Assembly (NCBI GenBank): GCA_030688615.1
Contig: JAUYIZ010000204.1
Location: 1-57,837 of the forward strand
DNA from: Desulfobacterales bacterium
Lineage (GTDB): Bacteria; Desulfobacterota; Desulfobacteria; Desulfobacterales; JAUYIZ01
DNA: 57,837 nt
Direction of reading: 5' to 3'
Shown here: positions 1 through 57,837 of the stretch, one piece after another
Layout of the letters: every line of letters begins with the position of its first letter
Position numbering within the stretch: the first letter of the stretch is position 1
Position numbers and translations under genes: made by a program
The notes under the pieces: generated by a model
What the model saw: the letters and a program-made list of their open reading frames with translations, nothing else
Databases searched by the model: none
What the model was told of the DNA's origin: nothing

Positions 1-294
1 GAGGTTGACAGCAACAAGGCAGAAGAAATTTTTGCCTCATACTTCGACGTTCAGAAAAAGGTGGGCAAGGACGAGATGAAGCATATCCCCTACGGCGCCA
101 TCGCCTTCTGGACGCTGGCCGACAAACTGGCCTGCGGCCTGCAGCAGTTGATGGCCGGCGCCAGGAAATTCTCCCTCAACCTGATTACGCGCAGGGACAT
201 TTTTTCCGCCAACCGGGAAACTGAAAAAGAAACAGGCCTTCCGCATGCCTGCAGTATCAATGACGAGATAGCAAAAAAGATCCTCAATGCATAA
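1..294 (+). CDS. C-terminal end of an unrecognised protein (5' partial)
   Basis: An open frame runs in from the left edge in frame 1 and stops at 292-294, so at least 97 residues are present and the N-terminus lies outside the window. An internal GTG at 61 is not needed as a start because the frame is open upstream of it. The visible part is soluble, helical-looking and ends in a charged stretch containing ANRETEKETGLP. There is no membrane segment and no metal-binding motif. I do not recognise the family. A gene-free stretch of about 330 bp separates it from the polysaccharide cluster, so it probably belongs to a different unit. Confidence 0.6.
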   Translation, partial: EVDSNKAEEIFASYFDVQKKVGKDEMKHIPYGAIAFWTLADKLACGLQQLMAGARKFSLNLITRRDIFSANRETEKETGLPHACSINDEIAKKILNA

Positions 295-622
295 CGTGCA
301 CGGATGAGTTCGATTCAGCGTTAATACCCTGCAGCTTGCCGGAATGAAAACGGTTCCGCCTTCTCCGGCCAGCTGCGGGGTATCCCATCGGACGTCCGAT
401 CCCCCCGCACCATAAGCGCCGCATTTAAACTTGACACCCAACTCTTCTTTTGACATACTCGCGTCCACCAAAAAGCAATTATTGACCGTCTCGAAATACG
501 ATTGACATTTTGTCATGCCGGACTTGATCCGGCCTCCAGAAAAAAACTGGATTCCCGCCTGCGCGGGAATGACGTGATGCTGGAATAATTATGAGACAGT
601 TAATAAAGACGTCTGTGCTATC
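295..622. other. Intergenic stretch without a convincing gene
   Basis: Between the partial gene and the flippase I see no supported coding region. Reading frames on the minus strand here are overlaps of the upstream gene or repeat-derived. The stretch holds one dispersed inverted repeat (512-573). Any promoter for the polysaccharide cluster should lie here, but no clear -35/-10 pair stands out. Confidence 0.5.
512..573. repeat. Dispersed inverted repeat (GTCATGCC...GGAATGAC type)
   Basis: The element begins GTCATGCCGGACTTGATCC and ends in GCGCGGGAATGAC, so the outer 8 bases GTCATGCC/GGAATGAC are nearly inverted. The inner part carries the local palindrome CCCGCCTGCGCGGG. This pattern is familiar from many proteobacterial intergenic regions and behaves as a short palindromic repeat. 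It sits about 50 bp before the flippase start. Confidence 0.7.
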
Positions 623-1981
623 ATGACAGCGAAAAAAAATTTAAGCGGCTGGCACCCGAGCGCCCGCATAGGTGATATTTTAGCAGTAAAAGGGGAAATA
701 ATCTGGGTCTTGACCGGCCAACTGATTACTTTTACGGGAGGAATTGCCGGTGTCAAGGTGCTCACGAACGTGATGGGCCCGGAAAATTACGGCCAGCTCG
801 GGCTCGGGCTCACGATTTCCGGCCTGGTGAATCTGTTTTTCTTCGGGCCTTTTGGGCAGGCAATCGTGCGTTTTTTCTCGATCTGCCGGGAAAAGGCAAC
901 TCTGCCTGCTTATTTTAAAGCAGTTTTTCGCATGCAGAAACATACGTCGCTGGTCCTGCTGGTGGTATCTGTTCCGGCCGCCGGCGCAACCTATTTGAAA
1001 TCGGGTCCCGGGTGGGCATGGCTTATCGTTATTTCCCTGCTGTTTGGATATTTTTCCGGTGTAAACAATTCATTTCTTTCCTTCCATAACGCGATTCGCC
1101 AAAGAAGGATGGTTGCCCTGCACCAGGGCGCAGACATGTGGCTGAGGATGCTTGCCGCTATGGCAGTGCTGCTGCTGGCAAACCGGTCAGGGTCGGCTGC
1201 GCTTGCCGGGTTTTGCATCGGAACGGCGGTTGTCAGCCTGTCCTGGGGATATCTTACGTTTAACATGAAGGTTGTCTCTCAGCACTGCCTGTCTGCCGGA
1301 GAAAGTGTCGAAGACGATTTCAAAACCTACCGCGAATTTTTTGTTTATATCCGTTCCTTTCTATATTTCTCTGTCTTTGGCGCAATTGTATTGTATGCTG
1401 ACCGCTGGATTCTTCAAGCCTATCACGGCCAGAAAGAAGTGGGTATCTACACGGCGCTTTATCTTATTGCCAATGCGCCCGTTGTGGTGATAATGAACCT
1501 GGCGGGGCAGTTAATGCTGCCGATCATCTATGATCAGGCAGGAGATTTAAAGAACCCGGAATATCTTCAGAAAAGCGGCAAGACGGTCCGGTTGGCCGTA
1601 ACGGCATTTGGCGGAGGAATGCTGCTGCTGGTATTATTTGCATTTTTCTACGGGGAACCCATCGTCCGACTTTTTTCCAGTGAACAGTATATCGCTTACG
1701 CTTCAGCATTGTGGATAATTCTTCTGGGGTCGTGCCTGTTCCATATAGGGCAGCTTCTGGTTATGAGAGGGCTCTCATTGGCCCGGCCGAACATTTACGT
1801 TCTGCCGAAAGCCGTTCATGCGATGATATTTCTGATTACCACCGGATGGCTGGTCCAGAGGCAAGGGCCCCGGGGGGCCGCAATCGCCATGGCTCTATCC
1901 GCATCCGTCTACCTGCTGCTGGTGGGCATTGCCAATCGCAGGCTTGAAAAGGCAATATCCGGATGCCTGGACAAACGGTAG
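623..1981 (+). CDS. Polysaccharide (O-unit/EPS) flippase, Wzx/MATE-like
   Basis: The 452-residue protein is almost entirely hydrophobic helices, about 12-14 predicted spans starting near residue 25, with short loops, as in the polysaccharide transporter (PST/MOP) superfamily. The expected role is moving undecaprenyl-linked oligosaccharide units across the inner membrane. The N-terminal VLTNVMGPENYGQLGLGLT segment is typical of these flippases (a 'lone' helix followed by a GP-x-YG turn). It heads a same-strand cluster of two glycosyltransferases, a DUF268 protein and an asparagine synthase. The ATG at 623 has only a weak ribosome binding site. A terminator-like hairpin follows the stop codon directly. 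Family assignment is secure; the glycan handled is unknown. Confidence 0.85.
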   Translation: MTAKKNLSGWHPSARIGDILAVKGEIIWVLTGQLITFTGGIAGVKVLTNVMGPENYGQLGLGLTISGLVNLFFFGPFGQAIVRFFSICREKATLPAYFKAVFRMQKHTSLVLLVVSVPAAGATYLKSGPGWAWLIVISLLFGYFSGVNNSFLSFHNAIRQRRMVALHQGADMWLRMLAAMAVLLLANRSGSAALAGFCIGTAVVSLSWGYLTFNMKVVSQHCLSAGESVEDDFKTYREFFVYIRSFLYFSVFGAIVLYADRWILQAYHGQKEVGIYTALYLIANAPVVVIMNLAGQLMLPIIYDQAGDLKNPEYLQKSGKTVRLAVTAFGGGMLLLVLFAFFYGEPIVRLFSSEQYIAYASALWIILLGSCLFHIGQLLVMRGLSLARPNIYVLPKAVHAMIFLITTGWLVQRQGPRGAAIAMALSASVYLLLVGIANRRLEKAISGCLDKR

Positions 1982-2020
1982 GCCCCGGATTTCAACTCCA
2001 GTGCATCCGGGCCTCTTTTT
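1981..2020 (+). terminator. Rho-independent terminator after the flippase gene
   Basis: GGCCCCGGAT (1981-1990) pairs with ATCCGGGCC (2005-2013) with a single bulged C, followed by TCTTTTT. It starts at the last base of the flippase stop codon and ends 14 bp before the next start, so it may attenuate rather than end transcription. Confidence 0.65.
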
Positions 2021-2033
2021 GTACAGGGCAGTT

Positions 2034-2801
2034 ATGTTAATAAATCGACAAAATAAAGCCCCCAAAACACTCTTATGGCTCTGGCGGGTATTCGGCCCTG
2101 TGCTTCAGGTCATAAATATTTTGTCGCTTCCGAAGTATTTTGGGTTTGTTCGCGACTGGCTTCTGTTTAAGAAGATGCGCGGCTCTGCGCGCGTTATCCA
2201 CTGGCATCCATGTCTTTTTGACCGGGTGGCGGAAACCAAGGTGGATCGGCACTATTTTTACCAGGGCGTCTGGGGAATGGAAAAAATTTTTCGCCGGCTG
2301 CCCGATGCGCATATCGATATCGGTTCCGACGTAAAATTCGTCGGCATGCTCTCCCGTTTGACAAAGGTGGTATTCGTGGATATCAGACCGTTCAGGCCCG
2401 GGCTGGATAATTTTTATGCGGTTGAAGCGTCCCTGTTACACCTGCCCTTTGCCGGCAATTCCGTCGCATCCGTCTCCTGCCTGAGTGTTGCCGAGCATAT
2501 CGGCCTGGGCCGTTATGGTGACCCCATAGACCCGGAAGGGCCCTGTAAGGCGTCCAGGGAACTTGCACGCATACTTGCCCCCGGCGGGAATCTATATTTC
2601 AGCACGCCCATTGGAAGGCCCAGGGTGTGTTTCAATGCCCATCGGATTTTTTCTTTCATGGAAATTATCAACCTGTTTGACGATCTGGACCTGGTTGATT
2701 TATCGGTGGTCGATGACAACGGGAAGTTTTTAAGAGGGGTAGACCCCAACGGTTTTTACTCGCAGATTTATGCAAACGGCCTTTTTCACTTTACAAAGTA
2801 A
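2034..2801 (+). CDS. DUF268 family protein (methyltransferase-like)
   Basis: The 255-residue product resembles the DUF268 family. It has the HYFYQGVWGMEKIF segment near residue 80, a following HIDIGSD strand that looks like a Rossmann-type SAM-binding turn, VSCLSVAEHIGLGRYGD in the middle, and LAPGGNLYFSTPIG, which matches the post-motif strand of class I methyltransferases. The family often occurs in glycan clusters, but its reaction is not established. The frame is open further upstream (from 1929, overlapping the flippase). I chose ATG 2034 because AGGG lies just before it and the upstream part has no family similarity. The 36-bp gap to the next gene suggests co-transcription. Confidence 0.75.
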   Translation: MLINRQNKAPKTLLWLWRVFGPVLQVINILSLPKYFGFVRDWLLFKKMRGSARVIHWHPCLFDRVAETKVDRHYFYQGVWGMEKIFRRLPDAHIDIGSDVKFVGMLSRLTKVVFVDIRPFRPGLDNFYAVEASLLHLPFAGNSVASVSCLSVAEHIGLGRYGDPIDPEGPCKASRELARILAPGGNLYFSTPIGRPRVCFNAHRIFSFMEIINLFDDLDLVDLSVVDDNGKFLRGVDPNGFYSQIYANGLFHFTK

Positions 2802-2837
2802 TAAACCGCAGACAAAAGTTCAAAAGGTGCATAAAAG

Positions 2838-4058
2838 ATGAAAGTCTTGTGTGCCTTCGGGCAGCATAACTACGGCGACCCGGCCCGGGGGGAAGGCTAC
2901 GAGTACACCAATTTCCTCCCAACGCTCCAAAGGCTCGGCCACGAGGTGTTTTTCTTCGATATCTGGGACAAAAGCCGGTTTCCCGATTTCGCCCGTTTGA
3001 ATCAGGAGTTTATATCCGAAGTCGCAAAGGTGATGCCGGATGTCATCTTCTGTGTGCTCATGGGCTATGAGTTGTGGACGGAAACGCTTGACCTGATCCA
3101 TCGGGCGACCGGCGCGCTGCTGGTAAACTGGGCAACAGATGACTCATGGAAGTTTCACCAGTTTTCCAGGTTTGTGGCGCCGCATTTTGACCTCTACGCC
3201 ACAACATACAGGTCAGCGGTTGAAAAAGCTGAAAAAACCGGCCTTGACAATTTCATGCTGACCCAGTGGGGTGCAAACTCCCAACTGCTTGCCGCGCCCA
3301 GGACTGCCGGCCAATGCAGATACCAGGTTTCCTTTGTAGGGTGGGCCTACGGGAACAGAAAAAAATGGATTTTAAAACTCAAACAACGGGGAATCCAGGT
3401 GGACTGTTTCGGTTATGGCTGGACCGGCGGACCGGTTGCCGCCCAAAATATTCCTAAAATCATACGCGACTCGGTCATAAGTTTGAATTTCAGCGATTCA
3501 TCCATGGCCATGAACGGCTGGACGGCCCCAGAACGCCAGATCAAGGCCCGGGTCTTTGAGGTTCCGGCCTGCGGGGGATTTTTACTGACCGAAAATGCAT
3601 CCGGCCTGGAGGAGTGTTTCCGCCCCGGAAAAGAGATTGAGACCTTTGATACGGTGGAGGAGCTTGCGGAAAAAATCAATCACTTTCTATTGAATCCATC
3701 CTGCCGGGATCGCATTGCCATGGCCGGATTCCAGCGGGTTCAGGCGGACCATCTCTATGACGCGCGTTTTACGGCCCTCTTTTCAAAGCTCATCCGCAAG
3801 CGGGTTCCGGAGGTTTCCGTCCAGGGGCGTGAAATAAACCCCGCCGCGATGGATCCATACGTCCGGCGTCACAAACCGGGCCGGCTGTTAAAACTGTTCG
3901 CCAAAATTTTTCTGGCTCCTTTTGTCCTGATCTGGGGACATAAAAGGGGAGAGCGGGCGGCACGAAGGGCGTTGTTTGAAATGAGTTGGCGATTGTTCGG
4001 TGCAAAAACGTACAGCGCCCGGGGACTTCCCGGACGTCTGTTTTATCGGCAGAGCTAG
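2838..4058 (+). CDS. CgeB-like glycosyltransferase
   Basis: The 406-residue protein begins MKVLCAFGQHNYGD and carries GEGYEYTNFLPTLQRLGHEV, the hallmark N-terminal region of CgeB-type (GT-B fold) glycosyltransferases. The C-terminal half has the nucleotide-sugar-domain features: a VSFVGWAYGNRKKWI strand, RQIKARVFEVPACGGFLLTE, and the acidic GLEECFRPGKEIETF segment. It should transfer a sugar from an NDP-sugar onto a lipid-linked or protein acceptor in the cytoplasm. The last ~70 residues are basic with a short hydrophobic stretch (IFLAPFVLIWGH), suggesting membrane association. A 29-bp gap separates it from the following GT2 gene. Donor and acceptor cannot be told from the sequence. Confidence 0.8.
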   Translation: MKVLCAFGQHNYGDPARGEGYEYTNFLPTLQRLGHEVFFFDIWDKSRFPDFARLNQEFISEVAKVMPDVIFCVLMGYELWTETLDLIHRATGALLVNWATDDSWKFHQFSRFVAPHFDLYATTYRSAVEKAEKTGLDNFMLTQWGANSQLLAAPRTAGQCRYQVSFVGWAYGNRKKWILKLKQRGIQVDCFGYGWTGGPVAAQNIPKIIRDSVISLNFSDSSMAMNGWTAPERQIKARVFEVPACGGFLLTENASGLEECFRPGKEIETFDTVEELAEKINHFLLNPSCRDRIAMAGFQRVQADHLYDARFTALFSKLIRKRVPEVSVQGREINPAAMDPYVRRHKPGRLLKLFAKIFLAPFVLIWGHKRGERAARRALFEMSWRLFGAKTYSARGLPGRLFYRQS

Positions 4059-4087
4059 AGTGCTGCCGGATGTAAAGGTGTACGCAT

Positions 4088-4945
4088 ATGGAGGCCGATC
4101 CCCTTGTGAGTGTTGCGTTGCCGGTTTTTAACGGGGCAAGCACCTTGTCGATGGCCATCAGGTCCATCCAGCGTCAAAGCCATGTCAATTGGGAATTGCT
4201 GATCCTTGATGATGGGTCCGTTGACCAAAGTCTTGCTGTGGCTGAAAATTTCAGAGACCCCAGAATTAAAATTATGGGCGACGGGCAGCGAAAAGGGGTG
4301 TCTGTCCGGCTGAATCAGGCCATTTCACTGGCGCAAGGAAAGTATATTGCCCGCATGGATGTGGACGACATTTCGTTTCCCGATCGCCTGGCAAGGCAGG
4401 TGTCGCTCATGGAAGCACATCCCGAGGTGGATCTGACCGGATGTGCCATGCTGGTATTCAAGGCAGACGGCGACATTGTGGGCCGATACCCTGTATTCAC
4501 CGAACACGAGGACATTTGCAGAAGGCCCTGGAAAGGGTTTTACTTTCCCCATCCGAGCTGGCTGGGAAAAAAGAGATGGTTTGAAAAATTCCGTTATACG
4601 CCGTCCGTGTTCCGGGCCCAGGATCAGCACCTGCTTTTCAGAAGCTATGCCACGAGCCGTTTCAGGGGTCTGGATGAGGTGCTTATAGGCTATCGGGAAG
4701 AGCCGCGCAGTTTAAAAAAAATGGCGCTGCAGAGGCTTTCGTTTTCAAATGCATTAGGTTCGACGGCCCTGGCAAACGGGGATTATTTTCTTGCTGCCAG
4801 GTTGATACTTCTGCAGATTTTAAAAGGCGGCGGTGATTTTTTGAATATCGCACTGGGGGCCGGATCGATGCGCAACCCGCTTGAGACGCCCGGCGCCCAT
4901 CTGCGGGAAAAATGGTTTGAAATCTTTCACGATCTTCAGGAATAG
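4088..4945 (+). CDS. Family 2 glycosyltransferase
   Basis: This 285-residue protein has the GT-A signature: VSVALPVFNGASTLSMAIRS near the N-terminus, LILDDGSVDQS for the first Asp motif, and IARMDVDDISFPDRLARQV containing the DxD-like metal/nucleotide site near residue 95. It is a cytoplasmic inverting glycosyltransferase of the polysaccharide cluster. At 285 residues it is near the usual size for stand-alone GT2 enzymes, with no transmembrane segment. The stop codon lies one base before the start of the asparagine synthase, so the two genes are probably translationally coupled. Specificity unknown. Confidence 0.88.
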   Translation: MEADPLVSVALPVFNGASTLSMAIRSIQRQSHVNWELLILDDGSVDQSLAVAENFRDPRIKIMGDGQRKGVSVRLNQAISLAQGKYIARMDVDDISFPDRLARQVSLMEAHPEVDLTGCAMLVFKADGDIVGRYPVFTEHEDICRRPWKGFYFPHPSWLGKKRWFEKFRYTPSVFRAQDQHLLFRSYATSRFRGLDEVLIGYREEPRSLKKMALQRLSFSNALGSTALANGDYFLAARLILLQILKGGGDFLNIALGAGSMRNPLETPGAHLREKWFEIFHDLQE

Positions 4946-4946
4946 A

Positions 4947-6884
4947 ATGTGCGGCATAGCCGGTTTCATCAGCAAAAATAATTTCATTGCCAACAGGGAT
5001 GCGCTTGGCCGGGCCGCGCTGCGCCTTTCCCACCGCGGCCCGGATGATTCAGGCTTTTTTTTTGATGAAAAGGCCGGGATCGGGCTGGCACACCGCCGGT
5101 TGTCAATTATTGACCTGAGCCGGGCCGGCCGGCAACCGATGGCCAGTGACGACAACACCATTCAGGTTGTTTTTAATGGTGAAATATACAATTTCAGACA
5201 GATTCGCGATATTTTAACAACCCGCGGCCATCAATTTAAGAGTCAAACCGACACGGAAGTTTTGCTGAAAGCCTATCTGCAATGGGGGCTCGACTGTCTG
5301 ACGCGATTTGTGGGCATGTTTGCCATTGCCATCTGGGACACAAATACACAACGGCTTTTTCTGGCCAGAGATCGTCTGGGGATTAAGCCGCTGTACTATT
5401 ACCTGCACGAAGGGACGTTCCTGTTTGCCTCTGAACTCAAAGCGCTGATGGCATTTAAGGTGTTTGCCAGGGACATCGATCCGGAAGCTGTCCCGCTGTT
5501 ATTGCACTACCAGTACATTCCGGCCCCGGGAAGCATTTTCAGGAATACATTCAAACTTCTGCCGGCCCAGTACCTGCTTTATGACGGAACAAATCTGAAT
5601 TCCGGCATCTACTGGAAGCAACCGGAAGAAAAAGAAAAAGACGATTTTATGGAAAGCGCCGGGACCGAGGAAGACCGATTACGGGAACTGGACCGGGTTA
5701 TCACCCAGGCCGTATCGGACAGACTGATCAGCGACGTACCCTTGGGAGCCTTGCTCAGCGGCGGAATTGATTCCACCATGGTCGTGGCGGTGATGAAAAA
5801 AATTACCCCATCCCCACCCCGCACCTTCAGTATCGGATTTGGCGAAAAAGGTTATAACGAAGCCCCTTGGGCAGAAAGAATAGCCCGGCACCTGGGAACT
5901 GCGCATACCACACTTTACGTTACCCATCAGGATGCGCTGGACGTCATTGCCCGGCTGCCGGATATTTATGACGAACCTTTTGCAGACCCTTCGGCCATAC
6001 CGACACTGCTGGTCAGCCGGATGGCGCGCTCGCAGGTGAAAGTGGCCCTTTCCGGGGACGGCGGCGACGAATTATTTTGCGGATACGTCCGATACTGGAT
6101 GACCCGGACGATGGCCTTAACTTTCGGGCGCATTCCTCCGGCGCTGAAATCCTTTCTGGCCGGCCATCTTGGCAGGATTCCCGCGTCCTGGCTCGGAAAA
6201 TGTTATTCCCCGTTCCAGGACGCTCTCCCCCAGCGTTTCAAGGTCGCCAATTTTCAGGAAAAATGGCAAAAGCTCTTATATGCCATGTCCCGCTCGCAGC
6301 TTCAGGACCTTTACCGGATGACGGTTTGTCTGTGGCCTGAAGAGGAACTGCCCGCTCTTGTCGGAAGGACATTGCCGGAAAGCCATTTTGAAAAAGCCTT
6401 CCGGGAAACCCGGAATCTCCCGGTGCTCTCCAGGCTGATGCAGGTCGACCAGAAGACCTATCTGCCCGATGCCATGCTGACAAAAGTGGACCGGGCCAGC
6501 ATGGCCGTGGGCCTGGAAGTTCGTGTGCCGCTGTTGGACCACCGCGTCGTTGAATTTGCCTCATTGCTGCCGGAGGGCCTGAAGTATAAAAATGGAACCG
6601 GAAAATTCCTGCTGAAAAAGCTTCTGGCCAGATATGTTCCCCCCGAACTTTTCAAAAGGCCCAAAATGGGGCTCGGCGTCCCGATCGACCAATGGCTTCG
6701 CGGAGATTTAAAAGAAATTCTGCTGGATACCTTATCACCGGCCCGCATAAAAAATGAAGGGTTGTTCGATCCCGGGATGGTGCAAAACAAAATAGATGAA
6801 CACTTATCAGGCCGGGTCAACCATCAGTACCGTCTGTGGGCGCTGCTCATGTGGGAATTGTGGCGCGACCGATGGCTGGGCTGA
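4947..6884 (+). CDS. asnB: Asparagine synthase (glutamine-hydrolysing)
   Basis: The 645-residue product starts MCGIAGF, giving the catalytic Cys-2 of class II glutamine amidotransferases. An N-terminal glutaminase domain (to ~210, with HRGPDDSG and NGEIYNF) is followed by the AMP-forming synthetase domain with the PP-loop SGGIDS at about 271-276 and LSGDGGDELFCGY. Longer reading from 4881 would bury Cys-2, so ATG 4947 is the start; it sits one base after the GT2 stop. In polysaccharide clusters such enzymes often amidate sugar carboxylates or other substrates rather than make free asparagine; sequence alone does not decide. Length and motifs are complete. Confidence 0.9.
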   Translation: MCGIAGFISKNNFIANRDALGRAALRLSHRGPDDSGFFFDEKAGIGLAHRRLSIIDLSRAGRQPMASDDNTIQVVFNGEIYNFRQIRDILTTRGHQFKSQTDTEVLLKAYLQWGLDCLTRFVGMFAIAIWDTNTQRLFLARDRLGIKPLYYYLHEGTFLFASELKALMAFKVFARDIDPEAVPLLLHYQYIPAPGSIFRNTFKLLPAQYLLYDGTNLNSGIYWKQPEEKEKDDFMESAGTEEDRLRELDRVITQAVSDRLISDVPLGALLSGGIDSTMVVAVMKKITPSPPRTFSIGFGEKGYNEAPWAERIARHLGTAHTTLYVTHQDALDVIARLPDIYDEPFADPSAIPTLLVSRMARSQVKVALSGDGGDELFCGYVRYWMTRTMALTFGRIPPALKSFLAGHLGRIPASWLGKCYSPFQDALPQRFKVANFQEKWQKLLYAMSRSQLQDLYRMTVCLWPEEELPALVGRTLPESHFEKAFRETRNLPVLSRLMQVDQKTYLPDAMLTKVDRASMAVGLEVRVPLLDHRVVEFASLLPEGLKYKNGTGKFLLKKLLARYVPPELFKRPKMGLGVPIDQWLRGDLKEILLDTLSPARIKNEGLFDPGMVQNKIDEHLSGRVNHQYRLWALLMWELWRDRWLG

Positions 6885-6914
6885 TCCGCCCGCAATCCGA
6901 AGAGGAGGGAACTG

Positions 6915-7598
6915 ATGGATTACGAAAGCTTAATGGAAGTCATCAGACAAAGAAGGACCACCCGTGTGTATCGGCCCGATGCCATCCCGGATGAGTTTGT
7001 GCTAAAAGTGATCGAAGCGGCCCGCTGGGCGCCCACCGGGGCCAACACCCAGCCCTTTGAATTTGTCATCGTAAAGGACAATGGGGTCCGGACAAAGATC
7101 AAGAAGATCTTTGAAGAGACGACCATGGTGGTGGAAAAAGTGTCTGCCAAGGCCCCGGTGCCCCGGGTATCCATACGGAATTTTCTGGAAACGGCGCCGG
7201 TCCTTATCCTTGTTCTGGGGGACCCCCGGTTTAAGCAGGCTTATCCGAGAGGAAAGCACCGGGATGAAATCTTTCATGCCAGCCTCAGCGCCGCCGTCCA
7301 AAACATGCACCTTGCCGCCACTGCCCTGGGGCTGGGGGGTTCCGTGTGGACGACGGTCTCATTTGTGGCGGCGGTGAAAATCAAGGATCTTCTCCATATC
7401 CCGCAGATTTTCACCTTAAAAACCATCATGCCCCTGGGGCGCCCGAAGGCCAGACCGGCCCCCCCGGTCAAAAGAGAACCGCTGGTGCACCAGGAACACT
7501 ACGACCCGGCCGGGTTCAAAAGCGACGACCAGGTGAAAGAGGTGATCGAAAAAACCACCACCAGCAAGGGCAAACTGAGCCGGTTCCGCAGGTTGTAA
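6915..7598 (+). CDS. Nitroreductase family protein (FMN)
   Basis: The 227-residue protein begins MDYESLMEVIRQRRTTRVYR, the typical FMN-phosphate-binding R-x-R start of the nitroreductase family. It continues with AARWAPTGANTQPFEFVIV and, near residue 120, an AAVQNMHLAATALGLGG helix with the conserved Gly-rich end. It would be a homodimeric flavoprotein using NAD(P)H or another donor. The strong AGAGGAGGG site 9 bp before the ATG fixes the start. It is 30 bp downstream of asnB, so it may share that transcript. The basic tail after residue 195 (KKTTTSKGKL-type) is unusual. The true substrate is unknown. Confidence 0.85.
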   Translation: MDYESLMEVIRQRRTTRVYRPDAIPDEFVLKVIEAARWAPTGANTQPFEFVIVKDNGVRTKIKKIFEETTMVVEKVSAKAPVPRVSIRNFLETAPVLILVLGDPRFKQAYPRGKHRDEIFHASLSAAVQNMHLAATALGLGGSVWTTVSFVAAVKIKDLLHIPQIFTLKTIMPLGRPKARPAPPVKREPLVHQEHYDPAGFKSDDQVKEVIEKTTTSKGKLSRFRRL

Positions 7599-7637
7599 GG
7601 CGGGGGGTCGGAGACTCCAGGGGTCAAGGGTAAAACC

Positions 7638-7714
7638 TGTTTACAGTTGCCGGTTTACAGTTTACAGTTTTTTAAACCTCCCTTTATTTCTTTTTAACCG
7701 TAAACCGTAAACTG
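7638..7714. repeat. TTTACAGTTTACGGTTT-type inverted repeat between convergent genes
   Basis: Tandem TTTACAG-type units at 7638-7672 are partly mirrored by AACCGTAAACCGTAAACTG at 7697-7714, with a pyrimidine-rich middle. It lies between the convergent nitroreductase and hemW ends and could form a bidirectional hairpin. The same base vocabulary recurs at 35843-35993, so these are members of one dispersed repeat family. Confidence 0.6.
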
Positions 7715-7750
7715 ATAGAAGGAGGCAGCGTAACACAGAAGTTGGCCTTT

Positions 7751-9051
7751 TTACGAAAGCGTCTCAATCAGACGGCCGGCGATGCTGTCCAGCAACAGCA
7801 TGCCCTTGCGGGAAAGCGCACAGCGGCCCTGGCCGACGGCTGCGAGCCCGCTTTCCTCCAGTTCTTCAAGGGCCCGGGCGAATTTTGCAATAAAGCTGAC
7901 CCCGAATTTCCTGTCAAAATCCGCCAGGCAGATGCCTTCCGTCGTTCTCAGCCCCAGGTAAATGGATTCGATCATCTGCTGTTGCTCGGTCAAGACCTCC
8001 TGTTCCCGGGCCACCCTGCCCCTTTCCATGCTGCGGATATATTCCGTAACGCTCCGGACGTTCCAGGAACGAACCGGGGCTATAAAGGAATGGGCGGAGG
8101 GCCCCAGGCCCAGATAGGGCGCAAAGGACCAGTACTTCTGATTGTGCCTCGATTTTCCTGCTTCGGCCCCTCCGGCGCCGGACCGGGCAAAGTTGGATAT
8201 CTCGTACTGGACATACCCCCCGGCAGCCAGAAATTCCACGGTGGCGGTAAATAACCGGGCGCTTAAACTTTCCGATAGCGGGAAAAAGCGCTCTGCGGCC
8301 CGATCCTGTTCCATGGGCGTGCCAGGTTCATAGGTGAGCATGTAGCAGGAAGATGGTCCGGTTCAAATTCAACGGCCTGTGCAAGGTCCCGCAGCCAGGA
8401 TTTCCGGGTCTGGCCCGGGATTGCGTAAATCAAATCCAGCCCGATATTGTCAAACCCGGCCTGACGGGCCCATTCAAGGGCGGCAACCGTGTCTTTACGG
8501 GAATGGATGCGCCCGAGAAATTTTAAATTTGCCTGGTCAAACGACTGGGCCCCGATGTTGATGCGGTTAAAGCCCAGGTCCCGGTATCCCTTGAGTTTCC
8601 GTTCATCTATGGTTCCCGGATTTACTTCGATGGTAATTTCCGCTCCGGGCAGCAGGGTAAAGGAGCCAAAGGCCGCATCCATGATTATGGCCGTATCTTT
8701 TTCGGAAAGAACCGAAGGCGTGCCGCCGCCCAGGTACAGCGTATCGGCGTTCAGGATGTCCGGGCAATCGGCATATGCCCGGGGGGCAAGGAGCATCTCC
8801 TGTGTCAGGGCATGTACGAATGCCTCTCGGCAGGCAATTCCGGCAATGGAATAAAAATCGCAGTAAGGGCACTTGCGGACGCAAAAGGGGATGTGGATAT
8901 AGATCCCGGCGGCCGGCTGGTTCGAGTGAAATATTTCCGGGCTCCGGCTTTCGCCGGTGTGATGGCGTTGGGAACTTTTAAGATATCTATCGATTATCGC
9001 TTTGGGCAAAAATATGTTCCGGTTGCGCAGCGCCCGAGCAATCAGGCTCAA
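7751..9051 (-). pseudogene. hemW: Haem chaperone HemW / coproporphyrinogen dehydrogenase-like radical SAM, frameshifted
   Basis: Two overlapping minus-strand frames make one HemW-like protein of about 430 residues. The N-terminal part (9051 down to ~8352) has YIHIPFCVRKCPYCDFYS, the CX3CX2C radical-SAM cluster motif with the extra Cys-containing context of HemN/HemW, then LYLGGGTPSVL and IGLDLIYAIPGQ. The second frame (8341 down to 7751) resumes with MLTYEPGTPM and the C-terminal HemW region. Around 8348-8355 the sequence reads so that a single missing T would restore '...PDHLSCYMLTYEPGTP'. This is a real frameshift mutation or a sequencing error; everything else is intact. ATG 9051 overlaps the korC stop by 4 bp (ATGA), so hemW closes the kor operon. 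Confidence 0.8.
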
Positions 9052-9602
9052 ATGTTTACTTGCTTGGCCAGGTCCATCCCCAGGTACAGCGCCTTCCTGT
9101 TTAATTCCAGGAAACCCGAAGGGATGCGCACCGTAAGAATTTTCAGAACGGATTCGGGCTTAACCAGATCCACGAGCCCGATCACCGCCCCGAGCATACA
9201 GATGTTAAACACGATGGCTTTGCCGAGTTTATCCATCACTTCCCGGTACATGGGCAGTTCCACCTGGCGGGCATCGGCCTTTCTTTCGGTTTTGACAAAC
9301 CGGCTGTCGGTAATCAGGAGCCCGCCGGGCCGGATGATGGCATAAAACTTATTGTAGGCGCTCTGGGTCAGACAGACCAGCACATTGGGTTCCATGACCT
9401 TGGGATAATGAATTTCCGAGTCGGAGATGATAACGTCGCTCCTTGTCGCGCCGCCCCTTGCCTCCGGGCCGTACACCTGGGACTGGACCGCGGTCAATCC
9501 CTCATGGAGCACGGCCGCCTCGGCAAGGATGATCGCCGATGTAATCACCCCCTGCCCCCCGGAACCTGAAAATACCATCCTGCATCTTTCCATAATCATC
9601 AA
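9048..9602 (-). CDS. korC: 2-oxoacid:ferredoxin oxidoreductase, gamma subunit (KorC-type)
   Basis: The 184-residue protein carries FSGSGGQGVITSAIILAEAA at the N-terminus and QSQVYGPEARGGATRSDVIIS at about 40-60, both diagnostic of the gamma (domain III) subunit of 2-oxoacid:acceptor oxidoreductases. The enzyme oxidatively decarboxylates a 2-oxoacid with CoA, reducing ferredoxin. The start overlaps the korB stop by 4 bp and its stop overlaps hemW by 4 bp. Subunit order D-A-B-C and subunit sizes fit 2-oxoglutarate:ferredoxin oxidoreductases; a branched-chain 2-oxoacid substrate cannot be excluded. Confidence 0.88.
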   Translation of the reverse strand: MMIMERCRMVFSGSGGQGVITSAIILAEAAVLHEGLTAVQSQVYGPEARGGATRSDVIISDSEIHYPKVMEPNVLVCLTQSAYNKFYAIIRPGGLLITDSRFVKTERKADARQVELPMYREVMDKLGKAIVFNICMLGAVIGLVDLVKPESVLKILTVRIPSGFLELNRKALYLGMDLAKQVNI

Positions 9603-10399
9603 CCTTTCATTGCCATCTCAATGATCCTGTCATATTCATCGCAGTATTCCGGCCTGTCTTCCTGGATAAAAATGCCCCGTTCGATGAGGGCGGGATTTTC
9701 CTTTTTGGCTTTCGACCCGATGGGAGTGGTGTTGTTTTTATAGCCCTCCATCATGTCGGATGCGCTGCCGGCCCGGTTTTTCCGTCCAAAATAAGTGGGA
9801 CACTGGGAAAGGACCTCCACCACGGAAAACCCTTTGTGCAGGATGGCTTTTTGGATCACATCCACCATCTGCTGGGCATGATAGGTCGTGGTGCGGGCCG
9901 CAAAGGAAGCGCCGGCGGCCATGGCGAGTTTTATCACATCAAAATCCGGGTCAATATTCAAATACGGGGCCGTGGTGGCAAGCGTGCCGTATCCGGACAG
10001 GGGGGAATACTGACCGCCGGTCATCCCGTAAATCCGATTGTTCATAATGATTGCAGTCATATCGATATTGCGCCGGGCCGCATGGATAAAATGATTCCCG
10101 CCGATAGCCAGCCCATCCCCGTCGCCCATGGGAACGATCAGATTCAGTTCGGGACGGCTCATTTTGACTCCCGTGGCAAAAGCCAGGGCGCGGCCATGGA
10201 TGGTATGCAGGGAGTGAAAATCAACATATCCCGAAATTCTCGCAGAACACCCGATGCCCGATACCATGACAATATCGTTTTTACTCATGCCGAGATTTTC
10301 TATGGCTCTCAACATGCTGTTTAATACAATGCCATGACCGCATCCCCCGCACCACAGGTGAGGGAAAAACCTTTCTCTGATATAATCTTTTATCGCCAT
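9599..10399 (-). CDS. korB: 2-oxoacid:ferredoxin oxidoreductase, beta subunit (TPP-binding)
   Basis: The 266-residue beta subunit has HLWCGGCGHGIVL near the N-terminus and VSGIGCSARISGYVDFHSLHTIHGRA at 45-70. The thiamine-pyrophosphate/Mg site GDGDGLAIGGNHFIHAARRN follows at about 110, with NNRIYGMTGGQYSP after it. It forms the catalytic core with KorA. It starts 3 bp after korA ends and overlaps korC by 4 bp, so the four subunits are clearly one transcription unit. The motif set matches the Kor/Vor group with a separate delta ferredoxin rather than the fused pyruvate enzymes. Confidence 0.9.
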   Translation of the reverse strand: MAIKDYIRERFFPHLWCGGCGHGIVLNSMLRAIENLGMSKNDIVMVSGIGCSARISGYVDFHSLHTIHGRALAFATGVKMSRPELNLIVPMGDGDGLAIGGNHFIHAARRNIDMTAIIMNNRIYGMTGGQYSPLSGYGTLATTAPYLNIDPDFDVIKLAMAAGASFAARTTTYHAQQMVDVIQKAILHKGFSVVEVLSQCPTYFGRKNRAGSASDMMEGYKNNTTPIGSKAKKENPALIERGIFIQEDRPEYCDEYDRIIEMAMKG

Positions 10400-10402
10400 A
10401 GC

Positions 10403-11551
10403 TCACACACCCTTTCCCCGGACGACCCGCATGATATTACGGATATCCATCGGAGTAATCGTCACGCCGTCAACCCGGTTGGCCAAAAATACCTTGTCGG
10501 GATTGTCCACCGCCGTAAGGACCTCACGAACGATCTGGCCCATATTCATCTCCACTACAATGACATATTTTGCGTTGGCACATTTTTCCCGGACCAGAAG
10601 TTCAGGAAAAGGCCAGAGCGTTTGCAGCTCCAGGAGCCCGATTTTCTCATTCCGGGCATTAAGATATTCCACCACATGAAGGGCGGATCGCGCGGCAGAG
10701 CCGTATGAAACAAGTATGACTTCCGCATCCACCATGTAATGCTCCTTGCATCGCGTGATCTGGTCCACGTTGTTATAAATCTTATCCTGCAGATGCCGCA
10801 GAAGCCCGGTGATGACCGTCGGGTTCTCGGACGGGAACCCCCACATGTCGTGGAACAGGCCGGTTACGTTGTATCGATGCACGCCGCCAAAGTCAGACAT
10901 GGGCAGACGGCCGTCCTCCCGGGGAAGGTAAGGGTGGTAGTTCACGCCGCTTTTCACGGACGTTCTCAATCTTTCCACCAGGGGGATCTCTCCTTCTTCC
11001 GGGATGAACAGACGCTCGCGCATATGGCCCACAGCTTCATCAAACAGGAGGATCACCGGCGTCCGGTAGGTTTCGGCGATATTAAACGCGTCCACGGTGA
11101 TTGAAAAAACGTCCTGAATAGTGGAGGCGGTCATGGCGACAATGGCATGATCCCCATGGGTTCCCCATCGGGCTTGGTTCACGTCTCCCTGGGCCGCATG
11201 TGTGGGAACACCGGTCGAAGGGCCACCCCGCTGAACATTGGCGATAACACAGGGAATTTCAGCCATAATCGCATATCCCAAAGATTCCTGCATCAGAGAA
11301 AACCCGGGACCGCTGGTGGCTGTCATGACCTTGTTGCCGGTGAGGGATGCACCGATGATCGCGCATAAGGATGAAATTTCGTCTTCCATCTGAATGAATT
11401 TACCCCGCTTTTGGGGCAACCGGAAAGACAGCTGTTCGGCAATCTCCGTTGACGGGGTTATGGGGTAACCGGCAAAAAAATTGAGCCCGGCATACAAGGC
11501 CCCCTCCACGCAGGCTTCATTGCCCTGGACGAATTTGATGTTTTTATTCAT
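10403..11551 (-). CDS. korA: 2-oxoacid:ferredoxin oxidoreductase, alpha subunit
   Basis: The 382-residue alpha subunit starts with FVQGNEACVEGALYAGLNFF followed by AGYPITPSTEIAEQL, the pyrimidine-binding domain I signature, then ATSGPGFSLMQESLGYAIM and, further on, RGGPSTGVPT. Domain II follows (VILVSYGSAARSALHVVEYL near 280). Length is normal for KorA. It is preceded by the KorD ferredoxin with a 22-bp gap. The complex generates reduced ferredoxin from 2-oxoacids or runs in reverse for CO2 fixation through the reductive TCA cycle; direction cannot be read from sequence. Confidence 0.9.
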   Translation of the reverse strand: MNKNIKFVQGNEACVEGALYAGLNFFAGYPITPSTEIAEQLSFRLPQKRGKFIQMEDEISSLCAIIGASLTGNKVMTATSGPGFSLMQESLGYAIMAEIPCVIANVQRGGPSTGVPTHAAQGDVNQARWGTHGDHAIVAMTASTIQDVFSITVDAFNIAETYRTPVILLFDEAVGHMRERLFIPEEGEIPLVERLRTSVKSGVNYHPYLPREDGRLPMSDFGGVHRYNVTGLFHDMWGFPSENPTVITGLLRHLQDKIYNNVDQITRCKEHYMVDAEVILVSYGSAARSALHVVEYLNARNEKIGLLELQTLWPFPELLVREKCANAKYVIVVEMNMGQIVREVLTAVDNPDKVFLANRVDGVTITPMDIRNIMRVVRGKGV

Positions 11552-11573
11552 AATATATCCTTATACACAGGTC

Positions 11574-11777
11574 TCATGCGGTGAGAACTTCCACGGCAAG
11601 ATCCGGGCACCTGAATTCACAGAGCCGGCAGGCAATACAGTCCGAAAGCCGCACGGCAACCACCTTTTCGGCATCATCAAGTTCAAGAACGTTGCCCGGG
11701 CAAAAATGCACGCATATGCCGCACCCCTTGCACCAGTCTCTATTGATTATATGTTCCTTCAGTTTTGGTTTTGCCAT
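11574..11777 (-). CDS. korD: 2-oxoacid:ferredoxin oxidoreductase, delta subunit (2[4Fe-4S] ferredoxin)
   Basis: A 67-residue ferredoxin with two cluster motifs, CKGCGICVHFCPGNVLEL (CX2CX2CX3CP) and CIACRLCEFRCPDLAVEV. It carries electrons from the TPP core to free ferredoxin. As first gene of the kor block it begins 23 bp after the end of gspB. No promoter is obvious in that gap, so kor may be read from the gspAB promoter. Confidence 0.88.
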   Translation of the reverse strand: MAKPKLKEHIINRDWCKGCGICVHFCPGNVLELDDAEKVVAVRLSDCIACRLCEFRCPDLAVEVLTA

Positions 11778-11800
11778 ATTGACACCTTAATTATAATAAT

Positions 11801-12499
11801 TTATGGTCCCTGGGCAAATTTCACCCGCCAGGTTTTATCCCCCTTTTTCAGGGACACATCATTTAGACGAATCCCGAACACGTAGGCCCCGTCAATATAC
11901 GCTCCTTCATGCACCACCTTTCCGTTGATGACGGCAATGCGTTTTTCCGGAATGTTGGACCAGGCGATGGCCTGGATCTCAAACCCGGGTTCGGGGGAGC
12001 CTTCCACAATCGTGAACGTATCCCATCTCACCGAACTTTGCCCTGCAACGGCAGGTGGAATCATGGCCGGTTCTTTTCGGGCAGTCATTGCCCCGCTCCC
12101 GTCGGCAACCGAGGGGGGGCGGGGCGGGGCAGCCGGCTTTGGGAAAGACACCGGCGCCGCAGCACTTGGTGCCGTGACGGGCTTAACTTGTGAAGCGACC
12201 GGAGGCCTTTTCCTTTCAGCAGGTTCCAGCTTTGCAAGGGTTCCGGCGGCCGGCCCGGTCCCGACGGGAGCAGAGATCCTTGCGGCCCGGTCCGTCCCAT
12301 AATTAAAAAAAAGCCACCCGCCGAAAAACAGCAGCGGCGCCGCCAGGAGGATATAAAACATTCTGTGGCGCAAACCCAGGCCCCTTGCCGTATTGGCAAA
12401 CGTCTGCTTCATTTGGACCTTCCGGTGCAAGGGCTTTAACATTTTCTCTTCCGGCAGGTTGTTTTCAAGCTTTTTCAAAGCCTTTAATATGGAGCTCAA
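11801..12499 (-). CDS. GspB-like type II secretion assembly protein
   Basis: The 232-residue protein begins MSSILKALKKLE, the characteristic short cytoplasmic N-terminus of GspB/ExeB-type proteins, followed by one membrane span at about residues 50-68. A Pro/Ala-rich periplasmic linker (70-150) leads to a C-terminal domain with IQAIAWSNIPEKRIAVINGKVVHEGAYIDGAYV, typical of the GspB C-terminal domain. With GspA it helps insert the secretin through peptidoglycan. Its start overlaps the gspA stop by 4 bp. No other general-secretion genes are in the window, so the machine itself must be encoded elsewhere; a role with type IV pili or MSHA-like systems is also possible. Confidence 0.78.
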   Translation of the reverse strand: MSSILKALKKLENNLPEEKMLKPLHRKVQMKQTFANTARGLGLRHRMFYILLAAPLLFFGGWLFFNYGTDRAARISAPVGTGPAAGTLAKLEPAERKRPPVASQVKPVTAPSAAAPVSFPKPAAPPRPPSVADGSGAMTARKEPAMIPPAVAGQSSVRWDTFTIVEGSPEPGFEIQAIAWSNIPEKRIAVINGKVVHEGAYIDGAYVFGIRLNDVSLKKGDKTWRVKFAQGP

Positions 12500-14265
12500 T
12501 GGTCGGCCGCCCTTTGGGTGATATAGGGAATTTTAAACGATTTTATTTCATTATAAAGAACAATCTTGGTCCGGGAGCCCACGATCCCGTCCGGTACGAT
12601 GCCGTGTTTTTCCTGGATCTCCATAACAGCTTCCCTGGCCGGACCGTCATAACCGGGACTGACATGAATGCCCTTGAATCCGATATCCCGCAGCAGCATT
12701 TTCAGGGTGATCGCCGAATCTTTTGACATGACGCCGGGCGCCGCATCCACAAGGTCGAAGTAGTTTTTCCAGAATATATGCCCGGCGCCGGTCCAGAAGT
12801 TCATAAGTTCATTGATTTGCACCTCAACGGAATCCTCTGCGGCGCCGCCCGTGAGGGTTATCTTGCCGTCCGACAGCGTGCGCAGGGAAACATATTTCGG
12901 CGTGAGGATATTTGACGTATAACATTCTATAATTAAAGGAAGATTTAACTTTTTGACCAATTCCAGATCATTGGGGATCGTATGGCTGGAAAAACCGTTC
13001 TGTTTTGCCGCGAGCCTGAAAAAGTCTCGATCTTTTTCCATGTTTTCAAAGTGTGACTGAATGACCGCTTCATTTCCCCACAGTTTCAGAATCGTCCTGA
13101 GCGCGGCCTCCCTGGAGCTGCGTGCGTCAATGTGCTGTAAAAATTCTTCCAGGCCGGCAAAAGACCTCGAACCGGCAGCGGATTTCGCGGCCTCCGGTGT
13201 GGACACAGGCTGCCGCTGCTCCGGCGCCGTTTCAACCGCCACCGCCCCTTTACGAGGTTCCGGCGCTGGAACCGTCCCGGGCATTTTCGCAGGCATCCTT
13301 GCGGCAACCCTGGTTTCCTTAATATCAAATTCCTTGGATAAAACCGTCAGGTCCAGCAGACCGAATTGGTACACAATAAAAACAGCCAGAGCCGCCGCCA
13401 GAAGGGAAAGCGTTAACAGCGGCGCGTTTTCCTGCCGGCCCCCGTAACGCCGGTCATACCCTCTCCCGGTAAGCTCTCTGATAGCAGACCGGGCCATCCT
13501 GGCCTTTATGGCGCGGCTGTCAAGGCTGAAAGCCACCAGAAGCGTACGGTCAGACGCGATGTTGACCAGGCGGGGGATCCCGCTGGAATATCTGTAAATG
13601 GCCCGCATGGCAGCACGGGAAAACTTGACGCCCCCTTTTTGGGAAGCCAGATCAATCCGATGTTGAATGTAACCTCTGGTTTCATTATAGGTCAGGGGCT
13701 TCAGGAAGGAACTTAAGGTAATCCTCTGCCCCAGCTGCCTGAGTTCATGGGAATCGAGCATCTCGGCCAGTTCCGGCTGTCCTACCAGAATAATCTGCAA
13801 CAGTTTATCCTTGCTGGTTTCCAGGTTGGAAAGCAGTCTGATCTGCTCCAAAACGTCTTTTGTGAGGTTCTGGGCTTCGTCAATCAGCAGGATGGCTTTT
13901 TTTCTCTGGGCTTTCCGTTCGATCAGAAAGGAATTCAAGGTGTCAATTAATCCCTTGATGCTGCCGGCGCCGGAATCGATGCCGAACTCATCATTGATGG
14001 CCTTTAAAAGCTGCAAAGCGTCCAGTTTGGGATTGAAAATATATGCCACCTCTATTTCTTCTTCGATTTTTTCCAGCAGCGCCCGGCAGAGGGTGGTTTT
14101 ACCGGTTCCCACTTCCCCGATGATTTCCACAAATCCATCCCCCTGGGATATGGCATAGGTCAGATGGGCCATGGCTTCTTCATGGCTTTTACTCAAAAAA
14201 AAGAAAGCCGGGTCGGGTACCAGTCTGAAAGGTCTTTCCTTGAAACCGAAAAAATTATTGTACAT
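12496..14265 (-). CDS. GspA/ExeA-like AAA+ ATPase with peptidoglycan-binding domain
   Basis: The 589-residue protein starts MYNNFFGFKERPFRLVPDP, the usual ExeA/GspA opening. It has a Walker A GEVGTGKTTL near residue 50, a Walker B AILLIDEAQNL near 125, and a sensor region NLETSKDKLLQIILVGQPEL. A single membrane span follows at about residues 285-305 (LTLSLLAAALAVFIVYQFGL). A periplasmic part then ends in a peptidoglycan-binding domain (LLRDIGFKGIHVSPGYDGPAR and GIVPDGIVGSRT). It should use ATP in the cytoplasm to drive secretin or pilus assembly at the cell wall. A 210-bp gap to the upstream kinase gene probably holds the promoter of the gspAB-kor-hemW run. Confidence 0.85.
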   Translation of the reverse strand: MYNNFFGFKERPFRLVPDPAFFFLSKSHEEAMAHLTYAISQGDGFVEIIGEVGTGKTTLCRALLEKIEEEIEVAYIFNPKLDALQLLKAINDEFGIDSGAGSIKGLIDTLNSFLIERKAQRKKAILLIDEAQNLTKDVLEQIRLLSNLETSKDKLLQIILVGQPELAEMLDSHELRQLGQRITLSSFLKPLTYNETRGYIQHRIDLASQKGGVKFSRAAMRAIYRYSSGIPRLVNIASDRTLLVAFSLDSRAIKARMARSAIRELTGRGYDRRYGGRQENAPLLTLSLLAAALAVFIVYQFGLLDLTVLSKEFDIKETRVAARMPAKMPGTVPAPEPRKGAVAVETAPEQRQPVSTPEAAKSAAGSRSFAGLEEFLQHIDARSSREAALRTILKLWGNEAVIQSHFENMEKDRDFFRLAAKQNGFSSHTIPNDLELVKKLNLPLIIECYTSNILTPKYVSLRTLSDGKITLTGGAAEDSVEVQINELMNFWTGAGHIFWKNYFDLVDAAPGVMSKDSAITLKMLLRDIGFKGIHVSPGYDGPAREAVMEIQEKHGIVPDGIVGSRTKIVLYNEIKSFKIPYITQRAADH

Positions 14266-14475
14266 GATATATCAGCTTTGATTTATTTCATAAAACATTT
14301 ATAAAATATCAATAACGTGTAAAATTTTGGGTAAGGGGGCAAATATTATTAAGGAAACATGACAAAAAATGACGGGCATGTCAAGGTTAAACGGTATCCA
14401 CAATTCCGACATTGCTGTAGATGGAAGGGTTTTTTGATCGGCTATTGCCTCAAAAATCATGAGTGCAAAGCGACC

Positions 14476-16539
14476 TCATAGTCGTTGCCTGCCGATCGTG
14501 TTTATTATTTCAAGCAATTGCTCCATCTTGACTGGTTTCTGAAGAAAATAATCCGCTGCAAGGACGTTGTTCGGCTTTTGTTTGAATGTTTTCACCTTGC
14601 TCGCATTTCCAGAATAGGGAATAATCGCAAGCAAAGGGAATTCCACCTTGATTTTTTCGATGAGATCACAGCCGTTTATCATAGGCATCATGATATCTAA
14701 TAAAACAATATCGACTTCGGGATGCCCTTTCAAGTATTCCACAACACTTTCGGGTTTTATTTCTATTTCTTCCGCCATATTCTGGACTTCAATATAGTGC
14801 ATTCTGAGCAGACCCAAAATCTCAGCATCATCATCCAAGCACAGAATTGAGGGGCTGATGCGCAGTTTTTTTTTGCCGTCAACTGGAAGATACAAGGTAA
14901 AGCGGGTTCCAAGCCCCGGCCGGGAGAGCACGCCTATGATTCCATTGTGTTCCCGGATCAGGCTATATGATACGGAAAGACCCAATCCCGTACCGCCGGC
15001 ATCGCGCCAGGTGGTGAAAAATGGCTCAAAGATGTGCTCAATCACTTTTGCTTCCATGCCTATGCCGTTGTCTTCGATCTCGATCAAAACCGATCCGAGC
15101 CTAGCAACGTGTCGGGTACGTATCGAAAGTTTTCCCTTGTTCTTTTCAGGAACGGCTTGAATCGCGTTAATGATAAGATTGACCATCACTTGCTCAAGTT
15201 TCTGAAAGTACCCTTGAATTATCGGTAAATTGGGGTCTAATTTCATTTTTACTTCGCCCACGGATTTTCTCACTTGCGCCCCGACAATTTCCAGTGTTTT
15301 TTCAATCACTGCATTAACATCAATCGGTTTGACCTTGAGGTTTTGATCTAAACGGACAAAAGCCTTCAGGTTGGAGACAATTTTATTAATTCGATCCGAA
15401 CCGATCTTGATTTCCTGTATTGATTCTCGCATGTCCCGACACAGTTCTGCAATGTGGAAACCGGAGATTTGTCGCTCCGAATGAGCAGTGGCATAATCTG
15501 AAACCAGCGGTTCAAACATCTGCCACGTTTCTTCCAGGATAGGCACATTGTGAGTGATGAAACCATTCGGGTTGTTTATTTCATGCGCCACACCTGCGAC
15601 CATCTGACCCAGGGCAACCATCTTTTCCTGATGGGCTATCTGTGTCTGAGCTTCTTTGAGTCTATGCGTTCGTTCCTGGACGATCTCTTCCAGATGTTCG
15701 GTATAGGTCTTCAGATCATCCTCTAATTTTCTTTGGTGGCTGATGTCAATGATATATTCGACGAATCCGACCGTAATATTCTCGGCATCCTGTACCGGAT
15801 AGGCATGAATCCAGAGAACATGCTTTTCACCATTTTTCAGCATGATCTCTCTTTCCAGATTCTCAGGCTTGCCGGTCTTCATGGCCACTTTACCAGGACA
15901 TTCCATGCAAATATCCTGCTCCTGTCCAAAGAGTTCAAAACATCGGCCTCCTTTGGCAAGGGACGATCCGGTAACGTTTTTCATTAGATCATTGTATGCA
16001 TGGTTGGCCTGAATGATCTCGTAGTCGCTGGATATGTATGCAATCCCGGCGGTGATCCCATTGAAGATGGAGACCAGGGTGTTTCTGGCCATGATCAATT
16101 GCCTTTCCTTTTCAGCAAGGGATTGGGCCATCTGGTTGAAGGATTCACCCAACTCTTCTACTTCATCTCCAATCGCGATTTCTACACGACGGCTCAGATC
16201 TCCTTGGGCCATGTGCCTTGTCGTTTGAATCAACTTCTTTAAGGAACCCCTCATGCGGCGTTCCAGAAAATATGTCAAAAGCAATCCGGATAGAATCGTA
16301 CCAATAAAAATAGGGATTCCCCAGTATGTAATCCGCGCCAAACGCCGGTTAACTTCTACTGTATTGATGATCATGTGGATTTGGCCCATATCCATGCCTT
16401 CATGAACAATGGGCCGTTTCATAAAAAAGACGAAATAAAAGACATACAAAGTCAAAAAGACATAGGTGAGGAAAATGGAGGCGATCGCTTTTTGGCGCAG
16501 GGTGACCCTGTGCTTTTTATAGGTATTTATTATCTTCAT
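14476..16539 (-). CDS. Hybrid sensor histidine kinase 1 (HAMP-PAS-HisKA-HATPase-REC)
   Basis: The 687-residue kinase has two N-terminal spans (about 17-38 and 75-95) around a very short periplasmic loop, then a HAMP linker and a PAS domain with several cysteines (RCFELFG...CMECPGK). The H-box is VAGVAHEINNPNGF near residue 320. ATPase boxes follow (INAIQAVPE, IEDNGIGM, GTGLGLSVSY), then a C-terminal receiver with VDIVLLDIMMP holding the phospho-acceptor Asp and a YFLQKPVKM end. Its start overlaps the upstream cytochrome stop by 4 bp, so the kinase is the last gene of the cytochrome operon. From the H-box to the end it is a close paralogue of the kinase at 30298-32694. No DNA-binding partner is adjacent; cross-talk with the activator at 28928 is plausible. 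Confidence 0.9.
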   Translation of the reverse strand: MKIINTYKKHRVTLRQKAIASIFLTYVFLTLYVFYFVFFMKRPIVHEGMDMGQIHMIINTVEVNRRLARITYWGIPIFIGTILSGLLLTYFLERRMRGSLKKLIQTTRHMAQGDLSRRVEIAIGDEVEELGESFNQMAQSLAEKERQLIMARNTLVSIFNGITAGIAYISSDYEIIQANHAYNDLMKNVTGSSLAKGGRCFELFGQEQDICMECPGKVAMKTGKPENLEREIMLKNGEKHVLWIHAYPVQDAENITVGFVEYIIDISHQRKLEDDLKTYTEHLEEIVQERTHRLKEAQTQIAHQEKMVALGQMVAGVAHEINNPNGFITHNVPILEETWQMFEPLVSDYATAHSERQISGFHIAELCRDMRESIQEIKIGSDRINKIVSNLKAFVRLDQNLKVKPIDVNAVIEKTLEIVGAQVRKSVGEVKMKLDPNLPIIQGYFQKLEQVMVNLIINAIQAVPEKNKGKLSIRTRHVARLGSVLIEIEDNGIGMEAKVIEHIFEPFFTTWRDAGGTGLGLSVSYSLIREHNGIIGVLSRPGLGTRFTLYLPVDGKKKLRISPSILCLDDDAEILGLLRMHYIEVQNMAEEIEIKPESVVEYLKGHPEVDIVLLDIMMPMINGCDLIEKIKVEFPLLAIIPYSGNASKVKTFKQKPNNVLAADYFLQKPVKMEQLLEIINTIGRQRL

Positions 16540-16937
16540 TTAGGGTGTAATGTTTCGACATAGCTCACAATATACTCAATTTCTTCATCTGAGATATTGT
16601 TCTTCCATGGAGGACATAGCTTTGATTTGTTTTGGGCCCCGGATCCATATTTAACGGTCTTAAAGATGGTACTTGATTGCGCTGCGGTTAATTTGGTGAG
16701 ATCTGCCGGGGCTATATTCAAAGCACTTCCCCAATATATACCATCACCCGTACCGCTCTCGCCATGGCACGGGGAGCATAAATGCAGAAAAAGCCGCTTC
16801 CCTTCCTTGACGGCAAATTGATGGATTGCCTTTTTTACAGCCGGAACATCACCTTCGCTTGATGAACATCCGATGAAACTTATTACCCAAACAAGCAAGA
16901 TTACACTCATCTGCATTCTCAAGCTGAATATTTTCAT
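16536..16937 (-). CDS. Small c-type cytochrome, probable lipoprotein
   Basis: The 133-residue protein has a signal sequence ending in FIGCSSSEGD, a good lipobox, so it should be anchored in a membrane facing the periplasm. One haem-c motif, CSPCH, lies near residue 54 in a GKRLFLHLCSPCHGESGTGDG context. In most such class I domains the distal Met sits in a MPPW motif before the last helix; here the sequence is KLCPPWKNNISDEEIEY, with Cys in place of Met. Ligation may therefore differ from His/Met. It lies 6 bp downstream of the octahaem gene and overlaps the kinase start. It probably shuttles electrons from the bc complex. Confidence 0.88.
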   Translation of the reverse strand: MKIFSLRMQMSVILLVWVISFIGCSSSEGDVPAVKKAIHQFAVKEGKRLFLHLCSPCHGESGTGDGIYWGSALNIAPADLTKLTAAQSSTIFKTVKYGSGAQNKSKLCPPWKNNISDEEIEYIVSYVETLHPK

Positions 16938-16943
16938 AATTGC

Positions 16944-19448
16944 TTACTTCTTCAAACTCATCAAAAACTTCGTTATTTTCAAAACCGCCGGATCGCCCAG
17001 ATTATAACTGGGCTCCACGGCGCCGGGGACCATTCTTTGAGGATCCTTTACATGCATGAAGATATATCCAGGGCGAAGCCGACTGCCCACATGGGTAAGA
17101 TTCGGCCCCACACCTCCCCCGGCAGCCCCGATTTGATGACAAGCCTGGCAGCCTTTTTCCATGTAAAGCGCCCGGCCCTCGGCAGCATTGACATCTTCCA
17201 GCCTGATTTTCATTTCATATTCATCAGGAATATCGCTGGAAACGAGAACATTGGTAATATAATTGACAATAACAGCAATCTCATCATCAGAAAGATGGCC
17301 TCTGATCATCCCGATACTGCCACCAAGTTTAAACTTGGGCATCTGTTGGAGCATGGGGCGGATAATGTCAGGATTCTTTAAAAAATCTCTTAGCCACGCT
17401 ATTTGAACCTTGTCCCCCTCAATACTCAAATCCGGCGCGAAACCGCCGCCAACACCCTTGATTGTGTGGCAGGTCAGACACTTTAGCTCATTTTCAATCT
17501 TTGAAAAATCACCTGTAGGCTTATAATCCGATGGTATGTCCCGGACCTTATACTTCAACGGGACCTCCTCAGCCGTAAAGCCAAGGAGCATTATTACAAG
17601 AGAATCAATCTCTTTTTCATCAAAACCGAAATTCGGCATCAATAATCCATCTCTGAAAATCCTTGGTGATTTCAGCTTCATCCTTAAATAAGATTCCCTG
17701 TTCTTCACCTCACCGGCGATCCTGCCCCGATCAAATCTATCAAAGGGCTTTGTTCCAATAGATGAGATATCTGCGCCGATCTTATTAACCACATCCTTCT
17801 TTTTCAGGTAGGGTCCTATCTTAACCGCTTTCTCCATCCCTTTAATGTCATGACACCCAAAACAGCCATATTTCTCAATAAGACGGGCGCCGGCCTTTAT
17901 CTGCTGCTCGCCAATGCGCTCTTTCTTTTTCAGTTTTTTATCCTCTATGTCATAATCAATAAACTCACCCATTATATATTCCGCTAATGCATCGATCTCC
18001 CCATCTGTAAATCTAAATCTGGGCATGCGGGTTTTTGGGAAATAATTCTGCGGGTCCTTAAACCACTTCTTGAGCCATTCGATCCTGACTTTGCTTCCTA
18101 CCCTTGTTAAATCCGGTGCATAGATATCCTTAAATGCGCCCCCCTTGTTCTTGGCAGGATGACAGATACTGCATCTGGCCTCGCTAAATATAATCTTCCC
18201 CTTATCAGAAAGATTCCAATCAGGATCTTTTGCCGGCGCATCATCACGATAATCGGAATTTAGCTTAAAGAGATAATCTGCAATTGCCCCGCTCTCCTCG
18301 TCACTCAGGCCAAATTTTGGCATCCGTGCGGTTGGAAAAACACTTTTAGGATCCTTTATCCAGTTCTTCACCCAGGTGTAATTTACTTTTGTAGCCAAGC
18401 CGGAAAGAACCGGCCCAATCTTTGGCGTATCCTCATATCCGGCAATCTTGTGGCAGCCGTAGCATCCCTTGCGCTCAAGTGTCTTTATCCCAAATGAAAG
18501 GCCCTCCGCACCTCTCAACGCCTTTACATTTTCATGGCACACCAGACAGCTTGCTTGCACATTATTGCCTCTTAACATCGGGTGATCCCAATGTTTTACG
18601 TCTCCATGTCCCTTGCTTGCTGATGATGTCGCCCGGCCCTGTCCCCTGTGACAGGACGTGCATCCAAATTCTGAAATCGCATGCCTACCTAAAAAAAGCT
18701 CTTTTCCCGGATGCGCGGTAAAAGGTTCGTTGGAGGAAACCTTTTGGGTTTCATCAATACCGATATGACATGATTGGCACCTGTCCGTTCGTTCAAGGTC
18801 AGATAGGTGAATCTGTTTAATCTCAATCTTTTTAGTTGAAAAAAAAGCGCCCCGATTTTTTAGATTATCCATATCCGCCGTATAGTCATTAAGCTTTCTT
18901 TTCAGTTGATCAAGCGGAACGGTCGCCTTGGTAAGTATTGCCTTATAAGTCCCCCTGTTTGATTCAAGCTGCCTTATTTTTTTATCCAATATGGCAATCT
19001 CTCCTTCAAGTCCTGCCAGTCTTTTTTTCTCCTTTTCCTTACCATATTTAATGTAATTATATTCCGCCTCGAGGTACCTTGCGCGAACCATCTGAAATTC
19101 ATGACGAACCCGCTTAAGTTCGTCAGCGACACCCTCCAATTCCTTTTTGGTTTTTTTATATTCTGCTTGTAGTGCCGGCGACCCAAAATCCGCTTTTGCT
19201 TTCTCAAGCGCGCTTTTAAGACTTTTATATTCCTTCTGGACATGTGCGCTTGAAAATTCTGCAGTTCGATGCCCGAGCTGATCTTTGAGCTGCTCGACTA
19301 CCAGCTTATAGTATTTTTTTTGGTAATCCTTCCACGGGCGAAGGTTTTTAGTCTCCCAGCCAATTAACCATATGAAAGTGATGATCAAAAACAGAACAGC
19401 TATAAAGAAATGTAGCGCGTAAGATCTTTCCTCTTCCGTCTTTTTCAT
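16944..19448 (-). CDS. Octahaem c-type cytochrome with membrane anchor and coiled-coil stalk, bc-complex associated
   Basis: With ATG 19448 the protein has 834 residues. That ATG overlaps the upstream cytochrome b stop as ATGA, so longer starts at 19472 or 19460 are less likely. A single span (about 11-30) is followed by roughly 150 residues of heptad-like charged sequence (45-200, rich in KELE, DELKR, LEGEIA) predicted to form a coiled coil. Eight CXXCH motifs follow from about 224 to the C-terminus: CQSCH, CTSCH, CLVCH, CYGCH, CSICH, CFGCH, CLTCH, CQACH. Several domains end in RMPKF/RMPRF/LMPNF/QMPKF, giving Met ligands, so it looks like four to five fused class I cytochrome domains. It replaces cytochrome c1/f in the bc-type complex encoded directly upstream. 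Confidence 0.9.
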   Translation of the reverse strand: MKKTEEERSYALHFFIAVLFLIITFIWLIGWETKNLRPWKDYQKKYYKLVVEQLKDQLGHRTAEFSSAHVQKEYKSLKSALEKAKADFGSPALQAEYKKTKKELEGVADELKRVRHEFQMVRARYLEAEYNYIKYGKEKEKKRLAGLEGEIAILDKKIRQLESNRGTYKAILTKATVPLDQLKRKLNDYTADMDNLKNRGAFFSTKKIEIKQIHLSDLERTDRCQSCHIGIDETQKVSSNEPFTAHPGKELFLGRHAISEFGCTSCHRGQGRATSSASKGHGDVKHWDHPMLRGNNVQASCLVCHENVKALRGAEGLSFGIKTLERKGCYGCHKIAGYEDTPKIGPVLSGLATKVNYTWVKNWIKDPKSVFPTARMPKFGLSDEESGAIADYLFKLNSDYRDDAPAKDPDWNLSDKGKIIFSEARCSICHPAKNKGGAFKDIYAPDLTRVGSKVRIEWLKKWFKDPQNYFPKTRMPRFRFTDGEIDALAEYIMGEFIDYDIEDKKLKKKERIGEQQIKAGARLIEKYGCFGCHDIKGMEKAVKIGPYLKKKDVVNKIGADISSIGTKPFDRFDRGRIAGEVKNRESYLRMKLKSPRIFRDGLLMPNFGFDEKEIDSLVIMLLGFTAEEVPLKYKVRDIPSDYKPTGDFSKIENELKCLTCHTIKGVGGGFAPDLSIEGDKVQIAWLRDFLKNPDIIRPMLQQMPKFKLGGSIGMIRGHLSDDEIAVIVNYITNVLVSSDIPDEYEMKIRLEDVNAAEGRALYMEKGCQACHQIGAAGGGVGPNLTHVGSRLRPGYIFMHVKDPQRMVPGAVEPSYNLGDPAVLKITKFLMSLKK

Positions 19449-20347
19449 ATGTTGAACCATGGGGTCACCCAAATATATTTAATATGGAAGAGCAATCGAA
19501 GGAATATTTTAACAGGCAACCCAATCATAATCAGCAGCAGCCCTGAAACGATGAGATATCGTACCGGGCCAAGCGCTTTAAGGAATTTGCCGCCATGTCT
19601 CTGCATGTAAATATACGGAAGGACAACACCAACAGTGAAATATCCGAGGATCACAAATCCCCCCATAAGAAATCCGGCCAGAGAACGCGAGTCAATACTA
19701 AAGACCTGCGGCAAGTCCACATTGATCTCGGCTGTGACAACATGAGGGTCCCACTCCTGCCAGGGCCAGAACCATACCCAGCCGGGCCCCCGCATAAAAA
19801 CCCCAATAACGATTAATGATATCCACAGTACAAGAAAGCCAAAACAGAAGGTTGATATGGCAAATTTCCGCTCATGCCATGTATAGTATCCACTTCCTTT
19901 GGGATTCACATCGATATAGGGGATAATGCACAGGCCGATTACGATGAGAGTGGGCAGAAGCACACCTGCTATCCACGGATCGAAATAGACCAGTATCTCC
20001 TGCAGCCCCAAGAAATACCAGGGCGCCTTTGCAGGATTAGGTGTACGGGTAGGCGTGGCGAATTCCTCGAGAGGCGCATCAAGCACAACAGACCACATGT
20101 TCAGAAGCACCACTACAATTATTGCTACCAGGAACTCCTTGCGCACAAGGTAAGGCCAGGTGGGTATTTTATCCTCGACATCAGCCTTCTGTTGAGCCGA
20201 TACCCCCTCGGCCGCCTCCCTATTTCTTCTTCTGTCCCCGGAGATAGCATAATAAAAGGCTAAAATGGTGAAAAACAACACCATTATCATCATGACTACG
20301 ATGGCGACATTATCCGGTTTGCTTATGATCTCGATAAAATTTTTCAT
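19445..20347 (-). CDS. Cytochrome b, C-terminal subunit (subunit IV-like)
   Basis: Using ATG 20347, which overlaps the petB-like stop as ATGA, the protein has 300 residues. It has an N-terminal span, then [19 protein letters not shown], the equivalent of the quinol-site PEWYF motif, and three to four further spans. It would complete the Qo site of a split cytochrome b. The upstream frame to 20440 adds 31 polar residues with no family similarity and is rejected. Compared with a plain subunit IV (~160 residues), this one carries extra N- and C-terminal helices, as in bc complexes of deltaproteobacteria and Nitrospirota. Confidence 0.88.
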
Positions 20348-21108
20348 TGGGGGCCTGATATTCCTCCGTCTTTTCTTATGCGCCAGAAATGTACGATTAT
20401 TAAGAAAGAAGCAATGAGAGGAAGTCCAATGCAGTGCCATATATAGGCACGCAGCAAAGCGTTACTATCCACTGTGGACCCGCCAAGCAATGCGAACCTG
20501 ACGTCATTATATGCCGTCAGACCCAACTGCGGACCAAAGGGACCTTCATGTCCGAGAAAGGGCGTTGCACGGGCCATGTTGGTCCCGACCGTAATGGCCC
20601 AAAATCCCAGTTGGTCCCATGGCAGGAGATAGCCGGTGAAGCTCAGAAGCAGGGTAAGCACCAGAAGCATCACCCCAATAACCCAGTTAAACTCCCTGGG
20701 GGGCTTGTAGGATCCTGTCATAAACACCCTGAACATATGCAGCATAACCGTTATGACCATAAGGTGTGCCGCCCATCTGTGGATGTTTCGCAGGTACAGC
20801 CCAAAGGGAACGGTAAACTCCAGGTCCTTCATGTCCAGATATGCGTCACGGGTATTGGGGTGATAATAAAACATAAGCAAGATGCCGGAGATGGTAAGGA
20901 TCAGGAAAAGCAGAAATGTTATCCCTCCCATCCCCCAGGTGAACCCAAGCTTTACCGCACCGCGACTGATCCTCACAGGATGAAGATGCAAAAATACATT
21001 GCCGCGGATAGCAAGCACCCTCTCCTTCGGAGTATCCCCATAGCTTCTACGAAAGATGGATTTGCCAACCGGAGTTTGCCTGAACTTATCAAAAAATTTT
21101 TTTATCAT
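20344..21108 (-). CDS. Cytochrome b, N-terminal subunit (b6-like, two haems b)
   Basis: The 254-residue protein carries the haem-b ligands as paired His: [22 protein letters not shown] around residue 95-115 and, near the end, [43 protein letters not shown] is the conserved b-type quinol-site loop. It is the core of a quinol:cytochrome c oxidoreductase in the inner membrane. The start ATG 21108 is preceded by GGAGGG at good distance, preferred over GTG 21126. Downstream is the C-terminal subunit, upstream (51 bp) the Rieske gene. Confidence 0.9.
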
Positions 21109-21159
21109 AATAAGCCCTCCGATCACACAGATCCTGAGCAGATTTATTCCAAATTAAAA

Positions 21160-21693
21160 TCATACCTTCAAGATGCTGTCAGGGTAAAGTTCATCCGGGT
21201 CTTGGCCGGGGACACTTTTATAAATAACACTCTTATCAATAATAATATGTCCATCATCTCCAAGGGTTATCTTGTATCTATCCAGTGGCCGCGGCGCAGG
21301 ACCTTCAATATTAATGCCATTTCTCAGAAATCCGCTCCCATGACACGGGCATTTAAACTTATTCCTGGACGCTATCCAATTGGGCGTGCATCCAAGATGG
21401 GTGCAAACCGTGCTCAGGACAAACAATCTATTTTCATCATCTCTTACAATCCACACGCCATATTTGTTCTTAAACCTGGTATCAACCGTTCCCGGTGGAA
21501 ACTCTGAAGGCTTATCCACCTTAAACCTTGCCGGGGGCTCAAACAGAACCCTTGGGAAAAAAAACCTGGTAAGGGCAAGGGCGCTTCCCAGAAACAATGC
21601 GGCTATACCACCCCAGGCAGCCTTTAAAAAAAATCTTCTCCGGGAATCTTTTTTCGGTTCGTTTTGCGCTTGCTTTTTTTCTTTCTCATCCAT
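21160..21693 (-). CDS. Rieske [2Fe-2S] protein of the bc complex
   Basis: The 177-residue protein has a charged cytoplasmic N-terminus, a hydrophobic span with twin-arginine-like DSRRRFFLKAAWGGIAAL (about 17-34), and the cluster motifs CTHLGCTPNW and CPCHGSGF. It is therefore a membrane-anchored, probably Tat-exported high-potential 2Fe-2S protein. ATG 21693 with GAGG upstream is preferred over the GTG at 21699. The gene follows the copper-protein gene directly, and its stop is 51 bp before the cytochrome b start. It passes electrons from quinol to the octahaem cytochrome. Confidence 0.92.
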   Translation of the reverse strand: MDEKEKKQAQNEPKKDSRRRFFLKAAWGGIAALFLGSALALTRFFFPRVLFEPPARFKVDKPSEFPPGTVDTRFKNKYGVWIVRDDENRLFVLSTVCTHLGCTPNWIASRNKFKCPCHGSGFLRNGINIEGPAPRPLDRYKITLGDDGHIIIDKSVIYKSVPGQDPDELYPDSILKV

Positions 21694-21695
21694 TA

Positions 21696-22286
21696 TCACC
21701 TCAATTGAATTTTTATCTCTGTTGTTTCGCCGGCTTTAACAGTGACCTTCTCTTGATAGGGTCGTTTTTCCTCATGCCATGTCTTAAGCGAATACTGACC
21801 GGGTGGAATGTTGTTTATTGTAAACCTTCCGTCATTTCCGGTCTTGCTGAAATATGGATTAGACAATACAATGATAAATGCAGACATCTCAGTATGAACA
21901 TTACACAGTAAAGCGACCTTGCCTGCTTTATCGAAAGTCTGTTGTTTTATGGTATCTTTACCATATGTACCGAGGTTGAATTTCTTCGGTTTTGACGGTG
22001 AAAAAACATTATGCAGCACGGTATCGCTGTTGGCAAATTCAACGGTTGTGCCGACAAGTACAGGAAGGACATGCGGTATGAAAATAAGGTTCTTCTGATC
22101 TATCCTGAGATTGTTTGCCGGGGGTTTAAATGCGCCGGGAACATCTTCAAGATAAAGGACAACATCTGCAAACCGTCGTTCACGAAATATCTTGACTTCA
22201 CCACGAATAGTGCCCGTATTTTCATCTGCAAAAGCCGGTAATGCAATTAAAACAGCAACTATCAGAAAAAATATATTTTTAATCAT
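21696..22286 (-). CDS. Periplasmic plastocyanin-like copper protein with C-terminal beta-sandwich
   Basis: The 196-residue protein has a Sec signal (MIKNIFFLIVAVLIALPAFA). A cupredoxin-like domain follows with ligand candidates His in TVLHNVFSPSK, then Cys, His and Met in LLCNVHTEMSAFI, the classic type 1 copper set. The C-terminal part (FTINNIPPGQYSLKTWHEE) is a carboxypeptidase-regulatory-like beta-sandwich. Similar proteins are annotated as methylamine-utilisation or plastocyanin-like. It lies immediately upstream of the Rieske gene, so it could be an electron donor or acceptor of the bc complex. About 160 bp with a stable hairpin separate it from the cytochrome-porin gene upstream. Confidence 0.82.
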   Translation of the reverse strand: MIKNIFFLIVAVLIALPAFADENTGTIRGEVKIFRERRFADVVLYLEDVPGAFKPPANNLRIDQKNLIFIPHVLPVLVGTTVEFANSDTVLHNVFSPSKPKKFNLGTYGKDTIKQQTFDKAGKVALLCNVHTEMSAFIIVLSNPYFSKTGNDGRFTINNIPPGQYSLKTWHEEKRPYQEKVTVKAGETTEIKIQLR

Positions 22287-22337
22287 TGTTTTCCTTTATT
22301 GTTTTAGATTTGGTATATGGGCAAAAATAACAAACGG

Positions 22338-22368
22338 GGAAAGGAGCGCCACCAGGGCGCTCCCATTT
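22338..22368 (-). terminator. Intercistronic GC hairpin (attenuator or processing site)
   Basis: GGAGCGCC (22343-22350) pairs with GGCGCTCC (22356-22363), with outer GGAAA/TTTCC pairing. On the minus strand it is followed by TTTCCCC rather than a clean U tract. It lies between the cytochrome-porin and the copper-protein genes. It may allow higher expression of the porin than of the bc-complex genes downstream. Confidence 0.5.
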
Positions 22369-22446
22369 CCCAACTGCAAAGCGCTTTACTGAACAAATTC
22401 GTCGATTCGGCGGAAGCGCCCGATCCTGAGATCTACGCCGCATTAC

Positions 22447-23742
22447 CTAGAAAGCAAACATAATATTTAGCTTCGCTGTATCGTTGCCATCTTTGTCCTC
22501 CAGGTAGGTGTAATACTCCAAATTCCATCTAATATTGGCCCGCTGAAGAACGGTGAGATTGGCTACAACCGCTTCTACATCCTTATTCGACGTATTGTCA
22601 TCAAAAGACTTTTGTTCATAGCGAACATTAGCGATCAGCCATGGGAAGAATAGGTACTGTAAATCAACATTAAAGGCGGTGCTCTTTATATCCTTCCCTG
22701 CCGCCACCTCATCATTTCCAAAGACGACCGCACCTTCTATAGCAAGCCTGGAGTAACTTAACCTAAGGTCGGCTCCGAAACGGGTGTAATTTTCCTCAGT
22801 CGTCGCATTATTAGCACTGGGATAGCCAAAATAACCGAAGGTGCCCAACGTAATCGAGTCGTCCCTCCAATTATCCTTCTGAACCAACTCCCCTTTAGGT
22901 ATTCCACCGCTTCCATCAAGCCCCATTCCTCCAAGCTTAAAACCAACGCGATAAAACAAATCTTTAGCATCATTGCTATCCGTGTTATCTCCGCCGCCAT
23001 TGACAGCACCGAAAGCATATTCAAACCGGCTACCTAAAATCCCATTGAATTCCACACCGGACTGTTTAGTGCGAAGACTTTTATCAGCTCCCCCGCCGGC
23101 AACTGTATAATCAAAGGACATTGCGTGAGACGGGGTCAGCCGGTTGTCGTCTTTAAGCCCACGCGCGGCTCCGGTTTCAAACCTGCCGATTTTAAAGTTG
23201 AGCATACCCGGCGTGCTGCCAAGAAGGTCATTGAATTGAATATACATCGCTCCAAGCTTGTCTTTATCATTTGCAAATGACTTTTCATACAATATCCATT
23301 CGGCAAAAAATGAAATCCTTTCTCCCCAATTGCCACCAAAAAGCATCTCAAGTTCGTGAGGTGCATCAAAGTATGTGGCGCCTTCACTACTAGAAGCATC
23401 TTCTTTCCAAACAACTCTCTGGTGTCCGTAGAAACTGATCGGCACCGTTGCCGGAAGTAATCCCGGCCAAATTGCTTCCGGCCACACCTCTTTCCATGCC
23501 TCTGCACCCAGGGCAACGGGTTCTTCTTTTACAAATGCTTTGTCGCCGCCAGGCATCCGAAATCCAAGACGTCTGAAAGCATCCCCAAAGGCGTTTCTTT
23601 GGGGGATCGCAGTATGGCAAGTGCTGCACGATGTCTTGTATTTTCTGGCAAAGGTGGGTATAGCTTCGGCATTGCCGGAGAAAAACCCCACAAAAACCAG
23701 AGAGATTATCAATAAAAATACACATAGCATTACTTTTTTCAT
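22447..23742 (-). CDS. Outer-membrane fused cytochrome-porin (Cyc2-like)
   Basis: From ATG 23742 (strong AAGGAGG at proper distance) the product has 431 residues: a signal peptide to about Ala-27, then IPTFARKYKTSCSTCHTAIP with one haem-c motif at 39-43. The rest alternates aromatic/polar residues in strand-length segments and ends in LNIMFAF, an outer-membrane beta-barrel terminus. A short N-terminal haem segment plus porin is the architecture of Cyc2-type iron oxidases and related electron conduits; the TFAR-x-C-x2-CH opening fits. The frame is open upstream to GTG 23859, but that start overlaps a Shine-Dalgarno-like element. Electron entry or exit across the outer membrane is inferred; the donor is not. 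Confidence 0.8.
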   Translation of the reverse strand: MKKVMLCVFLLIISLVFVGFFSGNAEAIPTFARKYKTSCSTCHTAIPQRNAFGDAFRRLGFRMPGGDKAFVKEEPVALGAEAWKEVWPEAIWPGLLPATVPISFYGHQRVVWKEDASSSEGATYFDAPHELEMLFGGNWGERISFFAEWILYEKSFANDKDKLGAMYIQFNDLLGSTPGMLNFKIGRFETGAARGLKDDNRLTPSHAMSFDYTVAGGGADKSLRTKQSGVEFNGILGSRFEYAFGAVNGGGDNTDSNDAKDLFYRVGFKLGGMGLDGSGGIPKGELVQKDNWRDDSITLGTFGYFGYPSANNATTEENYTRFGADLRLSYSRLAIEGAVVFGNDEVAAGKDIKSTAFNVDLQYLFFPWLIANVRYEQKSFDDNTSNKDVEAVVANLTVLQRANIRWNLEYYTYLEDKDGNDTAKLNIMFAF

Positions 23743-23843
23743 CTGTGATTCCTCCTTATCACTTATTATTCCTTTCTTTTTTTTAGTTCTAATAAGTTTC
23801 ATTATCAATTTCCACAATAATTCTAACGCACTGCAACTAAAAT

Positions 23844-23866
23844 GCTTTTCGGATGTCACCTCCTTT
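23844..23866 (-). promoter_or_regulatory. Conserved leader with perfect anti-Shine-Dalgarno match, copy 1
   Basis: On the minus strand the leader reads AAAGGAGGTGACATCC followed by GAAAAGC, 23 bases identical to 28616-28638. It lies about 70 nt after the predicted sigma-54 promoter and about 100 nt before the cytochrome-porin ATG. No ATG or properly spaced GTG/TTG follows the AAGGAGGTGA, so it is not an ordinary ribosome binding site. Confidence 0.6.
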
Positions 23867-23936
23867 CTTTGGCTTTGATTGAGCTGAAACCTAAATAAGT
23901 ATTATGAGGTATTGCCTGGCACATTAGGGGAATCTA

Positions 23937-23950
23937 GCAAAAACCGTGCC
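23937..23950 (-). promoter_or_regulatory. Sigma-54 promoter for the cytochrome-porin/bc operon
   Basis: The minus strand reads GGCACGGTTTTTGC, a full GG-N10-GC element (-24 GGCAC, -12 TTGC). Transcription should start near 23925, about 185 nt before the porin ATG. The same spacing to the leader and the upstream inverted repeat is kept in copy 2. Confidence 0.8.
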
Positions 23951-24142
23951 TTAGGTGACATGAGGGCAAATTTTGTTTTAACTAACTGTAATTACATTAT
24001 TTTTATAAGATGAGCAAAGAGAATAGAAAGCAAAGGAAGGCGACAAAAAGGCCGCGGCGAGTAACCACGGAGAGGATATGCTGAGTTAGATAAGACCATA
24101 GCCTATTGATATGATAATATATATCGTCATAACGCCATTTAT

Positions 24143-24158
24143 GTCGCGCATGTGTGAC
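24143..24158. promoter_or_regulatory. Inverted-repeat activator site (UAS), copy 1
   Basis: GTCGC-GCATGT-GTGAC is an inverted repeat with one mismatch to the perfect copy at 28912-28927. It lies about 190 bp upstream of the sigma-54 promoter, the usual position of an enhancer for an NtrC-type activator. A conserved AAATGTCACC follows and may be a second half-site. Confidence 0.65.
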
Positions 24159-24234
24159 CTAAATGTCACCAAGGAAGGCATAGGGGGTCATGCTTTACGC
24201 CGAGGCGCGGGGGTCTCATACAAATCGGCAGCAG

Positions 24235-24903
24235 TTAGTCCTGCGTTTCACCTCGATCGAGTCGTAAGAATGGCAACACGCCTTGTGCGGTTTCAATGGG
24301 CTCCAGCGTAATGGTTGATCCCCTTTTGATTGCTACGTCGGGTTTATCTTGTAAGCGGCGAATCCAACCGCTGTCTCCGGGAAGTTCCCATTTTAACTTG
24401 TATGATCCCTCAGGAAGATTGTTGAACCGGTATTTGCCGTCTTTATCGGTAAGGGTCTTGTATTCTTCTTCTTTGACTTCCAAATACATACCAAAAGTTT
24501 TTTTCATCCGGACAAGCTTGACCTTGCAGCTCTGTATTCCCTTGCCCCTTAGAAGGATGACACCTTCGGCGTTTCCAACTCTATCTGACCTGGATTGTGA
24601 TTTTGGTTGAGGTTGTGAGTCTAATTGGGTCAGAATTTCCTTGTCAATTTCATTTTTCATTTTGTTGGAAATGACCGGCGCCGGAGTTTTGGCCGGGGGC
24701 CCCACGACTTCTGGAGTTTCAGCGGCTTGTTGGACGCGTAACTCGGCCAGGATTTCCTGCTTTAATTTTTCCCTGTCCTGTAATTCCGCCATGATTTCGC
24801 GCCGGATCTCTTCTTTCATACGATCCCTTGCGATATTGCTGCTCATGCAGCCGTTAATTGCTAAGACACAAAAAAGCAGCCATCCAAATTTAAAATATTT
24901 CAT
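24235..24903 (-). CDS. Outer- or inner-membrane lipoprotein with coiled coil and carboxypeptidase-regulatory-like domain
   Basis: The 222-residue protein starts with a lipoprotein signal ending LAINGCMSSN. A strongly charged helix follows at about 28-60 (RMKEEIRREIMAELQDREKL), likely a coiled coil, then a Pro-rich linker, and a C-terminal beta-sandwich (DGKYRFNNLPEGSYKLKWELPG). That last motif resembles the end of the plastocyanin-like protein at 21696. No haem or copper motif is visible. It is the last gene of the cupredoxin/NosR-like operon, preceded by AAGGAGAAAGG. A structural or assembly role in the electron-transfer complex is a guess. Confidence 0.7.
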   Translation of the reverse strand: MKYFKFGWLLFCVLAINGCMSSNIARDRMKEEIRREIMAELQDREKLKQEILAELRVQQAAETPEVVGPPAKTPAPVISNKMKNEIDKEILTQLDSQPQPKSQSRSDRVGNAEGVILLRGKGIQSCKVKLVRMKKTFGMYLEVKEEEYKTLTDKDGKYRFNNLPEGSYKLKWELPGDSGWIRRLQDKPDVAIKRGSTITLEPIETAQGVLPFLRLDRGETQD

Positions 24904-24953
24904 TGTTCCTTTCTCCTTAGGGTTAAATAAATTGCTTTTTCCCTTCTTACAAC

Positions 24954-25340
24954 CTACTCAACAATCAGTGTTCCTCTCATTTGCATATGATAATCACTAC
25001 ACCACACCGAACAGTAAAAAGGATATTTTCCCGCTTCATCAATGGTAAAGGTAACCTTTTCAAGCTCTCCGGCCTTGATTTCCTTCACCCGGATGCCCAA
25101 TAGCGGTACAATAAAACCATGTGATGTTACGTCCACATTCCTGATCATTAGCGTTATTTCTTTGCCTTTTTTGATCTTGATAGTTTGTGGAGAAAAATTG
25201 CCTTTTTCAGGCGCTTGCGCGCTGAGTTGAACCGTGTTGGCTTGCTTTAAAATTGATTGGTGAGAAAAAGCCGCCCAAACGATGACTATCGGACAAATGA
25301 TAACCAGCAATACGGCAATAATCTCCTGTTTAGGCATCAT
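24954..25340 (-). CDS. CuA-type cupredoxin, CoxII-like, without a CoxI partner
   Basis: The 128-residue protein has one N-terminal span (about 7-25) and a cupredoxin domain ending in the CuA motif CSVWCSDYHMQM (C110, C114, H118, M121) with the upstream His in VTSHGF. This is the soluble domain of cytochrome oxidase subunit II of the short, one-span type (ba3-like), or of related CuA electron carriers. There is no subunit I, NosZ or nitric oxide reductase nearby, so it probably serves as a dinuclear-copper relay. It starts 3 bp after the NosR-like gene ends and is co-transcribed with it. Confidence 0.85.
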   Translation of the reverse strand: MMPKQEIIAVLLVIICPIVIVWAAFSHQSILKQANTVQLSAQAPEKGNFSPQTIKIKKGKEITLMIRNVDVTSHGFIVPLLGIRVKEIKAGELEKVTFTIDEAGKYPFYCSVWCSDYHMQMRGTLIVE

Positions 25341-25343
25341 AGG

Positions 25344-27224
25344 CTAACCCACAAATAACCGGATAAAAAATATATGGATGCCGATCAAAAAGATCAGCAT
25401 GGGGATCCAGCCTCTCTTTGCTTGAGCCGGTGTGGCGTATGTCTGTAAGGAAAACTTAAAACCATATTCTAAAGAGAACAGCAACCCTATGATAATCACA
25501 AATATCTGAAAATAACTTGTCGCTCCGGTAAAAAAAGGAGTCCATGGAAAGCTTGCCGTGCCGAACAGATCCCACCCCCATGCAAAAGGGTCGGAGAGAA
25601 TATGCAGAATATAGCTTCCATTAGGCAGAATGATGCCAATGCTGAAAGCCGCCCATATCGCCACTCCGACGGCAACAAGGCAATAAGAAAAATTAACAAA
25701 TACTTCCTTGAGTTTAACTCCTTTATCTCCGCTTAATTTCTTGGATAAAAAAGCGAATAAACAGAATAACGCAGGAATAATCAAAAAGTCTACTAAAGCA
25801 GCTTCAGCGATATAGGTAAAATATCCTCCAAGCGATGTGGCCCTTAACATATCCTTGAATTGGCCGGAGGTTCCCTGGAAAGCATAATAAAATACGAAGA
25901 AAATCCCGATCATTGTTAAGGCCTTAAATGCCTCATCAGTACTCCGTCTTTGATACAGCTCATCAGTCGACCTGCGCGCAGACATAAAGTCTGTGCCAAA
26001 AGGCCTCAGGTTAAAAGCCATGTTATCATGGGGGCATGTCTTAAAACACTCTAAACACATCCCGCAATACGTATTGCGGTTCATATCATAAGGCAGTTCC
26101 ATCCAGGGGCAACCATAGCCCTTTTCATTGCCCACCAAACAAGTCTTAGGTTTGTGCTTTTGACAGATATCCGGATTTTTCACACGAACTTCACAAAGAG
26201 AAAAATTGGCATATAGCCCCTGAAAACCGCTTACCGGACATATGAAGAGACAGAAAGATCTTTTCCCATATACCAGCGCAATGATGGTCGCTGTCCCAAA
26301 GATTATCGAGAGGAAGATAAATGTTGCAAATGGCCTGACGGTAAAGAAGCCGGAAAACCAGGTCGAGATAAAAAACAGAATAACCAATGACCATAGATTG
26401 CGCATCCTGCCAGGCCATCTTTTATTTAATCCCCGTGACTTCTGCCTTCCAACGCTGATTAGTTTTCCGCGCTGAAACCAATCGCCAAAAAGGGGAAATG
26501 GGCATACCATGCACCAAAACCGCCCAATGAACGGAACCATAAATAGCATCAGGAGAACCCACCAGAGAATCCAGACGATCATGATGCCGAAATTATAATT
26601 GCCGGCCGAAGAAAAACCGCCGACAAAAGCTGCCAAGAGGATGATAGTAAACACAATAATATTAATCAGGATGGCTATGAAGGGAAACCAGCGGCTCTTA
26701 AATAGAGCGCGGACGGGTTTGAATCTGGTTAACTCAAATCTCCAACTGAGTGGAATGACCCAAAAGAGCTTATCCCGGGGACTGCCTTTTCCTTTCAGGG
26801 TGAGTACCAATGAACCGATTCCAAGTATAACGACCAGGAATATTCCGGAATAGTAGTTCCAATTGGGTAAGACTCTCAGATACCCCACCATGTATGGATG
26901 AAACTCACCGCACGTTTTTGAACAACGAAAAGTAAACCTTCCTGTTTTGTCTGCTTCGATGGTAACCTTTTTCCACTCACCGGGATGAACATGAACTTCG
27001 GTGCCGTACCCATCCAGAAAGAATCCATGGGTGACATCCATACTGATGAGTTTCAGATCAATTCGGTCACCTTTATTGACGGTAATAACACTCGGAGAAT
27101 AGGAATATCTTTTTGCCCTTAATTCTATACTTCTTTCTTTGCCGGTAGAACCTTGCGAATTAGCGCACAAAAAGAAACTTGCGCACAATGTGATCACTGC
27201 CAATACAAGCAGGGACTTTTTCAT
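25344..27224 (-). CDS. Cupredoxin fused to NosR/NapH-like polyferredoxin membrane protein
   Basis: The 626-residue product (ATG 27224, GGAG upstream) begins with a signal sequence and a CuA-type cupredoxin domain: His-66 in VTHGF, and CSKTCGEFHPYM with C101, C105, H109 and M112. About ten membrane spans follow. Within them are WCMVCPFP and FCLFICPVSG, the paired CxxxCP/CxxCP motifs of NosR/NapH proteins, and a ferredoxin-like region CGMCLECFKTCP (CX2CX2CX3CP) plus a second set of Cys ending GYGCPW. NosR and NapH normally lack a periplasmic copper domain of this kind; NosR has FMN-binding instead. Electron transfer between a cytoplasmic-side FeS pair and a periplasmic CuA centre is the likely role. 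Confidence 0.85.
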   Translation of the reverse strand: MKKSLLVLAVITLCASFFLCANSQGSTGKERSIELRAKRYSYSPSVITVNKGDRIDLKLISMDVTHGFFLDGYGTEVHVHPGEWKKVTIEADKTGRFTFRCSKTCGEFHPYMVGYLRVLPNWNYYSGIFLVVILGIGSLVLTLKGKGSPRDKLFWVIPLSWRFELTRFKPVRALFKSRWFPFIAILINIIVFTIILLAAFVGGFSSAGNYNFGIMIVWILWWVLLMLFMVPFIGRFWCMVCPFPLFGDWFQRGKLISVGRQKSRGLNKRWPGRMRNLWSLVILFFISTWFSGFFTVRPFATFIFLSIIFGTATIIALVYGKRSFCLFICPVSGFQGLYANFSLCEVRVKNPDICQKHKPKTCLVGNEKGYGCPWMELPYDMNRNTYCGMCLECFKTCPHDNMAFNLRPFGTDFMSARRSTDELYQRRSTDEAFKALTMIGIFFVFYYAFQGTSGQFKDMLRATSLGGYFTYIAEAALVDFLIIPALFCLFAFLSKKLSGDKGVKLKEVFVNFSYCLVAVGVAIWAAFSIGIILPNGSYILHILSDPFAWGWDLFGTASFPWTPFFTGATSYFQIFVIIIGLLFSLEYGFKFSLQTYATPAQAKRGWIPMLIFLIGIHIFFIRLFVG

Positions 27225-27229
27225 TATCT

Positions 27230-27958
27230 TTACTCCAGGATTAACGTCCGTAAAATGGCGATGGATTTTCTTGAAAAAGTCTCTAATTTTTCTCCATCCC
27301 AAACCGCAAAGGCTATTTTTAATCTTTTCGAATGCATAAATTCAAACTCATCTTTCTGTTGTTTCGCTCGCTTTCTAACGAATAATACTTTCCATCCGCC
27401 TTTAGCATAGCTCCCTTGACCCAACACGTTCTGATTTTCCATCGGTTTCTGAGTCGTAGGGCCATGGGCTACGAATTCTCTAACCACATCTATTTTTTTT
27501 GCATCTCTTAACGCGGACCATCGCCATATGTTAGCGATACTTTCAAAACCCATCATTTGCGCGGAAGCAGGGGAGTTTGCCGGAACAAAAAGAATGGCGC
27601 AATAATCAGGTGTTTTCAAACCTATCCGATTTTCCGTTTCATCTGCATACTCGATTAAAAAAGCGATATCCTCTTTGTTATATATTCCCTTAACATTTAT
27701 TTTTCTTTCATATTTCCCAAAAGCTGTTCTTACAGATTGTGGGAAAAGCGGCAGAGTAACAGGTTGTATGTCATGCCAAATTTTATTATCAAGCGAAAGC
27801 GTAATCTTTTGATCCACTGAAAAAACGGTAAAACTCTCTCCTTTTTCCAGTGTGTCGGGTATTTTATAAATATAATGGTAAAGTATCACAAAATAAATGG
27901 CGGCAACCAATAGAGCAGCCGTCGTAGTGACCCCCATTATTTTATGGTGTTTTTTCAT
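27230..27958 (-). CDS. Membrane-anchored ethylbenzene-dehydrogenase-type haem-b protein
   Basis: The 242-residue protein has an uncleaved N-terminal anchor (about 10-32). Its periplasmic domain matches the EB_dh/DMSO-reductase-type gamma subunit family: NVKGIYNKEDIAFLIEYADETEN, QMMGFESIANIWRWSALRD and a late IAFAVWDGEKLE. The Met in the MMGF segment and a downstream Lys are the usual axial haem-b ligands in this family. Normally such subunits pair with a molybdopterin alpha and an iron-sulfur beta subunit; neither is present here. It ends 5 bp before the NosR-like start. A strong terminator precedes it, so its expression may depend on read-through. Confidence 0.8.
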   Translation of the reverse strand: MKKHHKIMGVTTTAALLVAAIYFVILYHYIYKIPDTLEKGESFTVFSVDQKITLSLDNKIWHDIQPVTLPLFPQSVRTAFGKYERKINVKGIYNKEDIAFLIEYADETENRIGLKTPDYCAILFVPANSPASAQMMGFESIANIWRWSALRDAKKIDVVREFVAHGPTTQKPMENQNVLGQGSYAKGGWKVLFVRKRAKQQKDEFEFMHSKRLKIAFAVWDGEKLETFSRKSIAILRTLILE

Positions 27959-27980
27959 TGGCGATTATTAGAATCCAATT

Positions 27981-28017
27981 AAAAAAAGCCGGTTCGTTCA
28001 AAAACAGGCCCGGCTTT
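27981..28017 (-). terminator. Rho-independent terminator after the cupredoxin gene
   Basis: On the minus strand AAAGCCGG (28017-28010) pairs with CCGGCTTT (27992-27985), followed by TTTT to 27981. It lies between the cupredoxin and the haem-b gene. It would make the cupredoxin the most abundant product, with partial read-through into the membrane genes. Confidence 0.8.
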
Positions 28018-28039
28018 ATTAGGAATTAAATTCAATGTA

Positions 28040-28555
28040 TTAACTAGATGGAACTGAGAATATGATAGCTCTCATGGTTGGATCATGATGATCACAACGT
28101 AAAGTATAGTATCCGGCCTGTTTGGCCTTGAAAGTTATAATGTACTCTCGTCCTCGATTCGAAATATGTTCTTTTACTGCAACCGTGCCATCCGGGGCTT
28201 CTACCCAGTTAATATGTTTGTCGCCATTTACTACAAAAATACGGAGGGTGACCGTGTCTCCTTGATTGACCGCCATGGCCGCCGGATTGAACATATAAGT
28301 TGACACTTGCCATTTATTAGGCTTGGCCGGATCGTATTTTCCCGGTGGCGTAAAACCATAGCCTTTGGAAAGTGTGGTGGGATCCGTTTTGGGCGCAGGA
28401 ATACCATCAGTTGCACCCTTGACTTCTATCTCGGATACATAAAAAGTAACATTGCCGGGTTTTAGCCCCTTGGCTGCCGCACTTCCCGGACCAACTGCCA
28501 ATATGGCAGTGACAAGTAAGAGCAACAAGAGGATTAAAGAATTACGAATTTTCAT
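28040..28555 (-). CDS. Periplasmic cupredoxin (type 1 copper)
   Basis: The 171-residue protein has a cleavable signal (MKIRNSLILLLLLLVTAILA). The cupredoxin fold carries MAVNQGDTVTLRIFVVNGDKHINW and a C-terminal ligand cluster LRCDHHDPTMRAII, giving Cys, His and Met; the fourth His is probably in GDKHINW. The Cys-x2-His-x3-Met spacing suits a type 1 site rather than CuA. It is the first gene after the copy-2 sigma-54 promoter and is followed by a terminator, suggesting high expression as a soluble carrier between the outer-membrane cytochrome-porin and the inner-membrane proteins. That route is inferred. Confidence 0.85.
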   Translation of the reverse strand: MKIRNSLILLLLLLVTAILAVGPGSAAAKGLKPGNVTFYVSEIEVKGATDGIPAPKTDPTTLSKGYGFTPPGKYDPAKPNKWQVSTYMFNPAAMAVNQGDTVTLRIFVVNGDKHINWVEAPDGTVAVKEHISNRGREYIITFKAKQAGYYTLRCDHHDPTMRAIIFSVPSS

Positions 28556-28631
28556 TAAATGCCTCCTTTTCTAAATCAATCTCCATAATAATTCTATCAC
28601 CATAGCAACAAAAATGCTTTTCGGATGTCAC
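28542..28631 (-). other. Possible 29-codon leader reading frame overlapping the cupredoxin start
   Basis: A GTG at 28631 within the conserved leader opens a frame MTSEKHFCC... of 29 codons that stops at 28542, 14 bases inside the cupredoxin gene. The same first seven residues are encoded in copy 1 but there the frame is continuous with the cytochrome-porin. The GTG overlaps the Shine-Dalgarno sequence, so translation from it is doubtful. Confidence 0.25.
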
Positions 28632-28638
28632 CTCCTTT
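28616..28638 (-). promoter_or_regulatory. Conserved leader with perfect anti-Shine-Dalgarno match, copy 2
   Basis: Identical over 23 bases to 23844-23866. It lies about 60 nt before the cupredoxin ATG, which has its own AAGGAGG site, so two Shine-Dalgarno elements stand in tandem. Confidence 0.6.
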
Positions 28639-28704
28639 GACTTTGTTTGAGTCAAAATTCAATTGGGTATTATCGGTTTTGCATAGTGTATCAGGAAGAG
28701 TAAT

Positions 28705-28718
28705 GCAAAAGCCATGCC
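28705..28718 (-). promoter_or_regulatory. Sigma-54 promoter for the cupredoxin/NosR-like operon
   Basis: The minus strand reads GGCATGGCTTTTGC, with GG-N10-GC spacing and TTGC at -12. It is 67 nt upstream of the leader motif and about 195 bp downstream of the inverted repeat, matching copy 1. Confidence 0.8.
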
Positions 28719-28911
28719 TCAGGTGAAATGATGGTAAATGTAGTTTTAATTAACTGTATTTACGTTATTTTTATAAGATTGGGAAAAGATAATAGAAAGC
28801 AAAAGAAGGCGACCAAAAGGCCGTGGTGAGTAACCACGGAGAGGATATTCTGAGTTATATAAGACCATAGCATATTGATATAATTATATATATCGTCATA
28901 ACGCCACTTAT

Positions 28912-28927
28912 GTCGCGCATGTGCGAC
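28912..28927. promoter_or_regulatory. Inverted-repeat activator site (UAS), copy 2
   Basis: GTCGC-GCATGT-GCGAC is a perfect inverted repeat with 5-base arms. It touches the stop codon of the activator gene (28928). Together with copy 1 it is the best candidate for the binding site of that activator. Confidence 0.7.
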
Positions 28928-30301
28928 CTAAATGTCACCCAGGAGAGGTTCCCAGCGGGGGTCATTCTTCATCAGGGCTATTTTTCTCTGGACCTGTCTT
29001 AGCGAAATTCCCAATATTTGTGCCGTCTCTTTGCGGTTGCCCTTCGTATGGGCGAGGACAAAAGCGAAATGCGCGGTTGCGTCTTCCTTAAGACTGCAGA
29101 GTTTTCGGGTAAATGAAGGAACTGAAACATATGCCATACCCCCCAGATGTTGCGGTAAAATTAGTCCTGATTCGGCCAGGAGCACTGCATTTTCCACCAA
29201 GGCGGCCAGTTCGCGAATATTACCATGGTATTCTTTGCGGGTCAGTATATCCATGGCCTCAGGGCTGAAGCCGCTCACTGCCTTATCATGCTTCATGCAT
29301 GCTTTTTTTTGAAAATAGGCGGCCAGAAGGGGAATATCGCCTTCCCTTTCTCGAAGGGGAGGGAGATGGATGTGGGCTGCTCTCAGCCGGTATAACAAAT
29401 CCAGCCTGAATCTGCCTTCCTGGCAGGCCTTGTCCAGATCCTGATTCGTTGCGGAGATGATGCGGACGTTAATATGAATAGGAGTCGCATCCGATAAACG
29501 GCGGATAGATTTTTCCTCAATCACGCGCAGAAACTTGGCTTGCAGGTTCAGGGAAAGCTCTCCGATTTCATCCAGAAACAATGTCCCGCCATTGGCTTGC
29601 TCAAAGAAACCGGCGTGATCCTTCTCGGCTCCTGTAAAGGCCCCTTTGATATGTCCGAAAAACTGGCTCTCAAAGAGCGTCTCCGGAATGGAAGATACAT
29701 TCAACGCAATAAAAGGAGCATCTGACGTCGAGTTTAACCGATGGATAGCGCTGGTCATTAACTCCTTGCCGGTTCCCGACTCACCGCTAATCATGATCGG
29801 ATTGCCGCTCCGGGCCATTACCGCTGCATAGGAAAGTATTTCTGCCATCCTTGGGCACTGGGTGACAATCTTTGAAAAGGCCTCGGGTATTTCAACCGCA
29901 TGACTACCGGTACGCGCTCCCGCCAAACCGACAAGAAGACCTTTGTGTTCATAGGCCCGTTCGATTGATAATATGAGACGTTCGCTCTCTACGGGTTTAA
30001 CAAGATAATCGTAGGCGCCGAGGCGAACGGCCTTGACTGCTGTCGCAATATCATCCACTGCTGTCAGAAAGATAAACTCGGTGCGGGGTTTGAAAGGTTT
30101 CGTGGCCACAAGGACCTGAAGACCATCCACTTCAGGCATCAGCAGGTCCAGAAGCACAATGTCAAAATCCTTATTCTTGATCCTGTCGATCGCATCCTTG
30201 CCATTGTTACAGAGCTCTACATTCGGGATACCCCGCCGTTTAAGCAAACGCCTCATCGAATTCAAGGCAACCACTTCATCATCAACAGCTAAAATTATCA
30301 T
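28928..30301 (-). CDS. NtrC-family sigma-54-dependent response regulator
   Basis: The 457-residue protein has an N-terminal receiver (ILAVDDE, phospho-acceptor Asp in DIVLLDLLMPEVDG near residue 53, KPVE at ~103). An AAA+ domain follows with Walker A GESGTGKELM near 175, the sigma-54 contact loop GAFTGA near 238, and GGTLFLDEIGEL. A C-terminal Fis-type helix-turn-helix (GNRKETAQILGISLRQVQRKI) closes it. All motifs needed to activate sigma-54 RNA polymerase are present. It overlaps the upstream kinase by 4 bp, so kinase and regulator are a cognate pair. Two GG-N10-GC promoters with a shared inverted repeat lie just downstream, making it the likely controller of the whole island. Confidence 0.93.
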   Translation of the reverse strand: MIILAVDDEVVALNSMRRLLKRRGIPNVELCNNGKDAIDRIKNKDFDIVLLDLLMPEVDGLQVLVATKPFKPRTEFIFLTAVDDIATAVKAVRLGAYDYLVKPVESERLILSIERAYEHKGLLVGLAGARTGSHAVEIPEAFSKIVTQCPRMAEILSYAAVMARSGNPIMISGESGTGKELMTSAIHRLNSTSDAPFIALNVSSIPETLFESQFFGHIKGAFTGAEKDHAGFFEQANGGTLFLDEIGELSLNLQAKFLRVIEEKSIRRLSDATPIHINVRIISATNQDLDKACQEGRFRLDLLYRLRAAHIHLPPLREREGDIPLLAAYFQKKACMKHDKAVSGFSPEAMDILTRKEYHGNIRELAALVENAVLLAESGLILPQHLGGMAYVSVPSFTRKLCSLKEDATAHFAFVLAHTKGNRKETAQILGISLRQVQRKIALMKNDPRWEPLLGDI

Positions 30302-32694
30302 AGTCTTTGCCTGCCGATAGTGTTTATTATTTCAAGCAATTGCTGCATCTTGACTGGTTTTTGAAGAAAATAATCAGCCGCAGAAATGCTGTCGGGCTTT
30401 TGTTTAGCGGCCTTCACTTTGCTCGCATTTCCAGAATAGAGAATAATTGCAAGCAAAGGGAATTCCACCTTGATTTTTTCAATGAGAGCACAACCGTTTA
30501 TGCCGGGCATCATGATATCTAATAGAACAATATCAACTTCAGGGTGATTCTCCAGGTATGCCACAATATTTTCGGGCTTGTTCTTTGTTTTCGTCGACAT
30601 ATTCCGGACTTTAGCAAAGTGTGCCTTGAGCAGGCCGAAAAAGGCAGCATCATTATCCAGGCATAAAATTGCAGGACAAAGCTCCAATTTTCTTTTACTG
30701 TCAACCGGAAGATACAAAGAAAAGCGGGTGCCAAATCCCGGTCGTGACAGAACCCCTATTACCCCATTGTGTTCATGGATCAACCCATAGGATACAGAAA
30801 GGCCCAATCCCGTTCCGCCAGTATCGCGTTTGGTGGTAAAAAATGGCTCAAAGATCCGCTCAATCACCTCAGGTACCATGCCGATGCCATTGTCTTCGAT
30901 CTCGATCAAAACCGATCCGAGCCTGACAACGTGGCGGGTACGTATCGAAAGTTTACCCTTGTCCTTTTCAGGAATGGCTTGAATGGCATTGATGATAAGA
31001 TTGATCATTACTTGCTCAAGTTTCTGGAAGTATCCTTGAATTAGCGGCAGATTGGGGTCTAATTTCATTTTTAGCTTGCCCACGGATTGCCTCACTTGCG
31101 CCCCGACAATGGCCAGTGCTTTTTCAATCACCGCATTAACATCAACCGGTTGGAACTGGATGCTTTGATCCAAGCGGGCAAAATCCTTTAGGTTGGAGAC
31201 AATTTTACTAATCCGATCCGATCCGATCTTGATTTCCTGTATTAATTCTCGCATGTCTCCACACAGCTCTTCAATATCGAAACCGGAGATTTTTAACTGC
31301 GGGTTTGCAGTCGCATATTCTGAAACCAGCGGTTCAAACATCTGCCAGGTTTCTTCTAAGATGGGCACATCGTAAGTGATAAAACTATTCGGGTTGTTTA
31401 TCTCATGCGCCACGCCTGCCACCACCTCTCCCAGCGAGGCAAGCTTGTCGGCCTGAATGACCTGCTTTAGACGATATTCAGATTCCCATCGAAGCTTTTC
31501 TTCCTCGGTGATGTCGCGGGCAATGCCGCGATATCCGCTGAGTTGCCCACTGGAATCAAAGATGGGAACGCCGCTGGTCTCAAGGGTGATCAATTTGCCT
31601 TCCTTATGAATATTAATATTCTTTAATTTCGAGAATGGCTTCTGAGAGTCGACTATCGCATGGAACGCCAACCTGATAGATTTTGCCTCATCAATTGGCA
31701 TAAAATCGAATGGTGTTTTGCCAATAACCTCTCCAGGTTCATATCCTAAGAAGTCCCTGACTTTGGGGCTGGCATATGTGTACATGATATTTGCATCCAC
31801 TTCCCAAATCCAGTCACTCGTGCTCTCGGTTAAAGCTTGAAACCTTTCTCCGCTTTTCCGCAGTTTATCCTCAATATGCTTGCGGTTGTTGATTTCCTGA
31901 ATTAATTGTTCATTTGTTTTGCCCAATTCTGTGGTGCGTTCTTTCACTCGTTGCTCAAGTGTGTCCCGGGCGTTTCTTACCTCCTCTTCCGCCTTTTTCC
32001 GCCTGGCAACATCCTGAGCGCCTTTGGCCAAAAGAAAAATAATCACTCCTAACATAATGATAGTTACGGTTGATAATATAACCCGGGAACGCAGTAATAA
32101 TTTATCGAGCCTTTCTTTTTTTTGGCTATAATCATAATAGATTTCTAAAACACCTATGATCGCATCATTCACGATTATCGGCACGTATGTTTCAAACACA
32201 TCCGCTATAACGCGTTGGCCTTCAAGAGATTGGGTATCCTTTTTCCTGATCCTCGTATAAACGGACCCTTTTACAACAACCTCGTAAAAATATCTGTTTG
32301 TGTGCATGGTGCCAATATCTTCAGGATCGGTAGAATATATGGTTTCGCCGGATTTTGAGAATATTTGCAATTTCATCAATCCCAATTCCCTTGAAAGCTT
32401 CGCCAGCTCGCCTGTCACCCGAGTTGATAGGGAAGCGCGGGACAATTCAATCTTTTTCTGAGGGATACGAGTATGAGTGATAAGATTTGCTATCTTGAGG
32501 ATTTCTTCTTCTGAATTCTTTATTATCATCCTGGTAAAGGCCGGGTATATTAACAGAACATCGGTAATCAGCAATATGGCGGCAATTATTATTGATGCAA
32601 CAAGGATATTCCTTAAAATTTTAATCTTAAACACTTCTATAAAATTTGCTGTACCCCTGGTTAACTTTTTCTTCATTGCTCCCGCAACAGACAT
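30298..32694 (-). CDS. Hybrid sensor histidine kinase 2 (periplasmic sensor-PAS-HisKA-HATPase-REC)
   Basis: The 798-residue kinase has two spans (about 27-50 and 200-222) flanking a ~150-residue periplasmic sensor with IYSTDPEDIGT and YVPIIVNDAIIGVLEIYYDY, typical of single-Cache-like sensors. Next come a coiled linker, a PAS domain near 285-400 (WIWEVDANIMYTYASPKVRD), the H-box VAGVAHEINNPNSF, the ATPase domain (IEDNGIGM, GTGLGLSVSYG) and a receiver with VDIVLLDIMMPGINGC. The catalytic half is nearly the same as kinase 1 at 14476, down to the QRL C-terminus, while the sensor halves differ. It is the first gene of the island. ATG 32694 has GAAGGG at good distance. The signal is unknown. Confidence 0.92.
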   Translation of the reverse strand: MSVAGAMKKKLTRGTANFIEVFKIKILRNILVASIIIAAILLITDVLLIYPAFTRMIIKNSEEEILKIANLITHTRIPQKKIELSRASLSTRVTGELAKLSRELGLMKLQIFSKSGETIYSTDPEDIGTMHTNRYFYEVVVKGSVYTRIRKKDTQSLEGQRVIADVFETYVPIIVNDAIIGVLEIYYDYSQKKERLDKLLLRSRVILSTVTIIMLGVIIFLLAKGAQDVARRKKAEEEVRNARDTLEQRVKERTTELGKTNEQLIQEINNRKHIEDKLRKSGERFQALTESTSDWIWEVDANIMYTYASPKVRDFLGYEPGEVIGKTPFDFMPIDEAKSIRLAFHAIVDSQKPFSKLKNINIHKEGKLITLETSGVPIFDSSGQLSGYRGIARDITEEEKLRWESEYRLKQVIQADKLASLGEVVAGVAHEINNPNSFITYDVPILEETWQMFEPLVSEYATANPQLKISGFDIEELCGDMRELIQEIKIGSDRISKIVSNLKDFARLDQSIQFQPVDVNAVIEKALAIVGAQVRQSVGKLKMKLDPNLPLIQGYFQKLEQVMINLIINAIQAIPEKDKGKLSIRTRHVVRLGSVLIEIEDNGIGMVPEVIERIFEPFFTTKRDTGGTGLGLSVSYGLIHEHNGVIGVLSRPGFGTRFSLYLPVDSKRKLELCPAILCLDNDAAFFGLLKAHFAKVRNMSTKTKNKPENIVAYLENHPEVDIVLLDIMMPGINGCALIEKIKVEFPLLAIILYSGNASKVKAAKQKPDSISAADYFLQKPVKMQQLLEIINTIGRQRL

Positions 32695-32829
32695 GTCTAT
32701 TTCCCTTCTGTTTTGACAACAGGGCCGCCGGTTTTGTCCGCTAATCAGGTCGTCTTTGTTTTTTATCTAAGGCGGCCAAGCCGCGAAAGAATTTATCATA
32801 AAATATAGTTGGCAGGTATGGGTTTTTCT

Positions 32830-33264
32830 TCACCAAAGGCCCGGATAAAGGTGCATATTCATCAACAGGGAAAAAATAAGATAGATCGAGAGGATCAGTC
32901 CGGCAGCCAGCCTCAGGGACCGGAACCAGGGAAACCCGTTGGTTTTCAGGTAAAGAAAAAGAAACAGCGGAATGCCAACCAAAAACCCCAGGACATATAT
33001 CATGGCCAGGAAGCCGACCATCCAGGCGATAATCGAGCCATAGGCCCGGTTTCTCCTTTTTTTTTCCTCCGGGTCCAGCTCGGCCGGAGCAGCGTCCCGC
33101 GGCTGAAAAATTTCCTTGGCCAGCTCCATCAGCATCAGAAGCGCGGCCGGAATCGCAATGACCCAGGGGAACAGGCGGGCCCCAAAGGGGTATTTCAGCG
33201 AATAAAGGATAATGACGATCAGCAATGTCAGCAGGCCGGTGGAAAAAAGAAGACGTAATCGCAT
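32830..33264 (-). CDS. Tripartite tricarboxylate transporter, small membrane subunit (TctB family)
   Basis: The 144-residue protein has four predicted spans and the GARLFPWVIAIPAALLMLMEL segment seen in TctB proteins. It forms the small subunit of a secondary carboxylate transporter with the TctA protein encoded 3 bp upstream. Such systems import organic acids using a periplasmic binding protein and an ion gradient. Order binding protein-TctA-TctB on the minus strand is the usual one reading downstream. Confidence 0.82.
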   Translation of the reverse strand: MRLRLLFSTGLLTLLIVIILYSLKYPFGARLFPWVIAIPAALLMLMELAKEIFQPRDAAPAELDPEEKKRRNRAYGSIIAWMVGFLAMIYVLGFLVGIPLFLFLYLKTNGFPWFRSLRLAAGLILSIYLIFSLLMNMHLYPGLW

Positions 33265-33267
33265 CGC

Positions 33268-34752
33268 TCACACCTTTGCCTTGCGCCAGAGTTTCATTAA
33301 GGGTTCGAAGCACATCCCCAGCAGGATGATGCCGATCAGGATCAGGCTGACAGGCCTCAAGGGGAAGCCCATGCCATAGGCATTCAGGGAGATCAAAAAA
33401 TACGTTTCGGCCAGGTCTCCCAGAATAAAACCGAGGATCAGCGCCGCCCGATTGTAGCCGAAACTCTTTGCGCCATATCCCAACAGGGTGAACAGGAAAG
33501 CGGCGAACACATCCAGAATATTCTGGCCCACACTGTACGCGCCGATGGTGGCAAAGACCAGGATAAAAGGTGCTAAAATCCTGGGATTGACAAAAGTGAT
33601 CTTTACGAGCTGTTTTGCGGATATGTAAAGGATGGCCGATGACAATACGTTCGCAAGAATGTTTGTCCAGGCCAGGGAGAAGGATAACGCCAGGTTTTCC
33701 TCCAGCATTTTCGGGCCGGGAGTAATGCCCACCACAAGAAACGCCCCGAGAAGCAGGGCCATAACGGCGCTGCCCGGAAGACCGAAGGCCAGGGTCGTGA
33801 GCAAGGCGCCGCCTTCCTTGGCATTGGCGGCGCTCTCCGGGGCAATGACGCCCTCGACCGTGCCCAGCCCAAACCGTTCCGGATGCCTCGAGGTCTGCTT
33901 GGCATGGCCATAACACACAAAAGTGGCCACTTCGGCGCCGACTCCGGGAATGATCCCCAGCACCGTGCCGATCGTGCTGCAGCGCACGAACAGCCAGAAA
34001 TGGCGGAAGACATCCTTGACCCCCTCAAAAAGATCCGAGCCCACCTCGGCTATGGCCCCCTCTGCGCGGGTGATGGCCCTCCTTCGGACCGCAAGGTCAA
34101 TAATCTCCGGAAAGGCAAACAACCCCAGTGTAAAGGGGATTAACTTGATGCCGTCTTCAAGATAAAGGGTGCCGAAGGTGAACCGGGGAATGCCGGTGGT
34201 CATCTGATAGCCGAAAAGGGCCAGCACGATGCCGAGCGCGCCCGAGATGAGGCCTTTAGCCATGGAGCCCTTGGCAATGGCCGTAATCAGAGAGATGCCC
34301 AGCAGCGCCAGGAAGAAAAGCTCCGGAGAAGCAAAGCCCAGGACCAGGGGCCGCACCACCGGTATGAGTGCTATCATCAGCACGCCGCCGAAAAGCCCCC
34401 CGAAGGCGCCGGCCGCCAGCACCGCACCCAGGGCGCGGCCCGCCTGGCCCTGTTGCGCCATGGGGTAGCCGTCGAGCAGCGTCGCGGCATTGGGTCCGGT
34501 GCCCGGCACGTTCAACAAAATGGCGGTGATGGATCCTCCCTGTGATGTGGCGCAGCTCAACGCCAGCAGAAAGCTGAGGGCCTGCACCGGCTGCATGCCC
34601 CACACCAGCGACAAAAGAATCGACAGCCCCGTGAGGCCGCCTAAACCGGGGATAATGCCGAATACCAGGCCGATCATCACACCGAGCATCATAAAGATAA
34701 AAACGTCGAACCTGAGCAGGTCCAGCAGACCTTGAAATAGAGCTTCTATCAC
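33268..34752 (-). CDS. Tripartite tricarboxylate transporter, large membrane subunit (TctA family)
   Basis: The 494-residue protein has about 11-12 spans and the TctA signatures: GIIPGLGGLTGLSILLSLVW at the N-terminus, LLNVPGTGPNAATLLDGYPMA near 80, and IPGVGAEVATFVCYGHAKQTS near 265. Length is normal. It begins 13 bp after the binding-protein stop. The transported substrate cannot be predicted, since the family handles citrate, tartrate, aromatic acids and others. Confidence 0.9.
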   Translation of the reverse strand: MIEALFQGLLDLLRFDVFIFMMLGVMIGLVFGIIPGLGGLTGLSILLSLVWGMQPVQALSFLLALSCATSQGGSITAILLNVPGTGPNAATLLDGYPMAQQGQAGRALGAVLAAGAFGGLFGGVLMIALIPVVRPLVLGFASPELFFLALLGISLITAIAKGSMAKGLISGALGIVLALFGYQMTTGIPRFTFGTLYLEDGIKLIPFTLGLFAFPEIIDLAVRRRAITRAEGAIAEVGSDLFEGVKDVFRHFWLFVRCSTIGTVLGIIPGVGAEVATFVCYGHAKQTSRHPERFGLGTVEGVIAPESAANAKEGGALLTTLAFGLPGSAVMALLLGAFLVVGITPGPKMLEENLALSFSLAWTNILANVLSSAILYISAKQLVKITFVNPRILAPFILVFATIGAYSVGQNILDVFAAFLFTLLGYGAKSFGYNRAALILGFILGDLAETYFLISLNAYGMGFPLRPVSLILIGIILLGMCFEPLMKLWRKAKV

Positions 34753-34765
34753 AGTCGGTACTCCA

Positions 34766-35797
34766 TCAATATCCTTGGATACTCAAAAGTTTTCCAAAAA
34801 GCGCCTTGTCCTCACTGCTGAAGTCCAAAAGGGTGTTCAGGTTATCGGCAATTTCTTTGCCCGGGGCAAAGGTCACCTCCTCGCCGCTTTTTTCAACTTT
34901 TTTCCGCAGATCAGGTTCATCCAGGGTTTTCTTGAGGGCACTTTCCAGAAACGCGACCCTTTCCCCGGGGACATTCGGCGTGGTCGCCACCGGCCGGCCC
35001 ACCGCATCAAAAGCCAGGGCAATGTCGGCGATCCGTTTTTCTCTGTCGGACAGTTTTTTCGCCTCGTAAATGGTGGGGACATCGGGAAGATATTTGATCC
35101 TGTTCCGATCCATGATCACCACCGGAAACAGCGTTTTGGACTCGATATAGGGTTTTAAAGTCAAAGCAGTCGTGGATAATCCTTCCACCTCCCCGCGTTG
35201 CAGTGCCAGTATTTCCGCGGCTGACCCGCTGTACCCGCTGACCAGCTTCACATTGATGCCGAGAATGCGTCCCATCACCAGCGGGCGGATGGCCTTGCCG
35301 CTTGTGGGGGTGTCTGAGGCAAACTTGACTTCTTTGGCCCGTTGAAGATCCGCGATGGATCGATACCCTGACTTTTCACTGACCACCACCGGATATTCAT
35401 CCTGGCTCACCCTTCCCAGCCAGTTAAACTGCCTGAGGTCGAATTTCCGCCCCGGTTCATCAAATATCTGTGTGGTTAAGGCTGCTTTCGTGGCAAGGAT
35501 GATCAGGCTGAGGCCGTCGCTTTCTTTTTGCAGGCGGTTCAGGGCCACCTTGCCCCCGGCGCCCGGCTCATTTCTCACGATGACCCTGGCTCCCAGCTTT
35601 TTGGCAAGATACGGTGCCAGCATCCGGGCCCAGGTGTCATACCCTCCCCCGGGATTGTAGGGCACCACCAGCGACACCGTTTTCCCTTTGTAAAAGGCCG
35701 CTGCATCCTGACCGTGGGCAACAGGGATTTGTTGCGGCACATAAAAATATCCGAACACCAGAATAAAAGCGATCAGCCCGAAACTAAATCTTTTCAT
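34766..35797 (-). CDS. Tripartite tricarboxylate transporter substrate-binding protein (TctC/Bug family)
   Basis: From ATG 35797 (AAAGGAGG upstream) the product has 343 residues with a signal peptide (MKRFSFGLIAFILVFGYFYV...AHG). The Bug-type N-terminal motif is KTVSLVVPYNPGGGYDTWARMLAPYL, then NEPGAGGKVALNRL. It should bind a carboxylate in the periplasm and deliver it to the TctAB pair downstream. The longer frame to 35854 adds polar sequence without signal features. Immediately upstream lies the dispersed repeat at 35843-35993. Confidence 0.88.
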   Translation of the reverse strand: MKRFSFGLIAFILVFGYFYVPQQIPVAHGQDAAAFYKGKTVSLVVPYNPGGGYDTWARMLAPYLAKKLGARVIVRNEPGAGGKVALNRLQKESDGLSLIILATKAALTTQIFDEPGRKFDLRQFNWLGRVSQDEYPVVVSEKSGYRSIADLQRAKEVKFASDTPTSGKAIRPLVMGRILGINVKLVSGYSGSAAEILALQRGEVEGLSTTALTLKPYIESKTLFPVVIMDRNRIKYLPDVPTIYEAKKLSDREKRIADIALAFDAVGRPVATTPNVPGERVAFLESALKKTLDEPDLRKKVEKSGEEVTFAPGKEIADNLNTLLDFSSEDKALFGKLLSIQGY

Positions 35798-35842
35798 TTT
35801 TCCATCCTCCTTTACCATTTTATAGTAAGACCTGCAAAATGA

Positions 35843-35993
35843 GTAACCGTTCACGGTTCACAGTTCACAGTATTTTCAATGAACTATGTACGGAATAGAT
35901 ATGGACGAGCGCAGCAGAAGAACCCATATTTCTCCTCTAATATCTATTTTTTTAAAACCGTGAACCGGTAACTGTAAACCGTGAACGGTTACC
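35843..35993. repeat. Inverted repeat of GTGAACCGTGAAC-type units
   Basis: The left arm starts GTAACCGTTCACGGTTCACA (35843) and the right arm ends in ACCGTGAACGGTTAC (35993). The outer ~20 bases are inverted copies, with a ~85-bp centre. It lies between two transporter units and shares vocabulary with the repeat at 7638-7714. It could be a non-autonomous mobile repeat. Confidence 0.7.
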
Positions 35994-36006
35994 AAAATGA
36001 AGGCGC

Positions 36007-38019
36007 CTATAGAAAAAAGAGCCCGGAAGGCCAGTACATCCCGAGCACATATTCGAAAAGGCCCCAGATAAGGCCGTAGGTTCCGGCCGCCGCCAGAAAG
36101 GCCACCCGGATTTTCTCCCGGCCTTCAACCAGGGCGTACAGAAACACAAACAGGGGCAGCGCGATCACGATGCCTAAGAGCCAGACGGCCGCGGCGCTTG
36201 CTGCGCACCAGAGGGAAAAAAGCGCCGTGCGGGACATCTCGGTTTTCCGGTCCAGCAAGCTGTCAAAGCTCTGGTCCATATCCGCATCCTTGCTGCCGGG
36301 CTCCGCGACGGCGTGTTTGCCGGTGATATCGTAATAGAGCTGGGCAAGGGTCAACAGCACGCCGGGCACGGCCACCATGTAAACCGGCATCAGCCTGGCG
36401 ATGAAACGCCACTTCCATCCGGTTGCAATGGCCGCCAGGAACAGGATCAGACAGAGCAGCGAAAAAACCAACTCGGGTTGCAACCGGATGCCCGGGCTCC
36501 GGCCGGAAGGATCCTGCAAAGAAGACCCTGTTCCGGATTTTTTTTGCCGCCGGCCCCACAGGGTGTAGGCCAGAGAGATACAGGATAACACCAGCAGTAC
36601 GATAACCGCCGGACGAAGCAGCCAGCTGAAGCCGTAACTGGCCATGGACCGGTAGAGGTATTTTTCCATGAGGCCGCCAAGGATCAGCCCCAGAATCAGG
36701 GCCGGCCGCGGATATCGCCAGCGTTTCATGAAGTAGCCGAGCACACCGAAAAACAACACGACCAGAAGGTCCGCCGGGTCGCGATTGGCGCTGAAGGCCC
36801 CCAGCAGGATGAAAGTGAGCAGGATGGGCACCATCAGCGTGTAGCGGACCTGGGCGAGCTTGGCCAGTTGGTTTGCCAGCATAAAACCGACCAGCGTCCC
36901 GATAATGCCGGAAATCCCCTGGATCCAAACGGCGCTGAAAATCACATCGGCATGGTTTTTGACCATCTCGGGGCCCGGTACGAATCCCATGGCCAGCAGG
37001 GCCACGATAAAGAGCGCCGTGGTGGTCCCCTGGGGAAGCCCGAGGAGCAGCGTGGTAATGAGGTCTCCGCCGTCCTTGGCATCGTTGGCGCACTCGGGGG
37101 CGATAACCCCCCGCACGTCCCCCTTGCCGAAAGTATCGACAGCGCCCTTGCAGCTTTGGAATGCGTGGCCGTAGGCGAGCCAGTCCACGGTCCGGGAGCC
37201 GATGCCCGGGACAATGCCGATCCAGACTCCGAAAAAACTGCAGCGCAGCACGAGCCACCACTCCCGCAAGGTGTCCTTGACGCCGTCCATCAAGCTGCCC
37301 TTGAGCGGGACCGGCTGCTGCTCCACCCCCACCCTGGCCAGGGCCATATCCAGCGCGGACGGCAGCCCGAACAGGGCCAGGGCGATAATGCTGACCGCCA
37401 ACCCGTCGAAAAGATAGGCCTGCTCAAAAACAAAACGCAGGGTCCCGCTCTGTTCCTGCTGGCCGACGGTCGATATCAACAGGCCCAGGGCAGCGGCAAT
37501 CAGCCCTTTTACAGGGTGACGGCCGGCCAGCAGCGCCACCATGCTCAGCCCCCACAGAACCACCACGAACAGTTCCGGAGAGCCCATGAGGTAGATCAGG
37601 GGCTTGGCCACCGGGATGGACAGCGCCAGTGTAGCCGTGCCGATGATGCTTCCCAGCCCGCCGGCCATAAACGACGCGCCGAGAGCCCGACGCGCCTCGC
37701 CGCGCTGGCCCATGGGATAGCCATCCAGAATCGTCGCCGTGGAACCGGCTCCGCCGGGAATACCGAAAAGAACCGGCAGATAGGCGGCGCAGATAGCACT
37801 GACCGCGCTGGCCCCGATGAGCACTCCGATGGCCGTGATGGGGTTCCACTGGACCACAAAAGGCAGTAAAATCGCGTAAACCATCGGCGTACCCATCCCC
37901 TGGGGCGCCACGGCGGTAAATGTTCCAATACCCACACCCACTAAAATTGCCAAAAAGACATACGGATCAAGAAGATTTTGAAACCCCTGAATTGCCGCCT
38001 GAAAAAGGTCAACTTCCAT
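36007..38019 (-). CDS. TctA-TctB fusion transporter membrane protein
   Basis: The 670-residue protein carries a complete TctA-type domain (1-490): GTFTAVAPQGMGTPMVYAI, LFGIPGGAGSTATILDGYPMG and GIVPGIGSRTVDWLAYGHAF. A TctB-like part of four spans ends GLFEYVLGMYWPSGLFFL, so both membrane subunits are joined in one chain. RBS GGGGAG precedes ATG 38019. No second binding protein is adjacent; the one at 34766, 210 bp downstream, may serve both transporters. The loop between the domains (about 495-600) is polar and poorly conserved in appearance. Confidence 0.85.
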   Translation of the reverse strand: MEVDLFQAAIQGFQNLLDPYVFLAILVGVGIGTFTAVAPQGMGTPMVYAILLPFVVQWNPITAIGVLIGASAVSAICAAYLPVLFGIPGGAGSTATILDGYPMGQRGEARRALGASFMAGGLGSIIGTATLALSIPVAKPLIYLMGSPELFVVVLWGLSMVALLAGRHPVKGLIAAALGLLISTVGQQEQSGTLRFVFEQAYLFDGLAVSIIALALFGLPSALDMALARVGVEQQPVPLKGSLMDGVKDTLREWWLVLRCSFFGVWIGIVPGIGSRTVDWLAYGHAFQSCKGAVDTFGKGDVRGVIAPECANDAKDGGDLITTLLLGLPQGTTTALFIVALLAMGFVPGPEMVKNHADVIFSAVWIQGISGIIGTLVGFMLANQLAKLAQVRYTLMVPILLTFILLGAFSANRDPADLLVVLFFGVLGYFMKRWRYPRPALILGLILGGLMEKYLYRSMASYGFSWLLRPAVIVLLVLSCISLAYTLWGRRQKKSGTGSSLQDPSGRSPGIRLQPELVFSLLCLILFLAAIATGWKWRFIARLMPVYMVAVPGVLLTLAQLYYDITGKHAVAEPGSKDADMDQSFDSLLDRKTEMSRTALFSLWCAASAAAVWLLGIVIALPLFVFLYALVEGREKIRVAFLAAAGTYGLIWGLFEYVLGMYWPSGLFFL

Positions 38020-38252
38020 TCATCACTCCCCGAGACCTTTAACCCTACCTGTTTTGCCCGAAGTTTTCAAGAGCTCACCAATTTGCCTCATAAGCGCAAA
38101 GGCACCAGGGATTTTTCTGACTTTCCTCCTGGTGCCATGGTGTCGAGCCATTTGCTCGTGTCTTGCCGTCAAGCATAAAACGGTTTTTCTGTTATTTATA
38201 ATATTGAAACCATTTAAAAAGTCAACACGCAATTTGATGGCCGCGCAAAAAT

Positions 38253-38294
38253 CCTGGCCCTGAGGGCCAGGCATTGGTTATCCCCTGAGGGGAT
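38253..38294. repeat. Two adjacent short palindromes with TGA loops
   Basis: CCTGGCCC-TGA-GGGCCAGG (38253-38271) and ATCCCC-TGA-GGGGAT (38280-38294) are perfect hairpins with the same three-base loop. Lacking a U tract, they look like tandem structural repeats rather than terminators. Confidence 0.65.
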
Positions 38295-38322
38295 TTGCTT
38301 TGTAGGAAGTTCATTGCATGAT

Positions 38323-38475
38323 TGAAATCACAAATAGCAAATTACAAATACCAAACAATTTCAAATGACCCAAATTCGAAAATCCAAAGGATGTCCCGTC
38401 CTGGAAGGTTTGGGTCACTTAATATTGGAATTTGAGATTTGTTTGTAATTTGGTGCTTGGAATTTGTAATTTCAG
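38323..38475. repeat. AT-rich MITE-like inverted repeat
   Basis: Left arm GAAATCACAAATAGCAAATT (from 38324) and right arm complement GAAATTACAAATTCCAAGCA (to ~38474) are imperfect inverted copies about 55-65 bp long. The centre is GTCCCGTCCTGGAAGG. Low GC and the ACAAAT/TTTGTAAT vocabulary set it apart from neighbouring DNA. It has the form of a non-autonomous mobile repeat. Confidence 0.7.
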
Positions 38476-38649
38476 ACCCAAAACGCCATGGCAGAGCCAT
38501 CTATCCCTGACCTGGCCCAAAGGACCAGGATTTCTGTGTTTGAGTAAAAATATCTACAGCGCCGGCGACCATGAATTCTTTTGACAACAGGTCCATTTTT
38601 TGCATATGCTGACTCGCAGCTTTATTACGAGTTTCACTCCCGTGCTGCC

Positions 38650-39711
38650 ATGAAACTCTCATCCCGGCAGCGTTTGAAAAGCAGATATCCTGATCCAGGG
38701 AACAACTTGAAGAAAGTATTTATCATTTTTGGTGTCGTTTTCTGCCTTTTTCTTGCGGCAGCGATACTTTTTTATTTCCATCTGGCAAGATATGCCGAGA
38801 CGCCCGCCCCGGGCGCTCCCGTGGAACTGATGCTGGTCATATCCCCGGGACAGGACCTGAGATCGATTTCAGAATCCCTGCAGCGGGGCGGCATCATCGT
38901 CAGCCGGCTTAAATTTGAATGGCTCTGCCGGCTCAGGGGATATGAAAAACAGCTAAAAGCCGGCGAATATCTGTTTTCCTCTGCCATGACGCCGACCAAA
39001 ATCCTTGACATTCTGACCCGCGGCCAGGTTTACCTGCACCGGCTCACCGTGCCGGAAGGGTATAATCTTCTTCAGATTGCCGCGGCGGTGGCCCGGGCGG
39101 GATTGGCCGCGGAAACGGATTTTATCGCTGCCGCGGCCCACCCGGCCCTGCTGCGTCAAAGCGGGGTTACCGGGGAAAAATTCGAAGGATATCTTTTCCC
39201 TGACACCTATTACTTTCCCAAAGGAGTCAGCGCTCAAAAGATGATATCCACCATGGTCAGGCGGTTCTGGTCCGTCTGGACGCCGGAATTAAAAAAACGG
39301 GCGGAACAAATTGGTTTCTCGATTCATCAGGCCGTCACGCTGGCATCCATCATTGAAAAGGAGACGGCAGTACCCGCAGAAAGACCCCTGGTCTCCTCGG
39401 TTTTTCACAACCGGCTGAAAAAAGGGATCCGTCTTGAAAGTGACCCCACCGTAATTTACGGCATAGAAAATTTCGACGGGAATATCACCAGGAAGCATCT
39501 GCTTCAGCCGACCAATTATAACACCTACAGAATAAAAGGGCTGCCTCCCGGGCCCATCGCCAGTCCCGGAAAGGACGCAATCACGGCGGCGCTGTTCCCG
39601 GCAGACACTTCTTTCTATTATTTCGTTGCCAAAAAGGATAAAACCCATAAATTTTCAACCACCCATGCGGAACACAAACTGGCTGTCGGTAAATATCAAC
39701 TGTCCAGATAA
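38650..39711 (+). CDS. mltG: Endolytic murein transglycosylase MltG
   Basis: The 353-residue protein has one N-terminal span (about 21-44), a LysM-like region, and the YceG/MltG catalytic domain with EGYLFPDTYYFPKG (~179-192), SIIEKETAVPAER with the catalytic Glu near 236-238, and YNTYRIKGLPPGPIASPG near the end. It cleaves nascent glycan strands in the periplasm, limiting peptidoglycan chain length. ATG 38650 was chosen because the frame to TTG 38581 adds sequence before the cytoplasmic basic stretch; neither has a strong ribosome site. nagZ follows after 2 bp, linking synthesis and recycling of murein. Confidence 0.9.
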   Translation: MKLSSRQRLKSRYPDPGNNLKKVFIIFGVVFCLFLAAAILFYFHLARYAETPAPGAPVELMLVISPGQDLRSISESLQRGGIIVSRLKFEWLCRLRGYEKQLKAGEYLFSSAMTPTKILDILTRGQVYLHRLTVPEGYNLLQIAAAVARAGLAAETDFIAAAAHPALLRQSGVTGEKFEGYLFPDTYYFPKGVSAQKMISTMVRRFWSVWTPELKKRAEQIGFSIHQAVTLASIIEKETAVPAERPLVSSVFHNRLKKGIRLESDPTVIYGIENFDGNITRKHLLQPTNYNTYRIKGLPPGPIASPGKDAITAALFPADTSFYYFVAKKDKTHKFSTTHAEHKLAVGKYQLSR

Positions 39712-39713
39712 CG

Positions 39714-40739
39714 ATGCGGCAACGGCAGGTGCGATCCATGGACCTTACAGGACTTTCAAACGAACAGCTTGCCGGCCAGCGCCTGATGGCGGGATTCGAG
39801 GGGCTTGAGCTGAACCCGGCGCTCCGGTTTCTGATCGACACCCTGAAGGTGGGCGGCATAATTCTCTTTTCCCGGAACATATCCACGCCGAATCAACTCA
39901 CGCTGCTGTGCTCGGCAATGCAGGACTATGCCCGGGCCTGCGGACAACCTGCCCTGTTCATCGCCGTTGACCAGGAGGGGGGCCAGGTGGCCAGGCTCAA
40001 GGAGCCCTTTACCCGATTTCCGGGCAATCCGTACATGAAAAACGAATCGGATGCCATACGATTTGCCCAGATCACCGCGGCGGAATTGTCCAAAGTGGGT
40101 ATCAACATGGACATGGCGCCCGTACTGGACGTTGCGCCAGAAAACATTTCCAGCGTGATGGCCGGCAGGGCCTTCGGGCACGACCCCCTATGGGTTTCAA
40201 AACTTGGGAACCTGGTGATCCAGCATCTGCAGGAGAACAGAATTCTGTCGGTAGCCAAACACTTTCCGGGTATCGGCCGGACCACGCGCGACTCTCACAG
40301 TGAGCTTCCCACTGCGGAGGTGGATTTTAACACCCTGAAAACTACCGATCTGGTGCCCTTTCAGGCGGCCATCGAGCGGAAGGTGGCGGGAATCATGCTC
40401 TCGCATATCCGCTTTACCGGCATCGACCCCCGATGGCCGGCAAGCCTGTCCGTAAAGGTGGCCAAGGACCTGTTGCGCAAGGACCTGGGTTTTGACGGCC
40501 TGATTTTCACCGACGATCTGGACATGGGCGCCGTTAAAAAGCACTTTGACATTCGGACGGTGATCCGGCGGCTTCTCCTGGCCGGCATCGACATCGCGCT
40601 CATATGCCACAGCCGGGCGGACATGGAAACGGCTTTTGAAGAAATAGTAAAGGACCTTGAAAGCAGCCCGAAGCAAAAGAAGAAATGTGTGGCGTCGGTG
40701 CAAAGGATTATGGAATTCAAGCGTCAATATTTATCTTAG
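39714..40739 (+). CDS. nagZ: Beta-N-acetylhexosaminidase (GH3, NagZ-type)
   Basis: The 341-residue enzyme has GH3 features: VGGIILFSRNISTPNQL, AVDQEGGQVARLKEPFTRFPG and KHFPGIGRTTRDSH, which carries the catalytic His/Asp dyad typical of NagZ. GLIFTDDLDMGAV contains the nucleophile Asp. It removes terminal GlcNAc from muropeptides during recycling. No signal peptide is seen, as for cytoplasmic NagZ. ATG 39714 follows the mltG stop by 2 bp; ATG 39738 is an alternative. The 3' end overlaps the convergent tsaD gene by 23 bp. Confidence 0.88.
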   Translation: MRQRQVRSMDLTGLSNEQLAGQRLMAGFEGLELNPALRFLIDTLKVGGIILFSRNISTPNQLTLLCSAMQDYARACGQPALFIAVDQEGGQVARLKEPFTRFPGNPYMKNESDAIRFAQITAAELSKVGINMDMAPVLDVAPENISSVMAGRAFGHDPLWVSKLGNLVIQHLQENRILSVAKHFPGIGRTTRDSHSELPTAEVDFNTLKTTDLVPFQAAIERKVAGIMLSHIRFTGIDPRWPASLSVKVAKDLLRKDLGFDGLIFTDDLDMGAVKKHFDIRTVIRRLLLAGIDIALICHSRADMETAFEEIVKDLESSPKQKKKCVASVQRIMEFKRQYLS

Positions 40740-41721
40740 AATACACGTCATCATTCATGTCGGAACGGTTTCCATTTTTTAATAGATGATATCCCGCCGC
40801 GGCAATCATGGCGGCATTATCTCCGCAAAGGCTGACAGAGGGGATATGAACCGAAATTCCTTTCCGCCCGGCTTCCTGCCTGACCTTTTCCCGCAACCTG
40901 CTGTTTGCCGCCACGCCCCCCACGACCGCAATGCGATCCGATCTTTTCTCCACCGCGGCCCGGAGGATTTTATAGGTCAGAACTTCAACGACCGCCTCCT
41001 GGAACCCGGCCAGGATATCCGGAATCTGCTCCTGATACTGGCTTTGATGGGTATGGATATATCGCATCACCGCCGTTTTAATGCCGCTGAAACTGAAATC
41101 AAACTGTCGTTTATCCAGAAAGGACCTGGGGAAAGTGATCCGGTCGGGGCTGCCTTTCTTTGCAAGCCGGTCGATGATGCTCCCGCCGGGATAACCCAGG
41201 CCGAGCATTTTGGAAACCTTGTCATAGGCTTCCCCTGCCGCATCATCCAGGGTCTGCCCCATCAATTCCATCCGTGTGTGTCCCCTGACATGATACACGG
41301 CGGTGTGTCCGCCCGATACCAGAAGGGCCACAAAGGGAAACGCGGGAGGATCCGGTTCAAGAAAAACCGAGTTAATGTGGCCGTCCAGATGATTGACCCC
41401 CACCCAGGGAATACCCAACGCGTAGGCGACGGCCTTGGCAAAGGAAAAGCCCACCAACAGGGAGCCGACCAGACCCGGCCCCTGGGTCACAGCGATGCCG
41501 TCGAGGCCTTGCAACTCCATTTTGGCTGCGCCCAGAGCTTGCCTGACCACCGGGATGATGGCTTCGATATGCTTCCTTGAGGCAAGCTCCGGCACCACCC
41601 CGCCATAGGGCCGGTGAACTTCGATCTGGGATGAAACCACCGAAGATAAGATCGTTCTGCCCTGATTGACGACCGCGGCCGCCGTTTCATCGCAGGAAGA
41701 CTCAATGCCCAGTATTTGCAT
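40717..41721 (-). CDS. tsaD: tRNA N6-threonylcarbamoyladenosine transferase
   Basis: The 334-residue protein starts MQILGIESSCDETAAAVV and has the metal-binding HLDGH with H111 and H115, SGGHTAVYHV, and GYPGGSIIDRLA, as in TsaD. Together with TsaB/C/E it makes t6A at position 37 of ANN-decoding tRNAs. Complete and of standard length. It converges on nagZ with a short overlap and starts 13 bp after the fused glycosyltransferase gene upstream. Confidence 0.95.
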   Translation of the reverse strand: MQILGIESSCDETAAAVVNQGRTILSSVVSSQIEVHRPYGGVVPELASRKHIEAIIPVVRQALGAAKMELQGLDGIAVTQGPGLVGSLLVGFSFAKAVAYALGIPWVGVNHLDGHINSVFLEPDPPAFPFVALLVSGGHTAVYHVRGHTRMELMGQTLDDAAGEAYDKVSKMLGLGYPGGSIIDRLAKKGSPDRITFPRSFLDKRQFDFSFSGIKTAVMRYIHTHQSQYQEQIPDILAGFQEAVVEVLTYKILRAAVEKRSDRIAVVGGVAANSRLREKVRQEAGRKGISVHIPSVSLCGDNAAMIAAAGYHLLKNGNRSDMNDDVYSKINIDA

Positions 41722-41734
41722 TGTAAAGTTACCT

Positions 41735-43564
41735 TTACTCTTCTAAATCCACCAGATCCAGCTGGACGGAAAACTTTTTTAAAAACAGGCCGCGGGTTTT
41801 GCAGAACAGCTTGAGCGCATCAAACCTCGCCGAATCCTTCTGATGGAAAGATATCAGAAGCCCGTTGACCTTCTGCCGGTCCACCACCCGGTCAAGGTCG
41901 CCGAACGTCCCGAATACCGGATACCCCTGGAGTTTTTTCCCGACCTTTAATGAATCGTCGTCAATGAATCCGACCGGCCTGACGTAAAGTCCGGCGTTAT
42001 TTAATATTTCCCGCAACAGTATTTCCCCCCCGCGGCCCGCGCCGTAAATCAGAACGGTATCCCCTGAAAGCGCTTTTCTTTTCATCGCGTCCGCAAAGAA
42101 CCGGCAAGAGCCCCGGGTGACAAAAAGCATGCCGGTGGTCAGGAACCAGTCGATTAAAAAAACTCCCTTGGAAAAGTTTTCGAACCGGAATATCACCGTG
42201 ACCGACACGACCGCCAGCAAGGTGGCCAGCACGGAAGCCTTTAAATGTACGAAAACATCATTGATCCCCATGAATCCCCATATCCCGCGGTAAACCCCCA
42301 TAATAAAAAATGACAACAACTTACAGACGATTACCGCCGGCAGGGACCGGAGGAATACCTTGAAATAAAAGGAAAAGGCAGCCGAATCAAACCGGATGCG
42401 ATAGGAAAGATAGTAAACAAACGCAATCAGGCAGAAATCGAGCATAACCAGGAACAACTGCCGTTTATAGGTCAATTCAACCAGGATCGGCGTATAGGAA
42501 CGGCCCCGCAGCAAAGAGAATTCCTTTTCCGGATAAACCCGGATCTGCGCCAGATAGACGCCCATCAGGAGTATGGACAGCGTCATGGGAATAATCACGA
42601 CCGGCGAGGTGAACGCATCGCTGCGGCTGACAAAAAGAGCGGAAATTCCGGCGATGGCCCCGATGCCGTATAAAAACATCACGGATCCCTTTTCCGTAAG
42701 CCCCATGAGCACCAGCCGGTGGGACGTGTGATCCTTGCCGCCGACCGAGGCCTTGCGACCGCTCAGGAGTCGAATGGAGGTCACCATGACCGTATCGAAA
42801 ACCGGGACCATCAGTATCATTACCGGGACCACATAAGCGGCCAGCCTGCTGGGCGAAACATCCCCGGCATACAGGAGGCCTAACAGGGCAAGTGAAAACC
42901 CGATGGGAAGGCTGCCGGAATCTCCCATAAAAATTGAAGCCGGATGGTAGTTGTAGACAAGAAATGCGCCCAGGGCGCCGGCCATGATCACGGCGACCGA
43001 AAAAGCATCGGGAGATTTGCCCAGAAACAAAAGCGCCAGGTAGCCGGTTGCGATCAACGCCACACCCGCGCACAATCCATCCATATTGTCAATCAGGTTA
43101 AAGGCGTTGGTGATGCCGATGATCCAGAAAATCGTCAGCACCGTGTCAGCCGTTAAAGACGATGACCATCTGAGCCGGAACCCCAGAAAGGTTACCAGGG
43201 AAGCAATCAGAATCTGCCCTAACAGTTTGGTGTGCGGCTTGATATGGATAAAATCGTCCAGCAACCCGAGAAAAAAATTAAGGGTGACCCCGATAAATAC
43301 AACCCCGCCGATGGACGGCAGCCGGAAGATATCTGAAGGGTGGCCGATCTGGCGGAATATTTGGGAGAAATCCGATATCCATAAAAGGGGGATCGCAATG
43401 CTTAAATAAATGGCTGTGCCCCCCATCAGTGCGGTAGGCTTTTTATGCCACCGTTCTTTTGTCGGATAGGCGATCCAGCCTCTCTGCCGGGCTACATGCC
43501 TTGCGATCGGTGTCAAAATGAGGCATAAAAAGAATGATAGGGGTAGAACGGTATATGACATCAT
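41735..43564 (-). CDS. Fusion of WecA/MraY-type phosphoglycosyltransferase with CapD/PglF-type N-terminal domain
   Basis: The 609-residue protein joins two units. Residues 1-350 are a GT4 phosphoglycosyltransferase with about ten spans and the motifs HKKPTALMGG, NLIDNMDGLCAGVA, FMGDSGSLPIGF and DHTSHRLVLMG; it would make undecaprenyl-PP-sugar. Residues ~365-609 begin with four spans (LDFCLIAFVYYLSYRIRFD) and a nucleotide-binding-like region TVLIYGAGRGGEILLREI ... GFIDDD, as at the N-terminus of CapD/PglF/FlaA1 sugar dehydratases. The catalytic SDR part of CapD is missing. A regulatory or scaffold role for the tail is possible. It presumably starts the synthesis of a surface glycan. Confidence 0.85.
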   Translation of the reverse strand: MMSYTVLPLSFFLCLILTPIARHVARQRGWIAYPTKERWHKKPTALMGGTAIYLSIAIPLLWISDFSQIFRQIGHPSDIFRLPSIGGVVFIGVTLNFFLGLLDDFIHIKPHTKLLGQILIASLVTFLGFRLRWSSSLTADTVLTIFWIIGITNAFNLIDNMDGLCAGVALIATGYLALLFLGKSPDAFSVAVIMAGALGAFLVYNYHPASIFMGDSGSLPIGFSLALLGLLYAGDVSPSRLAAYVVPVMILMVPVFDTVMVTSIRLLSGRKASVGGKDHTSHRLVLMGLTEKGSVMFLYGIGAIAGISALFVSRSDAFTSPVVIIPMTLSILLMGVYLAQIRVYPEKEFSLLRGRSYTPILVELTYKRQLFLVMLDFCLIAFVYYLSYRIRFDSAAFSFYFKVFLRSLPAVIVCKLLSFFIMGVYRGIWGFMGINDVFVHLKASVLATLLAVVSVTVIFRFENFSKGVFLIDWFLTTGMLFVTRGSCRFFADAMKRKALSGDTVLIYGAGRGGEILLREILNNAGLYVRPVGFIDDDSLKVGKKLQGYPVFGTFGDLDRVVDRQKVNGLLISFHQKDSARFDALKLFCKTRGLFLKKFSVQLDLVDLEE

Positions 43565-43662
43565 CAGATAGGTATTTTTTCTTTCCCATGTAACCTTTGA
43601 TGCAACGCCGAAGGCGGTCTAAAAGACAAGCAACGATGGGGGATTTATTGTTGCCGAGGCCC

Positions 43663-44706
43663 TTAACCCCATTCAACCCGGGCGGCCCCTTCTTTTCTTT
43701 CAATCACCTCGCCGATGACAAAAGCTTTCTCATTCATGCCGGTTAGGCGCTCCAGAAATTCCTGGGCGATGGTTTCCGGCACTACGGCGATGAGTCCGAT
43801 GCCGTTATTGAAGGTTCGCATCATTTCCGGTTCGGAAACACTGCCTGCTTGCTGAAGAAAAGTAAAAATGGGGGGAATCTCCCAGCTTCCTTTATAAATC
43901 AACCCGCTGCACGCCTGGGGCAGGATGCGGGGAAGATTGTCTACGATCCCTCCGCCGGTGACATGAACCAGTCCGAGGATGGGAAGTTCCCGCAGAAACC
44001 CTTGAATGGCTTCGGAATAGATGCGTGTGGGGACCAGCAGTTCTTCTCCGATGGTCCTGCCGAGTTCCGGGACATAACTGTCTATCTTCAGTTGCAGCAG
44101 ATCAAAACAAATCTTGCGGACCAGGGAATACCCGTTGCTGTGAAGTCCGTCGGATGAAATTCCGATCAGTTTATTGCCGACCTGGATTTCCGAGCCGTCA
44201 ATAATTTTATCATTATCGACGATGCCGACCACAAACCCCGCCAGATCATATTCATTTTCCTGGTACATCCCGGGCATTTCAGCAGTTTCGCCGCCGATCA
44301 GCGCACATTTGGCCTGCCTGCAGCCCTCACCGATGCCCTTTAAAACGGAAGTGGCAATCTCCGTGTTCAGGACGCCCATTGCAAGGTAGTCCAGGAAAAA
44401 AAGGGGTTTTGCCCCCTGAACCGCGATATCGTTTATACACATGGCCACCAGATCGATGCCGACCGTATCGTGTTTGTTGGACATAAAGGCAATTTTGAGC
44501 TTGGTTCCCACGCCATCGGTAGAACTGACCAGGACCGGCCTTTCGATATTGGCCACGTTGAGCGAAAAAAGGCCGCCGAACCCCCCGATTTCACCCATCA
44601 TGCCGGGCGTGCGGGTTTTCTTGGCGATCTCCTTGATAGTATTGATAAAGTTGTTGGTCTTTTCGATGTCAACTCCGGCATCGGCGTAGGTAAGCGGCAC
44701 GGTCAT
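43663..44706 (-). CDS. purM: Phosphoribosylformylglycinamidine cyclo-ligase
   Basis: The 347-residue enzyme has the AIR-synthase signatures STDGVGTKLKIAF, GIDLVAMCINDIAVQGAKPLFFLDY, GGETAEMPGMY and ISSDGLHSNGYSLVRK. It performs the fifth step of purine synthesis, ATP-dependent closure to AIR. ATG 44706 follows AAGGAG at 6 bp. It is transcribed away from the aminotransferase gene, with a 189-bp divergent promoter region between them. Confidence 0.95.
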   Translation of the reverse strand: MTVPLTYADAGVDIEKTNNFINTIKEIAKKTRTPGMMGEIGGFGGLFSLNVANIERPVLVSSTDGVGTKLKIAFMSNKHDTVGIDLVAMCINDIAVQGAKPLFFLDYLAMGVLNTEIATSVLKGIGEGCRQAKCALIGGETAEMPGMYQENEYDLAGFVVGIVDNDKIIDGSEIQVGNKLIGISSDGLHSNGYSLVRKICFDLLQLKIDSYVPELGRTIGEELLVPTRIYSEAIQGFLRELPILGLVHVTGGGIVDNLPRILPQACSGLIYKGSWEIPPIFTFLQQAGSVSEPEMMRTFNNGIGLIAVVPETIAQEFLERLTGMNEKAFVIGEVIERKEGAARVEWG

Positions 44707-44819
44707 TGATGACTCCTTGAATCATTTAAAAGTGAAACAGCTAACATAAAGCTGCTGGAACCGATAGCGATTTATTTGGAAAATACACCGATTTAAGGTA
44801 AGAAGTCAAAACAAATTTT

Positions 44820-44846
44820 TTGACATCACCTGCTTCTTATTATAAA
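44820..44846 (+). promoter_or_regulatory. Possible sigma-70 promoter for the aminotransferase-hom-thrH unit
   Basis: TTGACA at 44820-44825 is followed after 15 bp by TATAAA (44841-44846). Spacing is short of the ideal 17, so confidence is low. It is about 50 bp before the aminotransferase ATG. Confidence 0.4.
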
Positions 44847-44895
44847 GAACAAAAAATACTAATTTTTCAAATTCATCCTATTTCGAGGTTTGTTT

Positions 44896-46062
44896 ATGGC
44901 AAAATTTGCAAGATTGGACCGGCTGCCGCCCTATGTATTTGCAACGGTCAACGAAATAAAAATGAACGCCCGGCGCACAGGCCATGACATTGTCGACCTG
45001 GGGATGGGCAACCCGGATCTGGGCACGCCCCCCCACATCGTTGACAAACTCATCGAGGCGGTCCAGAAACCCCATAACCACAGGTACAGCGCCTCCATGG
45101 GGATAAAAAAACTCAGAATGGCCATCGCCAGCTGGTATAAACGCAGATTTGATGTGGATATCGACCCTGAGGAAGAAGCCATTGCCACCATAGGGGTTAA
45201 GGAAGGCTTGTCCCATTTGATACTGGTGACCATACGGCCCGGTGACGTCGTCCTGACGCCCAATCCCACCTATCCGATTCATCCTTATTCGGCCATCATT
45301 GCCGGTGGAGATGTCCGTGGCATCCCCCTCGGACCGGATTCTGATTTTTTCGAAAACCTCATCAATGCCACCAAACAGACCTGGCCACGGCCCAAGCTGT
45401 TAATAATCTGCTACCCTCACAACCCGACGACCGAAGTGGTTGAGCTGGATTTTTTTGAAAAAATCGTCGCTTACGCCAAAGAGCACGGTATTATGGTCGT
45501 CCATGATTTTGCCTATGCCGACCTGGTATTCGATGGTTACAAAGCGCCCAGTTTTTTACAGGCCAAAGGGGCCAAGGACGTGGGCGTGGAGTTTTTTTCC
45601 CTGTCAAAAAGTTATAACATGCCGGGCTGGCGGGTCGGTTTCTGCGTGGGAAATCCGGAAATCATCGCCGCCTTGCGTCGCATTAAAAGCTATCTGGATT
45701 ACGGTATCTTTCAGCCCATTCAAATTGCTTCCATCATCGCATTGAACGGAAAGCAGAAATGTGTGGAAGAAATCCGGGAGACTTACAGGGAGAGACGGGA
45801 TGCGCTCATATCCGGTTTAAACCGGGTCGGCTGGGACATCAAGAGCCCGAAAGGGACCATGTTCGTATGGGCAAAAATCCCGGATCAGCACCGTAAGATG
45901 GGGTCGGTTGAATTTTCCAAGTTCCTGATTCACGAAGCCCAGGTCGCCGTTTCACCGGGGCTGGGCTTCGGGGAATACGGGGATGATTATGTCCGTTTCG
46001 CGCTGATCGAGAATAAAATGCGCATCAGCCAGGCCGTCAGGGGAATCCGCAAGATCATGTAG
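44896..46062 (+). CDS. Class I/II aminotransferase, AlaC-like (alanine or related)
   Basis: The 388-residue protein begins [22 protein letters not shown] and has [22 protein letters not shown], typical of AlaC-type transaminases. The PLP lysine lies in [17 protein letters not shown] near residue 235. In anaerobes without separate enzymes, close relatives act as alanine or LL-diaminopimelate aminotransferases. ATG 44896 with GAGG upstream is preferred over TTG 44890. Hom and ThrH genes follow in the same direction, so an amino-acid-synthesis unit of the aspartate/alanine families is likely. Confidence 0.85.
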
Positions 46063-46120
46063 CGCCCCGACGGTGTCCTCGGTCGTGACCGGATTGAAGA
46101 CTACAAACAGGAAAGGGTTT

Positions 46121-47437
46121 ATGAGGAAGATTCATCTCGGACTGCTCGGCTATGGTACCGTTGGGACCGGAGTCGTAAAAATACTGCTTGAAAACAAAGA
46201 CCTGATCGTTTCCCGGGTCGGCGCGGAACTTGTTTTAAAACATGTGGCCGACATCGACGTCCGGAGGGACCGGGGGATTCAATTAAGCGCCGGCGTCCTG
46301 GTGACCGACGCGCAAAAGGTGGTGGATGATCCGGACATCGATATCGTCATCGAAATGATCGGCGGCACCGGCATTGCCAAGGAGCTGGTGCTGCGCGCTA
46401 TCGGGAAGGGAAAACAGCTTGTTACCGCAAACAAGGCCCTGCTTGCGATCCATGGCAATTCGATATTCAAGGCTGCTGCCGAAAAAGGCGTTGAACTGGC
46501 CTATGAAGCCAGCGTCGGCGGCTGCATTCCGATCATCAAATCGCTGCGGGAATCGCTGGTGGCCAATCATGTCACCTCCATGACCGGCATTTTAAACGGC
46601 ACCTGCAATTACATTTTATCCCAAATTTCAGACGAAAAAAGCACATTTGAAACGGCCCTGTCAGAAGCCCAGCAAAATGGAATCGCCGAAGCGGATCCGA
46701 CCCTGGATGTGGAAGGGATCGATACGGCCCATAAACTGGCTATACTGACGGCCCTGTCCAACGGGATGGAGATTAATTTCAAGGATATCTATATCGAGGG
46801 GATCTCGAAGATCACCCCCCTGGATATCGAATTTGCCGCACAGTTCGGATACCGGATCAAACTCCTGGCCATCGGCAAAAACAGAAACAATTCCATCGAG
46901 GCAAGGGTGCATCCGACCATGATCCCCTTTAATCATCTGCTTTCGAACATCAACGGCACCTTAAATGCGATCGCCCTGACCGGTGACGCGGTGGGGGATA
47001 TACTGCTCTGCGGCCATGGCGCCGGGATGATGCCCACTGCCAGCGCGGTGGTCGGCGACATTGTGGACCTGGCCCGAAACCTGTTATGCGGCGGCGGCCG
47101 GCGGGTTCCGCTGCTCTCATACCAGATGGAAAATCTGCGGAACCTTCCGATTCTGCCTATCGATGATATTTTTACACATTATTATCTGCGGTTCTCGGCC
47201 CTTGACCGGCCCCTGGTTTTATCCAGGATATCTGGCATTCTCGGCAACCATCATATCAGCATCAAGTCTGTTCAGCAGAAAGGGCGTAAAACAAACGGCA
47301 CCGTCCCGCTGGTCATGCTCACCCACCGGGCAAAAGAAGCCGATGTTAAGAATGCGTTGGCCGAGATTAACTGTCTGGATGTCGTCGGGGATCATCCGGT
47401 TCTGATTCGAATCGAGGATGAAAATAATCAGGATTGA
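46121..47437 (+). CDS. hom: Homoserine dehydrogenase with C-terminal ACT domain
   Basis: The 438-residue enzyme has an N-terminal NAD(P) fold GLLGYGTVGTGVVKIL. The catalytic core carries TANKALLAIHG, YEASVGGCIPIIKSLRESL and GILNGTCNYILSQ, and the conserved IAEADPTLDVEGIDTAHKLAIL. A C-terminal ACT domain at about 360-430 (YYLRFSALDRPLVLSRISGIL) suggests feedback control by threonine. ATG 46121 is preceded by AGGAAAGG; the longer frame to 46073 is not supported by family length. It makes homoserine for threonine and methionine. Confidence 0.93.
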   Translation: MRKIHLGLLGYGTVGTGVVKILLENKDLIVSRVGAELVLKHVADIDVRRDRGIQLSAGVLVTDAQKVVDDPDIDIVIEMIGGTGIAKELVLRAIGKGKQLVTANKALLAIHGNSIFKAAAEKGVELAYEASVGGCIPIIKSLRESLVANHVTSMTGILNGTCNYILSQISDEKSTFETALSEAQQNGIAEADPTLDVEGIDTAHKLAILTALSNGMEINFKDIYIEGISKITPLDIEFAAQFGYRIKLLAIGKNRNNSIEARVHPTMIPFNHLLSNINGTLNAIALTGDAVGDILLCGHGAGMMPTASAVVGDIVDLARNLLCGGGRRVPLLSYQMENLRNLPILPIDDIFTHYYLRFSALDRPLVLSRISGILGNHHISIKSVQQKGRKTNGTVPLVMLTHRAKEADVKNALAEINCLDVVGDHPVLIRIEDENNQD

Positions 47438-47462
47438 ATAAAACACTGGAAATGGGGAAGAT

Positions 47463-48074
47463 ATGTACATCGTCTGTTCGGATTTGGAGGGTATTTTATT
47501 TCCTGAAATATGGATCAACGTTGCTGAAAAAACCGGTATCGAAGAGCTCCGGCTGACCACCAGGGACACCTCCGATTATGACGTCCTCATGAAAAAACGC
47601 CTGGCCATTCTCCACGAAAACGGGCTCAAGATACAGGATATCAAGGAAGTCATTGCAACGATTTCCCCGATTGACGGGGCGCTGGAATTCCTTAACTGGC
47701 TCCGGGAAAATGTTCAGGTCGTCATTGTTTCCGATACCTTTGTTCAATTTGCCGGCCCCCTCATGAAACAACTGGGCTGGCCGACCATTTTCTGCCACTC
47801 CCTTTCCATCGGGCCGGGCGGCATGATCACCGGATACAACCTGCGTCAGGCGGACGGAAAACGCCGGGTGGTCCTGGCATTGAAAGGTCTCAACTATCAG
47901 ACCATTGCAGTCGGGGACTCATATAATGACATCCATATGCTCCAGGAAGCGGAAAAGGGAATTCTTTATAATCCGCCCCCGCAGGTGGTGAACGATTATC
48001 CTGAATTTTCCGTCACGCGCAGTTATGATGAACTGAAAGCATTGATCGGGGAAACGCTGACCCTTCTTCCCTGA
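47463..48074 (+). CDS. thrH: Bifunctional phosphoserine phosphatase / homoserine phosphotransferase ThrH
   Basis: The 203-residue HAD-family protein starts MYIVCSDLEGILFPEIW, the variant DxExx motif that distinguishes ThrH from ordinary SerB. IVSDTF gives motif II and AVGDSYNDIHML motif IV. ThrH dephosphorylates phosphoserine and can move the phosphate to homoserine, bypassing ThrB. Its place 25 bp after hom supports that second activity here. Complete length. Confidence 0.9.
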   Translation: MYIVCSDLEGILFPEIWINVAEKTGIEELRLTTRDTSDYDVLMKKRLAILHENGLKIQDIKEVIATISPIDGALEFLNWLRENVQVVIVSDTFVQFAGPLMKQLGWPTIFCHSLSIGPGGMITGYNLRQADGKRRVVLALKGLNYQTIAVGDSYNDIHMLQEAEKGILYNPPPQVVNDYPEFSVTRSYDELKALIGETLTLLP

Positions 48075-48089
48075 AAGTATTGGAGCGAT

Positions 48090-49061
48090 ATGTATCCCGA
48101 TATTGCCAGTTTTGACAGATGCAGCATCCTGGTGGTGGGCGATTTGATGATCGATGAGTATGTGCGCGGAGACGTGGAACGTATATCGCCGGAAGCTCCG
48201 GTGCAGATTGTCTCGGTAATAGATGATTATTATACGCTGGGGGGCGCCGGCAATGTCGTCAACAACCTGGTTGCCCTCGGTGCGAAGGTGTCCGTGGCAG
48301 GGGTGGCCGGCAAGGGAAACGACGGCAAACGCCTGCTCAAACTTTTTCACCAGCTGGGTGTCAACACAGATGCCATAATCCAGGAATCGGGCCGGCCCAC
48401 CACCATAAAAACGAGGATCATCGCCGCAAATCAACATGTACTGCGCATCGACAGGGAAACCAGAAAGGAAATTTCAGACCGTACCCGGGAAATGATTTTA
48501 CAGTTTCTGCAAGTTAAAATCCCGGAAGCGGATGTCGTCTTAATTTCCGATTATGGTAAAGGGCTTATTTCAGGCATACTGCTCTCCAAGGTGACGCAAC
48601 TGGCCAGGGCGTCCGGTAAAATAACGATTGCCGACCCCAAGGGCCTTAATTTTTCCAAATACACAGGGGTCACCCTGCTGACTCCCAACAAAAAAGAAGC
48701 GGCGCTGGCCTGCGGCATGGAAATTGTCGACGAATTATCCCTGAACAAGGCCGGGGAAAAAATTCTCAACGCCGTTCCCCTGAATCATCTGCTGATCACC
48801 TGCGGCCAGGACGGCATGGTGTATTTTAAGAAAAACGCAAAACCTTATAAAATCAAGGCCCAAGCCCGTCAGGTTTTCGACGTGTCCGGCGCCGGCGACA
48901 CGGTACTTGCCGTCCTGGCATTGGCCGTGGCCTCCGGTGCGTCCTTTGAGGCCGGGGCCGAGCTTGCCAATACCGCCGCAGGCATCGTGGTTGGCAAAGT
49001 CGGCACCGCAACCGTTTCAAAGGATGAACTTACTTGCGCGCTGGGGCTTGTGCAAAAATAA
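48090..49061 (+). CDS. D-glycero-beta-D-manno-heptose-7-phosphate kinase (RfaE domain I)
   Basis: The 323-residue PfkB-family protein has ILVVGDLMIDEYVRGDVERISPEAPV at the N-terminus, GGAGNVVNNLVALGA, and the C-terminal GAGDTVLAVLALAVASGA with the catalytic Asp. That opening is characteristic of the HldE kinase domain in ADP-heptose synthesis for lipopolysaccharide core. The nucleotidyltransferase domain of HldE is absent, so it must be encoded separately. It is 15 bp after thrH. Confidence 0.9.
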   Translation: MYPDIASFDRCSILVVGDLMIDEYVRGDVERISPEAPVQIVSVIDDYYTLGGAGNVVNNLVALGAKVSVAGVAGKGNDGKRLLKLFHQLGVNTDAIIQESGRPTTIKTRIIAANQHVLRIDRETRKEISDRTREMILQFLQVKIPEADVVLISDYGKGLISGILLSKVTQLARASGKITIADPKGLNFSKYTGVTLLTPNKKEAALACGMEIVDELSLNKAGEKILNAVPLNHLLITCGQDGMVYFKKNAKPYKIKAQARQVFDVSGAGDTVLAVLALAVASGASFEAGAELANTAAGIVVGKVGTATVSKDELTCALGLVQK

Positions 49062-49150
49062 TCCGGCCGCGGCCCTCGCGTCAATGCCATTGCGGGACCT
49101 TTGAAAAATGTCAATTTTTGCACAGGTCTCTTTCTCGGGGGGCAAACCCT

Positions 49151-49486
49151 GTGTCCTTTATAGAAAAAACCCCCAAGGGTTTAGCTATCAGAATTTTTGT
49201 CCAGCCGAAATCTTCAAAGAATATGACGGCCGGAGTATCGGGCAATGCCATAAAAATCAAGTTGACCGCCCCGCCGGTAAATGATGCGGCCAACAGGATG
49301 TGCATCCACTACCTGGCAAAACAGCTGGGGGTGCCGAAATCCTCTCTCAAACTCGTTTCAGGCCGCACCGGCAGATCCAAGACCGTGCTTTTCCAAAACA
49401 CGGACAACGCGTTGTCTGACAATGAATGGAACCGGTTGAAACAAAAATTTGAGGACATCCTGCTGTTTTCCAAAAAAAGACCTTGA
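49151..49486 (+). CDS. DUF167 / YggU family protein
   Basis: The 111-residue protein reads VSFIEKTPKGLAIRIFVQPKSSKN with LTAPPVNDAANRMCIHYLAKQLGVPKSSLKLVSGRTGRSKTV, the invariant core of the small YggU/DUF167 family, whose role is unknown. GTG 49151 is the most probable start, with GGGGGG upstream. The frame continues upstream into the kinase gene without similarity. It precedes the initiator tRNA. Confidence 0.85.
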   Translation: MSFIEKTPKGLAIRIFVQPKSSKNMTAGVSGNAIKIKLTAPPVNDAANRMCIHYLAKQLGVPKSSLKLVSGRTGRSKTVLFQNTDNALSDNEWNRLKQKFEDILLFSKKRP

Positions 49487-49511
49487 CTTTCCCTTTGTTA
49501 AAGAGGATGAT
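49483..49511 (+). promoter_or_regulatory. Probable promoter of the initiator tRNA gene
   Basis: TTGACT (49483-49488), 17 bp, then GATGAT (49506-49511). The predicted start near 49518 is a few bases before the tRNA 5' end. It overlaps the last codon of the DUF167 gene. Confidence 0.5.
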
Positions 49512-49522
49512 GTTTTTCTTAT

Positions 49523-49599
<77 letters not shown>

Positions 49600-49610
49600 A
49601 AACAATATCA

Positions 49611-49640
49611 AGGGCTTAGGGTGATTTCTAAGCCCTTTTT
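49611..49640 (+). terminator. Terminator of the tRNA-fMet gene
   Basis: AGGGCTTAG (49611-49619) pairs with CTAAGCCCT (49628-49636), followed by TTTTT. Confidence 0.85.
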
Positions 49641-50784
49641 ATTTTCCCCCATTTTGACTTTCCAACCGCATTTCCAACCTAATGCCCAATTTTTGTCGCT
49701 TTGGACATAAGCCTCCATTCTCTGTTCTTGGCAGATTTTTTCTGGAATTTTACACAAATAAACCGGTCCCCATGACAGAAACCGGTTTTTTATTTCCCTT
49801 ATGGTTTACGGGCATGGACCAGGGTTATTCTTTCCGGCGCGCACGGCCTGCCCCCGTCCAGGCCGGCCGGTGTCCACTCTGGTTATGCCTTACCCCGAGA
49901 TCGTCGATCCTGCGGCCTCTGAGCGAAGCCTCGCCCATCTGAATGTCCCCCCCCGAAAAGCGCCGGCCGCCTTAGGGCACAGCCCTTTGTATCTTGATCG
50001 GCCTGATATTCAAAAAAACAGGTTTCAAGGTCAAACCGGCGGTGGGAATATAACAGAAAACACCGTGTCAATCGCCTGAGTGATACGTTGGAGAAACACA
50101 GAAAAAATGCCTCAAGATATTTTGGTTTTTTTTACCATAACACCAGACTTTCAGATGCGCCGGGTATGGTTGGATCACAATGCTTTTGAGAAAATTTGCC
50201 GTCGGTCAATTTCCATTACTTATCACCATCTGGCATTTTTCTGTGGTATTGGCAACCGATCTCAGGTTAAAAACACAGACCAATTACAGCCTCTCAGCTT
50301 CCGCCCGTCGATTATTGGCTCCAATAACCAAAAATGAATCTTGAGCCGAACCGGTAACCCACGTTCAAATTTCACTCAAAAGCCTCCTAATTCTGAAATC
50401 CTGATCGTCTCAATGCCGAATCGTAATCTCGATCGATACAGGATTTTGCTTGTAGTTTAAAGCCCGTTTTTTTGATATTGACTATTATCTTTTAATCATC
50501 TATCAACAATATTATTGGTTCTGAATCCAAAATAATCTTATTTTCTGATATTTGAATCGAACACTTTAGCGTGTCTAACCCAAGCTGTGGATGGACACTA
50601 ACTATTGGGATAAATCCGACGCAAGCTTTGGCGCATAATCAGATTCAGTCTTTTCAGGTTTGTATAGGTCTTACTCATCAGGCGCTTTTTTCGCCAACAT
50701 CAGGCTTGAAAAGAAACTTTTATTCTTTTATTTACCGTAGTCGTTGAAAAAGAAAATGTCCTAAAAACAGAGAAAGGGGGCAGT
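49641..50784. other. Gene-poor stretch after the tRNA
   Basis: About 1.1 kb with no gene I can support. Frames at 49682-50079 and 50080-50337 lack ribosome sites, family motifs or domain features. The 50400-50780 part is AT-rich. A second terminator-like hairpin occurs at 49759-49792. No integrase or copy of the tRNA 3' end was seen. Confidence 0.5.
49759..49792 (+). terminator. Terminator-like hairpin
   Basis: AAACCGGT (49760-49767) pairs with ACCGGTTT (49781-49788), followed by TTTATTT. It has no clear gene upstream apart from the tRNA; possibly a back-up terminator or the remnant end of a lost gene. Confidence 0.6.
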
Positions 50785-51870
50785 ATGTCTGGTAAGAGAT
50801 TAGTACTGGTAATTACGCAAGTCCTATTCTTTTTGGGATGGTCAGGTTTGGCCGGAACCGCTAAAGCGGATTCTTTGGCTCAGATTATTGAAGGGGCGAA
50901 AAAGGAGGGCACCGTCTCGGTGAAGCTAGCCTCTACTCTCGCACCCAAGGGAATAAAGCGCTTGGAAAGGGAGATCCAGAAGAGGTTTGGCGTTGACTTA
51001 AACATCCAGTTCACCCCTACCGGTAGTTTTGGCAAGGAGCTGGGTGAATTCACGATGGAGCACAAGGTCAGAATGACCCCCACTTACGACCTTATAACCT
51101 CCAGTGAGGCATACATAGCGCCAGGCATCAAGGATGGTGTCTTCCAAAGAGTGGACTGGAAGCCTTTCTTTACCGAGGATACAAATCCGGAGATGGCTTT
51201 AGAACACCCTCTTGTGCGTGGCTCCGTCGTTAATTACACCGGCTATCTAGGTTTGATGATCAACCCCGAGAAAGTCCCCGCCGGTGAATTCCCGAAGGCC
51301 TGGGCAGACCTGGCTAACCCCAAGTGGCAAGGAAAGGTGGGCATGCTTAACGTTGCCAGCACCTACGCGCGGTGGGCCTACGTCCTGGGCAAAGAGAAGA
51401 TGGCAGCCGACCTTAGAGCCGTGGTAAAGAACAAACCGATAATTGGGCGCTATGCCGACCAGCTCAACCGCTATCTGCTCGGGGAAGTCTGGATGGGTTT
51501 CGTAACCAGTTCCTATACACAGGCAGCCAAGGAGAAGGGTGTGCCGGTTGTATTCCAGGGTCTAGACTTTGTTGAAGAAGCACGGTATTTGCTAGCATTA
51601 CGGACGGGGGCGGCGCATCCCAATGCCGCTAAGCTGGTTGCCGTTTACCTATCCACTCCAGCAGGTGCCAAGTTTATGCTGGAGGCGGCGGCGAAGGGCA
51701 ATAGCCTGTATCCGGGCAACTTTGAACACGACCTGAGGAAGCAACTGGAAGCCCAGGGCGCTACTATATATGCGAGGACTGCTTACCCAGGATTGCTTGA
51801 GTTTCTCCTTTCTAAGGAGTTTGCCAAGTGGGAGAAAGAGATGAACCTAATCCTCAAGGGAACGGGATAG
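50785..51870 (+). CDS. Extracellular solute-binding protein (ABC type, Fe3+/spermidine-like family)
   Basis: The 361-residue protein has a signal peptide (MSGKRLVLVITQVLFFLG...AKA) and IIEGAKKEGTVSVKLASTLAP, the common N-terminal pattern of family 1 solute-binding proteins related to iron(III)-binding proteins. Middle parts GYLGLMINPEKVP and PKAWADLANPKWQGKVGML fit the same family. AAAGGGGG precedes ATG 50785. No permease or ATPase gene is adjacent, so it is an orphan in this window. Codon use (CTT, TCT, GTA frequent) differs from the housekeeping block, suggesting transfer. Confidence 0.8.
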   Translation: MSGKRLVLVITQVLFFLGWSGLAGTAKADSLAQIIEGAKKEGTVSVKLASTLAPKGIKRLEREIQKRFGVDLNIQFTPTGSFGKELGEFTMEHKVRMTPTYDLITSSEAYIAPGIKDGVFQRVDWKPFFTEDTNPEMALEHPLVRGSVVNYTGYLGLMINPEKVPAGEFPKAWADLANPKWQGKVGMLNVASTYARWAYVLGKEKMAADLRAVVKNKPIIGRYADQLNRYLLGEVWMGFVTSSYTQAAKEKGVPVVFQGLDFVEEARYLLALRTGAAHPNAAKLVAVYLSTPAGAKFMLEAAAKGNSLYPGNFEHDLRKQLEAQGATIYARTAYPGLLEFLLSKEFAKWEKEMNLILKGTG

Positions 51871-52669
51871 ACTATCCTTTATCGGCCGCCGGTGATTGAT
51901 TGAGAATGTTCCCATAAAAACGAACTTCCAGAATGCGGCGTGAACGTGCCATTATCACCGCACTTTTCGCTACAGATATCATAATCTTCGATCGGGTGGC
52001 TGGTCAAGTGAATTTACACCCCGATCGCCGCTCCTGCGTCTTCAAAGAATCTGCGACGGTCAAGTTCAAAGGCAAGGGTGCTTCATTTCCCGGTGTTTTA
52101 TCATATCAAAGACAATGAATATCCTAAGCCAGGAGATCCAGGATGGGAACATGCTGACCGCCACCGCCTTCTGGGAATGATCAGGATTCGTGACTAAATG
52201 GATATTTCAATTTGTCTTCAAGCTAAATTCTCCCTTTATATTCCCCAGGCTTCAGCATTTTCTCGGTGATCTCCACGCTTTTGTTAAGACCACCTTGCCG
52301 GTCAGACTTATCTTTGGTTTTGGAAGCGCTTGATATCCTGAGGATTCGAAAAGAAATATGGAGCTATCAGATTACAGGATTTGTTTTAATTTGATGACGT
52401 TAAAGTCCATAAAAAAGGCAGCTATTTTTACCCAAGGGGATTTTAAAATAACGGATTACATTATTATAGGCCCCTTGCTTTTCCGTCGAAGCCTCTGGAA
52501 GATTCTATTTTTATGAACCTGAAAGGCTGGATATCCAACCCATTACTAATAATGAACACTGTCGATTGAAAGACTCATTTATTTTTGGTATAGAGTTACA
52601 GTGGACTGCGGCATGAAGTGCTCGGTTTTGATATCAAGAACCGCCACATTAGAAATACGGAGGAAACAC
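51871..52669. other. Gene-poor stretch with a possible gene remnant
   Basis: About 800 bp without a supported complete gene. The frames at 51933-52118 lack features. A minus-strand fragment at 52223-52363 is the only protein-like sequence. The last 30 bp hold the ribosome site of the dehydrogenase. Confidence 0.5.
52223..52363 (-). pseudogene. Possible 3' remnant of a gene
   Basis: A minus-strand frame of 46 codons ends GLNKSVEITEKMLKPGEY... then stops at 52223. The tail looks like a real protein C-terminus but the frame is closed by a stop at 52364 and has no start. Family not recognised. Low confidence. Confidence 0.25.
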
Positions 52670-53626
52670 ATGCTCAAATTTGTGATGCTAGATCGCAGAG
52701 AATACTGGGCGGAACGATTGCAAGCATCCCTGGCCGATACCTATCAAATTGTGACACCGGAAAATGAGGCGGAGGCTCAACTCAAAATCGCTGATGCCGA
52801 CGCTGCTTACGGCTGGGTTTCGCCGGAGATGCTACCGCTGGCCCAAAAATTGCGCTGGCTGCACAGTCCGCGGATTGGGGCCGACGCCGGCTACTATTAT
52901 AAGGAACTGACCGAACACCCTGTTGTGGTCACCAACCCTCGCGGCACGTTCAACGATCACATTGGACAGCATATCATGATGTACGTCCTGGCTTTAGCGC
53001 GGGGATTGTTCTTCTATATGGAAGCGCAACGGCAGCAAAAATGGGACAAAAATGCTCGGAAAACGCCCTACATAGATCTGGCGACCTCGACGGCTATGAT
53101 CGTCGGTGTCGGTGGCATCGGCCAGCAGGCGGCCGGGTACTGCACAGCCTTTGGCATGAAGGTAGTTGGCATTGACGCGCGGTGGGAATATGACATCCCA
53201 GACGTCGAGAAACACCCTCCCGAAGACCTTGACTCATTGTTGCCGGAGGCCGATTTCGTAATCGTCACCGTCCCCCACACTCCTGAAACCGAGGGCATGT
53301 GGACGACCGAGCGCTTCCAATTGATGAAAAGAACCGCTTATTTTATCAACATCGGCCGCGGTATGACAACCAAACTTGATGATCTAGTGGAAGCCCTTAT
53401 AAATGGCACAATCGCCGGCTGCGGGCTGGACGTTTTTGAAATTGAGCCGCTGCCCTCCGATCACAAACTATGGAAGCTTCCCAACGTCATCTTGACTCCC
53501 CACGTCGCCTTTAAAGACGCCACCAACATCTCAGAACGCCAATTCGAAATGTTACTGGACAACATGAGACGCTTTGCCGCCGGGGAAGAGCTAAGGAATA
53601 TCGTAGATAAATCGGTGTGGTACTAA
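52670..53626 (+). CDS. D-isomer-specific 2-hydroxyacid dehydrogenase
   Basis: The 318-residue protein has the NAD-binding motif MIVGVGGIGQQAAGYCTAFGM near 145 and VIVTVPHTPETEGM. INIGRGM and the catalytic Arg/Glu/His region (AGCGLDVFEIEPLP, LTPHVAF) follow, as in the 2-hydroxyacid dehydrogenase family. GGAGG lies at good distance before ATG 52670; the frame upstream to 52601 is not needed. It would reduce a 2-oxoacid with NAD(P)H. It stands alone with gene-poor DNA on both sides. The substrate is unknown. Confidence 0.88.
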   Translation: MLKFVMLDRREYWAERLQASLADTYQIVTPENEAEAQLKIADADAAYGWVSPEMLPLAQKLRWLHSPRIGADAGYYYKELTEHPVVVTNPRGTFNDHIGQHIMMYVLALARGLFFYMEAQRQQKWDKNARKTPYIDLATSTAMIVGVGGIGQQAAGYCTAFGMKVVGIDARWEYDIPDVEKHPPEDLDSLLPEADFVIVTVPHTPETEGMWTTERFQLMKRTAYFINIGRGMTTKLDDLVEALINGTIAGCGLDVFEIEPLPSDHKLWKLPNVILTPHVAFKDATNISERQFEMLLDNMRRFAAGEELRNIVDKSVWY

Positions 53627-53680
53627 CCAACATGCCCGGGACGGGCACAACGAAGGATGAAAATGGTTATTTTCATATAA

Positions 53681-54583
53681 AAATTCGGGGCTAAAATTGA
53701 AGATTTCAATGCAAGTTTGGGAATATTCAAGCTTCGCTTTCCGGAAAAGACCGACACGCTCTCTATCCTTGAACAGATCGCCCGAATCCCCCTGATCTCG
53801 AAGGCCGAACCAAATTATATCTATCCAATTTCGCTGCCCTATATATATAGTGAAATGTCGGCCAATTCTGAGCCATTCATCACCCCCGGGTCAATAAACG
53901 CTGTTCCAATCGCCATTCTTGATACCGGACTGGCTCTTGATGCCGGGTTGCAGGACCTGATTTTAGCAACCTTGGATGTTCTCAATCCGAATGACCAAAT
54001 TTCAGATTCTCTGGGTCATGGGACACAGATGGCCTTAATCGCATCCGGTGCCGTCAAACCTTTAGGCGTCAGCGGTGATTCTAAATCATACCGTCCCGTA
54101 ATTGCGATACGGGCTTTTGATGACAGTGGTTTAATATCGAGTTATGATTTAATGAAAAGCGTTGATTTTGCCATACACAGCGGTGCCAGGGTGATGAGTT
54201 TAAGTTGGGGTTCTGAAATTCGAAGCGGTTTTGTGGAAAAAACTCTGGATTACGCGAAGTCAAAAAAACTTATTATTGTTGCGTCTGCCGGTAATGAGCC
54301 AACTGGTAAAAAGATGTATCCCGCAGCCTACGAATCTGTTATCGGTGTGGGCGCCCTCGCTCCAAACGGGAAACCATGGAAAATGTCAAATTACGGTGAT
54401 TTCGTCACGCTGTATGCCCCGGGCTTTGCGGCACTGCCTGGGGGCAATAATGAAGGGCCCGGCACTTACGCGGGCACATCTATATCCGCAGCATTTATGG
54501 CAAATGTTATTGCGAATTATCTTGTAGATCATCCAGAGGCCTCCACGCAGGAAGTCATTAAAGCCTTCCAAAGTCGCCCTTGA
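53681..54583 (+). pseudogene. Subtilisin-like S8 peptidase, N-terminally truncated
   Basis: The frame encodes a complete S8 catalytic domain: Asp in IAILDTGLALD, His in SLGHGTQMALI, Asn in VASAGNEP and Ser in AGTSISAAFMA. Ahead of it lies the end of an inhibitor-type propeptide (DFNASLGIFKLRFPEKTD ... KAEPNYIY). The frame is closed by TAA at 53678 and no ATG lies near; the only upstream starts are TTG 53717 or none. Signal peptide and the first half of the propeptide are missing, so the gene is probably a 5'-truncated remnant. An internal TTG start without export is the alternative. Confidence 0.7.
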
Positions 54584-55171
54584 TTTCCCCCCCCCTGACG
54601 ACGGGGCGCTATCACAGAGTTTTCATGGCCCTGCTGCCCCGGTGATTGTCAGCCCCCCTACGTAGCATATCCCACAGATGATTGTGATATTCTGTTTTTG
54701 AAAGAACCATTCAGTCGCAGCCATACCATGACCTTGGAGTAACGACCGATCTTTAAGCCGGAAGGGGAGCGGTTTTAGCCAGGGCAAAACAACCTGGAAT
54801 CGACAGCGGAAAAGGTGCTTTTACTGATTTGGACCCTAAAAAGCCAATTTATCCTGCCATGTTCACCTGAGATACTTTCTGGAGATCACAGCTTCACCCA
54901 AACCTGCGATAAGAGAGTAAATTCCCCGGCAACGGGTCATTGAAGATACACCAGTCGTTCAACGCTGATATTATGGCAAACATTTTTCTTTTGACCTAAC
55001 CCTGCCATTGTAATATTCTTTCTTACATCTCCATCACCAGCTTTCTATGTATTTTTCACGCTTAGAAAGGGGTCTAAGAAGGGCTTTCCATGCCCAGAGA
55101 GTATATTAAAAGCCTGGCCGCCCCTATCCGAGGAAGATGAGGCTACACACTTGATCATTAGGAGGAAACTT
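54584..55171. other. Intergenic stretch without a supported gene
   Basis: About 590 bp of mixed composition between the peptidase remnant and the lipocalin-like gene. No reading frame with domain features, no clear repeat and no terminator were seen. Confidence 0.5.
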
Positions 55172-55609
55172 GTGAAGGCACAGATAGAGCAGCTCTACGG
55201 AACGTGGCGGCTTGTAAGCAGGACCGAGGAAGGTGGCGAGACAGACGCCTCCTCCGAGATTGCCGGCAACGCCCCCCAGGGGTTTATCACCTATGGCCAA
55301 AATGGGCGCATGTCGGTAATTACCATCGGAGGGAACCGCCCCAAGCCGAAGGATCTCACGAAACTTACGGACCAGGAACGGGTCGAGCTTTTCAATACGA
55401 CCATTGCGTACGCCGGGACTTTCACAGTTGAGGGCAATAGAGTCACACATAACGTAGATATCTCCTGGAATGAAACCTTGACCGGCACTTCTCTGGTCCG
55501 ACATTTCCAAATCGAAGGGAACACGTTGACCATCCGTGTTGATCCAATGATCAGCCCCACCGGGGAAAGACAACCTGGGGTGGTGTTAATGTGGGAGAAG
55601 GTCCAGTAG
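55172..55609 (+). CDS. Lipocalin-like domain protein
   Basis: The 145-residue protein starts at GTG 55172, six bases after AGGAGG, and reads VKAQIEQLYGTWRLVSRTEE. LYGTWRLVS is the typical GxW opening of bacterial lipocalin-like (Lipocalin_5) proteins, followed by GFITYGQNGRMSVI and later LVRHFQIEGNTLTIRVDP. A small beta-barrel that binds a hydrophobic ligand is expected; no signal peptide is present. A methyltransferase gene follows 23 bp downstream in the same direction. Confidence 0.75.
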   Translation: MKAQIEQLYGTWRLVSRTEEGGETDASSEIAGNAPQGFITYGQNGRMSVITIGGNRPKPKDLTKLTDQERVELFNTTIAYAGTFTVEGNRVTHNVDISWNETLTGTSLVRHFQIEGNTLTIRVDPMISPTGERQPGVVLMWEKVQ

Positions 55610-55632
55610 TCTTTCTTTTCAAGGAGGGGACG

Positions 55633-56250
55633 ATGGGACTGTATGAAAAATACATATTTCCAAAGATGGCGCACCTTGTTTGCAGCATGAAGCCATTCCC
55701 CCGCCAGCGCGAGAAAGTAGTGCCTATCGCTCGGGGGGTTGTTTTGGAGGTTGGAGTCGGGTCGGGGTTAAATTTACCTTACTATGACGGCAACAAAGTG
55801 ACCAAAGTGTGGTGCCTCGATCCCTCACCTGAGATGCTGCGGATGGCAGAAAAGGCAGCTAAATCGCTTCCTCTCAAGGTTGAATTCATAGGGTCGCCAG
55901 GTGAAGAAATCCCGCTTGAAGATAATAGCGTCGATACAGTTGTTGTTACCTACACGCTGTGCACCATTGCGGATACTGAGCAGGCTCTTCGACAGATGGC
56001 GCGGGTTCTGAAGCCGGGGGGTGAACTCATCTTCTGCGAGCATGGTGCTGCACCAGATGAGGACATTCGTTGCTGGCAGGAGCGCATCAATCCAGTTTGG
56101 AAACTGTTGGCTGGCGGATGTCACCTAAACCGCCCGATACCCAAGCTTATCGAGCAAGGTGGATTCAGGATAAAGGGGATGGAGGCCATGTACATTCCAG
56201 GCTGGCGCCCTGCAAGTTTTAACTACTGTGGTATGGCGACTCACGCGTGA
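55633..56250 (+). CDS. Class I SAM-dependent methyltransferase
   Basis: The 205-residue protein has motif I VVLEVGVGSGLNLPYYDG, an acidic strand VWCLDPSPEML, EEIPLEDNSVDTVVVTYTLCTI and MARVLKPGGELIFCEHG (post-I motifs), so it is a complete class I methyltransferase of the Methyltransf_11 type. ATG 55633 has GGAGGGGA upstream, preferred over 55591. It resembles methyltransferase-like proteins fused or next to small lipid-binding proteins; acceptor unknown. Confidence 0.85.
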   Translation: MGLYEKYIFPKMAHLVCSMKPFPRQREKVVPIARGVVLEVGVGSGLNLPYYDGNKVTKVWCLDPSPEMLRMAEKAAKSLPLKVEFIGSPGEEIPLEDNSVDTVVVTYTLCTIADTEQALRQMARVLKPGGELIFCEHGAAPDEDIRCWQERINPVWKLLAGGCHLNRPIPKLIEQGGFRIKGMEAMYIPGWRPASFNYCGMATHA

Positions 56251-56386
56251 TTGGTAGTGATTGCCAATGGCAAATTGGGGGGAAACAAGGGGGAAAAAAG
56301 AAATCCAAATAAAAGAATGATCGGTCATCGGTTCAAGGGGCTTCCATCTTGGAAGACCAAAAACGGTTCAAAGTTGCAGGTGATAA

Positions 56387-56839
56387 ATGGACAAAGTAGA
56401 TGACAAAACGGTTTTGATCATTGAGGATGACCGCAACACCGCTGCATTGGTTGCACGGGTTAAAGCGGTCTTGAGGCGCGTCCGGCAGAAAGTGAATGCG
56501 CTTGAAACGATTCTGTCTCACGAAAAAATAATCCTGGATCTCAAAAAACGTCGACTGAACGTGGACGGAAGGCCGGTAACGCTCACGCCTCATGAATACG
56601 CGCTATTGCAAACGCTGATGTCTTCTCCGGGCAGAATTTTCATTCGAGACGAACTGTTGATCCGTCTCTATCCGGCAGGTGAGGCTGCGGTGATCGACCG
56701 GGTGGTGGATGTTCACATTGGAAAGCTGAGACAGAAAATCGAACCGGACCCGTCAAATCCCCGATATATTCTGACTGTCCGGGGTGTCGGTTACCGCTTT
56801 GCCGACCGGAAGCCGCAAGACGACAAGGCCCCCCGATGA
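56387..56839 (+). CDS. OmpR-type response regulator with most of its receiver domain deleted
   Basis: The 150-residue protein begins as an ordinary receiver ([18 protein letters not shown]) but jumps at about residue 24 directly to the receiver's last helix ([12 protein letters not shown]). The phospho-acceptor Asp, the switch Thr/Ser and the Lys are all missing. The winged-helix DNA-binding domain (about 55-145: [44 protein letters not shown]) is intact. The junction falls on a repeated 'LVAR' segment, so an in-frame deletion of about 95 residues is the simplest explanation. If expressed it would bind DNA without phosphorylation control. Its stop overlaps the kinase start by 4 bp. Confidence 0.8.
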
Positions 56840-57615
56840 AAAAACATCTGATCTTCAAACTCCTTGGGATCAACCTGGCGGTAATTTTCTTTGTGGTTGT
56901 CATCGTGTGGATCTCTATCAACACGCTGGCCGCAGATTATTTTGTCACCCTCATGGAAAAATACAATATTTCTCCAGGACCGGCTCACGACATGTTTGTC
57001 AGCGCGGTGCACCGCTACCTGATTCGGGCCAGTCTGGCCGCCGCCGTCATCACCGTGGTGCTCAGCTTTCTGATGATGCGCAGGGTCCTTAAACCGCTGA
57101 CCCGGATGACCGAAAAGACCCGGGAAATCGCTTCCGGTAATTTTGCCGTCCGGGTATCGGCCCACACGGATGACGAAATCGGCCAGCTTGCCCGGGCCGA
57201 CGCTTCGCACGGCAATTTAAAACTGGAACCCACTGATATACGGGAACTGGTCCAGACGAGTATCGAAACATTCCATCAAGCGATTTCCCAAAAATCCATT
57301 TCCATGAACCTGCATGCGGCACCGGGTCCGATAATCGTACCCGCCGACCGGAAGCAGATTGCGCGTGTTCTGCGAAATTTCACCGACAACGCAGTCCGGT
57401 ACACGCCGCAAAACAATGATGTGGAAATTCATATAGAATCCAATCTGAGCCGGATACAGGTTTCATTTACCAACAGCTGCGGGGATCTGATTCCGTCTGA
57501 GCTGCCTTTTATTTTCGAACGTTTTTATCGGGGTGAAAAATCCCGTTCCCGCCAACACGGCGGTGCAGGCATCGGCCTGGCCATCGTCAAAGAACTGGTA
57601 AAGGCCCACGCATAA
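56836..57615 (+). pseudogene. Sensor histidine kinase lacking the HisKA domain and C-terminus
   Basis: The 259-residue product has two spans (about 7-30 and 60-80) and a HAMP domain ([22 protein letters not shown]). The sequence then jumps from GQLARADA directly to [18 protein letters not shown], the region after the phospho-accepting helices. The H-box is absent. The ATPase domain starts ([43 protein letters not shown]) but ends after KAHA at a TAA, about 30 residues early. The deletion lies between repeated 'QLAR/QLAK' type codons, as in the partner gene. It cannot autophosphorylate. Confidence 0.8.
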
Positions 57616-57702
57616 ATTGTAGTCCGGATTCCAATGCAGGCCATCTGTTGAACCGCAATAATGGCCGCATTCCCCACAGCTTGCCGCGGGGTTCTTCAAA
57701 AT

Positions 57703-57742
57703 CTTTACCAAAACTTTACAATTTCTTTACACGCGCTTTAAT
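57703..57742 (+). promoter_or_regulatory. Four 11-bp-spaced direct repeats (OmpR/CpxR/PhoB-type operator)
   Basis: CTTTACC (57703), CTTTACA (57714), CTTTACA (57725) and CTTTAAT (57736) recur at exactly 11 bp. Tandem heptamers at one helical turn are the usual target of winged-helix OmpR-family regulators; the complement GTAAAG matches CpxR-like half-sites. A TATATT/TATTAT -10-like element follows at 57752-57759. The truncated OmpR-type regulator at 56387 is the nearest candidate. Confidence 0.6.
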
Positions 57743-57808
57743 CCGCCGTCTTATATTATCCTCAAAGAGAATTCCGATGTTGGGTTTCTCTAACTTAATT
57801 GATGGTCT

Positions 57809-57837
57809 CGTAAAAAGTCCTAAAAAGACCTTTTACG
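57809..57837. repeat. Inverted repeat at the right edge
   Basis: CGTAAAAAGTC (57809-57819) and GACCTTTTACG (57827-57837) are inverted copies with one mismatch, a palindromic element cut by or ending at the window border. A short frame opening at ATG 57778 runs across it to the edge without recognisable protein features. Confidence 0.5.

Follow-up and report, generated by a model that had tools for sequence, protein, structure and literature searches.

A duplicated sigma-54 promoter cassette and its predicted NtrC-type activator at two electron-transport operons of a Desulfobacterales bacterium

Genes and promoter modules at the locus

All genes around the two promoter modules described here lie on the minus strand of the window, by which we mean the whole analyzed stretch of 57,837 nucleotides (Table 1). 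The hybrid histidine kinase HK1 is followed by an NtrC-family response regulator with a REC domain, an AAA+ sigma-54 interaction domain containing GAFTGA and a Fis-type helix-turn-helix (HTH). As the original prediction held, this activator ends at the inverted repeat of the second module, which its gene touches. The regulator scored far below all NCBIfam equivalog cut-offs (AtoC, NtrC, ZraR, GlrR, LuxO and others), its best equivalog score being that for AtoC, at 363 of 714 bits.

The operon under copy 2 (operon A) contains genes for a 171-aa cupredoxin, a 242-aa ethylbenzene-dehydrogenase-gamma-like protein, a 652-aa protein in which a NosZ/COX2-like cupredoxin is fused to a 4Fe-4S membrane protein, a 128-aa cupredoxin and a 222-aa lipoprotein-like protein. 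Operon B, under copy 1, comprises genes for a porin-like protein with CxxCH (431 aa), a 196-aa protein, a Rieske protein, a split cytochrome b, an 8-heme cytochrome c, a small cytochrome c and a second kinase, HK2. Operon B encodes a Rieske/split cytochrome b/multiheme cytochrome c complex, and the best match of its cytochrome b is ExtP, at a score slightly under the cut-off (264.5 of 290 bits). HK1 and HK2 are 83% identical in DNA over 1139 nt of their kinase-REC halves (dS 0.53, dN 0.12). Their sensor parts differ, and no regulator gene adjoins HK2. Because the kinase-REC half is common to both proteins, HK2 could plausibly supply feedback input to the regulator. Elsewhere in the genome, L129 (G000:C305) carries a second cupredoxin/4Fe-4S protein (37% identical) together with a homolog of the 196-aa protein; no activator site was found at this paralogous cluster. 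The G+C content from ~14000 to 32700 is 41–49% (mostly 43–46%), lower than the 52–58% of the flanks, which suggests that the signaling and electron-transport stretch is an acquired island.

Upstream of the two operons, a block of ~370 bp is present twice, as copy 1 (~24198–23797, minus strand) and copy 2 (~28972–28568, minus strand). Blocks of the two copies are 83–97% identical, with 91% identity over 165 nt. A genome-wide search with the ~370-bp module returned exactly these two copies, both in the window, and no third. Two modules with a shared repeat, promoter and leader had been predicted; they are real duplicates and lie where they had been placed (23844–24170 and 28616–28937), although they reach slightly beyond both intervals. 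Each also contains, downstream of the activator sites, the expected GG-N10-GC element as a sigma-54-type -24/-12 promoter (AGGCACGGTTTTTGCT and AGGCATGGCTTTTGCA), and an rpoN gene is present in the genome (PF04552 at G000:C75, E = 1.4e-61). In the shared leaders, AAAGGAGGTGA matches the anti-16S sequence almost perfectly, and a conserved start codon is absent at the usual distance from it. A conserved leader peptide was unsupported, as downstream reading frames differ between the copies.

Table 1 Features of the two modules and their surroundings (positions in the window)
Feature	Position	Strand	Remarks
Hybrid histidine kinase HK1 (PAS, kinase, REC)	30298..32694	-	Overlaps regulator start
NtrC-family response regulator, 457 aa	28928..30301	-	Pfam REC, Sigma54_activat, HTH_8
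Copy 2 activator site 1, GTGACATTTAGGTCGC	28923..28938	-	Predicted; matrix rank 1; overlaps regulator stop codon
Copy 2 activator site 2, GCGACATAAGTGGCGT	28901..28916	-	Predicted; rank 7; 22 bp from site 1
Copy 2 IHF-like site, TATCAATATGCTA	28868..28880	-	1 mismatch; offset as in 11 of 18 modules
Copy 2 activator site 3, ACGGCCTTTTGGTCGC	28809..28824	-	Predicted; rank 5; 92 bp from site 2
Copy 2 sigma-54 promoter, AGGCATGGCTTTTGCA	28704..28719	-	GG 106 bp from site 3 start; predicted start ~28693
Copy 2 shared leader, AAAGGAGGTGACATCCGAAAAGCATTTTTGTTGC	28605..28638	-	97% identical to copy 1; 83% to pre-porin stretch of G195
Operon A, under copy 2	24235..28555	-	~4 kb, cupredoxin operon
Decayed relic of regulator 3' coding end	24170..24198	-	Upstream of copy 1 site 1; from alignment of copies
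Copy 1 activator site 1, GTGACATTTAGGTCAC	24154..24169	-	Predicted; rank 2
Copy 1 activator site 2, GCGACATAAATGGCGT	24132..24147	-	Predicted; rank 4; 22 bp from site 1
Copy 1 IHF-like site, TATCAATAGGCTA	24099..24111	-	1 mismatch; offset as in 11 of 18 modules
Copy 1 activator site 3, GCGGCCTTTTTGTCGC	24040..24055	-	Predicted; rank 3; 92 bp from site 2
Copy 1 sigma-54 promoter, AGGCACGGTTTTTGCT	23936..23951	-	GG 105 bp from site 3 start; predicted start ~23926
Copy 1 shared leader	23833..23866	-	84% over 44 nt to REC-porin gap of G195, E = 2e-8
Operon B, under copy 1	14476..23742	-	Porin/cytochrome operon
Hybrid histidine kinase HK2 (HAMP, PAS, kinase, REC)	14476..16539	-	End of cytochrome operon; HK1 paralog

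Activator sites, their spacing and register

The regions downstream of orthologous regulator genes were searched for YGAC-N6-GTCR, with the spacing left free. An array follows the regulator in 9 of 13 relatives: two palindromes lie 21–22 bp apart, with a third 90–92 bp further on, and one of the nine arrays (L125) is partial, consisting of the last two of the three palindromes. The motif unit is the palindrome RYGAC-N6(AT-rich)-GTCRY, of which each module has three. A matrix built from 26 ortholog-locus sites, with the window sequence excluded, ranked the six window sites 1, 2, 3, 4, 5 and 7 of 57,822 positions; copy 2 site 2 scores low (11.9). The window arrays reached three-site scores of 52.4 and 48.7, whereas none of 100 order-1 Markov windows exceeded 3.4, so the array is not a product of chance. 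Rank 6 fell to a lone site-like palindrome, ACGACTATGAGGTCGC (14470–14485), which overlaps the HK2 stop codon; no partner sites were found for it, and ~0.1 such sites per window are expected by chance.

Geometry was compared over 18 modules. The steps are 21–22 bp, 90–92 bp and then, measured from where site 3 begins to the -24 GG, 104–106 bp, the last in 15 of the 18 (the exceptions being 85, 92 and 181 bp). Outside the sites, the window modules match the other modules at a fraction of 0.23–0.42 of positions in an ungapped count; with spacer identity of only 23–42%, the constant geometry is not simply inherited sequence. Sites were also scored against the integration host factor (IHF) consensus WATCARNNNNTTR from a Geobacter sulfurreducens study (PMC7962754), allowing at most one mismatch. 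An IHF-like site lies 56–57 bp before site 3 in 11 of the 18 modules, while any other unrelated offset in the spacer between sites 2 and 3 gave at most one such match; each window copy has its IHF-like site with one mismatch. Activator sites shared by both promoters had been predicted, and this is supported; the inventory was incomplete, having missed the third site ~92 bp downstream and the IHF-like site. Between site 3 and the promoter, the tract ATCTTATAAAAATAa is near-identical in both copies (23980–24011 and 28749–28780) and in the relative G195 (L114), and is perhaps a second bending site.

The similarity of 83–91% between the copies could instead reflect a recent neutral duplication that left only one copy as an active promoter. 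Physical duplication is indeed evident from the regulator-tail relic and the shared leader. However, both copies keep three sites, the IHF-like site and the promoter at the order-wide geometry, and identity between them is uneven, at 91% in the site array and 97% in the shared leader core and lower in the promoter-to-leader stretch. We consider a merely neutral duplication improbable.

The inverted repeat originally noted, GTCGC-N6-G(C/T)GAC, is present in both copies, but its register did not hold: it is made up of the inner halves of the adjacent palindromes of sites 1 and 2. The corrected palindromes, GTGAC-ATTTAG-GTCRC and GCGAC-ATAART-GGCGT, are shifted from it by 11 bp. Binding of the activator to the noted repeat, as a single dyad per promoter, would accord with the perfect dyad symmetry of copy 2 and with the absence of the repeat from the rest of the genome. 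Yet the spacing of the GTCGC and GCGAC halves varies in orthologs, whereas that within RYGAC-N6-GTCRY is always 6 bp, and isolated third sites occur only in the RYGAC-N6-GTCRY form. Because the spacer within the palindrome is constant in orthologs and that between palindromes varies, the functional repeat is almost certainly the shifted palindrome, and the single-dyad reading is very improbable. It is scarcely credible that the element, a duplicated non-coding block with a shared leader, is a mobile (MITE-like) promoter or functions as RNA, for example as a riboswitch leader, as it has just two genomic copies and no terminal inverted repeats were seen, the sites and promoter account for its conserved parts, and an Rfam scan of the window returned one tRNA and nothing else, hence no riboswitch match in the module region.

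The regulator and its cassette in other genomes

Among 292 genomes of the same order, orthologs of the regulator were found in 13 other genomes at 55–78% identity, the next class of proteins being at 43%, and a class-level sample returned the identical ortholog set. Orthologs have in common the recognition helix and a C-terminal tail not seen in the next-best paralogs. A histidine kinase gene precedes the regulator in nearly all relatives, so that the kinase-regulator order is kept.

The tandem-site pattern occurred in 12 of the 14 genomes with the regulator and in 6 of the 278 without it (Fisher p = 2.5e-15, a value that ignores kinship and therefore overstates the independent events). In those six genomes, the sites are mostly without the outer consensus bases. 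Full arrays with sigma-54 promoters are not confined to the neighborhood of the regulator gene: G160, G193, G207 and G229 have them elsewhere, and the genes behind these arrays include those for receiver-domain proteins, CheW and chemoreceptors. Extra three-site cassettes were seen in relatives at L130, L131, L132, L133, L159, L160 and L135, several of them in G229 alone, upstream of genes of these and other kinds. No array was found beside the regulator gene in G160 and G193, and a full array was absent from G111, which has a regulator ortholog. Single strong-looking sites in L136–L140 and L127 were discarded, being without partner sites or promoter, and a whole-module DNA search of 58 relatives gave one AT-rich chance match beside ribosomal protein genes. 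As the cassette of the relatives mainly serves receiver and chemoreceptor genes, its physiological role differs in the window.

Within the 4.78 Mb of the window's own genome, GTCGC-N6-GYGAC occurs at only two places, both within the modules. Loose searches with 2–3 mismatches gave counts no higher than a reversed-pattern control, so no additional target can be claimed in this genome. No further target was found at best-site level in the 93%-complete assembly, which fits the compact regulon that had been proposed. The accompanying proposal, that one NtrC-type activator acts on the two sigma-54 promoters through shared upstream sites and so drives two operons, is well supported by the array behind orthologs, by arrays in trans and by the near-confinement of the pattern to regulator-bearing genomes.

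Proposed control, history and comparison with known systems

We assign a probability of roughly 0.85 to the reading that HK1 and the response regulator control both electron-transport operons by way of the duplicated sigma-54 cassette. The phosphorylated regulator would bind the three RYGAC-N6-GTCRY palindromes, two in tandem two helical turns apart and the third ~92 bp nearer the promoter. A bend at the IHF-like site between sites 2 and 3 would probably bring the sites together, and the AAA+ hexamer would assemble and contact the sigma-54 polymerase 105 bp further on, with transcription expected from the predicted starts. The pair may sense an electron-acceptor or redox condition and switch both operons on together. 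More tentatively, at somewhat below even odds, the cassette could be a rigid nucleoprotein machine with the hexamer geometry fixed in DNA, requiring three regulator dimers and one IHF bend at 22, 92 and 105 bp. Such a cassette would spread as a unit capturing operons, namely chemoreceptor genes in relatives and respiratory operons in the window.

The closest ortholog (78%) is in G195, where the order is histidine kinase, regulator, array, promoter, receiver gene and a porin homolog that is 69% identical to the porin of the window. The shared window leader matches the stretch directly before this porin gene. Upstream of site 1 in copy 1 lies the regulator-tail relic, a match equaled in score by 10 of 2000 shuffles. 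From this arrangement, we infer that copy 2 holds the ancestral position behind the regulator. Loss of the receiver gene would have given the order regulator-array-promoter-leader-porin, and duplication of the stretch from regulator tail to leader would have produced copy 1 at the time when operon A moved in between the copies or was captured there. Operon A would then lie between two tail-to-leader copies, as a single-crossover integration or a tandem duplication would leave it. Because copy 1 keeps the regulator-tail relic and the leader matches pre-porin sequence, the 4-kb cupredoxin operon probably entered between the duplicated promoter modules. The 652-aa protein shows 62–66% identity with homologs from Omnitrophota, Aminicenantes and others and only ~40% with those of its own order; being closer to other phyla, it fits acquisition of operon A. 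As a route to relatives this protein was rejected, the clusters in Omnitrophota and other phyla being without the regulator and the homologs in its own order being so distant.

To our knowledge, neither binding site nor target is known for most NtrC-type activators. For this undescribed activator group, comparison of 14 genomes reveals site, geometry, promoter and regulon, and sequence alone suffices to match the regulator with its targets, giving predictions that are precise and cheaply testable. Sigma-54 enhancers are usually regarded as distance-tolerant; with a spacing that hardly varies although the DNA has strongly diverged, the cassette allows a direct test of the geometry in which the activator assembles on its enhancer. 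Insertion between duplicated promoter modules, as proposed for the window, is likely one way for an operon to become part of a regulon.

The window system resembles NtrC, AtoC and ZraR in the order REC-AAA+(GAFTGA)-Fis HTH, the paired kinase, the upstream sites and the -24/-12 promoters, and differs from them in its palindrome and its three fixed sites. NorR, which has a GAF domain and senses NO, has three enhancer sites upstream of the sigma-54 promoter at norVW. The three predicted sites of the window modules resemble these in layout only, as the regulator has REC instead of an N-terminal GAF domain and the spacings differ. For Desulfovibrio vulgaris, the main text of the sigma-54 regulome study (PMC4641369) describes numerous two-component activators that have one upstream site or several, and a promoter consensus of tGGcacg/tTGCt; the GTCG/CGAC motif string is absent from that text, and the activator-promoter distances given there vary, unlike those of the window cassette. 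At IHF-assisted RpoN promoters of Geobacter sulfurreducens, the IHF consensus lies between the activator sites and the promoter (PMC7962754), whereas the IHF-like site of the window occupies a constant offset within the spacer that separates activator sites 2 and 3. The system belongs to a well-known kind, and what sets it apart is the constant three-site geometry and the duplicated, apparently captured promoter.
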